A stretch of DNA of 64,000 nucleotides from Vitis vinifera (lineage: Eukaryota; Streptophyta; Magnoliopsida; Vitales; Vitaceae). Shown piece by piece: positions 1 through 64,000 of the stretch (positions within the stretch are counted from its first letter, which is position 1; the number at the start of each line of letters is the position of its first letter). The stretch spans positions 2,681,001-2,745,000 of the forward strand of contig NC_081817.1 of NCBI RefSeq assembly GCF_030704535.1, read 5' to 3'. The position numbers and the translations under genes were made by a program. Under the pieces are notes generated by a model. It saw only the letters and a program-made list of their open reading frames with translations. It had not been told where the DNA came from and did not search any database.

Positions 1-3000
1 GTATGTAATCCTAGAGAACTGATTAGGGATGTAACTTTCATGTGACCAAATGCACTTCTTAGAACAAAAGGGGGTGAAAAGGTAACAGAGGTTGTTGACT
101 GGTGAACTTCTCTTTTAGAGAATTTATCCTTAGGATCATCAGTGGGCTGAAATTCATTGTTACCAGAAAACTTTTCATAGCACTGGCGGTCAATCTCAAC
201 AGGAATCTCAGAGATACTTGTTTCTGGCCTACCAGCACCTAAATAAATACATGAAGATGAAAAAAATATTATACATAAATTAAAAAAAAAAAATGTATAT
301 AATAAAACCACTTATTGAGTGATAGAAGATAGATTGAAACTGAATGGAAATATCAAAAAATGGATTATCACAGTTCAGGATATCAATACATAATTCTCAC
401 CTATGGCCACATGTTAAGCAAACAAGGAAATATAGTCATAACTTTTGAAGTCTATTAAACTTGGGGTAATATTATTGAGAAACAGAATCATTTTTACTTC
501 AGAATATCAGATTAAGCACACAGCAAGGTAGCATGAGATTAGGTTGTCAATTATCGAAGCACCAGATCTCAAACCTTGCATTCAATCATGAGTGCATGAA
601 TGCAGGAACCAAATTCACTGTTTACAAAAGATCAAACCCATGTTTGCAAACCCTTGTCCTATTGTTCTTCAACTTGATCACATTAGATAATTAGTGAATG
701 TCCTTAAGAAAAACTACAAAAGAGGGTTAAAAAAAGGTATTCCCCATAGAAGAGTACAAAGAACTGGTGATTGGCATAATGGACAGAAATGAAAATGAAT
801 GAAAAGGAAAAGGATAAAAGTAAAAATACACCCTAGGAGTCTGACAAACATGAATCATCAAATTTGTGTTCAAGATAACATAAATTTCAACTTTAATTTA
901 ATTTAACACATTGCATGCAGATCTCAAACAAAGAACCAAGAACAGAAACTTATAATCCAAAAGGACCAACAGTTGAGAAACCAAAATTAATTTAATCATC
1001 TTGAACGATCAATCAAGCTCTTACCAAAAGGCTGAACAAGATTTTCTTAAAAGTTAGTTACCTCCAAGATCCAACTGTTGGGTTTTCTCTGCATCGGAAA
1101 ATGGTATGTTCCGCATCCTCATCTGAGTTTTGTCCCTTCCAACATTATCCTCAACCTCCCTATCAACTGCAGGTTCGATATCGTAATCATGTCCACTGTT
1201 CTTCGACAAAGTTCTCACTCCCAGCCGTGCAAATAGTTCAGACCTTAAAGTTGCTTCCAGGAGTAAAGAATCCTCAGGGCTATCAGTAGCAAATTTTGTG
1301 TTCAGCTCGTTTATTTCCTTTTCCCTTTCTTCTGAAACAGCCTCTTTTCTCCAAGACTCTGCATTGGGCTGAACAGACTCATGTTCAAATGGAAATGCGT
1401 CTTCATCTTCATCTGCAGAAATATTTGGATCATTGGATGGAGAGCACAATCTATTTGCAGCACTGCTACCCTTACGAGGCAATAACTCTGATGTACTAGC
1501 ATCAGGTTCACTACATGGTTCAGACCCCAAATTTTGTCCATCAACATGCTGATAAGGCTTGGTGAATGGTACACCATCTACACTCTGGATGTTTGAATCA
1601 TAACCTGGATTGTTAAAACCATCAAACTTAGTCTGAATCAGATTGCTCGACATGGGTATTTGAGCCAGGTCAAACTCAGACATGTTATTTGAGGAATTCA
1701 ACCCGATTGCAGCATGTTCATGCTGCCTAGAGGTCCAAAATAAACTGGAATCCTCCATAGTTAAAGATCGAAACTGTGCTGAAAACATTTCCCTTTTGCG
1801 ATAGAGATAAGTGCATCTAGCATTAGCCTCAATCAAGGCCCTTTGGGCTTTACGATAAGCTTTAAGGGCATTTCTTTCTTCAATTTCACACTTGCGCCTT
1901 TGCTCTTGAGCTTCCTCCAGCTCCTTGTCTTGCAATTCCTCAATTTCAACTAATGACTGTATGTCCATGTTATTATGTCCAGAAATGTTTATATCATTCA
2001 AACAATTCCAGAGATTTGCATTGTTAAGAGATGTCTAGCATAAAGGAAATAAAAAGAAATCAGTCATTATTGAAACAAAAAGACAGAACAATTCATTAAA
2101 CGGTAAAAAAAAACCACAAATAAAACTTATAGATATACATTAGACGTCTCCAACTTGCTATCTGGAACCTGGAGCAAGCATACCTGACATATACTGTTAG
2201 ACCTGGACTCCAGTTTCTTATTATTGGATATGGCCTCCCCATAACCATTGCTTCTCATTAAATTGTGTTGGCATGTCATTTTGTTTGGTGGATGATGTGC
2301 ATCAACTCCACTAGGACAATTGAACCCAGCAACATTCTGCAAAGTTAGAAAATAGTACAATAAAATAACCCTTAAATTTTTTTTGAAACAATGAAGTTAT
2401 TAAAATTCTGACATTTATGAGTTACACAAATTCATATTCGATTTCAGCATGGCAAGTTGCCATTTCTAAGGAACATGAAGCTTGATGCTCCAAACCAAAG
2501 AATCAGAACTCCCTCAAGTTTGTAGACAATCTTCACTGAAATTCAATCATAGAGTACTAATCAACATGCAAATGATTCTCACAAGTAGGCTGTGACAGAA
2601 AAAATGAGTTTATTATTGAAGCAGATAGGATAGGAAATCAAATAGGCCAAGCATACAGCTGTGGGAGATCAATGTCAGAAACATTAAGCAAGACTCATCA
2701 AGTTCTGGGACCATTAACTTACAGATCTCTTTGGGGAAGCATTGGAAGCCATATTTGCCAATGGTACAGTTTGGTTTAACACTACTAAACGATCCACCTG
2801 TCTAGCATTCCTGTCTGACTGGCTATCACCAATATTGTCAGCACCTGCAGAGCCATAATGAACCCTTTTTCTTAGGCACCTCAGAAGTGTGGTACAGGAT
2901 GATATTTGGGAAAAAAAATAAACAAAATACCAACCATTTTTACGAAGATTTTCCAAAGAAACAGCTGGCCGCTTCTCATCTTGCTTTTTCCATTTAACAA

Positions 3001-5648
3001 TGCTTGATTGTGTCCTGTTGGCAGGAACTTCTTTCTCACAATAGCTATGATCAATCTTGTCCCTATCCAGAAGGCCACTACTCTGTGATGCTGGCTCTTT
3101 TAATCCTAACAGGGATTTTGCAGCAGGTACATCGTGTCGGTCATCTAAATTTGAATTTATCTGTCTAGAATATGTTCCACTGACTTTTAAACGTTTACCA
3201 TCAGGTTCTTTTGGTTCTAACTGTTGAATGTCAATAGAAGTAGATCTGCTTTTGCCAGTTGTACTATTGTTTAGGTTCATCGAGTTATTATCCTTACATG
3301 AACCTGAAACTGTTTCCTTATTTTGCTGTGAAACTATTTCCTTGTTCTGCTGGGCAGACTTAAGCTTCAGTTCACTCTCCCGAAGTGCTATCTGCTGTCG
3401 CAAGTCCTGAAGTTTACTATTATTCAGAAACACACCTTGTGTAACTTCACGGTCCCGCTTAGCTAAATTTTTGTTAAGGGCACTAAAATTTCCAACCCGA
3501 GATCCTTGCTCAATTAACAATGGTCCAGCATTCCTGGAATTGAATCCTTTGGCTTTTGTCGATTGGATGAATCTGCGACTTAAAGGAACTTTCTTAGGTA
3601 CCATTTTAGTTTCAGTTCCAGTGGTCCGTTCTAACATTTCTGATTTTCTCACTGAGGAAGCAGGTGTTCTTTTATTGCCATCCACTCTGACTGTATCGCC
3701 TTTAGTTTCCAGAGTTGAAGCCTTCTCTTGTCCATACTCTTCAGAATCACTGCCACTGTCATTGTCTGAGAAGCTTATCACAAGGTTATTGTTGGACCCC
3801 GGAGGACCATACCATCCAGATGAACCAGATTTAAAAGGCACCCGATTTTTTTCAAAACCCTTATGATAGTTTGGTTGAATGGATGTTCTAGCTTGAATGT
3901 CAATAGATATTGCAGCATTATTCACAGAAACAGACTTCCCTGTGAAGTAAATATCAATCCATGAAAAAAAATGCTTCTACTGAGTACTGACAGGATAATA
4001 GTCATAAAATTAAATAGATGATGGACACCAAAACCAACACAAAAGAAATAACATAACACTTGGCAAAGCAATATGAAAATAACCTGGAAACAAGATTCTA
4101 CATTAGGGTAAAATTAACTTGAATTATGATGGTCACAAGTGCAGCACTTCCAACTAAATGCCCATATCATGGAGCTAGAGAAGTGGGTGCATGGTGACAG
4201 GAGTGTCAGAGAAATCTAATTTAAAAACAATAAACCTCAAGAATCTGCAGAATGAGTACACAGGCTTCTGTATATTTTTATATACAAATGTATGAAGTAC
4301 CCATAAGCAGATAGATATAGTGATTCCACTCTTTCCATGTCAATATGTTGCATGTATCTATGTAATAATTACAACATAAAAAATTTAATACGTCCAATTT
4401 CATCATCTGAAGATTGAGACAAAGACCAACTCCAGAAGCTTTAGAGGAAAGTCCAAAGAAGGTTTTTATCACAAGCTGCTCTTTTCTTTTTCACCATCTC
4501 TTCTTTCTTCGCTCCAATTTTTCCCTCTTTCAACTCAATTCACTGCAAATCACTAAATTATTCATGACAACAGCTGAGATACCAACCGGCCAATATATTT
4601 TATTTCCACCCATTACTAGTAATGCCCTATCCATCCAAAACCATCATCTCACAAAATATTATGAGAGAGAGCAAAGAAGGAACTGTGAAATGAACTTGGC
4701 GAAGTAACACTCCCCCAGAAAGGATCCGTACACCAAGGGACAGAAATAATAAAATTAAACAAATTAAAGAGTTCAAGTCTTCCCTGTGAAATGGCTAACG
4801 ATACCTACCCGCCTTAGTGCCTTGGGTGTTTTTGTTCGAAGGAGCAACTAAGATGGGCTCCACTGGAGGGACTGTGGCACCAACAGATGGCGCCGGTGAG
4901 GAAGAGGGAAGTCCCTGCAGTATTGAGTAAAGTCATATAAGAACAAAATACATGTTTAGTAATAATATTTCTAAAATGCAGAAAGAAAAGATAGCCCAAC
5001 AAAAATTCCAGGATTCTACTAAACTGGCTTAAGTAAAATTGCATAAAACGCAAATTCATCATACTGAATCAGAAATAATTGGCCATTACAAAGGAAACAA
5101 ATGCAAAAACACACAAAATAAAGAAAATAACAGACTCTAATGCCACATAGTAGAAAACACACTAACAATCGAATGGACAGATTTGCCAATAAACCTTTTA
5201 TTATCACATTAAATCACAATATCACTGAAATAATCGTTGCTAAGAGAATTCAAGAACAAAGAATAAAATAAAATCAAAATTCTGAACCTTGGGAACTTGA
5301 AAACCCAAAACACTCCACTCAAATATTCTCCTCAACTGATACGATTTTCTCTCATCAATTCCCTGCCCCTTTCCTCGTTTTCTCAGCAACCAAAAGGAGG
5401 GCAGAGGAGAGAAATCGACCGCATGTAAAATTCATCAAGAAAACACATCAAAAGTCAAAGAACAAAAAAAGAAAGAAGAAAAAAAAGGAGGGAACTAGGG
5501 TTTTGGGAGATGATACGTCGTCTTCTGACGAAGATAGCTCGCCTTCTTCTCTGTGTTTGGCGGATTTGTTGGAGAGGTCAGAGCTAGGGTTTGATGGTGC
5601 AGTAGCGGAGGCAGTGGGTTTGGGCCTCACCTCCAGGTTCGCCTCCAT
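1..5648 (-). CDS. ZFC3H1-like zinc-finger protein, N-terminal part (3' end outside window)
   Basis: Seven exons join in frame: 5517-5648, 4809-4914, 2935-3939, 2723-2844, 2184-2336, 1062-2034 and <1-238, about 909 residues before the window edge. The start at 5648 is followed closely by the acidic motif REEGELSSSEDD, typical of the N-terminus of the ZFC3H1 family. The middle is Ser/Lys-rich and disordered. The exon at 1062-2034 has a strong coiled coil (from IEELQDKELEEAQEQRR onward). The last exon contains VLRSAFGHMK, a segment I recognise from plant members. Animal ZFC3H1 links the RNA helicase MTR4 to poly(A)-RNA decay by the nuclear exosome; the same nuclear role here is inferred. The C3H1 zinc finger and the C-terminal helical repeats must lie beyond position 1. 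Exon 1 could instead end at 5496 (GTTCCC donor) in the same frame, but the GTATCA donor is better. Confidence 0.72.
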
Positions 5649-6211
5649 TTCCCTCTCTTCTTTCTTTCTTCCTTCCTTTTTTCTCTCCTCTAGAATTGGA
5701 ATTTTGCGGGTAAGGCACAGTAGCTAAACGCAGAGGAAATTTTGGTCTCCGAAATCGAGAATCAAGAAAACGAATTTTGGGGCGGCCGTAATAGGAGCAA
5801 TTACTGGAATGCCCTTGTCTTGATCCTGGTATCACGCACAGTGTCCTTTTTCTTGCGCCAGTCCACCCTTCAACGTTTGACAATCGCCACCGACCGTTGA
5901 ATGCGTACATTTATATATATTGACGAAAATATATATTTTTGTTAATTAAAAAATTGGTTGGTTTTATAATAAAATAATAAATTCAACGATACTTGATTTT
6001 TGATACAAATAAATCCTATAATTCTGGGAGGACAGTGAAGCCAGGCTGGGGTGGTGGGTCAGACCGGCCATGCCACGCGTCCAATCCCTAGCCAGGTTTC
6101 ACGAAACTCTGTGCCTCCAAAAGAAAATCCCCCACCAACGCCTGAATTCGAATGCGATTCTGCAAAACCCCTAACATCCCAACCTTTGTGTTTGATTGCC
6201 AGATTGCCAAA
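5649..6211. promoter_or_regulatory. Divergent promoter region between ZFC3H1-like and ALY-like genes
   Basis: About 560 bp separates the two head-to-head start codons (5648 on -, 6212 on +). The left side (about 5640-5700) is CT/GA-rich, as in many plant 5' leaders. The centre (about 5905-6020) is AT-rich with TATA-like runs near 5910-5935. No coding frame here looks real; the small open frames are in low-complexity or leader sequence. Shared regulation is inferred from the geometry only. Confidence 0.45.
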
Positions 6212-8556
6212 ATGCCTGATCCGCTGGACATGTCTCTCGATGAAATCATCAGAAATAAGAAGAAATCCGCAGGAGTTAGCAGCAATGTCAGAGGCATAGG
6301 TTCCGGTCCCGGCCCCGGCCCAGCTCGCCGTTTCGGGAACCGCGAACTGCTCAGAACGACGCCGTATTCGGTTGCCCCGGTCAATTAGGGGGGGTTTTGT
6401 TGTTTTATTCTTTTGCATTTGATGAGACTACTTCCTGTTTGGTTTTGCTTCTGAAAAGCAGAAGCCTCGAATTAACTGACTTACTGTGTCGAGAGTCTTT
6501 ACTGGGGGTCTTTGAATTTTTCGATTTATCTCATTTTCCTGCATTTCCTTTTTCTCAGAAGAAACGAAGGTGTCCTACGGCTTCTGTTTTCTGTTCTACT
6601 TGTTCTTTGCATTTTCTTTGTGTCCCTTTTTTGGTTGAGATAGACAACAAAAATGACAATGTGTTGTGTTACTGAGTGCAATGCAGGTTTTTCAAGTGCT
6701 GGAAGCAGCATGGAAGCAGGAAGTGTTTACAGGTGGAGTGTCTACAATGGAGACTGGTACCAAGCTGTATATTTCGAACTTAGAGTACGGTGTTTCTAAT
6801 GATGACATTAAGGTATTTTTGTTGTTGTTGTTATTGATGTCCCTTAAATTTTGAATCGGTCCCAGTAGAAGTGTTCTTTATTGAGCGTGATTGTCTATTT
6901 ATGAGTGAATATCTTTGGTAGATGAATGAACTATATGTGGGTCGGTTGGTTTATTTATGATTTGGCTGTTGGCTTCTTTGATATAGATTTTATGATTGAC
7001 CATATGTGGTTTTTAATGCTTATTGTGTATTTCTTGGGTAGATTTGTAAGAAGGATGAATTCATTTACCTTTGTCTTATGATAAAATGGAGGAAGGAAAA
7101 GAAAAAGAAAAGGAAAAGGAAAACCAATGTAGTCTCAATTCCTTTTTGGGTTTTGTTGTTGTTCCTGAAAGTAAATTGAAAAACCAAACTCAACTATGCT
7201 AAATATTTGTATTTGGCTCGGTTTAATGGAGTCCTTCATTTTAACATTATAAATAATGAAAACTTAAGGAGTCAAAATTTTGATATTTTTCTTTTCCTAC
7301 ACTTAGCAATCAGATGAAGTGATATTGGGAAAACTTAAAGCAAGGGGAAAACTTAAAGCAAGACAGGTTTGTTAGACTAGTGGATGGAGCTAAACATGCC
7401 TAACAGCATCTGAGCGAGAGAATTCATGGGGGAGAATGGTGGTTTGACAATGGTCATGGTGGTTGGTGGATTGGATGCAATGTAGGAAAAGTGGATATGA
7501 GCTGCAATGGTGGAAGAGAAGTAGTGTCTCACAGAATGATGAAGTGGTGCGTCGTAGAGTGGTAATGTTGGTAAGATGGAAAAAGTGCATCCCATGGCAG
7601 TATTATTGCTGTTTGTTAATAATATCATTGAAAGGCTTAATAAAATGGAATAGGTCAAGTTTCAGGAGCAATGCTAGTTTTGCTGAAATACTTCTCTGAA
7701 CAGATTATCCAACAAGACTCAAAACACAAATGCCCTTGAATTTTCAGATAGGCACATTACATGCCTCTAAATAACGCATTTCAAAAAATGATATATCATT
7801 TTCAAGTTGTTGATGCATTGCAACTTTGAGCTGGCTTCAGAGCTCTAGCACTGTACATAGTACAGATGCATGTTCACTTTCTTGTGGATTTAAATTTTCA
7901 GATAGGCACATCACATGCCTCTAAATAACGCATTTCAAAAAATAATTTATCATTTTCAAGTTGTTGATGCATTGCAGGAACCAAAACTGTGAGCTGGCTT
8001 CAGAGCTCTAGAACTGTACATAGTACAGATGCATGTTCACTTTCTTGTGGATTTAAATTCTTGTGATGATAATGACTTCAACATTGCTTGCCATCTCTTT
8101 ATCAGTTTTCTAATGCAAACTTTATAATTTTGTTATGCCGTTTGGCTATTCTTTTGCAAGTCATATAACTTTTTCACTCAATATAAAGAGTTAAGATTGT
8201 ATAATTACATCATTATCACCTATAAAAGATAATGACGTTAACAATGATTACACAACATTCACTCAGTTCTTTTCAGGAGCTCTTTTCCGAGGTTGGTGAA
8301 CTGAAACAATACTCAATCCATTATGATAAGAGTGGAATATCAAAGGTATCTTGGGGGCTTTGGGTTAGCTTAGTCCTTTATTGTAGTAGCCTCTTTTTTT
8401 TCTCTGTAAGTGGCTTAGAAAGATTGTTTCTCATAGGGGACAGGCGAAGTTGTCTTTTTGCGTCAGACAGATGCTCTAGCAGCCATTAAGAGATACAACA
8501 ATGTTCAGCTTGATGGTAAGCCACAGAAAATAGATCTTATAGGAGCAAATTTCTAG
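6212..8556 (+). CDS. ALY/REF (THO4-like) mRNA-export RRM protein, closed early by an in-frame TAG; possible pseudogene
   Basis: Coding exons 6212-6379, 6687-6812, 8277-8345 and 8437-8556, all with GT-AG introns in matching phase, give 160 residues. The N-terminus LDMSLDEIIRNKKKS is the UAP56-binding motif of ALY proteins. It is followed by a short GP-rich linker and an RRM with RNP2-like LYISNL and RNP1-like GTGEVVFL; KRYNNVQLDGKPQKIDL closes the RRM. ALY proteins bridge mRNA, the helicase UAP56 and the export receptor in the nucleus. After IGANF comes TAG (8554-8556), yet the same frame continues with family-like APAVVQPTTNG to a donor near 8621. This suggests a nonsense mutation that removes the RGG-rich tail and second helicase-binding motif. 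If expressed, the product is a C-terminally truncated RRM protein. The ATG at 6152 is in frame, but the family starts at 6212. Confidence 0.65.
7741..8058 (+). repeat. Tandem direct duplication, period 154 bp, in ALY-like intron 2
   Basis: Two adjacent copies (7741-7894 and 7895-8058) start with TTTTCAGATAGGCACAT and end with CTTTCTTGTGGATTTAAAT. Copy 2 carries an extra GAACCAAAACT-like insertion near 7978-7988 and a few substitutions. No coding content. Confidence 0.85.
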
Positions 8557-8676
8557 GCTCCTGCAGTTGTGCAGCCAACTACAAATGGCATAATGGGAAA
8601 ACCAAAAGGCTTTTTCAGAAGGTATGCACTTTTCTGATCTTTACCACATTCATCTCTTGTTTCTTTGCATTATCTT

Positions 8677-8683
8677 TTTCTTT

Positions 8684-8718
<35 letters not shown>

Positions 8719-8902
8719 CGAGGAACATGGCCAAACCCTTAGGACCCTCCATGGGGACCCAAACCTCAGGGTGCTGACTGCCTTACAACAACCAACGTCG
8801 AGTAAATTTAGGGTATCATCAATGGTACGATTCAAACCCAGGACCATGTCTGAGATCACACTTTCCAGTGTTCTCCCTGATCAACTAGGCTACCCTGGCA
8901 AG
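8677..8902 (-). mobile_element. tRNA-derived SINE with poly(A) tail and 20-bp target-site duplication
   Basis: Read on the minus strand, the element starts near 8900 with GGTAGCCTAGTTGATCAGGG, an A-box-like RNA polymerase III promoter. A B-box-like GGTTTGAATCGTACC follows, then about 130 bp of body, ending in a long A tail (T-run 8682-8713 on plus). It is flanked by perfect 20-bp direct repeats at 8657-8676 and 8903-8922 (TTGTTTCTTTGCATTATCTT). It lies in the intron after exon 4 of the ALY-like gene, antisense to it. The perfect duplication implies a fairly recent insertion. Confidence 0.88.
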
Positions 8903-9042
8903 TTGTTTCTTTGCATTATCTTAAAATAACTCTTTGTATATTCTATTTAATCTGCAGTTAGATACTGCCCATAAATTGCTTAATATTTTGAGTCCTTATC
9001 CAGATGCCATGCTTTTTGATGCTTGAGGTCTTGCATTTGCAG

Positions 9043-9786
9043 ATTAAGTTCCCTTCCACCAGGGAATAAAAGGCAAATTGAAAGGATGAATGTGAGTTTC
9101 TATGTGTGCTAATTTGAAGCCAGTGTCAAATGGTTCTTTTGGAAAACAACTATCTAAATTATTTTTATAACTACCAGGTTCATTGTGACAAGATAGATTT
9201 TGAAATCATGATGATATTATGCCCTTCCCTGTCTGTTGGTATTCTTAGAAATGTCATCTTTTTTCATGATGATATTATGGATCTGTCTCATCTCATTGTC
9301 TTAGAATGCTCTTTTCCCTGCTGCTATTATAATATAAAGACTCAGTTTCAATACACTCCTGAAGGTATTAATGTTGTGTCAGTGCCAACTATTCCATTAA
9401 CAACCAACACTAGTAAGGTGGTTAGTGTAATAAATTGTTGTCTCCATTTGTAATCGAAGTAAAAAGGAAAGAATGTAGATGTTGAGGATAAATTTGTTAG
9501 CGCCTGTTTCACTGAGGATACCTCAACTTTCCAGTCTCTTGATTTTTTTTGCTCTCTGATATTGCCTCGTGAAGGAAAGCTTGCCTTGCTCATATCTGTC
9601 ACTCGCTGCTTGAAATCTAGTTGAATTTTCTTCATCTTGACTAACATGTGATAATTGTCATTGGACAGTGTAGGAGACATGGGTGCTGCAAAGGGACGGG
9701 TTCTCGTTAGCAACAGTAAAGTAGGGTTGGAAGGTGGACGTGGGGGAGACCGGAGTGAGAAGATATCTGCTAAAGATTGCAAATAA
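9043..9786 (+). pseudogene. Relic 3' exons of the ALY-like gene
   Basis: 9043-9091 is an exon-like piece with a good acceptor (TTGCAG) and donor (GTGAGT); it continues the post-stop frame as LSSLPPGNKRQIERMN. At about 9670-9786 the plus strand reads EGGRGGDRSEKISAKD followed by CK and TAA. This resembles the ALY C-terminal GRG box and the start of its last helicase-binding motif, normally continued by an LDxxLxxYH-like stretch that is missing here. I could not join the two pieces in frame. With the TAG at 8554 this suggests the 3' half has decayed. Confidence 0.5.
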
Positions 9787-9789
9787 ATT

Positions 9790-12316
9790 GACGGCTTTCA
9801 CAGTTTTTTGCACAATAGAAGATATCTGAGCATTGGGACAGCAGCCTCTAGGTTTTCCCTACCCTTTGCTTGCTTGGCCTGTTGTTTGCCAACCATACGT
9901 GCCTCTTTCTGTGAGCTGATCCTGTATTGATTGGTGCCAAGTCTTGGCTCTTCAACCTATGACAAATGGCCTTTCCTCTGTAAACACGTCATCCATTTAA
10001 AAAATAAGTCCTAAAAACGCTGTCAAGATTTGGTTATAACATGTGAAGCATCGATTTGGTCATAACGCTGGCATTGCATTTAGATCTATTGATTTTAAAT
10101 CTCATCAGAGCCTGGTGATATTTCAATTTACTAGTTTGATCTATTGGTTATTTTTTTTTTAGTGAGAAGGGAGATGAATGAAAATAATAAATGAAAAGGA
10201 TAGAGAAGGTATATGATGAAATTTCAAAACTATGGAGACTAGATGTATTTAATCGAAACCTCGTGTGAGGTAAACGAAATTAACCCAAAATATCATTGTT
10301 GCTTTCAGAGGATGCAAACACTCCCAACAATTGAGTGGGAAAACTAACCATTGATTGAATCGAACCACAATGTTGGAAGATGTATATTAGACATTATTTT
10401 TGCTTTCAACGATAATGACACTTTAAAAATTCAGGAAACAGAAAAACAAACATATTCATTTTTTTCCTCTTGAAAACCAAAAAGGAAGGGTTCACCAAAC
10501 TGGGTAAAGCACCTAAAAAATCTCAGCTACTTTCCTCTTCTTATTCATGGTAAGCAGATTAAAGAAAAAACACGAGTACATTCATGCTCTGAATGGAAGT
10601 TAGCTCCCTCTTGGCCTTGGACTGTCGACTGTGTGACCATCCAAATCATAGGTACAGTATCAATTAAACATAATTTCAATTAAAATAAAACTTAAATGGA
10701 AATAGAATAGTGGTCCATGAATTCAGAAGCATAATTCCAGAAATGGATTGTCTGATTTGCTTCTAACAACCAACACAAAGGCTACTAATATGCAGTTCAA
10801 AAGGGGAAAAAGGAAAAATAGAATTAATAGTGCCCAAACCCAAAATAAGAACCAAAATTTTTCTATCATGAATTAAGCACTTAAAAAGTCGTACAGGAAG
10901 CAAACTTCTCAACAGCCATTTTACAACAACCGCAGGTGGGGGAGACAAAAATCACACATTTACAAGGTTAAAATAAATAATGAACAATGGATCAAAAAAA
11001 CATACCAGGCACACTTTGGTGATGTCCCTAATAACAGACACCCTTTGCTGAAGCCCCTCAAAATGTAGTCAGAAGAGCCCTTGTGATCCAACCTACCCTT
11101 TAGCACCCTTTATGGCCTATCAACTAAATATACAGGATCTTGAGTCTTGTCTCATCATTATCAAGAAGACCAACCTCTACAAATTAACAAGCTTGAAATT
11201 TTATTATCCATTAATGCCTCTTTTAAAAAACGAGTACAATGTCATCCTCAGGAACTACTTAAAAACATGGCCACGAGGTATTTGATCCTGTACAAAGAAA
11301 GGATTCCCCCAGAGTTGCCCGAGTAGTCTTCTGATGAAATAGTGCACACCAATAACTGCTTCCACATGGAAAAAGAAAAACATTTTATTACAAACATATG
11401 TCAGCCAAATACCTCTTTCAAACATCTGAGAACAAAAATAATCCTTTCCTTCAATTTCAATTCTATTAAAAATTTTCTCCATAGATGAGTAAAGCTTCAA
11501 AAATAGATCACTCTACTCCAATTTGATAGCAGTTCAACTTATTCAAAAAACAAGAATTGGAGTACCTTAGAAATCATATCAGTAATTAGAGTTGATATCG
11601 TCCATTATAATTTGGAGAAAAAGAATGGAAGCACAAGCCAAAGATAGAGAAAATCAAAAAGACTGAGTAGCATAAAAAGTCCTAATTTGTTGAGATAGAT
11701 AATAGATAATGGTACCTGAAGAATCTTCAATTCCCTGATCTGAAACATCCAGCAACTGCTTATAAGTTGAATAAATTAAAGAATCAAGCTACTTGGAAAA
11801 GTTACTAGACATCTCATCCCCTGGCTAAACTTCAATGAGAAGCCTCCAGTCCCAAACTTTCTGCTGAATATAGAACTTCATAAATTTCATTGTATGAAAG
11901 AATCTCTCATCAATCCATCATATTGATGTACAATTTGGAGATTGAGATATGGGAATTGGACAATAAATTGGTTCACCATTTTCTAAGAATCCCAGGGAAA
12001 AAATCCACAGGATTTATGGCTGCTGTTGAAGCATCTATGGTACTCAATTAGCCATCAGTCACCCAGTATCTTAGTTCATCTCATATGCTTAGCTTTGCAA
12101 TATTCCAGCCAGATTGAAGTACTTCAGTAAATCAAATCCCAAATATTTTATGCATGCTTAAAAAGTAATGCATCCTTTAATTATGGGTGTTGCAAACTTC
12201 AACCAGCTAATGCCAGGTGCTGAAACATCATACGCACCAGGAGTGATGAAACACCAACTCACTTAGCATGCAGCTTCTCCAAGTCAAGCAAAGTATATTT
12301 CCAAAAAAACATCAGA
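9790..12316. other. Intergenic stretch; includes the 3' region of the 1205-residue protein gene
   Basis: There is no convincing coding frame on either strand. The sequence is AT-rich and unremarkable. The part next to 12316 must contain the 3' UTR and polyadenylation region of the minus-strand gene that stops at 12317. Several hundred bases around 11000-12300 are less AT-biased and could be a long or spliced 3' UTR, but nothing proves this. Confidence 0.4.
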
Positions 12317-15300
12317 TTATAACCCAGTCCCAAGATCATTTGACAGCTGAATTATGCCACGCATCTGAAGGTATGGATTCTCTAACAGCTTTTCATTGTT
12401 GCTCTGCACAATAGCAACACAACATAGAAAATTTTAGTTACATGTGATTATGCCACGTACTAAAGGGCTAATGAATTATGACAAAAGTTAGGATCTTTAA
12501 AAAAAGAACTTAAAAAAATTAGAAGATTATTAACAAATGTGAATCACCATATAAAGGTTTTGCTGCTTGAAGATTTAATAACTCAAAAAATTACTGTGAT
12601 CCAAACTTTGTTAAGAGGTAAAAAGAATATAAGATATATAGTCCACAAAATATCAGATGGTTATGAAGTGTACAGATTTGCAATGCAATCCATTGGCATT
12701 TGATAAAAGGTCTAAACTCAGGCATGAGGTTGGTGTAGCATAAACATGGAAAAGATCAGCAGTTGAGGAAATTAAGTCTGTTTAAAGCAGCACTTGACCC
12801 TGTAGCCCAGCGGAATGTGAGTACATTCCAGTTCTCATTCAACAAGACTACTGTTCCAGATAGAAGACGATGGTTTGTTGTGATGTTCCTTATGTTTGCA
12901 GCATAAATCATCTTACTCTTGATTTGCTCACTTGTCTATTATGATTGAATTTCTATAAAAAAATCATAATATACCACCATGTCCTAAAACTCTACTGTTC
13001 TTTGTAGAATACCAATCCAGCAACTGGTATCGTGGTCAGGTTTTGGCACCATAACCATACCTATGCAAAGTTGATACATGCATGCTTGTGAAAATTTATA
13101 GATAAAAAATTGCTCTAGGACAGTTCTATTCCATGGTAGCAGACACATTCAAGTAAAACACAGAATGTGGCTGAACCTGCTGAGCTCTAAAAATGAGATT
13201 CTGAAGCATTCGTTGATATTTCTCAGGTTCTTCTGTCATCATTCTCTGCAAAATGCCAAACTCCAGGTCAGTTTGCAAAAACTAACATCAAACTGGATAA
13301 ACAGTTGCAACCTTGGTGCAGTGGGAAGAAAGAATAGTGTTCTTGCCTTCAAAAGAAAAGCTGACGAGTAATATGCTACCCTTGAATCAGCATCTTCTAA
13401 AAGTTCCCTGCAAAGGATCCAAATTATGTAATTCTTTGACATAGTGAGAGATACTTAAAGAAAGACAAATAAAACAAAAGGGAAGAGAACAGATTAACAG
13501 AGAACAAAAAAGTGAAGAATTACCTAAAAAACTCTTCTCCACCAACTTCTTGGAAAGCAGCAGGATCTGCAGTACATTTACCTATTAAGAGTAAAAGAAG
13601 GCTGGCCCGGATGTCTGATGTGGCGCCAGGTAGGTTTCCTCTTCCTTTGCTTCCAACAGCAACACCCAGAGCAATATCATCAGTAGCTGCACTAGCAAGT
13701 TGAATTAATGGCCAGTAAAATAATGGAGCAGGTACACGTGCTACTAATTGCATTGGAACTACAGCCTGTCCTCGCAAAAGCAATGCTCCTATAGATGCTG
13801 TCTCACAAATCCGAGAAGTACTACTATTGTAGCCAAATCTGCTATCAAATCCATCCATGAACTCATCCCAGCGGCAATTCACTTCTTGAGAGATACATTC
13901 ACTAGTATCAACCTTTTTATTCTCCCCTGAGCTTCCAAAAATTAGACCATGGTGTTTATTATCTGAGATGGGAGTTGCTGTTGCAGGAAGAACTTTCAGG
14001 CACAATTGTGAAAAGAGAATGTCACACATCTGTTTACAAGCAGCAGAAGGACAAAAAAGAGTAAGAGTGGCATAAATTCTGAAAATGATTAACAGAAAAT
14101 GCTACAAAAGAACCTCATTTCATCATGAACAATACATAAAAGGAAACAGAGAAGAAAAATTAAGTAAAATATTAGAGTCATCAACCACAAGAAAATCCTC
14201 CCATGCTGTACTGAGAATCAAGTTCTGCACAAAATTTTATCTTCTTAATCTTAACAGCATACCATAAAAGAAAAGGACCAGATGGACTTCATCTAATCAA
14301 TGCACTTTTCCTAAGAGAAAAATGTGAAAATGTAGAGTGCATTAACTCTTTTTTTTTTTTTATGGATAAAGGAAGTGCATATTAAAAATAGAAACACCAA
14401 AAAAACCCCAAAGTACACATGGGGTATATAATAGACACCTAAAGCGCCTCCAAAAAATAAAGAGGGACAACAAAAAATAGCACCCTTCAATAAGACCTCA
14501 ACCAATCCACAAAATCTACACCATAAAAAGGGCCATAAGCTATAAACAATTTGGACCACACCCAAAGATTACAAAGAATAGTAAGGTGGTGTTTGTTTTT
14601 TTGGCTAAATAGAAAATGCCAAAATATTTGGTTTTTTCTATTAAGCTAAAAGTAACCTTTTTTTTTTATAGGAAACGACAAAGATAACTATTGAACTTGT
14701 TATCAATAGATTCAGTTTAGTTATGTTGGTTGATATCAATAGGTTACTTTTGGTTGACTTTTTCTATTCATCCAAAAAACAAACACCACTTAAGTTTAAT
14801 CCCTTGCACAAAAGGCTCTTTGTTATCGAACATCTTGTTGTTCCTTTCCTTCTAAATTGTCTAAAAGAGGCACAAAAGAGCAACCTGATACACCTTTTTC
14901 CTTTTTTACCCACGATAGTCGCACCAATTTAAGAGTGTCTCTCTTACTGAAGAGGGGAGCACCCAAGACACACAAAGATCCCTTGTCTTGTCACAATGAA
15001 TAAGAATGTGATCGACCTATTCTTCCTATGTGCGACAGAGGAAACATCTATTAGCCATAGACCATCCTATTATCCGAATGTGATCCAAAGTTAAAACTTT
15101 GTTCCAAGTAGCCTCCCATGCAAAGAAGCCCACCTTGGGCGGCACCCAAGAATTCCAAATAACACTTGCCAGGAAAGTAACTTGACTTCCCAGCTCCAAG
15201 GCCTTGTAAAGGGCATGAACAAAAAAATTTCCATTCTTCACCCCTATCCACAACAACTTATCCTCTTCATCCCTACACAACCTCCACCCTTGCAACCTAA

Positions 15301-18300
15301 AGAGGAACCACTCCACCATATTCACCTCCCAATCATTGAGCCTCCTATAGAAGCGAGGTGTCCAACAACCCCCATCAGCTAAAGCGTTCCAAACATCCTC
15401 CACTCAAGCCTCCCTAAGAGTAGCTAAAGCAAATAAAGTGGGGAAAGAGATGTTTAACGGTTCATCTCTATACCACTTGTCCTTCCGAAATTTCACCCTC
15501 TTCCCATCACCCAGAAAAAGCAACTTTGCTACTCAAAATATCTCAATCCTTCCTAATAAATTTCTATAATCCTACCTCATACTCATCTCTCATTTAGCAG
15601 GATTGCCACTCCTTTTTCCCCACATTTTCCACTAATAACATTTTTCCAAAAGGCCCCCTTTCCTTTGCAAAACACCAACTCCATTTGCATAGCAAGGCTC
15701 TATTGAGGGACAAAAGATTTCTCACCCCCAAACCTCCATTTCTTTTGTCTAAGCAAACGACAGCCCACCTAACCAAATGAGGTTTCCACTCCTAGGTCCT
15801 TCCTCCTCAAAGAAAGTCCCTTTGAATTTGCTCCAGCCTCAACCTAACCATCCTCAAGATGCCTAAAAGGGACATAAAATAAATAGGCATGCTAGTAAGG
15901 GTGCTACGAATAAGAGTAAGTTCCCCTTTGGAAATGTATTGTCTTTTCCATAATGCTAATCTTTTACGAAACCTCTCCTCCACATAGTCCCAAATTGAGA
16001 CAAACTTAAAAAACACCTAACAAAAGGTCCAAGTGGGAAGTAGGGAGTGCATCTACCTTGAACTTGAACTCTTGAGCCAGCCCTTCTACATTCCCCACAC
16101 TCCCCACTGGAATTAGTTCACCCTCTTCTAAATTAACTTTCAACCCAGAAAATTAAAGTGTCATGAGAAGGCTCACAGAAAATTAAAGTGTCATAAGCAA
16201 ACAACAAATGAGAGATTTCCATGCCCTCCCCACCTTGACCTCTCTTCCGCCAACCTGACAAGAAACCACCATCCTTAGCCCTCTTAAGCATGCAACTAAG
16301 GGCCTCCATGACTATTACAAATAAACAGGGAAAGAATCCCCTTGCCTCAAACCCCAAGAGTTTGAAAAAATCTTGATGGAAAACTATTAACAAAGACCTA
16401 AAAGTTCATAGTAGAAATACACCAATCAATCAACTTTTCTCCAAAACTCATTTTGTTGAGAACCAGAAGTAAGGAATTCCAATTGACATGATCATATGCA
16501 TTCTTAATATCTAGCTTGTAAATTAACCCACAATCATTGCTTTTCAACAACGAATCATTAGCCTCATTAGCAATCAAAGCAGCAGCCAAATTTGTCTTCC
16601 CTCCACAAAAGCATTTTGGGAACAAGTCACCACCTTTCCCACAACCTTCTTTTATATGTTTGCTAGCACTTTAGCTAACAACTTATAAAGGCTACCCACC
16701 AAACTTATTGGCCTAAAGCCCTTACAATCTTCAACTCCCCCTTTTTTAGGCATTAGCACCAAGAAAAAAGCATTCAAACTCTTCGCAAATCTATCATGCT
16801 CATAAAAGTCCTTAAGGAAACCCATCACCTCATTCTTCACAAAATCCCAGCTGAATTACCAAAACACCAAGGAGAAACCATACGGGCCTAGAGCTTTAAT
16901 GCCCTTGAGATTGAAAAGGGTTTTAAACACCTCTACCTCAAAGAACGGGACCTCCAACAAATCTGCATGATATTCTCCTAAAGCATCAAATGTCAGCCCC
17001 AAGCAACTAGGTCTCCAGTCCCCATTTTCAGCCAACAAAGATTGAAAAATGTGGACCATCCCTACTTTAATCTTACTCTCCATTGAGACCCAATTACCAT
17101 TTGTTTTAATCCTGACCAAGGAGTTCCTTCTCCTATGAGCATTGGTCATTTTGTGGAAAAAGTCCGTGTTTTTATTACCTCCTTCAACCAAATCTCCCTT
17201 GATTTTTATCTCCAGGAAACTTCTTCCAACAAAACCCACTTCTTGAACTCTTCCCTAACCTACTTCCTAGCATTCTGGTCCTCCAAAGTCAAAGGCCCGA
17301 TCCCTTCCTTAGAATCCCAAAACAATACCTCATTCAAAGCCATCTCCTTTTCGGAAGTAACATTGTCAAACGCCTCTTTATTCTAGCTCTTCAAAAAAGA
17401 CTTTAGAGCTTTCAACTTTTCAGCCAAAATAAAGTTAAATGAACCTTTGAAGTGAATCCCCATCCACCTAGTTCTCAAAAAATCTTTAAAACCTTCCACC
17501 CTCACCCACATATTCTTGAGTCCCCATTCTTTTGTAACTTCTTATGAAAATCTAACACATCAATAACTCAATTTTCATCAAGCACAAGCGCAAAAACCAT
17601 AATTGAACAAATACAAGATCGCCAAAGATGACATATGACAATTCTTAAAGACACAAGAACCAATAAAAAGTGAAGGGGACTCCTTGACCAGGTTACTTGG
17701 ATGCCTTGTAACAATTTTAGAATAAGGAAGCAAGTGAGAATCAAAATTCATGTAGGTTAAGTGAGAGTTCATTGACCATCTTCTTCTCCATTGCTAAAAA
17801 ACAAGGGAAGTGTGGAAGTTGTTATTTATCTTGTTTGGAGTGTATTGGGTGTTTCCTTCCTCGATTAGGGAAACCCACTTGGGGTGGAAAGGAAGGGTCT
17901 TTTGTAGGAAAGAAGCGTAGGACAGTTTGGAATGCAGGCCCTTTATGCTTGTTTTGGTCAGTTTGGAAGACAAGGAACAAAATTGCCTTTGAAGGCAGTG
18001 TGTTGTCCATACAAAAGCTGAAAGCGTTTTTTGTATATTTACTTTGGTCAGAGTCTAAATTGTTTATAAAAGATGGTCCTTTGACGCTAATTGATTTCAT
18101 TGATTGGGTGGGTTCCCGTTGAGGGAAGGTTGGCTTTTGTACATATTGTTGGACAGTTTTTTTGTTTCAGTTGTATGGGGGTGAGTGTCTCTTTCTTAAG
18201 TCACTATTTTAGCGCCTTTTTGTAATACAATACTCTTACTTATCAAGGAAAAAAAAAAAATTATGTAGGGTTAACTTGCTGAAATGAAAATTTTCTGTTC

Positions 18301-18724
18301 TATTAGCTATTTTGGGTTCACAAAGCAAATGGATGACATATTAGTGTGTTTTTAAGATATCATAGGTTTACAGTTTGTGATGATCTGTAACAGGGAATGA
18401 GGTAACTGGACTCATTTAACAGACATACAAAAAAATCATGTGCTTCATTAGTTTGATTAAGGAGATATTAAGTTTTCTCATTTCCAGGAAATAGAGGTTA
18501 AACACCTGATTTTTACTGGTCCAAAAAGTTTCATTTGTCAGCACTTCATCACTGGGTAAATGGATCACTATGTCTGTCCTCCCTATAATAGACAGATAAA
18601 AGGCTAACAGTAAGCCAGAGAAATATCTTAGATGGTTCATCTTTGGGATTTTGTATCAAATGTATCCCTATGATTTGGAAACCATCCTCAAGGTCCGCTC
18701 AAATGGTATGGAGTTCCCCCCACC

Positions 18725-18763
<39 letters not shown>

Positions 18764-21700
18764 GTTTATATATACCTTTAAAATATTGATGCGATCTGTT
18801 TCTTTCTGAGCCACCAAGGACAATGCACTGCTCATAATATCTATCACCACATTTGCTTTCTCAAGACGGCTATCTTCATGTATTTGTCCAACTTCACTGC
18901 TGCTTGAGTGTTGTTCATTCTCATCTAACAAAAACTTGCATCGCATGAGAAGTCTCTCCAGAACAAATAGGAAGCCCCACCTGATGATGTTGTGTCTTGA
19001 CTTCAGAAGCCCACACATAAGTGAGATGGATAAAGGGAGTTTTGAAGAAATCGAAGAATCATGAACACCAGCAAGAGCAATTTGCCGCTGCAGGTTTCTT
19101 ATAGTTGACCATACACTGGCATTCCTTTCCTCACTAGTTTCTGCAATTAGCAAATCACCCAACCAAGTGTACCCATTGTGCCGGTAAGCAATTCTATCCG
19201 AATGAAGAAGAGAATGTAAAGTGGCCCATGAGAGCTTTGCTTTCATGCCAACACTGTGACCAAGAACTCCACTCTCAATGCCATCCAAAAACTGGTAAGA
19301 TTTGGTTATCTGTATCATATGGGTGAACTCTTTGTCTAAATGAGTGAATGAACTTATAATTGAATCAAATTTCTCCGTAATCTTCTCCAAAAGCTGCCAA
19401 AGTAAATGAAGGTCAGAGAGCAGCAGCAGTGATATAAAATAATAATTGAGTTTCAAAAAATCATGATGCAGGTGTAGTTTATCGAACTTGTAGAATAAAA
19501 ATCAGCAACCACACTACCAGCAGATAAAGAAAACAACATATGCAATTTAACATAACAAAGCCAAAGAATTTAGAGAGAAATCGCAGTTCTAAACTTCAAT
19601 CTCTCATACACTAATAAGTGAATTATGTCTGTAAGACAGATATATGAGCCAAAAACAAAAGGAAAGGCAATAGTGAAATAGAAAGGCAGGACTGATGTAA
19701 GCTTTGAATTCTTTCTCACATATACTGACCAAGACCCAAATCCAATCTGATTTACACTAACCAGACTTCAATCCTATTATCAAATTTATTAGTTGAATTC
19801 AAATCTGAACAATGAAACCCAATAGTAAACAATTTGAATTTCCAACCAGGTAGATCAAATCCAGTGGACATCTCTATCAGATTGAATCTATCACAAATAA
19901 AAGATTTAGCCATACAAGTAAATCATATTTTAAAAAGGAAAATGCTAGTTATACCACCACTTTTTTACCAATTTTCTAAATGGTAGGTAATTATTGGATA
20001 TATGCTAACTGCTTTTTATCACACATACAATTGACCACCTACCATATAAGCAAGTGGTAAAAAAGATGGTAAAAGTGGTGGTGCATGTAGCACCATCCTT
20101 CTAGAAACAATTATGATAGTAGAGCAATTTGATGTCCCTTGAAATGATAATGCTTACATATACATACATCTGTACATCTATGTCAGGCGTGGTTGTTGCT
20201 TAGTAGCATTATGTTGGTTGGGCTAGAGCTTGGGTCAAAATTGTGAACACAGCATTGAGCCCAAGCCCAGTCCTATAAACATAATATTATTAGAGATTAA
20301 TAAACTTGATGATTATTAAACATAATTGAGAAAATATTACCAAATCTTAATTACAGAAAACAATAACATAGGTAATACTGGTTAAGCAGAACCACAGCAC
20401 AAGGATTGAATTCTAAGACCCAAGCAAGGGCTGGAAACCAAATGCAGCTATAAGTTCACACCAGGACACAAGCCCTAAATTTAGGAGCAAACTTGCCCAT
20501 GCCTGTGTTAAGCCCATTGCCATCCTAGTACATATTCATGATTATAACATACATATCCACCTTGAGTAAGAAAGAAAACCTTAAATCATAAAAGGTTTCA
20601 TTCCTGTACATGGAAAAAAATTCAAATTTCAACCCTGTAACCAACTCAAAGTTGGACCAATTCTGTAGGATCAGTCAAAATAACAACCAAATTCAGACCA
20701 TAATAGATGAAATGGATTTGATGAACTGCTGAAATTGACAGTGTTCATCTTTAACTACAGCCTGACAATAATAGGGTACTCTCTTACACATCTTTATCAG
20801 GTCTATCACTCTTCTGGAATGGCAAGGGAGACCATAGTAGTCTAAAAGCATGTTATCAATAAGTAGAACAAAAAATAACAATTGACTGTTAAATGATCAT
20901 GCTAGACCTGGGAATGCACGGTTAACCAACTAATTCATGAAGAGGGTATTAAAGGCCATAACATGTTCATCAAAGATCTAGTGTGATAACCATAAACATA
21001 CATACATGCAGAACTAGGATAAGAATCAAACTATCTAAGAAACAAAAAAGTGTCTTAGTAAAAGATAACATCATATTGTGGATATGGTTTCAACATTTAG
21101 TTTGTGCCATTGCAGGCTCAAAACTGAGCTTAATATTGCCAAGAAATGAGAATAAGAAAAAGGATGGTGTTGAACTTCATATAGGGAATCTAATTCCTAT
21201 AGATTTATAAGCAATGTAGACCTTGGATCTCTCCAGCACAAATCTTCAGTGCATGGCCTTCCTAGTCAATATAAACAAACCAAGATGTATATATGCATGT
21301 GCATGGAGGGATGTTCAGGGAATTTCTAGTCCTAGGAACTCTCAAAGAGCAACTTTAATGAACATTATCTTCCTAGTAAATCACAAAACACATGCACGCA
21401 CACACATGTGCACATATTCAGGCACATTTGTAGCATTACCACATTTAGCCGTTCGCTGTTTGGATATCTAGTCAAGGCAGTAGAAATCGATCTTTTCAGT
21501 ATCTCCCCAATGCCTTCCACCCCAAGCTTAACAGAGATATAAAAGGCTTCAGGTGCATCCGCAAGAGTGAGTAGGGTGGCAAGGGGTTGAATCTCATCAT
21601 CAGTATATTCAGAGACACTGGTAGCTATGCATGTTTCATTAATTTGATGCAAAACATAGTCAAAAAGCACCAGATATAGATTTCTTCTCTCTTCCCTTGA

Positions 21701-24700
21701 GTTGGCAAGCGAGTACTGCATTGAAAGAACTAAGAAGTTATCATGTAAAGGTCAAAATAGATTTAAATAAGTTTTAGTATAGAAATAAATCCGCTTCTGC
21801 TTATGACATAACAACTGGAAATGGGGAAATCACAGGAGCTTCTTCCAACAGGGCATAGAAGGAATAGTAAACTGCATTGTTCTTAAAATGAAGTACAAGA
21901 ATGTTACAAATTTTTAGAGAATGTATTTTAACTCATTATAATAGTCAAATAAATTATGAATCACATGGAGCAAATATGGGTTAGGCCATTGTTTTGTTTA
22001 ATTGTTGTCAACACAAAATGATAGATTATCACAGTTTTACATAAATCAATCATCTTTAACAATGTGTAATTTACATATTGATTTATAAGACAAATTGTTA
22101 GGAGTTAAGGACAATCCAGTTGCCTTCTCTCATCACAACAATATGCAATACAAAGATTAATATCATAGTCATCTAAATAATATTAACTCTAGAGTATTGT
22201 CATGATATCTTCCATGTCCCCAAAAATTTGAAATAGGTGTTGAATATCCCATATAAGTTGTCATATACATAATTAAATGATCTTTCTCATCATGAATAAC
22301 AACAGTATTGTCAACCACTGCAGGATGCCAAGGACCATTTACCCGTATTTCTTAAATAAATAATTTTCATACCTCAAGGAAAATAAATTCAATTCCTCCA
22401 ATAAGATCAACCTGGTCCACAAGAAACATTGGAGTACTTGAAACAGTTTTGTTAGGCTCATCAGGAACTTGATAAAACATGTTTGATAACATGCAAATAA
22501 GCTTAGAATGAACTACTTCTGCCCATGAATTCCTCCTGCTAACCTTCAAAAGCGCCTGAATAACCTGAAAATGGTTGTACATCCAAAATGAGACTCACAG
22601 AGGGAAGGACATAAAGCATGTACCAAGTATATGAGACCAAAAAACCAGTTTGACTAAGTTGAGACTTTATTAACTCAACACAAGGGGTGTAATCGTTTGT
22701 AGAATAAAAAAATATCACAAACACAATTGAGTTACAGTTTATGATTTGAGTCCATAAAATGGAGAGTAAAAATAAATACTGAGATCCGACCTCTTCTATT
22801 AGAGGACTCGCCCATTCAAGCAGTGAGTATGAAGAACTGTATCCATGACAAAATGATACATAGAATGTCCGGAAGGAAGGAAGGAAGCACTCACCCTTAT
22901 GTCAAGACATTTTAATCGGTTCCTGCAGATTTTGCCTCTATCACAAACAAAATAAAGCAGACAGCTCAGAGCAGATGCCCAAACAGACTCCTCCTTCTCT
23001 TCTATCTGAAAAAAGGTATCAAAGGGATAGAATGAAAAAAGGAGCATGAAATATAAACAAGAACTGAAACAACATAACAGAAGTTTCCTTTCTTCTACCT
23101 GCAAAGAAATTTTAAGGCCATAAGGATAATATTATCAATGAACAAAAGCCATTGTGGAAAACCTAAAGCAATTTAATGTTTGGTGAGACAAAGAAGGACA
23201 AACCTAGAAATAAGATAGTTTTTCTTTATACCAGCAAAAAATCACCACCTCCCCTGCACAACTAACCTCCATACATCATGCTACCACTTCCATAAATCCA
23301 TTGCTGAAAGTCCCACCAATGAATTGCCTTTACTAATATAGAAAACATCCACTCCATTTTTATTTATACAATCCATAATGCGGGATAACATATCCTGAAT
23401 AAAAGCGCAGGATATGAAGTGGAAGTGATGTAGATAATCCTAAAAGGCCTGCCTACAATTGTATAATGTGGGCTTAAGGATTCAACAATTGAGGAAATAA
23501 GGAGAAGGATGTAATAAAATTCTGGTAGCAAGAAAAGGGATAAGAAATCTTAAGAGTCTCACTAAGCTATATATAGGATGATTGAAAGAAAGGGATAAGA
23601 AATCTTAAGAGTCTCACTAAGGCCTTCTAGGAGTCTCACCTAGGAGAAAGGAAAAAAATTAAATGGAGTCTCACCATTGAAGAATACAATACATGCAAAT
23701 GAAACTAATATTATTTAATAACTTTATCTTGGACATCAATTAGCCTCATTTATAGGCTTCTCTAAGAAATCCAAATTCTACTAGTATTTTAATAACCTAT
23801 TATAAGTTTAATTCTATTTCTCCTATTATGATTCTAATGATTGGCTACTACTAATTCAACTCTAACAATACTGATCCTATTTAATTCTGACTAATATTAA
23901 GCCACTTAAAAGTTTATTTATGCCTTTTCTTCCCTTTCTTGAATATACTTAAAGAGGCTTTCCCCTATTAGGAGGATACAAAGGAAATAGGAAATAGTTC
24001 TACCAAAGAAAAAAAAAAATTTTAAAATAAATAAATAAATTATATAAAAATATTTAAAAAAAAAAAAAAAAAAACTAGATCTTGCCAAAATGCAAAAAAG
24101 TCATCCAAACAAATTGTTTTAAATTGAGTTTTACCTTCAAGCAAATTTTTGAAACTTAACTTCAATACTATGATTTGAAGTGCCTAAATAAATCTAGTCT
24201 TCTCATTTTTAGAGAATTTGACAGAAAACATTGGGAGAAGTATTGATTTTAACATTAAAACTAATCATTTGTCATTGTCAATAATTTTGAATTTAATTCT
24301 TCTATCTCTCTTCTAAAATCTGACTCTCTAATGGCTTCATCAAATGATTTAACACTACCATCACCATCACTAGTAGTAATAGAATTCTCCAATGAATAAT
24401 AACAATATCTCATTGCTTTATTAACTTCCCTATCATTGTTAGTATCTTCTACTTCATCCATCAATTGCAATGGTCTTTTTCCTTTGTCTGTCTATAAAAA
24501 GATAATATATGAGCTCAACCATTACGTGGACCAATGATTCCTTTCTTTTTTTTCTTTTCAATCTCTTTTTTTCCTCTCCATTTAAAGAGTTTATCGGTAG
24601 CCAACTAGGAGCTTACTTTATAAAAGATGAAAACCCTGGTCTTGCACCCAAGATAAAACTTACAAATCTATACCAAAACCCACAAAACCACAAGTTATTA

Positions 24701-27700
24701 AAAATAATTCAATATTTAGCGCTGAACTCTTATAAGACATAAAATAGCTCATAAATGTTGTAAAAACATATTTGAGGCTTAAGCCTCAATAGCCTTCAAG
24801 CACTAGCCTCAAGGTTGTAAACAAAGCTTTAAGTAACCTAGATTGAAGCTATAGCCTTAAGGCTAATTTGAATAACCTCACCTTAAGGCGAACCTCAAGG
24901 CATAAGCCACAATAACCTTTTAAAACATTGATATCAATAATGGATATGGACACTTGGATACAACATAATTTTCTATCAAATTGGATACAACATAACTTTT
25001 CTTTGATAAATGAAAAATAAAACCTTAATGACAGTAACAAAAACAGTACCATGATATAGTCAAGAAAATAGAAACTCCCTACAATGAATTGCCCCGCACT
25101 CAGTGCAGCAACTACTTGCTAAAGGTTATTTTATTTGCCAAATAAGTTACCAACACTGACAACCTATTCTATTGATTAAAACAATTGGTACAACCTGAAA
25201 CAATAATTCCAACACAAAGAACATCTCATATAAATCTAATTCACCCCGATAAACATTCTCAGCTTCCGCAGGAAATGAGAAACTAGAGTCTCATGGCAAA
25301 GTTTCCAACTTAGTTGAGTTTAACACAATAGCCAGACCTAAATCAATCAATATGGAAAACAATACAATGTTCCTGACAGGAAGAAAAATAGGGAAGAAGG
25401 AAAGCAAAGAAGATGAGAAGTTAGACCAACTCCACCTGAACAAGAAGAAGGAGAATCTCATATAGAATGCTTAAAATCCAAGATTCAAATTTATCTATTG
25501 CAGAGGAAGCTCCCATCTTCTTTAGAGAATCTGTTCTTCTCTTCTCTTGTGTGACAAGTTGCGCTTCATTGTTGAAATATGATTCATGAGAATAATCTTC
25601 TTCAATTGTGGTGGCATCATCGGCTACCATTGGCTCCAATAAATGAGCATGAACCCCAAGATTTAAAATTAAATCAAAAGCACGAACCCTAGAAGCTAAT
25701 GTGGGAGAACTGATCATCTCCTGCCAAATGATTTGGAAATAAAAATAAGAGACTTTCACCATGTTGTTATCATAAGAAATCAATATGTAATTGATGCAGC
25801 ACCTCAAGCATGGATAGAGTGAGAGGAGCAGCAGTCCCAGAATCCAAAACATACCTACAAAACAAAATTTTGCAATGACCTTCCATACACAATCAGTTTA
25901 AGAAACAATATAACAGAAAATCAACTACATGAACCAACAGAAAATATTCATTTGGAAAATGGTCAGAAGGTCCAAATTCATTCAACCTTCAAAAACCAGG
26001 AAGCCATGGAAGAATATCAAGCGGTGTTTCTTTGCTTAATAAGCTTTACATTCAGTCCATTTATCATATAAATGACATCATACAATTTAAAATGAGTACA
26101 AAATGGAAAAGCTCATAGACGTCAATGTTGAGATATATCTGAAATATTGCAACAGTTCCATGGAATGTTTTGAATGATTTCTCAACCATCCCTGCAATCT
26201 ATTTTAGATGGACACTTCAAAGAATTTGAAGTATCCATGAGGACATGAAATGGCAAGAGTTAGGACATCATAACACAAGAAGTTCTCTATATTCCACAAT
26301 TGTGACAATGTCAAGAAATTAGTTTTGGAGATTCAACATGCCTCCCAGCCATTGCAAAAGTGCAAACTAATAGCATCAATGATATTGATCACATTCTTCA
26401 ACATATAGACGAGACTGTAGAACAGGTTGTAAACGTATGCAATTCAAGCATGCGAATAAAGTAATATCAGCAAACAAATGCAATGAAACGTACATGTCAA
26501 TAACAAGTTTAATTAGGACGCTCACAGCCACATCCATTGATGGCTTTCCTCTGTTGTTACTTAATCTAGATGACATCGTCATGAGGTTAGTATTTGGTGA
26601 AGCTGTGTCTGAGCAAACTGCAGCAATGACTTCACGCACCTCCACAGGATTCAATCGCAAAGGTTGTTGTTCACTGATCCATATTAAAAGATACTGTGAG
26701 AAAAGGGAAATAGGGGGACCTCAACCATGCAAATTGAAGATTTATTCTCAGTTACATAAGCACAGAAGCAATCTGTGGATCTCTTAGCGCCAGTTTGGAT
26801 ACATTTCTTGTAGGAAAAGTATAGATTTGACTTATGTCTTTAAAAATCACATTTAGAAATTTTAAAATTTGAGGTATCCAAAAAAAATTTTAAACAATTT
26901 TTAAACCGTAAATTTTTTTTATCAGAGAAACCATTAATTTTTCAATTTAAGCTTTTAAAGAGTTCTTATATCTTATATAATAGTTACTACTATTTTCTGA
27001 TTTCAAAAATAAAGAAAGAAGTGTATCCAAAAGGACACTTAGTATGAATAATGCTGAAGTATTGTCAGGCTAACTAATCATAATCCTAATGCAGGATACT
27101 ATAGTTCCAAACCAATAACCTCACACCTACGTCAAAAAAAAAGAGACTTAGAAGCTTGCTACCCAAAATCCTAAAAGCAGCTTGCAAAAATGATATCATT
27201 TTATTAGAAAAAAGAAGAAATACCCAATAAAAAAAACATAACATTGCAAAGGATAATGATGGTGAAATGTCTGGATCAGGTTCATATATAATAAGCTTAA
27301 TAGCACCACTCAAGAAATACCATTGTGGTTCAGTCACATGGAGGTAGGTAGTTTAATTCTCACATCGAATATAACCGACAGACAAAAATATTTGAGAGAA
27401 TTGCACATTTATACGTAAATTAAATATTGCGCTCACAATCAGATGTCTCTAATACCACACCTGTAGTGACGATATTGGAAGAGTTTCCGTGCAAGTGGGC
27501 GGAATGTACTCACAGGAGAATCCTCCCTGAAAGACAAGCAGTGCTACTAATCAATTTTACTCTCAAAGAACCAAGTAACTTAAAGAGTCAAATTTTAAAA
27601 CCATGTTATTAAGAATAATGGAGAATATCCCATCTAAGGGGAATCAAATTTATTATAAATGCAACAAGTAGAAGGAAGGACCCAAGTTTAGCAGATCCTG

Positions 27701-30700
27701 ATTTATCAAGAAATCTTCCTTTTAAGAAGTTGAGGACAAAATCTTTTAGATTTCCTGTATTTATAGAACATCTTTAAAATGTTTACATTTAGAAATAATT
27801 ACCAAAAAAATCATATTGACAATAAAACCTTCAAGATACATAAATGCAATCAGAAACTCCAAACGCATGTCAAATCAAGGAGCAGGCAGAACACTACAAG
27901 GCTAAGCCTTAACAGTCAAGTAGCCATAGGTGTGAGCCTGTGAGGCTCCGATGAAGAATATAGCTCACATCACAAGACTTACCTTTTTCTGAAATATATA
28001 TCTCCTAAACTAATCAAATATGCATCCTCTTATTACAACTTGGAGCATTTAATATGCTACTGATCCAACAAAGCTACTTCATTCCATGTTTCAAATCAAC
28101 ATCTTTTGAAACATTCAAAGATTTCTACATTTTCTCCCCATTTTTGCAGGAGATAATGTTGCATGGGTTCTTGTGCAGATGTTGGGCATGGTTGTGTCAA
28201 GGTGTTTGAACCTTTATACAGTATAATAAAGAGATAAAAGAAAGAAAAAAATCAATAAAAAATATCTTTGATAAGAAATCTTCTCTCTTCTTTCTTATTC
28301 CTAAATCTTTTAACAAAAGTTCGCTTTAACAAACTCTCTATTTTTCAATATAATTCTCTGCTACAAATGTTGAAAAAAAGAAAAAATCAATCAGAATCAA
28401 ATAGCTAGATCTAAATAAAATTAGGAGTATCCAACAAGGATCCCATACCCATACCCATGCTTTGTTGTGACAACATAGGTATGTTGGTGGAAGTTGGGGG
28501 ATCCAATATCATAGGTAGGAGACTCAAGGGGTGTGTTTTTTGAGGAAAAGAGATCGCCAACTAGACCATAAGCCTCCAAGTCCCGACCGCAGATTTTATC
28601 TCTATTTGCCTTTCTGGTCCAACAAATCCATTGTAAACTAACTAAATCCTCTTAGTACAAAGTTCTATTACAGCAATATAATCTTAAAATTCTTAGGATG
28701 CAGGTAGAGGCTCAAAAATATGGCCAGTCAGCACAACCTAGCTGACCTGGGAAATCTCTAATACAATCCAGTTGATCCCAGCATAACCTACACTACAAAC
28801 TAAATAAATGTATAAATCAGGTTAAGTCACAAGAACAGATCCCAAAAGCAACCCGCTTCTGCCCCAAAATAAGATCACTAGAAAGAACAACATTAAAATA
28901 AGGAATTTCCAGTTGGAAAAATCCTCTGTTAGAAATAGACTCCAATCACTCCATTCAGACTCCAGCTCCAACTCACTATACTATGATTACAAAGGCTAAG
29001 GTCAAATCTAACATAACACAAGAAAGAAGAAATAATTACCTGTCTGAGTGGACCATGAACGCTCAACCAAAGGGAAAAATTATAAAACAAAATTGGAAAA
29101 TAAATAAATAAAGCAACAACCCTATCAAATCAAATTTGAGTATGAGAAACATACCAAATTTGATAAGATCCTGGTTTAGAGCGTTTGGATGATGTTATCG
29201 CTTTCAAGTGGGGACGAGCGGACACAGAATTAGTGGCTGTTGTGACTGATGAGGGCTGCAACAGTTGATCAACATGAGGCATCTCAGCAGTTCTAAAATG
29301 GCTCCAAGGCTGGCCCTTCATTTTAGCTTCCATGTCACCTACAAGGAGAGCTGCTGCACCAACTTCAAGAAAGCTATGTGTACCCATGTCTTGGGGATTC
29401 ACAACACGGTCACTGCATAAAAGAACACGTTGATTAGGTTTTAGAAGTAATACAGGAAACTAAAGGACTCAATCAAATTTCAAACAGCAAAGTCATAACC
29501 ACCCAAAAAGAAGCCAAAAGATATATGCAAAAAACAAGTAACCTGTCAGATGAAACCATTGATGATTGTTGTTCCCCAGGCCACCGCCACTGCAGAACAT
29601 CCAGTGCAATGTACTCAACATCTTCTCCTCCATCAACTTTTTCAACATTTGAAAAGTTTGAAACAGATAGAGTGGAAGCATCATTGTTCTCTGAAGATTC
29701 CCCACTATTAGTGGGGTTCAATTGGGAATTGAATGATCTACTCAATAAAGAAGATAACGATGGAAGTGACTGTCTTGATGCAGAGGCAGCTCCAGCAAAG
29801 GCTGCTGGTTGGAATGACCGTTTTGGAATATGTCGAGCCACAAGGGAGCGAATATAATTCAATGACTTTACAAGTGTTCCTGATGCAAAAGTAGATACAG
29901 GTAAAGAGGGAGAGATAGTTGTAGATGAAGTTGATGCCCCAGATTGTTGACTTAAAGATCGAGACCATGGCGACGATCTCCGATTTGGGCTAATATCACA
30001 ATCAGCAATGGTGCTTATGCAAAATCGATCTATCTGCTGTAGTGTCTCCTCACTGGGCCTATATCTGCAGCAACCAAATCTACATGAGCACTCATAGATC
30101 AAAGAAACAATTTTTCTTCTTTTGACAGGTAAATAGAATAAATATATTGAAGGCGCTAACTGAAGGTGCACTAAAGTACACAGACGGTATACAAAGACTG
30201 CCACGAAAGCAACAGAAAGGGCAACTAAAAACAACAACCCCTTCAAGACAAACCCAACCAGTCTACATAATCTACCATGGTTAGGGAGCCTCGCCTCCAT
30301 CTATGTATACCCTCACCTATAACAAAAGATCATATAGAGAGGAAAATTCTAGTGAATGATCAGACATTTCTTTGCAAAGAAAACAATCTAACAATGGGTT
30401 TAAAAAAAAAAATCCTATATGGGAAAGGAAAACCTAACACTCTAGTCACTAGAGCATACGTCCAGAGCAGAGGACACATCGAAGTTGGGACCCAGGAATT
30501 CTAGATAATGCCCTAAGGGAAGGGAATTGACCACCCCGACTCCAAGACAAGCAGAGGGATTTGACATAAAAAGACGTCATTCTTTGACTCCTTCCAAATC
30601 ATCACGCCAATATCTTCCCTCTTCACTAACTTATCTTGCAATCTTGAGAAAAAGGGCTCAACAATACCCAGCTCTCAATGACCCACTATCTTTTCAAAAC

Positions 30701-33700
30701 TTCACCCTCATACCATTACCCACTATAAAAGCAACTCTATCATTAAGGAAGTCCCACACCTTCATGATAGATGTCATTATTGAGCCAAAAGGGTGTCTAT
30801 CGTGAAAAAATTATTGAAGGGTGTCTTTTGCTAAAAAATTCTTAAGCCAAAAGGAAATACAAAGAAGGATGAGGTATCCTCCCCGGGAAAACTTAATCCA
30901 AAGAAAGAAAAAGAATATAGAAACAATGACTATAATACGCCAAAAACAACTAAAAAAACCCAAACCCAAACTGTATTATCAAAGGGGGAAGAATCTCCCA
31001 ATGCTGACTTCACAAAGGTCTTAATCTTTAAAGGCCTACAACGTGTTCTGTTTTGCATAAATTCCAATTTCCAACCTATAACATCACATATTAATTTATA
31101 TGATAGTGCAAGTGGACAAGCTTCTTAATGTAGTTGTCCTCTTTTCAATACCATAGCATGTGAAACTCTTCTACAAACAAATATAAATAATATTACAAGG
31201 TTATACTACCCACAATTTCTTCTCACTTTCGACGCCAGCACTACAATAAAATTGTTAAAAATATTTTCTATCCAAATTGCTTTTTTTTTTTTTTTTTGAT
31301 AGGTAAACAAGAATTATATTGAAAGAAAGAAAGTATACACGTCATATACAAAGAAAACAAAAGACAAAAAAAGGCACAAAGACATAAAAACCAACTACCG
31401 TGCCCTACCGAGAGACTACCCCATCCACAAAGTCAAATCCAAAGAGTTACACATTTCTATTTACTTTCACATGTGCTGAATTTCAATCTAAGTTCCATGG
31501 ACTAGATACGTTTTATCCCAAGTACCCTATTGTTGCATAAAGAAAATGCCACAAGCCTATAATGAGTAAATCATATATGCAGGACCAGAAAGGCATTAGG
31601 GTGAAGATTTGGGAGGTTCCACATTCATGTCCTACCAAGGACCAAAAAATTATTAATTATTAAAATAAATAAATAAATCATAGACACAAAATCAGTGCAT
31701 GACCAATAGCCTGGGAGCAAAAATAACATTGACCCTGACTGATGATTCACTATCAGTGCTCAAGGTGCATAAACGCTGAACTGAAAAAGCAGAATAATCT
31801 GTATCATCAAATGATTCTTTTATGCTTGCATATGGCCTTCACAATTTGATCAATGAAAAGAAGCAGGACAACAAAATCCAAAATAAAATTATTTCCTTAG
31901 GCAAATTAACAATGATCAAGTGGTGAGTTAATGGAAAAAAGAACCACTAAGTTATATCGTTTATATATTAAGTTTTGGGTATAATATGAAATTCATATGA
32001 TTCTTTTTTTTTTTTTGATAAATAAGATAGTGCATTAAAGAATGCAAAAAGCGCACAAAAGTACACAGGTCATACAATGAGCACTGAAAAAAAGAAACAG
32101 AAAAGGAAGAACAGAAAAATACTCTCTCCCTCAATAAAGACTCAACCAATCTATGAAGTGCACCAAAGGCATATAGCCTCCACCTATGTACACCTTTACC
32201 TACATAGAGAAATTGTTAAGGAAGATGTTTTTTAGTCTTTGATCTAACAATTCCTCATTTTCAAAACATCTCCAATTTTTTTCCTTCCAAATCATCTAAA
32301 AAGTACATGAAGGAGCAGCCCTCCAAACCTTAACATGCCTTCTACCTACAAAGGAATTGTGCCACCTAAGTAGACTCTCCCTAATCAACTTAGAGATAAC
32401 CCACTGAATATCGAAAATGGAAAACACCAACCACCATAAAACTCTCGCCTCATCACAATGTAGGAGAATATGATCAATGGACTCAAACTCCTCTGCACAA
32501 CGCACGCCTATTAGCCAATGTCCACCCTCTTCTTTGAAACTAATCCAAAGTCAACACCTTACCCCAAGAAGCCTCCTAAGTAAAGAAACTCACCTTTCAA
32601 GGAATCCATGAGTTCCAAATAATCTCTAAAGGAAATAGGATGGCACAATCTGTCTCCAAAGAGATTAGAGACCTCTTAGAGAGAAAAACCCTTTGCCATC
32701 ACCCTTCCAAAGTACTCTATCCTCCTCCTCCCTCTTCAGTGTTTGTCCTTGGAGTAAATAAAGGAACCACTCCATGTCAGCCAACTCCCAATCATTCAGA
32801 TTCCTAACAAAAAGGAAATTCCAAATTCCTCCTTCCCCACTCTGCTCCCAAAAGTCAGCTATCCATGCCTCTTTCAAATTAGATAAGGCAAACAAGGACA
32901 GGAAAGTCTCACATAAGGGGGAAAGTCTCACATAAGGGCTCCTCATTGCACCACCTATCTTTCCGAAACTTCACCCTGATCCCACTACCCACTGTAAAAG
33001 AACCCTTTGTTTTAAAATAATAAAAAATCTCACTACTTCCCTGTTGCTTTCCAAACCCCAACCTCATAGGAATCTCACACCACACCTAACCTCCAAACCC
33101 CTTATCCCACTGAAAATCACATGATCTTTGTTTTTTATAAAGTAACAGAAAAATGAAACCAATTTTTTGCTAGAAAGACCAACCTTAGAAGGTACCGCTT
33201 CAAAAGTGCCACACACCTTGCAACTACCGCTGGGCTGATGCAAATAAAGTTGTATTAATGACAAAAGAAGAATTAATACTATAGCAAAAAGACATAACAA
33301 TAGGCCAAAAAGCAATACATCAAAGCAATATTAAAAGACGACAACTCATAACATGCGAAAGAATGACATGTAAAAGAAACAATGAGTCATAAGATCTGTC
33401 ATATTGCAAAATAAAATATGAACAACGAACTAGGGATTCATCAATAATAGTTCATAATTGAAAAATATTTATCAAAACAAAAAGATAATGGACCTAGCAC
33501 TTGGCATGTCAACTTTCAAAATCAAGGGAGCATGAAAACATTAGATATATTCCTTTTTCATGCAGATTTTGATGTGAAGTGCAAATGGATGGATACAGAA
33601 AAAGGTTGATATCACCACCATCAAATCCGCCTTTCAATTGTCTCCAAGTTGGCTGCACAATCTTAATTTCCTTTTAAGTCAATGCCTATCCAAAATTAAA

Positions 33701-36700
33701 AATTAAAAAAAATCCTTTCAAGTCAACTAATAAGAAACATATCTTCCATTGATTTCTCAAACTATACATCTTTTCCCCTACTTTCCATTATATCATCCTT
33801 TTAAAGCCCTCCACTCACACTGAAGCACCCCTCACCACTCTTTGTTTTATTATAGATCTTGAATGCACAACAATAAACCATCTCAATCAATGCTCCTTTT
33901 TTCATGTGTTCTTTCTTATTCATAGACTAACTCTTACATGTTCTTTCTTTGTTTTTGACCCAAATTCTAGAACATAAAATCTTTTGATTGTTAAATATTC
34001 TGGACAGTAAACCAAGTCTTCACTCATTAAAAATTGTTTCCTTTTAAACATTGGTAAAAAATAATTTAGGAAGCATACATTCATTTAACTCACTGAGCTC
34101 TAATTTCTACATGATGCAAATTCCTCAATTTCTATAGATTTGCGTATTTAACAGAAATGACATAATGTTAGTTCCATTATGGTATTAATATATACTTTTT
34201 GGAGCTGACCAATATATCCTTATCATTTGCCTATAAAATATAAATATATATAAATGGTATGTCATACTTCTTAGTTAGGATTGAAACTTCATAATTGATT
34301 CTCCATGGGTTTCCTTAGCTAAAATCCAATATAGTTGAATTCTAAGTTCAACTTTTTTTTTTTTTTGATAGGTAAATACAGATTGTATTATAGTTGAATT
34401 CTAAGCTCAACTAATGCGAATATATTGATTTTTATGCCTAACATTTGAGAAAACAAATACTACATATACAATCATATCTTAAAACCAACAGTAAATCATC
34501 AAGGCATCCCTCACTACCTCTATTAACATTCTTCCTAACCTTCACTCAAGGCTAGTTCCAAAGACATGTTACTTATCTGCCTGTCATTCTACATAACAAC
34601 ACATGGCCAGTTTCTTTCTCAGACACATAATCGACCATCAATGTGATGAAATATTTACTGTTAGGTATCTCTTGGTCATAAATCTTTAACAATTATACTT
34701 TTCACTCATAAATGCCTAATATTACTATACAATGCATTTATTCTGTTTAATGCCTTAGTATCTTAATCTTTTTTATTCTAAAGAAACATCATCCATGGTA
34801 TTCACCTAGCACTTCTTCCTATTCTTGCTAATTAAACCTTAAGTCACCAACAAATAACAAGACAGAGCTCTCACTTGTACAAACCTAGTAATGTCATACA
34901 TAGCCCATGCAGAAGGGTAAGACTTAAAAAGCTCAGCATAATATGTGTTGAAAGTCGAAACTCACTTCTTCTTTTTCTTTTTCTTTTTTTCTTTTCTTTT
35001 ATATATATTATGAGTGCCTATGCGAAGGGCCACTCTCCCTGATTGTTCTCAGGGTAAGAACAGTTGCAACATGCCTATATTTCTTCATATCATATGCATG
35101 CATGTATGAAATATGTACAAGACTCATGTTCTTGCTTAGAAAATGTTTATCTTTGCTTGATCAATTCCAAATTCCCTTCATTCAATGTCATTAGTATTCC
35201 ACTCATAAGCAAAGTGATCACCTATCAAGTTCCACTTTCTCTGTGGTGTATTTTCTGTTGTCAGATTTATTTGAACCCAAAAAAGGGAAAAGAATAAATT
35301 TAGCATAAGAAGTAGGTGTATTTCTTATCGTAAATTTATTTTCATCTTTCTCTTTACATATTTCATATGGCTTAGGGACATATTTGTTGTTTTGATTCAG
35401 TTAAAAACGAGGTGCTTAGACAACAAGAGGCTCATGTTCAACATTTGGCATCATATAAGTAACTGCTTCAGATTTTTTGTCACCTGAAAGACCATCTTTT
35501 TTGTCTTGATTTGATTGAAAACAAGGCACTGAGATGATAAGACGCTCATCTCCGACATTTAGATTTAAGGGACTGTTCTATCATAAAAGAAAGTCTATAT
35601 TGTCGTTACTAAAGCAGAGCAAAGCAACATGTTGACATTGGAATCAACAAGAAAAATACCCTAAACATACCTGCGCTCCCTTTCTGCAAGTGTATGTTCT
35701 AAAATCACAATATAAGCCTGGTCAGTTGTAGTAGTGTTTGCCAGATAATCCTGCCATTAAAAGTTCAAGTTGTAATATTACAACAATTGAAATGCATCTA
35801 GATAATGCTTGATGAAGGAGCCACACTTATATGTCAATATCAGAGTCAAATGGGTTTTGGGTTAGCAGGCAATAAGAGTTAGATAGAGTCATATAAGAAC
35901 TGAATGATGCTTTACTTTGCATCAAATACACGTGGGAGTACAGAAACCTATCCTGCAACCTTAATCACTATATATCTGAATGGTAATTCAAATTGAGAAC
36001 AACAACTAAATTTATTTGAACTCTGAATGTTCAGTGCATGTGGCACTTAAACACCCAGCCAAATTTTGAATGGCTTCAATTAAATGAACGAACTCATGAT
36101 TCAAGGGTATGTCTTCATGTTTAATGAAATAACAAAATGACTTCTCGAGAAACACTTACAGTTATAATTCAAATAAAGAAAACTAAGCAATAAATCAAGT
36201 CCATTCTCAATTGCCGCAAATGGCAATACTTTTTTCTTGCATGAATAAGAAAAGCTGTCTCTACTTTCTGGAAACAAAAAAATGGTCAAATTAAATTGAA
36301 GACGAAAAGAGTGAAAGTAGACCTAAGTAAATAAACATATAAACCTTACAAATGAATAGGTCACTCGTCAAATACTCCCATGATTCAAACAACGGTAAGA
36401 CAACAAAATATCAAAACAAAGCCACCAATTATTCACAGGAAATGGCCCACTTTCAGCACTAATACTCTGTTTGGTTGCAGGGAAAATGTAGGACGTAGAA
36501 GAAATCAAATTCTTCAAAATTTCAGATATTTCATTAATTCGCATCTGAAAAAACAAATACCCCCACTCAACCTGCCCCCAGGAGAACTATTTCCCTAGTT
36601 GAGTTAAATTTGAAATTTAAAACCGAACAAAAAGAAAATCCTTTTAGAAACTATAACATCAAAAAAAATTCAACGATTTCATTTTCCTTCTCTTCCCGTA

Positions 36701-36969
36701 TTCCAAATCAAAACCAAACCCCAAATTCCCAACCCGCCACACCGAGATCTGAGAAATCAACAAACCCGAAGAGTCCGCGAGGCCTCGGACGCAGCCGCGG
36801 AGGGGGTCCCGTGGAGCGCGGCCGACGCCGCAACAGACAGACAATCGGCGACAGCACGCCTCAGCGGCTCTGGCGGCTTCCGCAGCGACGAAGATCGAAG
36901 TCTCGACACCGCCCCTAGCTGCAACCTCGCACTGCCGGGACTCCGCGAGGAGCTGAAGCTGGTCGACAT
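12317..36969 (-). CDS. Conserved plant protein of unknown function, 1205 aa, 17 coding exons
   Basis: Exons: 36766-36969, 35671-35750, 33184-33234, 29543-30064, 29155-29412, 27461-27526, 26494-26673, 25803-25854, 25436-25720, 22895-23005, 22373-22564, 21440-21715, 18776-19393, 13524-14029, 13347-13407, 13177-13245, 12317-12403. They join in phase (3618 nt with stop). The N-terminus is Arg/Ser-rich (SRLRSSSLRKPPEPLRRA). A helical stretch and a Ser-rich linker follow, then long all-helical, ARM/HEAT-like sequence. The most conserved blocks are KLGVEGIGEILKRS, RHNIIRWGFLFVLERLLMR and ALGVAVGSKGRGNLPGATSD; the end is NPYLQMRGIIQLSNDLG. I recognise it as the family of an uncharacterised Arabidopsis protein of nearly the same size (At3g12590, from memory). 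No catalytic motif or convincing membrane segment is visible. The intron between exons 15 and 16 has a GC donor. Introns 3 and 13 are packed with retroelements. Confidence 0.88.
14348..17540 (-). mobile_element. LINE (L1-type non-LTR retrotransposon), degenerate, in intron 13
   Basis: On the minus strand, broken frames give reverse-transcriptase blocks in the right order: RRRNSLVRIKTNGNW (about 17100), KGFRPISLVGSLYKLLAKVLAN (16652-16740), YKLDIKNAYDHVNW (about 16480), an LLFAYDTLIF version of the catalytic box (about 16190), then a zinc-binding RT-associated domain (WVPPKVGFFAWEATWNK, 15100-15160) and WKERNNKMFD (about 14840). The 3' end is an A tail, the T-run at 14348-14361. Frameshifts and stops show it is dead. 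The canonical catalytic F/YxDD reads FAYD plus T, so the second Asp is lost. The 5' part beyond about 17540 is missing or unrecognised. A MITE interrupts it at 14584-14794. Confidence 0.85.
14584..14794. mobile_element. MITE nested in the LINE
   Basis: Terminal inverted repeats of about 40 bp: the left end reads GGTGGTGTTTGTTTTTTTGG, and the reverse complement of the right end reads GTGGTGTTTGTTTTTTGGAT. Both continue into similar ATAGAAAA sequence. Recognisable LINE sequence flanks it on both sides, so it inserted after the LINE did. It is about 210 bp with no coding capacity; the GGTGTTTG-type ends suggest a hAT- or Harbinger-like parent, which I cannot decide. Confidence 0.7.
17776..18263 (+). 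mobile_element. Second LINE 3' fragment, opposite orientation
   Basis: The plus strand encodes a LINE C-terminus: GPLCLFWSVWKTRNKIAFEG (about 17938-17997), then LLWSESKLF and a stop at 18121. A 3' UTR and a poly(A) run follow at about 18248-18262 (CTTATCAAGGAAAAA). It is 5'-truncated at about 17776 and lies head-to-head with the larger minus-strand LINE in the same intron. About 240 bp between them cannot be assigned. Confidence 0.75.
18729..18770. repeat. TA-rich microsatellite beside the exon 13 donor
   Basis: An interrupted (TA)n run starts a few bases downstream of the donor of exon 13 (GT at 18775-18774 on minus). It is likely length-polymorphic. Confidence 0.8.
19938..20099. mobile_element. 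Candidate MITE, about 160 bp, in intron 12
   Basis: The left end reads AATGCTAGTTATACCACCAC; the reverse complement of the right end reads GGATGGTGCTACATGCACCA then CCACTTTTACCA. The shared inverted core is ACCACCACTTTT(T)TACCA. No coding capacity. I could not fix the target duplication by eye. Confidence 0.55.
23006..25435. other. Intron 9 (2.4 kb) of the 1205-aa protein gene: repeats, no exon found
   Basis: It contains a 32-bp perfect direct repeat at 23535-23566 and 23590-23621, an A-rich stretch (24005-24077) and a block rich in CCTTAAGGC/GCCTCAAGG motifs (about 24775-24915) that looks like a decayed transposon. A 69-codon minus-strand open frame at 24261-24470 is noted in the findings. 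The exons on either side join in phase without it. Confidence 0.55.
26784..27041. mobile_element. Candidate MITE in intron 6
   Basis: The left end reads TTAGCGCCAGTTTGGATACA then TTTCTT. The reverse complement of the right end reads CTAAGTGTCCTTTTGGATAC then ACTTCTT. These are imperfect terminal inverted repeats of about 27 bp around an AT-rich, non-coding core of about 200 bp. Confidence 0.55.
27527..29154. other. Intron 5 (1.6 kb) of the 1205-aa protein gene
   Basis: Exons 5 and 6 join in phase across it. I see no coding frame, no repeat with clear ends and no RNA gene. Around 28130-28640 the base composition is less AT-biased, with some transposon-like phrases, but nothing I can name. Confidence 0.4.
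30520..31030 (-). mobile_element. LINE fragment in intron 3
   Basis: The segment at 30690-30750 (plus: TTTTCAAAACTTCACCCTCA and the next 40 bases) closely resembles 32965-33010 inside the larger LINE fragment and 15480-15530 of the intron-13 LINE. This is the region upstream of the zinc-binding domain. The orientation is the same (minus); ends are unclear and no frame survives. Confidence 0.5.
31280..31440 (-). mobile_element. LINE 3'-end fragment with A tail
   Basis: A 17-base T-run (about 31281-31297 on plus) is followed by GATAGGTAAACAAGAATTAT. This TTTACCTATC-A(n) end on the minus strand is shared with the elements at 32004 and 34353 and is similar to the LINE end at 14348. About 140 bp of 3'-UTR-like sequence follows. 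No clear target duplication. Confidence 0.5.
32004..33108 (-). mobile_element. 5'-truncated LINE next to exon 3
   Basis: The minus strand gives a LINE C-terminal region: GSGIRVKFRKDRWCNEEPL (about 32935-32990), LNDWELADMEWFLYLLQG (about 32745-32800), a zinc-binding domain segment with ESIDHILLHCDEARVLWW (about 32425-32480), then a 3' UTR and a tail (T-run about 32004-32015). Frames are broken. The fragment ends about 75 bp from the donor of the 51-bp exon 3 (33184-33234). The flanking sequences CATATGATTCTTT and CACATGATCTTTG could be a degraded target duplication. Confidence 0.8.
34353..34389 (-). mobile_element. Minimal 37-bp retro-insertion (LINE tail) with 22-bp target duplication
   Basis: A 37-bp insert (T14 followed by GATAGGTAAATACAGATTGT and ATT) is flanked by direct repeats at 34331-34352 and 34390-34411, which begin ATAGTTGAATTCTAAG and differ at one base. 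The insert is the 3'-terminal TTTACCTATC plus poly(A) end seen on the LINE copies nearby, so this looks like target-primed reverse transcription that aborted almost at once. It lies in intron 2 of the 1205-aa protein gene. Confidence 0.8.
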
Positions 36970-37230
36970 CGTCCGAATCTATCAAAAACCTAGAATTCGA
37001 GGCAACCGAGACTCCCCTCTCTCTCCTTTCCTCCCTCTTCTCTCTTCTTTCTCTCCTTCGGCTTTTGCATTCACACAAGTCACAAGTCACAACCAACAGT
37101 TTAGGCTTCGATCGTTCAAAATGTAGAGAGAGATTATAGAGTGTATATGGTGTTTTGAGGTGTAGAAACTCTACAAATTCGGGAGTGCTGTGTGTCTATT
37201 AGCTGTTAGTCGAAAGCCTTCTATTTTTTG
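36970..37230 (-). promoter_or_regulatory. 5' leader and proximal promoter of the 1205-aa protein gene
   Basis: Upstream of the start codon (36969), the minus strand has a GA-rich tract (37008-37056: CT-rich on plus), typical of plant 5' leaders. It then becomes ordinary AT-rich sequence. The left border of the segmental duplication (37231) lies about 260 bp upstream of the start codon, so any promoter element further upstream is also present at 43218 onward. Confidence 0.4.
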
Positions 37231-37259
37231 AGATTTAATTAGCTGGCATGCGCTAGAAT

Positions 37260-40200
37260 TCGTAGTTTTTACTCTGAGATTTTCCCCTTTCGCCATCTGT
37301 CCTTTCTATTTTTACCATTTTCAAATATTTGGAAGGTAAATCGGATATTTAATTATCAAAGACAATATTATTTTTTTTAGACAAAATCTACTTAGTGTTT
37401 ATTTTTCAAAATTATATGATTTTATAATTAAATTTTTTTAACTTAGGTTCCTAAACGTAAATTTTTTCTTTTATATATTGAAATAATTTAGGATATATTT
37501 TATAACTATTTTTTAAAACAGTTCGTTTTATATTTTGTAAATCAAAAGTATATTTAAAAATTTAAAATATTTTTTAATATATTTTCATATTTTTAAATAT
37601 ATTTTAAAATTAATTTTTATGTCTAATATTTTATTTGTGATAACTCTACATGTTTGTACAATTAATTTTTAAAACAATCCTAAAAAAATAAGTAAAAATA
37701 AAGAAAACGATTAAAATATATTTTTTTAAATCATTTTAAAAATATAAAACTGAAAACAATTTTTTATTATCAAATATATTTAGATTTATTATAAATAATA
37801 ATAAAAATTAATTACCAAACAGACCTTTGTTCTTTTTGTCTTCCCGTTATCTCACATTGGCATGATTAAATATAATTTCTATTTTCCGTTAGTGAGGTTT
37901 GAAGTTTATAATGACACGCATGAGTCTTAAATTAAATTACGTTTGAAAGCAATTGTTTAAAATATTTTTATATTTTTATAATTGAAAAAAAACATGTTTA
38001 ACAAATAAGACAAAAAAAAAATACAACTTTTTGTATACTTATTTCATTCACTCCTCTTACAATTTTGCTTGAATACGTCTTAGTTTTATTAATTTGAAAT
38101 TTATTATTTTTTTCATTTGTTATTTTTATTATTTTTTTAATTCAAAATAATAGAGATATTTGATCAAATTTCAAGTAAAACAAAAAAGTATTTAACCAAA
38201 AAAAAAAACCTAGAAGAATCTAGTGAAATTAATCTAATTTTTTTGTAAAATCATTCTAAAAATTGAATAGTTTTTAAACCAATATTTAAATGTTTTTAAA
38301 CATTTTTTTTAGATGATAAAAAATACAAAGATATATTGTAAAAAAAATAAAACTTATACATGAGTGTTTATTAATTTCATAAAATAAAAATCTACAAATT
38401 TATTTATTTTTCATATGAACAAAATTTTACTTTAAAAAATATAATTGAAAATTATTGGAAAATTTCAAAAGGGTTTCAAGCTTCCAATTCAAATTCCTTT
38501 TCTATTTCAAACAAACAAACACTTGATTGGAAATTAAAGCAAAACAAAAAGGAATCTTAGATTAACTTTCTCCTCATTTGACCAAAATACATTTTTCTCC
38601 AAAGAGTGGAGGAGAGAATATTGGGAATTTATTATAATTCCATTAATTAATGTGACATTTATTATAATTTACTAGGAATTTATTTTTTCTATTGTGTCCT
38701 CCACCCTCCCTTTTCATTCCAAATTAGACTTGTCTTTTCCTAAAAGTGTTCCTTTGATCTTCATGCTAACTATGGATTGAAAATTGATGACATTAAAAGC
38801 CAAAAAATCCAATCCATGGAATCCACTAATTTGTAAATAATCAAAGCAATTTGTCATTTCTAACCCTTGGCGCCAACAAAGTTACAGTTAAAAGGTAACC
38901 CCTTTTTATCTTGTTGGAATCAAAACAATGGAGGTTTGTCCAAATTTTCCATCTCACTTTTTAATGTTCCTCTCCAAATTTCAAAAGCAGCAGCGATTCC
39001 CACCACTTTTTTTTTTTTTTTTTTTTTAATTTAATTTATTTTTTATTTTTTATGTTTTTCAACTGTATTAGTTTTGAATGGTAATTTTTTTCCAATATTT
39101 TGAAAATATTGAAAAAAAAAAACCTCATTCATATTCGCGGTTTGCTTTTCCTCCTATGTTTGTTTTTTATTTATTTTGATTTAATTATAAATATAACTTC
39201 AAATTGAATAATAATTAATAGTGTTAAGTAGAGAAAATTCAATATGTTACCTTTTTTTATTAAAAATAAATAAATATTTTGATATTTTTTTATACAATAA
39301 AAATTTAATAATAAATCATGAAATAAAGTATAAAAACAAATAATTTAAAATAAAAATAAATTATTTTTAATTTAAAATTAAAAAATGCCTAAAGGGAAAG
39401 AACATAACATATTTTCTTATCATATATTAATTATTTTTAACTATTATGAAAATGTTGGAAATTGACCAAAATATTGAGGAGAATTCAATGATATCACATG
39501 GGTACGGGAGGGATTACTTTGGACCATGTGGTAGACAGGATATTGACAATTCATTTTAATAGGTTTTATTTAATTTTTATTATTATAGCTTGTATACGTG
39601 TCAATATCCCATTAGACAACATGTGAAGGTATAATACCATGGTTTGACCCAAATATTGATGTTTCCATTTTATAAAAAAATTTGACAAACATAAAAATTT
39701 AATTAAAATTCATAAAAATATTTAAAAAAAAAAAAAACAATAATGATGCATATTAAAGAACATGATATATTTACAAGCTTAAATTTTTAGAAAAATGGGC
39801 CCTTTTAACCGAAATCTCTTTGGAATTTGCATTTTTTAATTACAAAAAATATCCAGTTTTAAATAATTTGCATTTGAATTTCCTTTCTTTCCTTTCTTGA
39901 AAAAATAAAGCCAAAAATTCAGAACTAAATCAAACCAATCCTACAGCCAAAATTAGAATAAAAATCCTTTATACCATATATTACAATATATGTTTTTGGG
40001 GATTTTGAATTTGCCTTATTGATAATTAGAGTTTTCTTATGGCCAATAGAGTTTTTAAAAAATTGACGATTTTAACAAAAATCTCTTTGGAAATTGCATT
40101 TTTTAATTACAAAAAAAATATCAAGTTTTAAATAATTTGCATTTGAATTTCCTTTCTTGAAAAAATAAAGCCAAAAATTCAGAACTAAATCAAACCAATC

Positions 40201-40280
40201 CTACAGCCAAAATTAGAATAAAAATCCTTATTGATAATTAGAGTTTTCTTATGGCCAATAGAGTTTTTGACTTTTGTCCA
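37260..40280. other. AT-rich intergenic sequence downstream of isomerase gene A
   Basis: There is no coding frame. It holds long A/T runs (for example 39009-39027), and at about 37490-37830 a block whose ends (TTTATAACTATTTTT and the reverse complement of AATTACCAAACAGACC) are loosely inverted. The same block lies at 43443-43830 in unit B with clearer ends, so it may be an old MITE that predates the duplication. The rest is simple AT-rich DNA. Confidence 0.45.
39795..40275. repeat. 267-bp tandem duplication 3' of isomerase gene A
   Basis: The block with ATCTCTTTGGAATTTGCATT, AAATTCAGAACTAAATCAAA and ATGGCCAATAGAGTTTTT occurs twice in a row (starting near 39795 and 40062) but only once in unit B (about 45775-46040). 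It arose in unit A after the segmental duplication, or was lost from B. Copy 2 lacks about 45 bp, the TTTATACCATATATTACAAT region. Confidence 0.8.
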
Positions 40281-40290
40281 TTGTTATAGC

Positions 40291-41013
40291 CTAGAGCCGT
40301 GTGCGAGTGTGACTCACTTCTACGGATTCATCACATCCAACCTTATCAAACACATCGGCTAACATGCGCATCCGTATCTGAGCGTACACGTGTCCATCCC
40401 ATTTCCTCCCAACCAACTCCTCTCCTAATCGGATGGCCGCCCTCACAGTCTCCTCCGTGCTATTGTGCGCGGAGTCGATAATACCCCAATTCAGCGCATC
40501 ATGAGCCGTCAATTTAGCGGCTCGAAGCATGAGCTCGCGTTGAGACCTCGGCGCTCCGATCTTGCTTCGAATCAGCGCTACGAACCACCAATCGGGAATC
40601 TTGATCCCAATGTCGAGCTCGGGCATGTAGATAAAGCCGCGGTCATTCCTCATGAGGACGTAGTCGTGGCTAAGCGCGATAATCGCCGCGGCGGCTGAGC
40701 AGTGGCCAGAGATGGCGGCGATAGTCGGCATCGGAAGGGAAATCAGATCGGCGACGAGTGATCTAAGCTTTGAAGACATGAGCTTGGACCGATCGAGGAA
40801 GACGCCGGAAGCGGAGGCCCACGCGAGATCGTAGCCATTGGAGAAGAACTTGCCCTCGGCGGTCGTGATGAGAGCAAATGACATTGAACTCTCGGCTCTT
40901 ACTCGGCTTAGAGCGGCTGAAATGGCATCGAGTAGGGTGGGATTTAGCCGGTGCTCGCCGGGGCCGGTGAGCGTGAGGATGAAGATGTTGCCGCGCTTCT
41001 CCAAACTGCACAT
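40291..41013 (-). CDS. Enoyl-CoA delta isomerase, peroxisomal type, copy A
   Basis: Intronless, 240 residues, crotonase fold. In peroxisomes this family shifts the double bond of 3-enoyl-CoA to 2-trans-enoyl-CoA so that unsaturated fatty acids can enter beta-oxidation. Family signatures: MCSLEKRGNIFILTLTGPGE at the start, ITTAEGKFFSNGYDLAWA, LPMPTIAAISGHCSAAAA, LSHDYVLMR and LGEELVGRKWDGHVYAQIR near the end. Oddities compared with copy B: the usual YMSELDIGLKIPDWF reads YMPELDIGIKIPDWWF, with Ser to Pro and one extra Trp. In both copies the Gly expected after GHxSAA is Ala. The C-terminus is TRTRL, not a canonical peroxisomal SKL. The frame is intact, so it may be functional, but constraint looks relaxed. 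Dense antisense frames over it are shadows. Confidence 0.85.
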   Translation of the reverse strand: MCSLEKRGNIFILTLTGPGEHRLNPTLLDAISAALSRVRAESSMSFALITTAEGKFFSNGYDLAWASASGVFLDRSKLMSSKLRSLVADLISLPMPTIAAISGHCSAAAAIIALSHDYVLMRNDRGFIYMPELDIGIKIPDWWFVALIRSKIGAPRSQRELMLRAAKLTAHDALNWGIIDSAHNSTEETVRAAIRLGEELVGRKWDGHVYAQIRMRMLADVFDKVGCDESVEVSHTRTRL

Positions 41014-41072
41014 CGCTCTCCCTCACTGATGCTCGAAGAGTAAAGCCATAGAGAGCCTCTTCTTCATTTCAA

Positions 41073-42058
41073 GGATGGAAATCCTACCTCGTAAAGTCCG
41101 ATAAACTTAACTTATTTCAATCAATATCAAGATAAAAGTTAAAAGTTAAAAGAAATAAAATAACAAATATATTTTTAATAAATTATTTTTATAAATATTA
41201 TATAAAAAAAATTATTAATATTTTCAATTGTTACTCAAAATGTTTTTTAAAAAGTAATTTTAAAATATTTGTATTTTTTCAAAAATAACATAATTTTTAA
41301 ATAAACCATTAAAAAATAGAGGATGAAAATCCTAGTAAAGTCTGATAAACTTAACTTATTTGAATCAATATCAAGATAAAAGTTAAAAGTTAAAAGAAAT
41401 AAAATAACAAATATATTTTTAATAAATCATTTTTATAAATATTATATAAAAAAAAAATTATTAATATTTTCAATTGTTACTCAAAATGTTTTTTAAAAAA
41501 TAATTTTAAAATATTTGTATTTTTTCAAAAATAGCATATTTTTAAAATAAACCATTAAAAAATAGAGGATGGAAATCCTACCTTGTAAAGTCCGATAAAC
41601 TTAACTTATTTGAATCAATATCAAGATAAAAGTTAAAAGTTAAAAGAAATAAAATAACAAATATATTTTTAATAAATTATTTTTATAAATATTATATAAA
41701 AAAAATTATTAATATTTTCAATTGTTACTCAAAATGTTTTTTAAAAAATAATTTTAAAATATTTGTATTTTTTCAAAAATAGCATATTTTTAAAATAAAC
41801 CATTAAAAAATAGAGGATGGAAATCCTACCTTGTAAAGTCCGATAAACTTAACTTATTTGAATCAATATCAAGATAAAAGTTAAAAGTTAAAAGAAATAA
41901 AATAACAAATATATTTTTAATAAATTATTTTTATAAATATTATATATAAAAAATTATTAATATTTTCAATTGTTACTCAAAATGTTTTTTAAAAAATAAT
42001 TTTAAAATATTTGTATTTTTTCAAAAATAGCATATTTTTAAAATAAACCATTAAAAAC
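41073..42058. repeat. Four-copy tandem array, about 247-bp unit, upstream of isomerase gene A
   Basis: The copies start at 41073, 41321, 41567 and 41815 with GGATGGAAATCCTACCT(C/T)GT (copy 2 variant GGATGAAAATCCTA) and end near 42058. Units are nearly identical and AT-rich, each with TTAAAAGTTAAAAGAAATAA. Unit B of the segmental duplication has a single, diverged copy (46841-47066). The array begins about 60 bp upstream of the start codon of copy A, so it forms its promoter region. Confidence 0.92.
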
Positions 42059-42565
42059 TATTTTTTATTAAAAGTTAGTTCAACGTTTTCTGAGAGTTTC
42101 GAAAATCATTTTTTGTGCTTTACTCTTTTAAAGAAGAGTCTCAAAACTATCAAAATAACCTTAGTGGGCTGCTCATTAGCTGAAATGGGCCGAGTTGAGG
42201 ACAATGGCTTGATTTGGGCTTCAACATCCTGGACGTGGCTCTCATGTTAATTGTTCTTAAACCCAAATCACATAATATCTAACATGGGAGAGAGAGAGAG
42301 ATGGGAGGAAGGGAGTCCTTACAGTTTGCATGTGGTGACCTCACTCGAGCATATTGCTCCATCGGGATTGATGACGACGTCGAACATCCAGATCATATTT
42401 CTTCTTTATAATGCACATTGTTGTTTACGGTTAATATATGCGTTGTTTGTTTTATTGTTCCATATGTTTTTTTAATCAATCTCCATTTTTTTTTTATGAA
42501 AAAATTTGGAAATCTTCCGTGGATATTTCAACCACTATCCATGTTGTCAACAATGATAGTATTCT

Positions 42566-42692
42566 TCAATGGTCATCAGTTCGAGTCCCCTCAGGGCCAC
42601 TGAAGGTTTACCTGATCATTAACTTCAAGGTCCCATGAGATTAGTCGAGGTACACGTAAGTTGGTCTGGATATTCACAGTTATAAAATAAAA
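42566..42692 (+). mobile_element. 5'-truncated tRNA-derived SINE with 14-bp target duplication
   Basis: The sequence GGTCATCAGTTCGAGTCCCC carries a good RNA polymerase III B box (GTTCGAGTCC). It continues with GGGCCACTGAAGGTTTACCT, GATTAGTCGAGGTACACGTA and a short A-rich tail. Flanking repeats AATGATAGTATTCT (42552-42565) and AATGATAGTGTTCT (42693-42706) differ at one base. The A box is missing, so it is 5'-truncated. The corresponding site in unit B is deleted, so relative age cannot be read directly. Confidence 0.75.
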
Positions 42693-42706
42693 AATGATAG
42701 TGTTCT

Positions 42707-42794
42707 CCGCCAACTCCTCAGTTCTAACCAGGCTGTCCTCATGGTCTCGTCCGCGCTATCATGTGCCCAGTCGATGATCCCAAAGCCAGCGCAT
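42707..42794 (-). pseudogene. Remnant of a second isomerase copy in unit A
   Basis: The minus strand reads ALALGIIDWAHDSADETMRTAW-like sequence (GCGCTGGCTTTGGGATCATC), matching the ALNWGIIDSAHDSTEE region of the intact isomerases. It is cut at 42794, where the sequence changes abruptly to intron DNA of the zinc-knuckle gene (42795 onward). Confidence 0.7.
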
Positions 42795-43217
42795 GTATTT
42801 TCAATTCCTTCATCTTCATGTGTCCTTTTTTATTTTTTACTTTTGCATGAAATTTTGAAGTTACAACAAGAAAGCATCCACCCAAATTTAAGCCATCTAC
42901 ACATGCATACACATTGAGTTTCCAGAACTAGAAAAGTACACTGCAATTTTTCAATGGTTGTAGAGAAATTAGTCTCTTCATGTCACCAATCTGAGGCAGG
43001 CATACACAATGTGAATACATGATAAAAGCATAAGTTTTATCTTTTAGCACTACAAGCACCCGAACATAAGTGATTCCTAGTAATAAGCAAGGCCCAAGAA
43101 GAAAGAAAGAAGGAAAATTGTATCTAAGAACAAGTGAGAAATGGAACAGACAAAAGAACATAATCATCACTAAGAGCACACTTTTCAAACAAGAACCGCA
43201 ACGTGTAACTATAACAA
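42795..43217 (-). pseudogene. Orphan intron fragment of the CCHC zinc-knuckle gene
   Basis: Nearly identical to 49835-50268, which lies inside an intron of the intact zinc-knuckle gene. It has no exon sequence. It ends at ...GTAACTATAACA, exactly where unit B starts (43218). Confidence 0.85.
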
Positions 43218-43239
43218 AGATTTAATTAACTGGCATGCG

Positions 43240-46040
43240 CTAGAATTCGTAGTTTTTACTCTGAGATTTTCCCCTTTCGCCATCTGTCCTTTCTATTTTT
43301 ACCATTTTCAAATATTTGGAAGGTAAATCGGATATTTAATTATCAAAGACAATATTTTTTTTTTTAAGACAAAATCTACTTATTGTTTATTTTTCAAATT
43401 TATATGATTTTAGAATTAAAGTTTTTAAAATTAGGTTCCTGAATATAAATTTAGGATTTGTTTGATAACTGGTTTTCAAATTTGTTCTTTTTATATTTTG
43501 TAAATCAAAAATCTATTTAAAAACTTAAAATATTTTTTAACATTATTCTAATATTTAAAATATATTTTAATTTTTTTTATATCTAATATTTTATTTGTAA
43601 TCATTCTTTTTTATAATTATTTTTTAAAACAACCCTTAAAAAACAAATATAAACAAAAAACAAGTAAAAATAAAGAAAATAATTCAAAAATATATTTTTT
43701 AAACACTTTTGTTTTCTGTTATTAAAAATATAAAACAGAAAACAATTTTTTTGTTGTCAAATATATTTTTATTTATTATAAATAATAATAAAAATATTTT
43801 TAAAAAATAATTACCAAACATACTTTTGTTTTTTTTGTCTTTTCATTATCTCATATTGGCATAATTAAGTATAATTTCAATTGTCCCGTTAGTGATGCTT
43901 AAAGTTTATAATGCCACGAATGAGTCTAAAATTAAAGTATGTTTGAAAGTAATTGTTTAAAATATTTTTATATTTTTAGAATTGAAAAAAAAAACAAATT
44001 CAAAAAACATGTTTAACAGATAAAGACAAATATATATATACAATTTTTGTATACTTAATTTCATTCACTCCTCTTACAATTTTTCTTGGATGTTTTATTA
44101 ATTTGAAATTTTGTTATTTTTTATTTGTTATTTTTTCTATTTTTTTTCATCTAATTCAAAATAATAGAGATATTTGATCAGATTTCAAGTAAAAAAAAAA
44201 AAAGTATTTAACCAAAAAAACTAGGCGGAATGGAGTGAAATTAATCTAATTTTTCGTAAAATCATTCTAAAAACTAACTAGTTTTTAAACCAATATTTAA
44301 ATATTTTTAAACATTTTTTTATTAAGAGCGATGATAAAAAATACAAAGAAATATTGTAAAACTTGAGTGTTTATTAATTCAATAAATAAAAAATCTAAAA
44401 ATTTATTTATTTTTCAAATGAACAAAATTTTAATTTTGAAAAATAATTGAAAATAATTAAAAAAAAACATTATTGGTAATTTTCAAAAGGGTTTCAAGCT
44501 TCCAATGCAAATTCCTTTTCTATTTTAAACAAACAAACACTTGATTGAAAATCAAAGCAAAACAAAAAGGAATCTTAGGTTAACTTTCTCCTCATTTGAC
44601 CAACATACATTTTTCTCCAAAGAGTGGAGGAGAGAATATTGGGAATTTATTATAATTCCATTAATTAATGTGACATTTATTATAATTTACTTGGAATTTA
44701 TTTTTTCTATTGTGTCCTCCATCGTCCCTTTTCATTCCAAATTAGACTTGTCTTTTCCTAAAAGTATTCCTTTGATCTTCATGCTAACTATACATTGAAA
44801 ATTGATGACATTAAAAGCCAAAAAATCCAATCCATAGAATCCACTAATTTGTAAATAATCAAGCAATTTGTCATTTCTAACCCTTGGCGCCAACAAAGTT
44901 ACAGTTAAAAGGTAACTCCTTTTTATCTTGTTGGAATCAAACAATGGAGGTTTGTCCAAATTTCCCATCTTACTTTTTAATGTTCCTCTCCAAATTTCAA
45001 AAGCAGCAGTGATTCCCACCACTTTTTATTTATTTATTTTATTTTATTTTATGATTTTCAATAATATTAGTTTTGAATGACATTTTTTTTTCCAATATTT
45101 TGAAAATATTGAAAACAAAAACCTCATCCGTACTCGAGGTTTGCTTTTCCTCCTATGTTTATTTTTATTTAATTTTAAATATAACTTAAAATTGAATAAT
45201 AATTAACAGTGTTAAATAGAAAAAAATTGATATGTTATTTTTTTATTAAAAAAATTAAATATTTTGATATTTTTTATCCAATAAAAAATTTATAATAAAT
45301 CATAAAATAAAATATAAAAATAAATAATTTAAAATAAAAATAAATTATTTTTAATAAAAAATAAACACCCTCTTAGCCTAAAGTTGGGAAAGAACATAAC
45401 ATATTTTCTTATTAAATATTAGTTCTTTTTAATTATTATGAAAAATGTTGGAAATTGACCAAAATATCCAGGAGAATTCTATGAAGGAGGGATTATTTTG
45501 GACCATGTGGTAGATAGGACAGTGACAATTCATTTTAATAGGTTTTATTTAATTTGTATCATTATAGCTTGTATACGTGTCAATATCCCATTAGACAACA
45601 TGTGAAGGTATAATACCGAAAAGTTGCTTTTAGGTACCATGGTTTGACCCAAATATTGATGTTTCCATTTTATAAAATTTTTTTGACAAACATAAAAAAT
45701 ATATAAAAAAATAAAAAATAATAATACATGTTAAAGAGCATTATATATATAAATCAAAATCTTACGAGTTTAAATTTTTTAAAAAATTGACGATTTTAAC
45801 AAAAATCTCTTTGGAAATTGCATTTTTTAATTACAAAAAAAATATCAAGTTTTAAATAATTTGCATTTGAATTTCCTTTCTTGAAAAAATAAAGCCAAAA
45901 ATTCAGAACTAAATCAAACCAATCCTACAGCCAAAATTAGAATAAAAATCCTTTATACCATATAATCCAATATATGTTTTTGGGGATTTTGAATTTGCCT
46001 TATTGATAATTAGAGTTTTCTTAAGGCCAATAGAGTTTTT
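43240..46040. other. AT-rich intergenic sequence downstream of isomerase gene B
   Basis: This is the counterpart of 37260-40280. There is no coding frame. At 43443-43830, TTTAGGATTTGTTTGATAAC and the reverse complement of AATTACCAAACATACTTTTG are imperfect inverted ends of a possible old MITE. Nothing else is recognisable. Confidence 0.4.
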
Positions 46041-46055
46041 GTCCATGGTTATAGC

Positions 46056-46781
46056 CTATAGCCGTGTGCGAGTGTGACTCACTTCTCCTACGGATTCATC
46101 ACATCCAATCTTATCAAACACATCAGCTAACATGCGCATCCGTATCTGAGCGTACACGTGTCCATCCCATTTCCTCCCAACCAACTCCTCTCCTAATCGG
46201 ATGGCCGCCCTCACAGCCTCCTCCGTGCTATCGTGCGCCGAGTCGATAATACCCCAATTCAGAGCATCATGAGCCGTCAATTTAGCGGCTCGAAGCATGA
46301 GCTCGCGTTGAGACCTCGGCGCTCCGATCTTGCTTCGAATGAACGCTACGAACCAATCGGGAATCTTGAGCCCGATGTCGAGCTCGGACATGTAGATAAA
46401 GCCGCGGTCATTCCTCATGAGGACGTAGTCGTGGCTAAGCGCGAGAATCGCCGCGGCGGCTGAGCAGTGGCCAGAGATGGCGGCGATAGTCGGCATCGGA
46501 AGGGAAAGCAGATCGGCGACGAGTGATCTGAGCTTTGAAGACATGAGCTTGACCCGATCGAGGAAGACGCCGCCGGAAGCGGAGGCCCACGCGAGATCGT
46601 AGCCGTTGGAGAAGAACTTGCCCTCGGCGGTCGTGATGAGAGCAGATGACATTGAACTCTCGGCTCTTACTCGGCTTAGGGCGGCTGAAATGGCATCGAG
46701 TAGGGTGGGATTTAGCCGGTGCTCGCCGGGGCCGGTGAGCGTGAGGATGAAGATGTTGCCGCGCTTCTCCAAACTGCACAT
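46056..46781 (-). CDS. Enoyl-CoA delta isomerase, peroxisomal type, copy B
   Basis: Intronless, 241 residues, about 95% identical to copy A by eye. It keeps the family-like YMSELDIGLKIPDWF motif, whose Glu aligns with the conserved acidic position of plant isomerases, as well as FFSNGYDLAWA and LSHDYVLMR. The oxyanion-hole region is GHCSAAAA instead of the usual GHxSAAG. The end is GEVSHTRTRL, so peroxisomal import would depend on a weak TRL-type signal or another route. The start ATG is the one matching family N-termini (MCSLEKRG). Its upstream region has only one copy of the 247-bp unit (46841-47066), so its promoter differs in spacing from copy A. Likely the more functional paralogue. Confidence 0.87.
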   Translation of the reverse strand: MCSLEKRGNIFILTLTGPGEHRLNPTLLDAISAALSRVRAESSMSSALITTAEGKFFSNGYDLAWASASGGVFLDRVKLMSSKLRSLVADLLSLPMPTIAAISGHCSAAAAILALSHDYVLMRNDRGFIYMSELDIGLKIPDWFVAFIRSKIGAPRSQRELMLRAAKLTAHDALNWGIIDSAHDSTEEAVRAAIRLGEELVGRKWDGHVYAQIRMRMLADVFDKIGCDESVGEVSHTRTRL

Positions 46782-47321
46782 CGCTCTCCCTCACTGATGC
46801 TTGAAGAGTAAAGCAATAGAGAGCCTCTTCTTCATTTCAAGGATGGAAATCAAGTCCGATAAACTTAACTTATTTGAATCAATATGAAGATAAAAGTTAA
46901 AAGAAATAAAATAACAAATATATTTTTAATAAATTCTTTTTATAAATATTATAAAAAAAAATTATTAATATTTTCAATTGTTACTTAAAATATTTTTTAA
47001 AAAATAATTTAAAAATATTTTTATTTTTTCAAAAATAGCATATTTTTAAAACAAATCATTAAAAACTATTTTTTATTAAAAGTTAGTTCAACGTTTTCTG
47101 AGAGTTTCGAAAATCATTTTTTGTGCTTTACTCTTTTTAAGAAGAGTCTCAAAAGTCAAAACTATCAAAATAACCTTAGTGGGCTGCTCATTAGCTGAAA
47201 TGGGCCGAGTTGAGGACAATGGCTTGATTTGGGCTTGAACATCTTGGACACAAGAAGTTATACGTGGCTCTCATGTTTTTATTTTATTTTAAAATCTAAA
47301 TGGCATAACTAAATAACAATG

Positions 47322-47348
47322 TATATATATATATATATATATATATAT
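47322..47348. repeat. (TA)n microsatellite
   Basis: About 13 TA units, present in unit B and absent at the corresponding place in unit A (about 42245). Confidence 0.9.
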
Positions 47349-47734
47349 TTTAATTGTTCTTAAACCCGAATCACATAATATCTAACACGGGAGAGAGAGA
47401 GAGAGAGAAAGATGGGAGGGAGGGAGTCCTTACAGTTTGCACGTTGTGACCTCACTCTAGCATATTGCTCCATAGGGATTGATGACGGCGTCGAACATCG
47501 AGATCACAATGGGGCTCTCAGTTCCTCGTTTTCTCAACTTAATGCCTCATTGCGCTAAAGCATAAATGGAAGTCATTATTCAAACTCACATTGTTTTTAC
47601 TTTCAAAATCATATTTTTTCTTTATAATGCACATTGTTTTTTTACTGTTAATATATGAATTGTTGTTTGTTTTATTGTTTCCATATGTTTTTTATGAAAA
47701 AATTTGGAAATCTTCCGTGGTCGAAAAGTGGATA

Positions 47735-48209
47735 TTTCGACCGCTATCATGTGCCCAGATGATCCCAAAGCCAGCGCATCCCGTGCCATCAATTTGGTAG
47801 CTTGAATCAAGAGCTCGAGCCGAGCCTTCGGCCGGATTGTGCACTGAATAGCTAGAAACTTGATTCAGTTGTCCAGCTCGCTCATGTAGACGAAGCCACA
47901 GTCCTTATCGTGAGGACATAGTTGTGGCTCAGTAGGAGGCGCAGCAGAGGCATGACCGGAGACTGCCGCGATGGTGGGCATAGAAAGCCAAATGAGATCA
48001 ATGAGGACCGCTCTGAACTTCAACGCTCATTAGCCATTGGAGAAGAATTTTCCCTGGCGGCCATGATGAGAGCATTGGATGTGGAGCTCTCAGCACCGAG
48101 TCTGCCCTAGAGCCACTGAGATGCGTCTAGTAAGGTCAGGTTTAGCATGTGGGCACCAGCGCCAGCTTGTGAGGCTGAAGATGTTGTCGCACTTCTCCAA
48201 ACTGCTCAA
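47735..48209 (-). pseudogene. Enoyl-CoA delta isomerase pseudogene (second copy, unit B)
   Basis: Reading minus from 48209, TTG replaces the start ATG, then AGCAGTTTGGAGAAGTGCGA matches the start of the intact genes (SLEKRGNIF). LNLTLLDA, a truncated GKFFSNG region, MPTIAAVSGH-like, YVLMR-like and ALALGSS stretches follow with several frameshifts and internal deletions. It ends near 47735. It is much more diverged than copies A and B are from each other, so it derives from an older tandem duplication that predates the segmental one. Confidence 0.82.
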
Positions 48210-48649
48210 GACAACTTAATAATGGAGAGTGGAAGATTGATAACAATGGAAGTCAGCCATCCCCACACAGAATCCAGAGTTGATCAACTTTTGAATAAAA
48301 TCGTGTAATATTAGAGTAATCAACACTAAGCTGAATCTCAGTCGAGGGAAAATTCACACCCCCCTAAGAGGCATCTGGGAGGCAGATTCAAAATATCCAG
48401 AACGCCCATATCCAAGCCCTGAGATAATGATTTGCCATAAAGTTTTCAAACTAAAATTCATACTGAAATAGGAAGGACACCCAGCAATGGCCTTGTCTCA
48501 CTCTTTTCCATGCAACATACTACCAAGTAGCTCTATGAAAGAGGAATCAGACGCTTATACCTCTCATTTAAGATCGATCAATTCGCAATCTAAATGTATT
48601 ACAACAAAACAAAATGTAGTTCCCATGAAAGATTCCTATAAGTGGCTGG

Positions 48650-50465
48650 TCAATACCTGCGCACAACATGGTCAAACATTCGGACTGAAGGACACTCAAA
48701 TGACTGATGACCTCTCCCACCACAGTTGTTGCAGATGACAATGGATACACAGTCACGGCTGATATGGCCTGGCTGCCCACAGTTGTGGCATGTTATGTCA
48801 CGGAAAGGGCCTCCTGTCTCTGGCACCAGCCTTGATTTTGGGCACTGGCGGGCTACATGACCTGATATATTGCAGATGTTGCAGACAGGCTCATTGAGGC
48901 AGTCTCGAGCGAGGTGGCCAGTTTTATGGCAGTTGTTGCAAGCCTTCTCATTGGTGCAGTCCGCAGCAATGTGGCCTGGCTTGTAGCAGTTGTTGCAGAG
49001 TCTCGCATCATGAGCGGGTAGACCTGGGCTTGAGCAATCCCGAGCCAGGTGACCCATTTTGCCACACATATGGCACACTGGATCATTAGGACATTGGCTC
49101 GCAAGATGTCCAGACTCTTTACAGTTCCAACACATGGTTGTTGAGTTACACTCAGCAGCTATGTGGCTACAAAGGAAAACATATTAAATCAGGTTTTTGC
49201 CAGAAATCAGTTTGGTGGGTGAATCAGGGGTTAAACTATCCTGAGGAACCACCATACATGATACATCAACCAAGTATTGACATATTTTAATTCTAGAAAT
49301 TGTTCTCTCATAAAACATGTAATGTTCTAGAGAAACTAGAAGGGGAGGAATTCATCTTACCCAGGAAGGCCACAGTTGTTGCATACAGTCACATTTGGGC
49401 AATCTCTGGCAAAATGCCCTGGTCTCTTACATTTATTGCACAGATAATCTTGCCTGGAAATTAACAATATAATTGGTTGTGATAATTTAAACCAAAAGAC
49501 AGCAGCAACTAAAAGATCTTGGTTTTAACAAAGGTAGAGTCCACACATCAAGGAGACCACTTTGAGAGGAATGCATTTAGAAAATCAACATACTGGAGAT
49601 AGTAACCTCCAATGCTGCAGGCTTGGACTACCACAGACAATGTTAATGTGTTTACAAGTAGGTGTTCAATAGAATTCCAGAGGGGATTTCTTTCTCAATT
49701 TTATCTATTATAGCAGCTCTTCCAAATTGTTTAAGAAAATAATATATTTGTTAGAAAATAACCATACATTTAGGTAATTACTCCAAAGCAAGACTTGGGG
49801 ATCACATGCCCTATCCAAGTTATTCTCATCTATGGTATTTTCAATTTCTTCATCTTCATGTATACTTTTTTATTTTTTACTTTTGCATGAAATTTTGAAG
49901 TTACAACAAGAAAGCATCCACCCAATTTTAAGCCATCTACACATGCATACACATTAAGTTCCTATATATGGTGTTTTCCAGAACTAGAAAAGGACACTGC
50001 AATTTTTCAATAGTTGTAGAGAAATTAGTCTCTTCATGTCACCAATCTGAGGCAGGCATACACAATGTGAATACGTGATAAAAGCATAAGTTTTATCTTT
50101 TAGCACTACAAGCACCCCGAACATAAGTGATTCCTAGTAATAAGCAAGGCCCAAGAAGAAAGAAGGAAAATTGTATCTAAGAACAAGTGAGAAATGGAAC
50201 AGACAAAAGAACATAATCATCACTAAGAGCACACTTTTCAAACAAGAACCGTAACATGTAACTATAACATTTATGCAACATGGGCTATAAGTGTGTGTGT
50301 GTGTGTGTAGATAAAAGGAATAACAGTTAGATTTTGCTGAATTGATAAAGGAGCAAACCGGTGAACTCGATGATCCCTTGGGTAAGGTGCGTCTTGGTAA
50401 GAAGCACGGTCACTGCTACGAAGCCTCTTGGCTTGTGGTGGGCTTCTGCTTCTATCCAGAGTCAT
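48650..50465 (-). CDS. CCHC zinc-knuckle protein, CNBP/GIS2-like, 238 aa
   Basis: Coding exons 50359-50465, 49361-49453 and 48650-49166 join in phase (717 nt). The short N-terminus is Arg/Ser-rich (MTLDRSRSPPQAKRLRSSD). Nine CX2CX4HX4C knuckles follow: CNKCKRPGHFARDC, CNNCGLPGHIAAEC, CWNCKESGHLASQC, CHMCGKMGHLARDC, CNNCYKPGHIAADC, CNNCHKTGHLARDC, CNICNISGHVARQC, CHNCGQPGHISRDC and CNNCGGRGHQSFEC. The end is VVRRY, as in plant relatives. Proteins of this family bind single-stranded nucleic acid, mainly mRNA, and in yeast and animals affect translation. Knuckle spacing and number fit the plant family. An untranslated first exon ends at 51540 and joins the acceptor at 50474. Intron 1 is the site of the segmental-duplication breakpoint. 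Confidence 0.92.
50290..50308. repeat. (GT)n microsatellite in zinc-knuckle intron
   Basis: A run of about nine GT units just outside the duplicated segment, in the intron after the first coding exon. Probably length-polymorphic. Confidence 0.85.
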
Positions 50466-51539
50466 ACTGGAAACCTGTAAGTAAACTTTCTCAAATATAT
50501 GACAAAATGAAAGATAGAACACAACACTATCAGGCCCAGGAATTGCCAACTCCGACCCACCAAAAGTATCTGCTGCCTGCCTATATCACCACACAGCCCA
50601 AACCACAAACATAAATCTAAGTCAACATCCAACAACTCCAACCCAAATTACATTGAACACACTCTTAAATTCAAAAATAATAATAATACATGCACATAAA
50701 AGCATTATATTAAAAGGCAATGCCATGACAACAGAGGAAAAAGAGGAGAAGGGGCACAAGCAGGATGCGGGAAATGAAAAAAAAAAAAAAAAGATGAATC
50801 AATAATATTTTGTTCTCCACAACACAAGGAAATTAAAAAAAAAAAAAAAAACATAGATAACTGAGGAACCCAAAAGAAACTTATGTTCTTATATTTCATT
50901 TACTTCATTTAGCATTACAAACTGAACGATCACCTCAAACAAACCAAGTGGTTGTATTAGGCCCAATTGATTGAGCACTTTACTTCTCATATCTCAAACA
51001 ACAAGAAATCCACAATTAACTCTTTTAATTTCCTTCTTTCTCCACTTTCTCAGCAACCAAACAGGTGATAAATGCAAGATGCCACAATGTCCAACCTCGT
51101 ACAGAGGATTCATTAAGAACCTCAATCTCAACCTTGCTCCAATTTGATGATAATTCTCAATATTTCAAACCGTTTGAATTCAACGGCATTTACAAAACCA
51201 AACCCTATCCCTACAGTGAAAAAAAGTGCTCAAAAGAAAATAACACAACGCGTACCCAAATCAAGGTAATATATGAGCGAGTTAAACTGAACTCATGATA
51301 TTCTGTTTGGATGTCAATGAAACGCATTACAAGAAAAAAGAAATATTACAAAAAGGCCTCCCCTAGAGCGGCTGCTATAGTATTCAGAATTTCCTTTTCC
51401 TTTTTCTTTTTGCCTTTTCTTCCCGTTTCAATTCCTACTGTTTCTCAACAACCAAACAGATCGTGAAAAGAAAACATATTTCCAAAACAAATCCAAAAAT
51501 CTGTAAAAAAAAAAATAAAAGGGGGAAAAAGTAAAATAC

Positions 51540-51640
51540 CTTTTTACGATTAAGCAAAACCTCAGGGTTCGATTCTCCCAGCTCCGGAAACCAGAGAGGA
51601 CATCGAAGAAGCCCTAGGGTGGGGAAAGGGGAGAGAGAAA
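51540..51640 (-). promoter_or_regulatory. 5' UTR exon of the zinc-knuckle gene with a 13-codon uORF
   Basis: On the minus strand an exon-like leader ends at 51540 with AAAAAG and donor GTATTTTAC; spliced to 50474 it puts the main ATG nine bases into the next exon. It contains an upstream ATG at 51603 (TTCGATGTCC) that reads 13 codons and stops with TGA at 51564-51562, still inside the leader. This could lower or tune translation of the zinc-knuckle protein. The leader's 5' end is not defined by the sequence; about 51620-51660 is a guess. Confidence 0.5.
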
Positions 51641-52212
51641 GAGAGACTTCAACTTCTCTTAACTTTAGCAGAAGCAGAAACCATTTGAAAAAACGACGTC
51701 GTATTTATAAACGTCGGTGTCACCCAATTCCCTCCCTCTTAATCAAGGAAAAGCTTTTCAAGCCAGGGTTTGATGCCTCCACGTCCAAATTTGTAAAAAG
51801 ATTGAAATTCTAATTTTTATGTTGAAAGAAATTATTAAATAAGTGTAAGAATATCGTAATTTAATTAGAAATTAGAAAAATATTATATGACACGTCACCA
51901 ATTAAGATTAAAATTGGCCAGATTAAATCATGATATTGCAAAGGAATCCAAAGGGTCATGTGTGAACTGCGATTGAAAATTCGAAATAATTTCAAGACAG
52001 AGGTGCTGACAATAAAAATGAGAGCATGGAAACTTTTTTATTGAGAGAACTTCCTTAATATTATTTAAGGATAGTAAGAAATTACAATTAAAGAAGCATC
52101 ATGGAGGAGCTTTTCATGGCTCAGCCATCATGAGACGTTAATAATGGACAGAGCAGAGAGAGCAGAAAGACTTGCGCCACAACCCAGTAAGGCAGGAGGG
52201 TGGTGATGAAGG

Positions 52213-55200
52213 TCACCAGCCCATCAATGTCCGTTTAACCCTATCAACAATCTGACTTCTACTTCGACTACTTGTTAATGGAAACTCAACGCTTTCTTCC
52301 AAACGGAATCTGTACACTTCCCATTCCCGATTCGACGTTGAATGCCTAACAATTTCCCCCTACAAAGCAATAAAAAAGGGAAGAGAATTTAACATCTAGT
52401 ACAATGAAAGTACCAAGAAAATCAGATTTTGAGGTTTCTTACCGAGAAAATGCATATCCCTAATGTTTTTAGAGTGCATGTAACATCATAGAAAACGCGG
52501 GGTCTTCCCTTCCCAGATAGCTCCACTGGATTGGCAACCAGGAGTTCGGCGTCTGGTCCCCTGTTGGTAATAGTAACTCGTAATGGGTGAAGCATCTCCT
52601 CCTTGAGACGAGAACACAAAGAAGCCTGATACTCTGGATCTATTATCTTTTTCCCATCTGTTTTCTGGATGAATAGATCCATATTGCGGTAGCCTTTCAC
52701 ACTTGGATTGAATCGACCATAGGCAATCTATATAATTTGGTTAACTAAGATCAATATAATTAACCATAAAGGAACAGTTATGGAAGGAAACTTGAGTGCA
52801 GTGATCCTCTTAAGATTTCCTAAGCTAAAATCATTAACCCAGTTAGCCATCAAATCTACATAGTTTTTGTTGCAAATCGAAAGAAAAGAAGGCAAACTGT
52901 CCAATGTGCATAGTCATTCAAACATTCAAGAAAGAAAGAATCTATAGCTTTAGTGGAACCAGATTAATCCATGCCCGACTAAAATTGAGTTACTAGAAAC
53001 TCTATCAGCAAATACCTGAATATTGCAGTCTTTTGAAGTCCTCATAATGTCATAGAAGAGGCCTTTTTGATCAAGACATTGTATTTGAAGCAAGGTATGA
53101 GCTGGACTCAGAAAATTATCTACAGTAATAGTGCCGTTCTCAAGTTTAGTCATATTTGACTTATTGTCTAATAGCTCAGAGCCAAATAGTTCTTCTGCAA
53201 TCTCCGGTGACAGTGAAGAGCAGCCCTGCTGACTTCTATATTCAGGCCCTGCCAACTGAATTTCACAGATGACATTAAATTCCCCCAAAACAGCAAGCAG
53301 ACGAGCACATGTGTCGTCTTGCCTCTTCTTCGTGTGTAGTAACTCCCTGAAATGATACAATAGCAAATACTAGAATTAGCCACTACTCTTTGATATATGA
53401 CCCAGTCATTAGCAATTTGCTTTCCTATCATTGTTATGTTCTGAAGACACAAACTTCTATCAATCAAACAAAGAGGATGTTGGGAAAAATAGACTGCAAC
53501 AAAACAAAGTTTAATTCCTGAAAAGACATTTACTAAGTGAGAAGAAGTAAAAAATTGTACAAGGATAGAGAAGGAACATATGAATTGGATGATAAATCAG
53601 GGACATTGCTTGCCATATGGTCAAGAACATCAGTCGTCTGTCTCTAGACAAGAATCTCACAGATAAATCAATATGGGCAGTTTACTCATAACAGATTTGT
53701 TTTTGAATCTAATTATAAGGAGAATTGTACAGTCATGATTGTTCCTTGAAAGTACCAAGGAAAGAAAAAAAATATTAAGGAAAATGATTTTCTCGTGTTC
53801 AATTTTAATATGAAAAATAACAAAAAATTAAATATAATTAAAGTTAGTTACAAATTTATGCATTTTAAAATTTCTTAATCTTTATGATGAAGAGGAAAAA
53901 TAAGTGAAATAAGTTTGAAGTAATATATAAAAATAATTTATTAACTTTAAATTTATTTTTTATTTTCCTTCACTAATTCTCTTTATTTTCTTTCCCTTGA
54001 TTATTCCGAAACCAAATATAGCCTAGAAGTTTGTCTCTTTTGCTTGTAGATTTATGGTTCCATCAAGGGAGAGTCCCACCATGTAGTCACTACAAAATTG
54101 GCAGAGATGTATTATAGTTTTACTTCTATCATCTACATCACAGCTACAAAATCCAGGATTCCTACTGCAAAAGAGCAGAAGGGAGGGAAATGCAATTTTT
54201 GTTACCAAGTTTGTAAGAACGATAGTGATTCCTAACATTGCAAGGAACAGGACTAAGAATATCCATTCAGGAGAAGATTTAGTGCCAATATCAAAGTCTA
54301 CATAACAGTGAAATCTAAGAAAATTCCAAAAATAAATTCAGAAAAAGCAATAACTATGTACAACATAGCCATGATCGTCGAAATGAAAGATTGAGCCCAA
54401 GAGAATTTCATAAAATGTCAGCTCCAATGGGAAAGAGAGAACATAAACTACAGGAACATCAAATGGAATGCAACCTAACATTGACCCAATACAGTTGACC
54501 AGCCAGCAGCCATACCGCCAATTCATGGTGATTCTTCAACAGCATACCAAGGTAAATCTTCACCCAGTGAACCTACCTAGGATTCCACTGAAATCCTAGA
54601 AGTTTAGGTTAACTCAGGAAAATAACTTTTTGAAACAAATTCAATATTTTTAGAACTTAAATAAATGGTCTCCCAGAAACGAGCCAACATGCAATACATG
54701 ATATTTTGGGTGGTGGGCTGCTTCTGTAAGAGTTAGATATAGCTAGCTGCTAAATAAGTAAGTTTGGAAAAGTCAGAGGACTACTCATTTTTGCAAAGGA
54801 AAAGCTTTACAAAAAAAGTTAAGTCATAGAAATTGATGGATCAATTATGTGGTCCACTTTTCTTTGAAATCTAAGATAGAAATTGATGCCACCTCAATTT
54901 TCTATAAATTTGCATAAATTTTTTGTTCATATAACCTATCTTACGGATATTATAGCAAATACTAACATGCCATCCGTGATGAAGAAAAGGTCCAAGACTC
55001 TGCCATCAGGGGTTGTCATCACTTTTACTCTTTCAATTGTAAACTCGAGCTCAGAGAGGACTTTGGTGACATCTACAAAAATGCAACAACCATGTCAGGT
55101 GATTTTTACATAAATCATAAAGCCAAAAATAATAAGGAATGACATTTGTAATTACCATGTAACAACCCATTTCGGTCAAGGCAAAAAAGCTTTAGCATAT

Positions 55201-56300
55201 AAACCGGAGAAGGGGATGAACCATACTGCTGATTGAAGCAGTATGAAAATAAAGGTGAAGGACATGCAGATAGAAGCCGGTTTTTTAAGCTTTCCCAATC
55301 AATTTTGAGCGAGCTAGGGCATGGAACAAAGGAAAACACAATGTAACACCATCTCCCATCAGTTGAGAAATCTGCATCCAAATATTTTGTAAAACTATTA
55401 GTGTGTATACACCAAAAAAATAAGTCAGCAAATGAAAAGTCGTAATTAAAGCAAATATGACCTTTTGAACTGGATTCAAATAAATTAAGGAACAAGAAGA
55501 AAAAACTACTTTACTAAAAGAATCAAAAGAATTTGGAACCATTCCAAAGAAGGAAAGAAAAACAAATCAACTGCCTTTTGACAGACTGTAAAACAACAGC
55601 AAATAAACAATGGTGGTGTTCTTAGGGGCAGTTTGTTGGTGGTCGACAAATCTGTTGCGATTCTTCTTCCCAACAACATTTTTAGTTTTTTTTTTTCTTC
55701 CAAGGTGAGCAAAGCACGTCGGATATGCCACTCAGAAACAAAAGGTGAGAAAATAAAATCTAAAATCAGAATTGAACAGAAAAAAGTCACATTTGAATAT
55801 AACATCATAATCGAAAGAAGTGACTGCAAACCAAATCAGCCCTAAATCGAAGCCTGCTTTTTTCTCAGAAAAGATAAAATGTGAAAACAGCAAGATTAAA
55901 AACCAGTGCTCAAGTACTGTTTAGTTTGCATCTGAGAAAATGGCTAAATCAAAATTTCAGTTTTGAAAATCCAAAAAAAAGAAAAAACGATGAGAAAGGA
56001 AAAAAAAATCTAACAAAAAAGCAATCAAGAATGAAAAAAAGTAAAATTTGAAAGATTCAAATCAAACTTTTCAAGGAAAAAAACGATTTAAAATATTGCG
56101 AACCCAAAGAAAAAAAGAATTGAGTTCGAAATCGAACATGACTGACCTCCTCTAGCAATGCAGAGCCCGAATTCGAGTATTATTCTACAGAGATCGCATC
56201 CAAGCCCGGCTTTATCAGGACAGTTGATGGTGATGGAGCATGGTTCGCCGGGCTTGTTCCCTTTCTGGATCAAAACGGCGTCGTCGCAAAAAATCCCCAT
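52213..56300 (-). CDS. ACR9: ACT domain repeat protein (ACR9/ACR10 type), 412 aa
   Basis: Six exons join in phase (1239 nt): 56147-56300, 55156-55371, 54967-55072, 53016-53346, 52443-52727, 52213-52359. The start MGIFCDDAVLI and the block CPDKAGLGCDLCRIILEFGL open the first ACT domain, closed by DFSTDGRWCYIVF. A second starts at LKLFCLDRNGLLHDVTKVLS and ends at DGRVLDLFFITDG. A third starts at LLQIQCLDQKGLFYDIMRTS (about residue 240). The last starts at LRVTITNRGPDAELLVANPV. ACR proteins carry ACT ligand-binding domains without an attached enzyme and are thought to sense amino acids or nitrogen status; the ligand is not established. Length and domain order fit Arabidopsis ACR9 (about 411 aa). 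ACR10 is the alternative; the symbol is an inference helped by gene order. The intron between exons 3 and 4 has donor GTTAGT. Confidence 0.9.
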
Positions 56301-56470
56301 GACTTACGTCAAAGCGATCCCTACATAATAATGTTCGTCGCCGGTCAACACATCTCATCGCCGTCGTAACGGTTGTCGGGCGAGTTCGTAGGTTAACGTC
56401 TGCCGGATACACCCCCTCCCTCCCTAGTCCCTAGTCCCTCCCTTCTCTCCCTCCTCTTATTTCCAGCAAG
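56301..56470 (-). promoter_or_regulatory. 5' leader/core promoter of the ACT-repeat gene
   Basis: Upstream of the start codon at 56300 the sequence is GC-richer, then at 56408-56455 turns into a CT-rich tract on plus (GA-rich in the transcribed sense). This is a common plant leader feature. No TATA box is clear. Confidence 0.35.
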
Positions 56471-56929
56471 TGGACAATGTGCGCCAAATGTAGGGAAATG
56501 GTAGCTGTCAACTTCGCGCTGGACCCCAGTCTGTTGATGTCCACGTCATGAAAGTGAATAAATAGCGTGGCCACGTCAGGCTTGACTAGGCACACGTAAA
56601 AAATAATTATAAAGTAATACTAAATAGGAAAAACAAAAATAAACTTAATTTTCCACGTATATGAGAAATGCGGGTTTTTGAATTAATTTATTTGATCGAT
56701 TTATCTTAAGAAATATTTGATAAACAAATAAGGAAATAATCTTCTAATTAAAAAATAAATTCTTATTTTTCCTTGTGAGTGTTTAGCTAGGTTGGCAATT
56801 CCGGACAAAATTCCTAAGTGTTCCCTAACTCGGCTTTCCTATTCCTATTCGGACTACTTGACTTTGAAGACTAAGACTTTGCTAAGAGGCCAAGGTATGT
56901 AGTCGAGTTTGGAGTGATTGGGTGTGAAT

Positions 56930-57815
56930 CAACCCGGTTTTTAATCTTTAAAATGTGTTAGAAAGTTGGGAAAAATGGTTTTTGGTGCAAGGCTTTTATT
57001 CCTCTGTTTCTGGATCGATCCAGGTGTAGGTGTGGATCTATCCAACTAATGTTTTTTTGATCAAATCTCAGTCATTAGATTAAGGGTTTCTTTTTACACT
57101 TTAAAACCCAATCTTCTCTCATTTTCTGAGTAGAGAGACTGCTGAAAACGTGGGGAAAGCAGCCACACTCCCAAGTGTTCTTCATTTCTCATTTTTGCTT
57201 TCCTAAGTTGGGGTTTTTGATTGCAAAGAAAATCAACTTCTCTTAATGTTTTCAAAACTTGTTTTCAATGGATTTTCTTGAGCAATAAATGGGTTGATTC
57301 ATTCTTTCATTCACATCTAAATCTCTCATTCTATTTGGGTTGTGCAAAAACCCATTTTCTTCTTGTGTGGATTCAAGAAGAGGCCGAGATTGAGCTTGGT
57401 GCGGACTCCAAGTGTGCTCCAAAAGGAGAAGCTGAAAATGAAGGTACTAGTCAAGTATTCCGGGAAGGATTGGTTCGCTTGAGCTAGGTAAAACCTTGTA
57501 CTCAGTTTTTTATTCTTCATAGTGGAGTTTTCAATCGGTGATAGGCCCGTGGTTTTTGATCTCTTCGGAGGTTTTCCACGTTAAAAATCTGGTGTTCATT
57601 GTCTCTTTCTCTCACTCTATATTTTGTTTTATTTTTAGGAGTGTTGAAGCATTTGCATGTGTTTTGCATTTATAAATTGTTGGGAGAGTGTTGATGCATA
57701 CATTGTTGCTTGTGGATGTTTTATTAAGGTTAGGTAATCTTTGTTGGGAGAATTTTAAAATTGTTCTACAACACCTATTCACCCCCCTCTAGGTGTAGTT
57801 CATTATTGAGATTCA
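56930..57815. mobile_element. Probable LTR-retrotransposon (Copia-type) LTR remnant
   Basis: The phrase GGTTTTCCACGTTAAAAATC (57569 onward), the long T-rich stretch after it, and the terminal ACACCTATTCACCCCCCTCT followed by AGGTGT (57768-57793) match the right end of plant Copia LTRs as I know them. The start near 56930 and any paired LTR are not evident, and no gag or pol frame follows. Likely a solo or truncated LTR. Confidence 0.45.
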
Positions 57816-60800
57816 CATTTTCATTCCTATTTTAAAATTTTATGCAAGATTTTTTTTAAATTAAATAAAAATATCCTTTATTTATATTTTTCCAAATTTT
57901 ATTTTTTCCTCTCCTAAATTTTTGTTATGTTTGATTGGCTCAATATTATAAAAGAGGATCTTATTCCATGTTTGGTGGATGATTAGTAATGAAATAAAAT
58001 AACTTATATCATTATTTCTCCTATTCTTTCAGTCAAATATAAGATATGATAAATGATGTGATATATAATCTATCCAATTATTGATATATCTATGTATAAT
58101 AAGTTTATTTTTATTTTTTTATTAAATAAAATTTATGGTTCAAAAATAAAAATTGGAAAAATATTTATTAAATACATTATTTTATAATATTAATATATGA
58201 TATATAAAATATTTTTATATATTGAATAACATAATATCAAAATTTTTATTATAAAATTTAAGTATTTTAATCATGAATATTGTTAAATATGATATAATTT
58301 TTATTTTAAATATTAAAAAATAATGTCTATTGAATATAATATACAATATATCATATATAAATGGAAATTATATTATAAGATATGTATTTCCTTATCGAAT
58401 GAAATATGATTTTGGAGGATATATATATCCTATTTAATCTCAAACCAAATATAGTCTTAATCTTCACTCTTTACTTCCCTTATATGAATCTAATGAAATG
58501 CCCTCCACGTTAATAATAATGAACTTATTCAACAATTATGTATAAAAATAATATTTTAAAATTATTCAATAATTTATATTTTCTTGATTTTTTTTATATT
58601 AGAAAATGATGTGCAATTTCAGTATAAATCGATGAAAATTCATATTTATAAAAAAAAAATGTATTATCCTAAGAAATTATAGCATACATTTTCTAAAATA
58701 CATGTAAAAGGGAAAAAAATATATAATAAAAGGAAAAAGCTTGTTTTCATATACCCATATAAACAAAAAAAACCCAAAATAGAAATTTAAATTTATAAAA
58801 TACAAATCTCAAACAACTATTTAAAAATGATTACTATTTCATATTTTTTATTTATTAAAAGTATTATTTTTTACCATTAAATAATAGTTTAAGCAGTGAG
58901 TGTATAAAATTTGAAATATTTTAAAAAGGTTAATTATTTTTACATACACATTTGAGTGTATAAAATACATTCAAGAGGTATGTTTCAATAAATAAATAAA
59001 AAAACATGATGATATGTAATTATTTTTCTAATTTATGAATTACAAAGTATTTAAATAAAAAAAGAAGAATAGAAGACAAAAAGGAGAAATGGACGGAGGT
59101 TGATGAAAAGCAAATGGGTCCGAGTCCAACGGAAGAATTGCTTGAGTCAACGTCACTGGCTTGAAAGCACGGCCAGAAATGATTAAGGAGGAAAAAAATC
59201 AAGTACATAATTGTGTGGGACCTGTTTGGCAACATTATTTGCATGGTTAATTATTAGCTTTAAAGTAGTAAGAAAGCACTTGAGCCAGCCGTTACAACTC
59301 TATCTGAAGAGCATCGTTGTCTGGACACCAACAATAATCACGTCTTTTTCTCAATTAATTGCTCCGATCCTCGAATCACGACTGTTGTGTCTGGAAGCAA
59401 GGTGGGCCACCGTCTGAAGGCGAGACCTGTCGGCCAACTTGCAAGTATACAAACAACATAAAGCCACGTCAGATTGCAAGAGACGAGACTACCATCGTCC
59501 GTCTTCTTTTAATGGGTGTTTTTTGTTTTAAATGTTATTTATTATCGTTAAGATAACATTTTAAATGTTATTTCAATGAAATTATAAAAGCGTGGGTTAA
59601 AGAAAACGTTAATAAATCCAATGACACCAAAACATTTCCAATCAAGGCTGTTTTTATGCGTCATTTTGTATTAGGACTAAGGGTTTATATTAAGTATCTT
59701 GTTTGAATCTTAGGTGTTGTTTGGGAAATATTTTTGAAAACGATGCTAAAAAAACTAATTTATGAGATTTACGGTCGGGAACTTAAAATATATATTTTTA
59801 TTGTTAGGAAACTGAATATTAATGTGTTTTTTTTATAAATAATTTTTATATGTAATACTTTATTTTTTATTATTTTTCATATTAATATAATTATTTAAAT
59901 AAAATAAAATATAAGTGAAAATAATTAAAATATATATTTTTTAAATACTTTATTTTATATTTTTAAGGACAAAAAATTATTTTCATGTTAAAAAGTTATC
60001 AAACATGTTTTGTTTCTCTTTTTCTTTTTTGTCTAAAAAAAATGTTTTTGAAAATTGCTTTCAAATATATCTTTAATTTTCGAGTTTAAATAAGGTTTGC
60101 ATGATAATCCTGATTTGATATATGTCTCATTCAATGTTCATACTCAAAACATATCCACAACACAATGAGGTAAGACTTATCTTTACATGAAATCAATCAT
60201 TCAAACGGTTCATTTTGATTGGTCACATCTAATTTTCTTGATATAAGATTTCCTCAAGACTAAAAAGTATCATTATCCATAAAAATCATAATTAACATTT
60301 ATTTTCTTTTTATCAAGTATACTTTAACTTAACTTAAATTAGCTTAAGTTGAGCTCAATGTTGAAGTGTCGATAACATGTTTGTATTTTTTATGGTTTGA
60401 ATGCTTTGAATTATGAAGTTATTTGTTTTATATATTAAAAATATTTGAAAATTAGTAATAAAATGAATTTGAATAAGTTTAGTTTGTCCATACAAAAAGT
60501 AATTATTATGTTTATTTTTATTTTGTTATTTAGATAAAGAATCAAAAACTAATAAGTTGATAAAAATCTATTAAAACATAGTTTCTCCCAAAATTGGATT
60601 ATAAGGAGATGGTACATTTAACTACTAAAAACTTAACCATTGTAATAGAAAGCCTTGCACTACAAGTGAATTGCTAATTAAGGTTAGTTGAATCATTGGA
60701 ATTCCAATCATTTGGAAGGTAGTGGGGAACAAACTTATCTAAGTTTCAAGACTCCATCATAATTCTTTGAACCTCGTAGTGGCTGTCATTAGAGTGATTA

Positions 60801-62700
60801 CTAGTACATCATTATAAGGGTAAAGTCTTCCAATCACCAAGGGTTTGCCAGATTTCTATAATAAGATTGATGGATCTTTAAACTTCTATACTCCTTATGA
60901 TAATCCCCTTCAAGCTCAGGTGGGTACGAGAAATTTGAGACTTTACTTGACTTTTGGAAGACTTGAGCATGTGGTGCATTTAACCCTGAAAATATCACAT
61001 CTGCGTCCTTAGCTACTAATCTATATTTTCTATTTCTATTTGCTAACTTGTTAAATCATGCCTGCTTGCCATGTTGTGATGTAGACTTGAGTAAAGTTTC
61101 ATTCTTATCCACCATCCTAGTATTATTGGTAATGAGGCCTCCCAAGTTTTGCTCCAAACATTTATACTTGTTAGCTATTGACAATTACTACTCCATACTT
61201 GCCAAAATTAGAGTTAAGAGCAATCATACTTTAAAAGCTATGCATGCAATGGTATCATCATAAGTCTCTACTTGAACCAAAGTTGAACCAGATCTCTTTG
61301 TGTTGTAATATGTGACTCATATTAAGTGAAAGACATAGAAAAAAAAAGAAGAAAAAAATGGCAAATATCAAAAAAAAAAAAAAAAAACAGAGTGGAATGG
61401 AGCAGAGCGACGACATTTGATATTCAAAATTGTATGTTTATTGTTGGGGGTGTGAGGGCATTTTGAAATTTTATTACTTGATGATTAGTATAAATACTTT
61501 TTTAAATAACCCTAATTTGATACATAGTGAAAGTCTTCTTCCATATTTTCGTGGACGTAGGCAATCTGCCAAACTATATTAAATCTATGTGTTTTTTCTT
61601 TTTCCTTTTCTGTAATTTTTATCATAAATATTATACCTAAATCAACACTTTACATGTTCTACCAAACTCTCGCTATCAACCATCCTTTAATTGAAATGTG
61701 AATCCCTCACCAAACGTAAATAACACATATATTAGGAAACAAACATCATACATAACTTAAAAAATGAAAAAAAAAATTGCACTTAATTGATAAGTTATGA
61801 AATTACACAAATGCTGACCTCCACAAACTTGAAATTACACATAAGGGCATCATTCATGTGAACTAGATTTATCAACTAGTGAAAATGTATCCAGTGGTTA
61901 ACAGAATTCTCTATCCCATCAAAGATTTGAAACTTCAAGAAAGCAAACCCAAAGGTCACCTCTCCTTCTAAAACATAAGCAAAAAATGACAGACGTTCTA
62001 TTATAATCAATTTGGCATTTAAGAATATTGCCCAAAGACTTTGTTGAAGAGTTTTGTCTTCCGTATCTCCTTGTTCCCTATGTTGATGAAATCATAAACT
62101 CAATTAATGAAAGGCTCCCACAATTATATTATATAACATTTATCAAACAAGTCTTCAAACCCAAAATATTATTACAACAAGGGATGAATAAAAAATTAAA
62201 ATATTTAGTTAAAAGAGATGAAATAATCCCAAAATAAAAAATCTAACATTTCATATGTTTTTTCTGAAAAAAAAAAAAAGAATGTTTTTGCCCAAATAAT
62301 GTCAAAAATTGATGGAATATTTAATTTTAAAAATTAGGTTTTGAGAGCCCTTTTAACCAAATAAACCTAAAAAATTCAAACTCTTATTCAAAATTTTCTT
62401 AATTCATCTTTCGAGCTGCCAAAATATTTGACTCTACACACATTCCAATTTAAAGAGTTTGGTCAATTCGGCCAAATTGACATTCAATAAGAGATCATAT
62501 ACTTTCATTTTGTCAATAAAATGAAAACAAATATTTCACATTCATGCTAACAGTCGATTAATCGACATCGATTCAGATCCTCCCGTTCCATTGCCACACA
62601 AGGGCTCTGACAATTTAGCTGCAAGCCAGGGAAATCAAGATCATGCAAGTCAGATAGGAGGACGTAGCAAGTCTTTTCCTGTTAAAAGAACTGCAGTTCT
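57816..62700. other. AT-rich intergenic desert
   Basis: Very AT-rich (especially 57830-58730 and 59700-60070) without a coding frame I can support. Small open frames at 59211-59556, 61048-61263 and 62028-62237 have no recognisable motif and sit in low-complexity surroundings. Regions 59000-59480 and 60600-61320 are less AT-rich; both could hold decayed elements. No RNA gene is seen. Confidence 0.5.
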
Positions 62701-62847
62701 TAGCCATTTGAAGACATCATCTACACATCACAAACCCTAAACAAAACTAAGAAGAAGAAAAAAAAAATTGACGAAATTCAGATGGTGAATTTCGACAAAA
62801 ACGGCAATACTATGGCCAAAGACGGCGTAAATTCAATTACATGAATC

Positions 62848-63168
<321 letters not shown>

Positions 63169-63179
63169 CTAATAATTTG

Positions 63180-63420
63180 AGAGTCAGGGTTAGGGTTTTG
63201 ATTTGGCGAGGAAGATGGTTTTTTTTTTGGGGTTTTGATTTGGAAATTTAAAGGGAATTTTGGGGTTTGAATTTAGGCGGGATTAATAACAGTCGTTCGA
63301 TTTTGGATCTTATCTGACGGTTGAGAGCTTCGATCCGTGTCGCATGGATTGGACAATTTTAAGGCGTTGATAAGGTTTAGATCAACGGCTATAAAGCTGT
63401 TTAAGATCGGTGACGTAGCT
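63180..63420 (-). promoter_or_regulatory. Histone H4 promoter with S-phase motifs
   Basis: Seen on the minus strand: ACGTCA hexamer (63411-63416), a CCAAT motif (63347-63352), an octamer-like CACGGATC (63332-63339; consensus CGCGGATC, one mismatch), an E2F-like TCCCGCC core (63276-63282) and a telo-box AAACCCTA (63191-63198). The hexamer and octamer are established plant histone cis-elements and E2F sites drive S-phase genes, so replication-linked expression is expected. Position of the transcript start is not determined. Confidence 0.65.
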
Positions 63421-64000
63421 TGCGTTTTTATGCCTCGCGGTTGCCGTGTCCCTTCTTAACATTCCTAAAATAATATTTTATAGATATTGGAAATTTTGTC
63501 TTACTTCACTTCAATTGTTATAAATGAAATCAAATTTTATTTCCACCTGAATTTTTTTTTATTCTATTATTTTTGCAATGCAGTAGGCAATTTGCATTTA
63601 AGCATAAAAATAGAAAGTTGCACTCTTGCCTCACGATTACTGCATTAGATTTATTGTGAAACACCCAATTTGTTTAATAAAATGACTAAGAGTTTGTTGA
63701 GAGCGGAGTGGTGAACAAAAACAACTTATTCTATTCCTGATCTTCAATTGCTTGTTTTAGAGCTTTTTTTTTTGAGGGAAACGCAAACATCACAGGGTTA
63801 TTCCTTCTCAATCTGAAAAGCAACCGATTCATGAAAAACAAAAGTTTCTACTTCCTCCCTAATAGTCACTTCTCCTCCTCTTGTTCTTAGTTACATAAAA
63901 GCATCAAGATCAACCATTTTCTTGAAAAAAGGGAATGGAATAAGATCCCGACAAAAAAAAAAAAAAGATATGGGATGCATGTCTAGTTCTCATTGGAAAG
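63421..64000. other. Right-edge intergenic sequence
   Basis: AT-rich, no coding frame and no RNA gene. A T-run with TTGAGGGAAACGC (63766-63785) may be a transposon scar, but I cannot define ends. Confidence 0.4.

Follow-up and report, generated by a model that had tools for sequence, protein, structure and literature searches.

The locus at 37231-50269 of the window, by which we mean the whole 64,000-base stretch that was analysed, raises the question of how a gene-bearing block came to lie twice in succession, with one of its limits inside an intron of a zinc-knuckle gene that is itself complete. We consider it very probable that end joining produced a head-to-tail copy of about 7 kb of this DNA and that the first of the two copies, unit A, was eroded afterwards.

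Comparison of the window with itself by BLAST, with matches of at least 120 columns listed, yielded two adjacent units in the same orientation (Table 1). Direct matches linked 37231-40056 to 43218-46040 and 40052-41318 to 45776-47068 (both E = 0), 41836-42234 to 46852-47249, 42244-42522 to 47347-47720 (in two pieces), and 42795-43216 to 49835-50269 (93% over 439 columns, E = 0), and these matches are collinear, gaps aside, over the full length of both units. When the 100 bases to the left of 37231, 43218 and 50270 were compared with one another, likeness was seen only between those preceding 43218 and 50270; adjacent direct copies with non-matching outer flanks constitute a tandem segmental duplication. 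A preliminary description of this DNA had stated that the sequence from 37231 is repeated from 43218 in direct orientation, that the tail of the first unit matches the inside of intron 1 of the CCHC gene, and that about 7 kb, limited on one side by a point in that intron, was copied head to tail. Its coordinates proved correct, except that position 43217 has no counterpart, and the proposed copying accounts for the ordered matches. The continuous alignment between the units that it had looked for was obtained in part: the matches are direct and ordered but are interrupted where unit A lacks the sequence of B 47780-49834. This 2-kb deletion, the insert and local repeats of unit A and the uneven divergence of the two units, all described below, are additions to the preliminary description. 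Because unit A carries a four-fold array and is without 2 kb, a whole-unit MAFFT alignment placed the middle part wrongly, and a segment-wise alignment was used in its place.

Table 1 Features of the duplicated locus, in positions of the window
Feature	Position	Strand	Description	Basis
Unit A of the tandem duplication	37231..43217		5,987 bp; last base is the extra A	Self-BLAST and alignment with B
Unit B of the tandem duplication	43218..50269		7,052 bp	Self-BLAST and alignment with A
A/B junction	43217..43218		ATAACA, extra A (43217), AGATTT; native ends without a common base	Three contexts compared
Isomerase copy A	40291..41013	-	Intronless open frame, 240 aa	Pfam ECH_1, E 8.8e-23
Isomerase copy B	46056..46781	-	Intronless open frame, 241 aa	Pfam ECH_1, E 2.3e-22
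Older isomerase pseudogene, unit B	47743..48208	-	Two pieces, 73.4% and 64.7% identical to copy B	BLASTN; three-way alignment
Remnant of the same isomerase pseudogene, unit A	42710..42794	-	73.0% over 89 columns, E 2.7e-8	BLASTN
Stretch of B missing from A	47780..49834		2,055 bp, between 42794 and 42795; blunt junction	Alignment and exact search of ends
SINE-like insert, unit A	42552..42706	+	127 bp (42566-42692) between 14-bp repeats (42552-42565, 42693-42706)	
248-bp array upstream of isomerase A	41072..42060		Unit of about 248 bp, present four times head to tail	TRF, 96% matches
Local tandem copies A1 and A2, downstream of isomerase A	39784..40268		A1 39784-40056, A2 40052-40268; overlap TTTTT	Three-way alignment
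CCHC zinc-knuckle gene	48650..50465	-	Coding exons 50465-50359, 49453-49361, 49166-48650; 238 aa	
CCHC intron fragment, right end of unit A	42795..43216	-	Matches 49835-50269; 10 substitutions in 418 columns	

Each unit retains one open frame of the crotonase superfamily, matching the ECH_1 profile at 81.4 (A) and 80 bits (B) against a curated cut-off of 27. The match identifies an enoyl-CoA hydratase/isomerase, a class within which profiles do not tell hydratase from isomerase. We take both products to be isomerases, and their plant subgroup and peroxisomal location are likewise our assumptions. Copy B matched 74 distinct solved-structure sequences at an E value of 0.001 or better, the top match among the 60 of these listed being 3ot6 (1.6e-10). 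In NCBIfam, the crotonase matches among the best 25 of 56 and of 59 all fell under the cut-off, and the CCHC exon gave no match. Between the two frames there are 20 substitutions and three insertions or deletions of one codon each (dN 0.020, dS 0.054, ratio about 0.38). With the older pseudogene as outgroup, five of the 20 differing sites had changed in A and six in B, the last of these six falling in a doubtful alignment at the very end, while two matched neither copy and seven were without an outgroup base. The remnant in A covers isomerase positions 515-601 and the pseudogene in B extends only up to position 555, indicating that B has lost sequence as well. Where A has the longer pseudogene sequence, B has a small inverted repeat at 47719-47742 (GGTCGAAA...TTTCGACC), which may be filler from the repair of a deletion.

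The CCHC gene model has GT/AG introns and a single open frame of 238 codons. The zinc-knuckle profile scan covered its exon-3 frame, in which six zf-CCHC stretches were recognized (Pfam, E 3e-40, 135 bits against a cut-off of 20.8). At its right end, unit B stops inside the first coding intron, with 89 bases between it and coding exon 1, and the placement of the breakpoint in "intron 1" by the preliminary description is correct when coding exons are counted; judged by eye, the 5' untranslated part probably contains a further intron. The open frame also bears out the claim that this gene was left intact: exon 1 and the upstream DNA lie outside the unit, so that one complete gene still adjoins its own exon 1. 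No second copy of exon 1 appeared in the self-comparison of the window, and no CCHC exons were found in unit A. Upstream of the gene, at 52950-53366, lies part of an ACR9-like ACT-domain gene (Pfam ACT_ACR9_3rd, E 2.1e-20).

The stretch missing from unit A takes in CCHC exons 2 and 3 along with part of the intron, as well as most of the isomerase pseudogene, and the deletion junction at 42794/42795 is without any common base. Its ends were set by exact search, as a permissive-gap alignment had misplaced the pseudogene remnant. As this gap is flanked by the intron tail on one side and by the pseudogene remnant on the other, we infer that the ancestral copied block included the 3' part of the CCHC gene.

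Unit A differs from unit B in three further respects. The two 14-bp repeats that bound its SINE-like insert agree at 13 of 14 bases, in keeping with the target-site duplication of an Au-like SINE, and the 13-base 3' motif of the insert occurs only once in the window. We presume that the insert carries a tRNA-like box B and resembles the plant Au SINEs; a tRNA scan and an Rfam scan of the window at the gathering threshold returned 0 matches. The Au SINE is described as widespread in plants (PMC5787218). Unit B is without both the insert and its target site. The insert may therefore predate or postdate the duplication, and so may the A1/A2 repeat, of which B has a single copy (45776-46040). Upstream of the isomerase gene, B holds one 248-base unit (46840-47068). 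The four units of A are 0.8-3.3% apart from one another and 3.9-6.1% from the unit of B, and their closeness to one another suggests that their multiplication in A most likely followed the split. The array lies 58 bases from the isomerase A start codon.

How the copy arose can be read from its junction. The native left end is TTTTTTG/AGATTT, the native right end is ATAACA/TTTATG, and the junction itself is ATAACA-A-AGATTT, with 0 bases in common and one A added, in agreement with the little or no homology originally described. None to few bases of homology is the mark of nonhomologous end joining (NHEJ), and a homology-free junction argues for end joining rather than crossing-over between repeats. 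The junction is old and small homologies could have disappeared, and a G-to-A change in the base preceding AGATTT would make the extra A an ordinary one. These bases are best read as the product of illegitimate end joining that involved about 7 kb of DNA.

We propose that a block of about 7 kb would have been duplicated head to tail through homology-free end joining. It would have carried the isomerase gene, the older pseudogene beside it and, being limited on one side at a point within the first coding intron of the CCHC gene, the part of that gene lying 3' of this point. During or following the duplication, unit A would have lost the 2,055 bp in which every copied CCHC exon lay, and the 248-base unit upstream of its isomerase gene would have been amplified to four, with both isomerase frames remaining open. 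Such a duplication would be an ordinary plant structural event of a known kind, the copy being old and eroded.

A tandem copy can also be produced by unequal crossing-over between pre-existing repeats (NAHR), and the older pseudogene beside the gene means that isomerase repeats were on hand; the ends of the units, however, are not at isomerase sequence. We compared the stretches at the breakpoints (36231-37230 and 43218-44217 against 49270-50269 and 50270-51269, the inner 1 kb at the left breakpoint being taken from unit B only) and found in these 1-kb stretches only short, mostly AT-rich matches, none of them at the break. The best of them, an inverted match of 21 columns (E 1.4e-4), lay hundreds of bases off the breaks, and crossing-over between repeats appears highly improbable. 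Movement or capture of the block by a Helitron or Mutator-like transposable element would draw on a process common in plants, where 12 of 27 non-co-linear gene copies in rice were ascribed to transposable elements in one survey (PMC4812662). Here, by contrast, the copies are adjacent and direct, and no terminal inverted repeat was found at the unit ends, at which 10 of 30 bases agree; we give such an element next to no chance of having made this copy.

The presence of the same sequence in the same order in both units is, in addition, what would be expected if the assembler had placed two haplotypes of one locus end to end. Such an artefact is improbable because the copies are several percent apart (about 2.5% to 9.5%, with a dS of 0.054 in the isomerase frames), show dozens of gaps when aligned (52 over 37231-39783) and have separate outer flanks. 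Furthermore, the window is free of N, the junction falls precisely within an intron, and unit A lacks the CCHC exons.

A single duplication followed by uniform drift does not predict how unevenly the two units have diverged, and this counts against our preferred explanation of a head-to-tail duplication by end joining. Identity along the A/B alignment, a comparison proposed in the preliminary description, proved not to be uniform, forming instead a mosaic of stretches at about 2.5% and about 9.5% divergence. Over 4,714 aligned columns with 243 substitutions, a two-rate HMM with these rates outperformed a single rate (2dlnL 65.8; the largest of 20 shuffles gave 8.9), a significant patchiness of the kind associated with gene conversion. 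Most of array units 1-3 of A, A 42235-42246, A 42531-42803 and the counterparts opposite them were left out of these columns, and B 45781-46040 entered twice, against A1 and against A2. High divergence was assigned to 37393-38522, 38991-39575, 39717-39832 and 42323-42424, and the low stretches in the left spacer were 37231-37392, 38523-38990 and 39576-39716. One of the latter, 38523-38990 (44541-45006 in B), shows about 3% divergence within a highly diverged spacer and may be either conserved non-coding sequence or a patch of conversion; a single reading frame from it, 44732-45022 in B, was compared with Pfam and had no match.

The left side is AT-rich, and divergence there drops as GC rises. 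AT content was rejected as the sole cause of the unevenness, since the right noncoding side was less diverged than the left in all five GC bins below 0.36, and it is retained as a partial cause. Between GC 0.36 and 0.45 the two sides were on a par (0.033 and 0.032); beyond 0.45 the left side contributes only 4 columns. The effect of side given GC reached a 2dlnL of 27.1, an optimistic value because the HMM itself supplied the split at 39833, and the effect of GC was 10.4.

The three-way comparison of A1, A2 and B adds to this picture. Across 215 ungapped columns, A1 was the odd one in 10, A2 in 0 and B in 1, and A2 is without 48 bases that are present in A1 and B. A mutation hot spot fits poorly because the same sequence has remained nearly unchanged in A2 and B. 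The pattern would result either from post-duplication exchange between the two units, or from a local repeat that predated the duplication and of which one copy was lost from B. We judge the chances to be about even that the uneven divergence reflects some later exchange between the copies together with faster change in AT-rich DNA.

A particular form of exchange, which we advance only as a doubtful suggestion, would be a repair event after the duplication in which an end of A broken at 40056 re-primed on TTTTT at B 45776 and copied the B isomerase gene and its upstream DNA. In that case A1/A2 would be a scar, and divergence would have been reset to about 2.5% rightward, leaving much of the left spacer near 9%. 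The counts of odd columns are as this repair predicts. Against it, the 48 bases missing from A2 require a later loss, the left spacer includes three low patches and the right side one high patch (42323-42424), and the same A1/A2/B pattern would follow from an old local repeat that B has lost.

Elsewhere in the window, self-BLAST identified a short tandem duplication at 7736-8059 (170 columns, 91% identity). The reading frames at 15026-15403 and 16856-17239 presumably represent remnants of plant LINE reverse transcriptases, and that at 62848-63159 reads, by eye, as what we take to be histone H4. This frame, the ACR9-like domain and other genes recognized by eye are the grounds on which the DNA is treated as that of a plant.

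Collectively, the locus offers a clear case in which a tandem copy cuts a gene in an intron and one whole gene remains. The spare CCHC part would then have been lost, while the complete gene of the block, the isomerase gene, was kept twice. The four-fold upstream array could change the expression of isomerase A, and the two isomerase genes, with their different upstream arrays, lend themselves to a comparison of expression. No long-standing question is opened by these observations.

With respect to known systems, the isomerase copies resemble the plant enoyl-CoA delta-isomerase genes of the crotonase superfamily in being intronless frames of 240-241 aa that match ECH_1. Exchange between plant duplicates, or concerted evolution, is the subject of PMC3924838, and the present copies likewise show patches of low and high divergence; here, however, AT content and possibly an old local repeat explain part of the pattern, and exchange is not proved. 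In the rice survey, 14 of the 27 non-co-linear gene copies were ascribed to end joining, the sign of which was micro-homology or none at the breakpoints, a share which shows such events to be common in plants; 52.98% of copy number variants (deletions relative to the reference) were ascribed to non-homologous recombination (PMC4812662). The present copy has in common with these plant gene copies the micro-homology or lack of homology at its breakpoints, whereas it is distinguished from them in lying head to tail, in having one end that splits a gene in an intron, and in being old and eroded.
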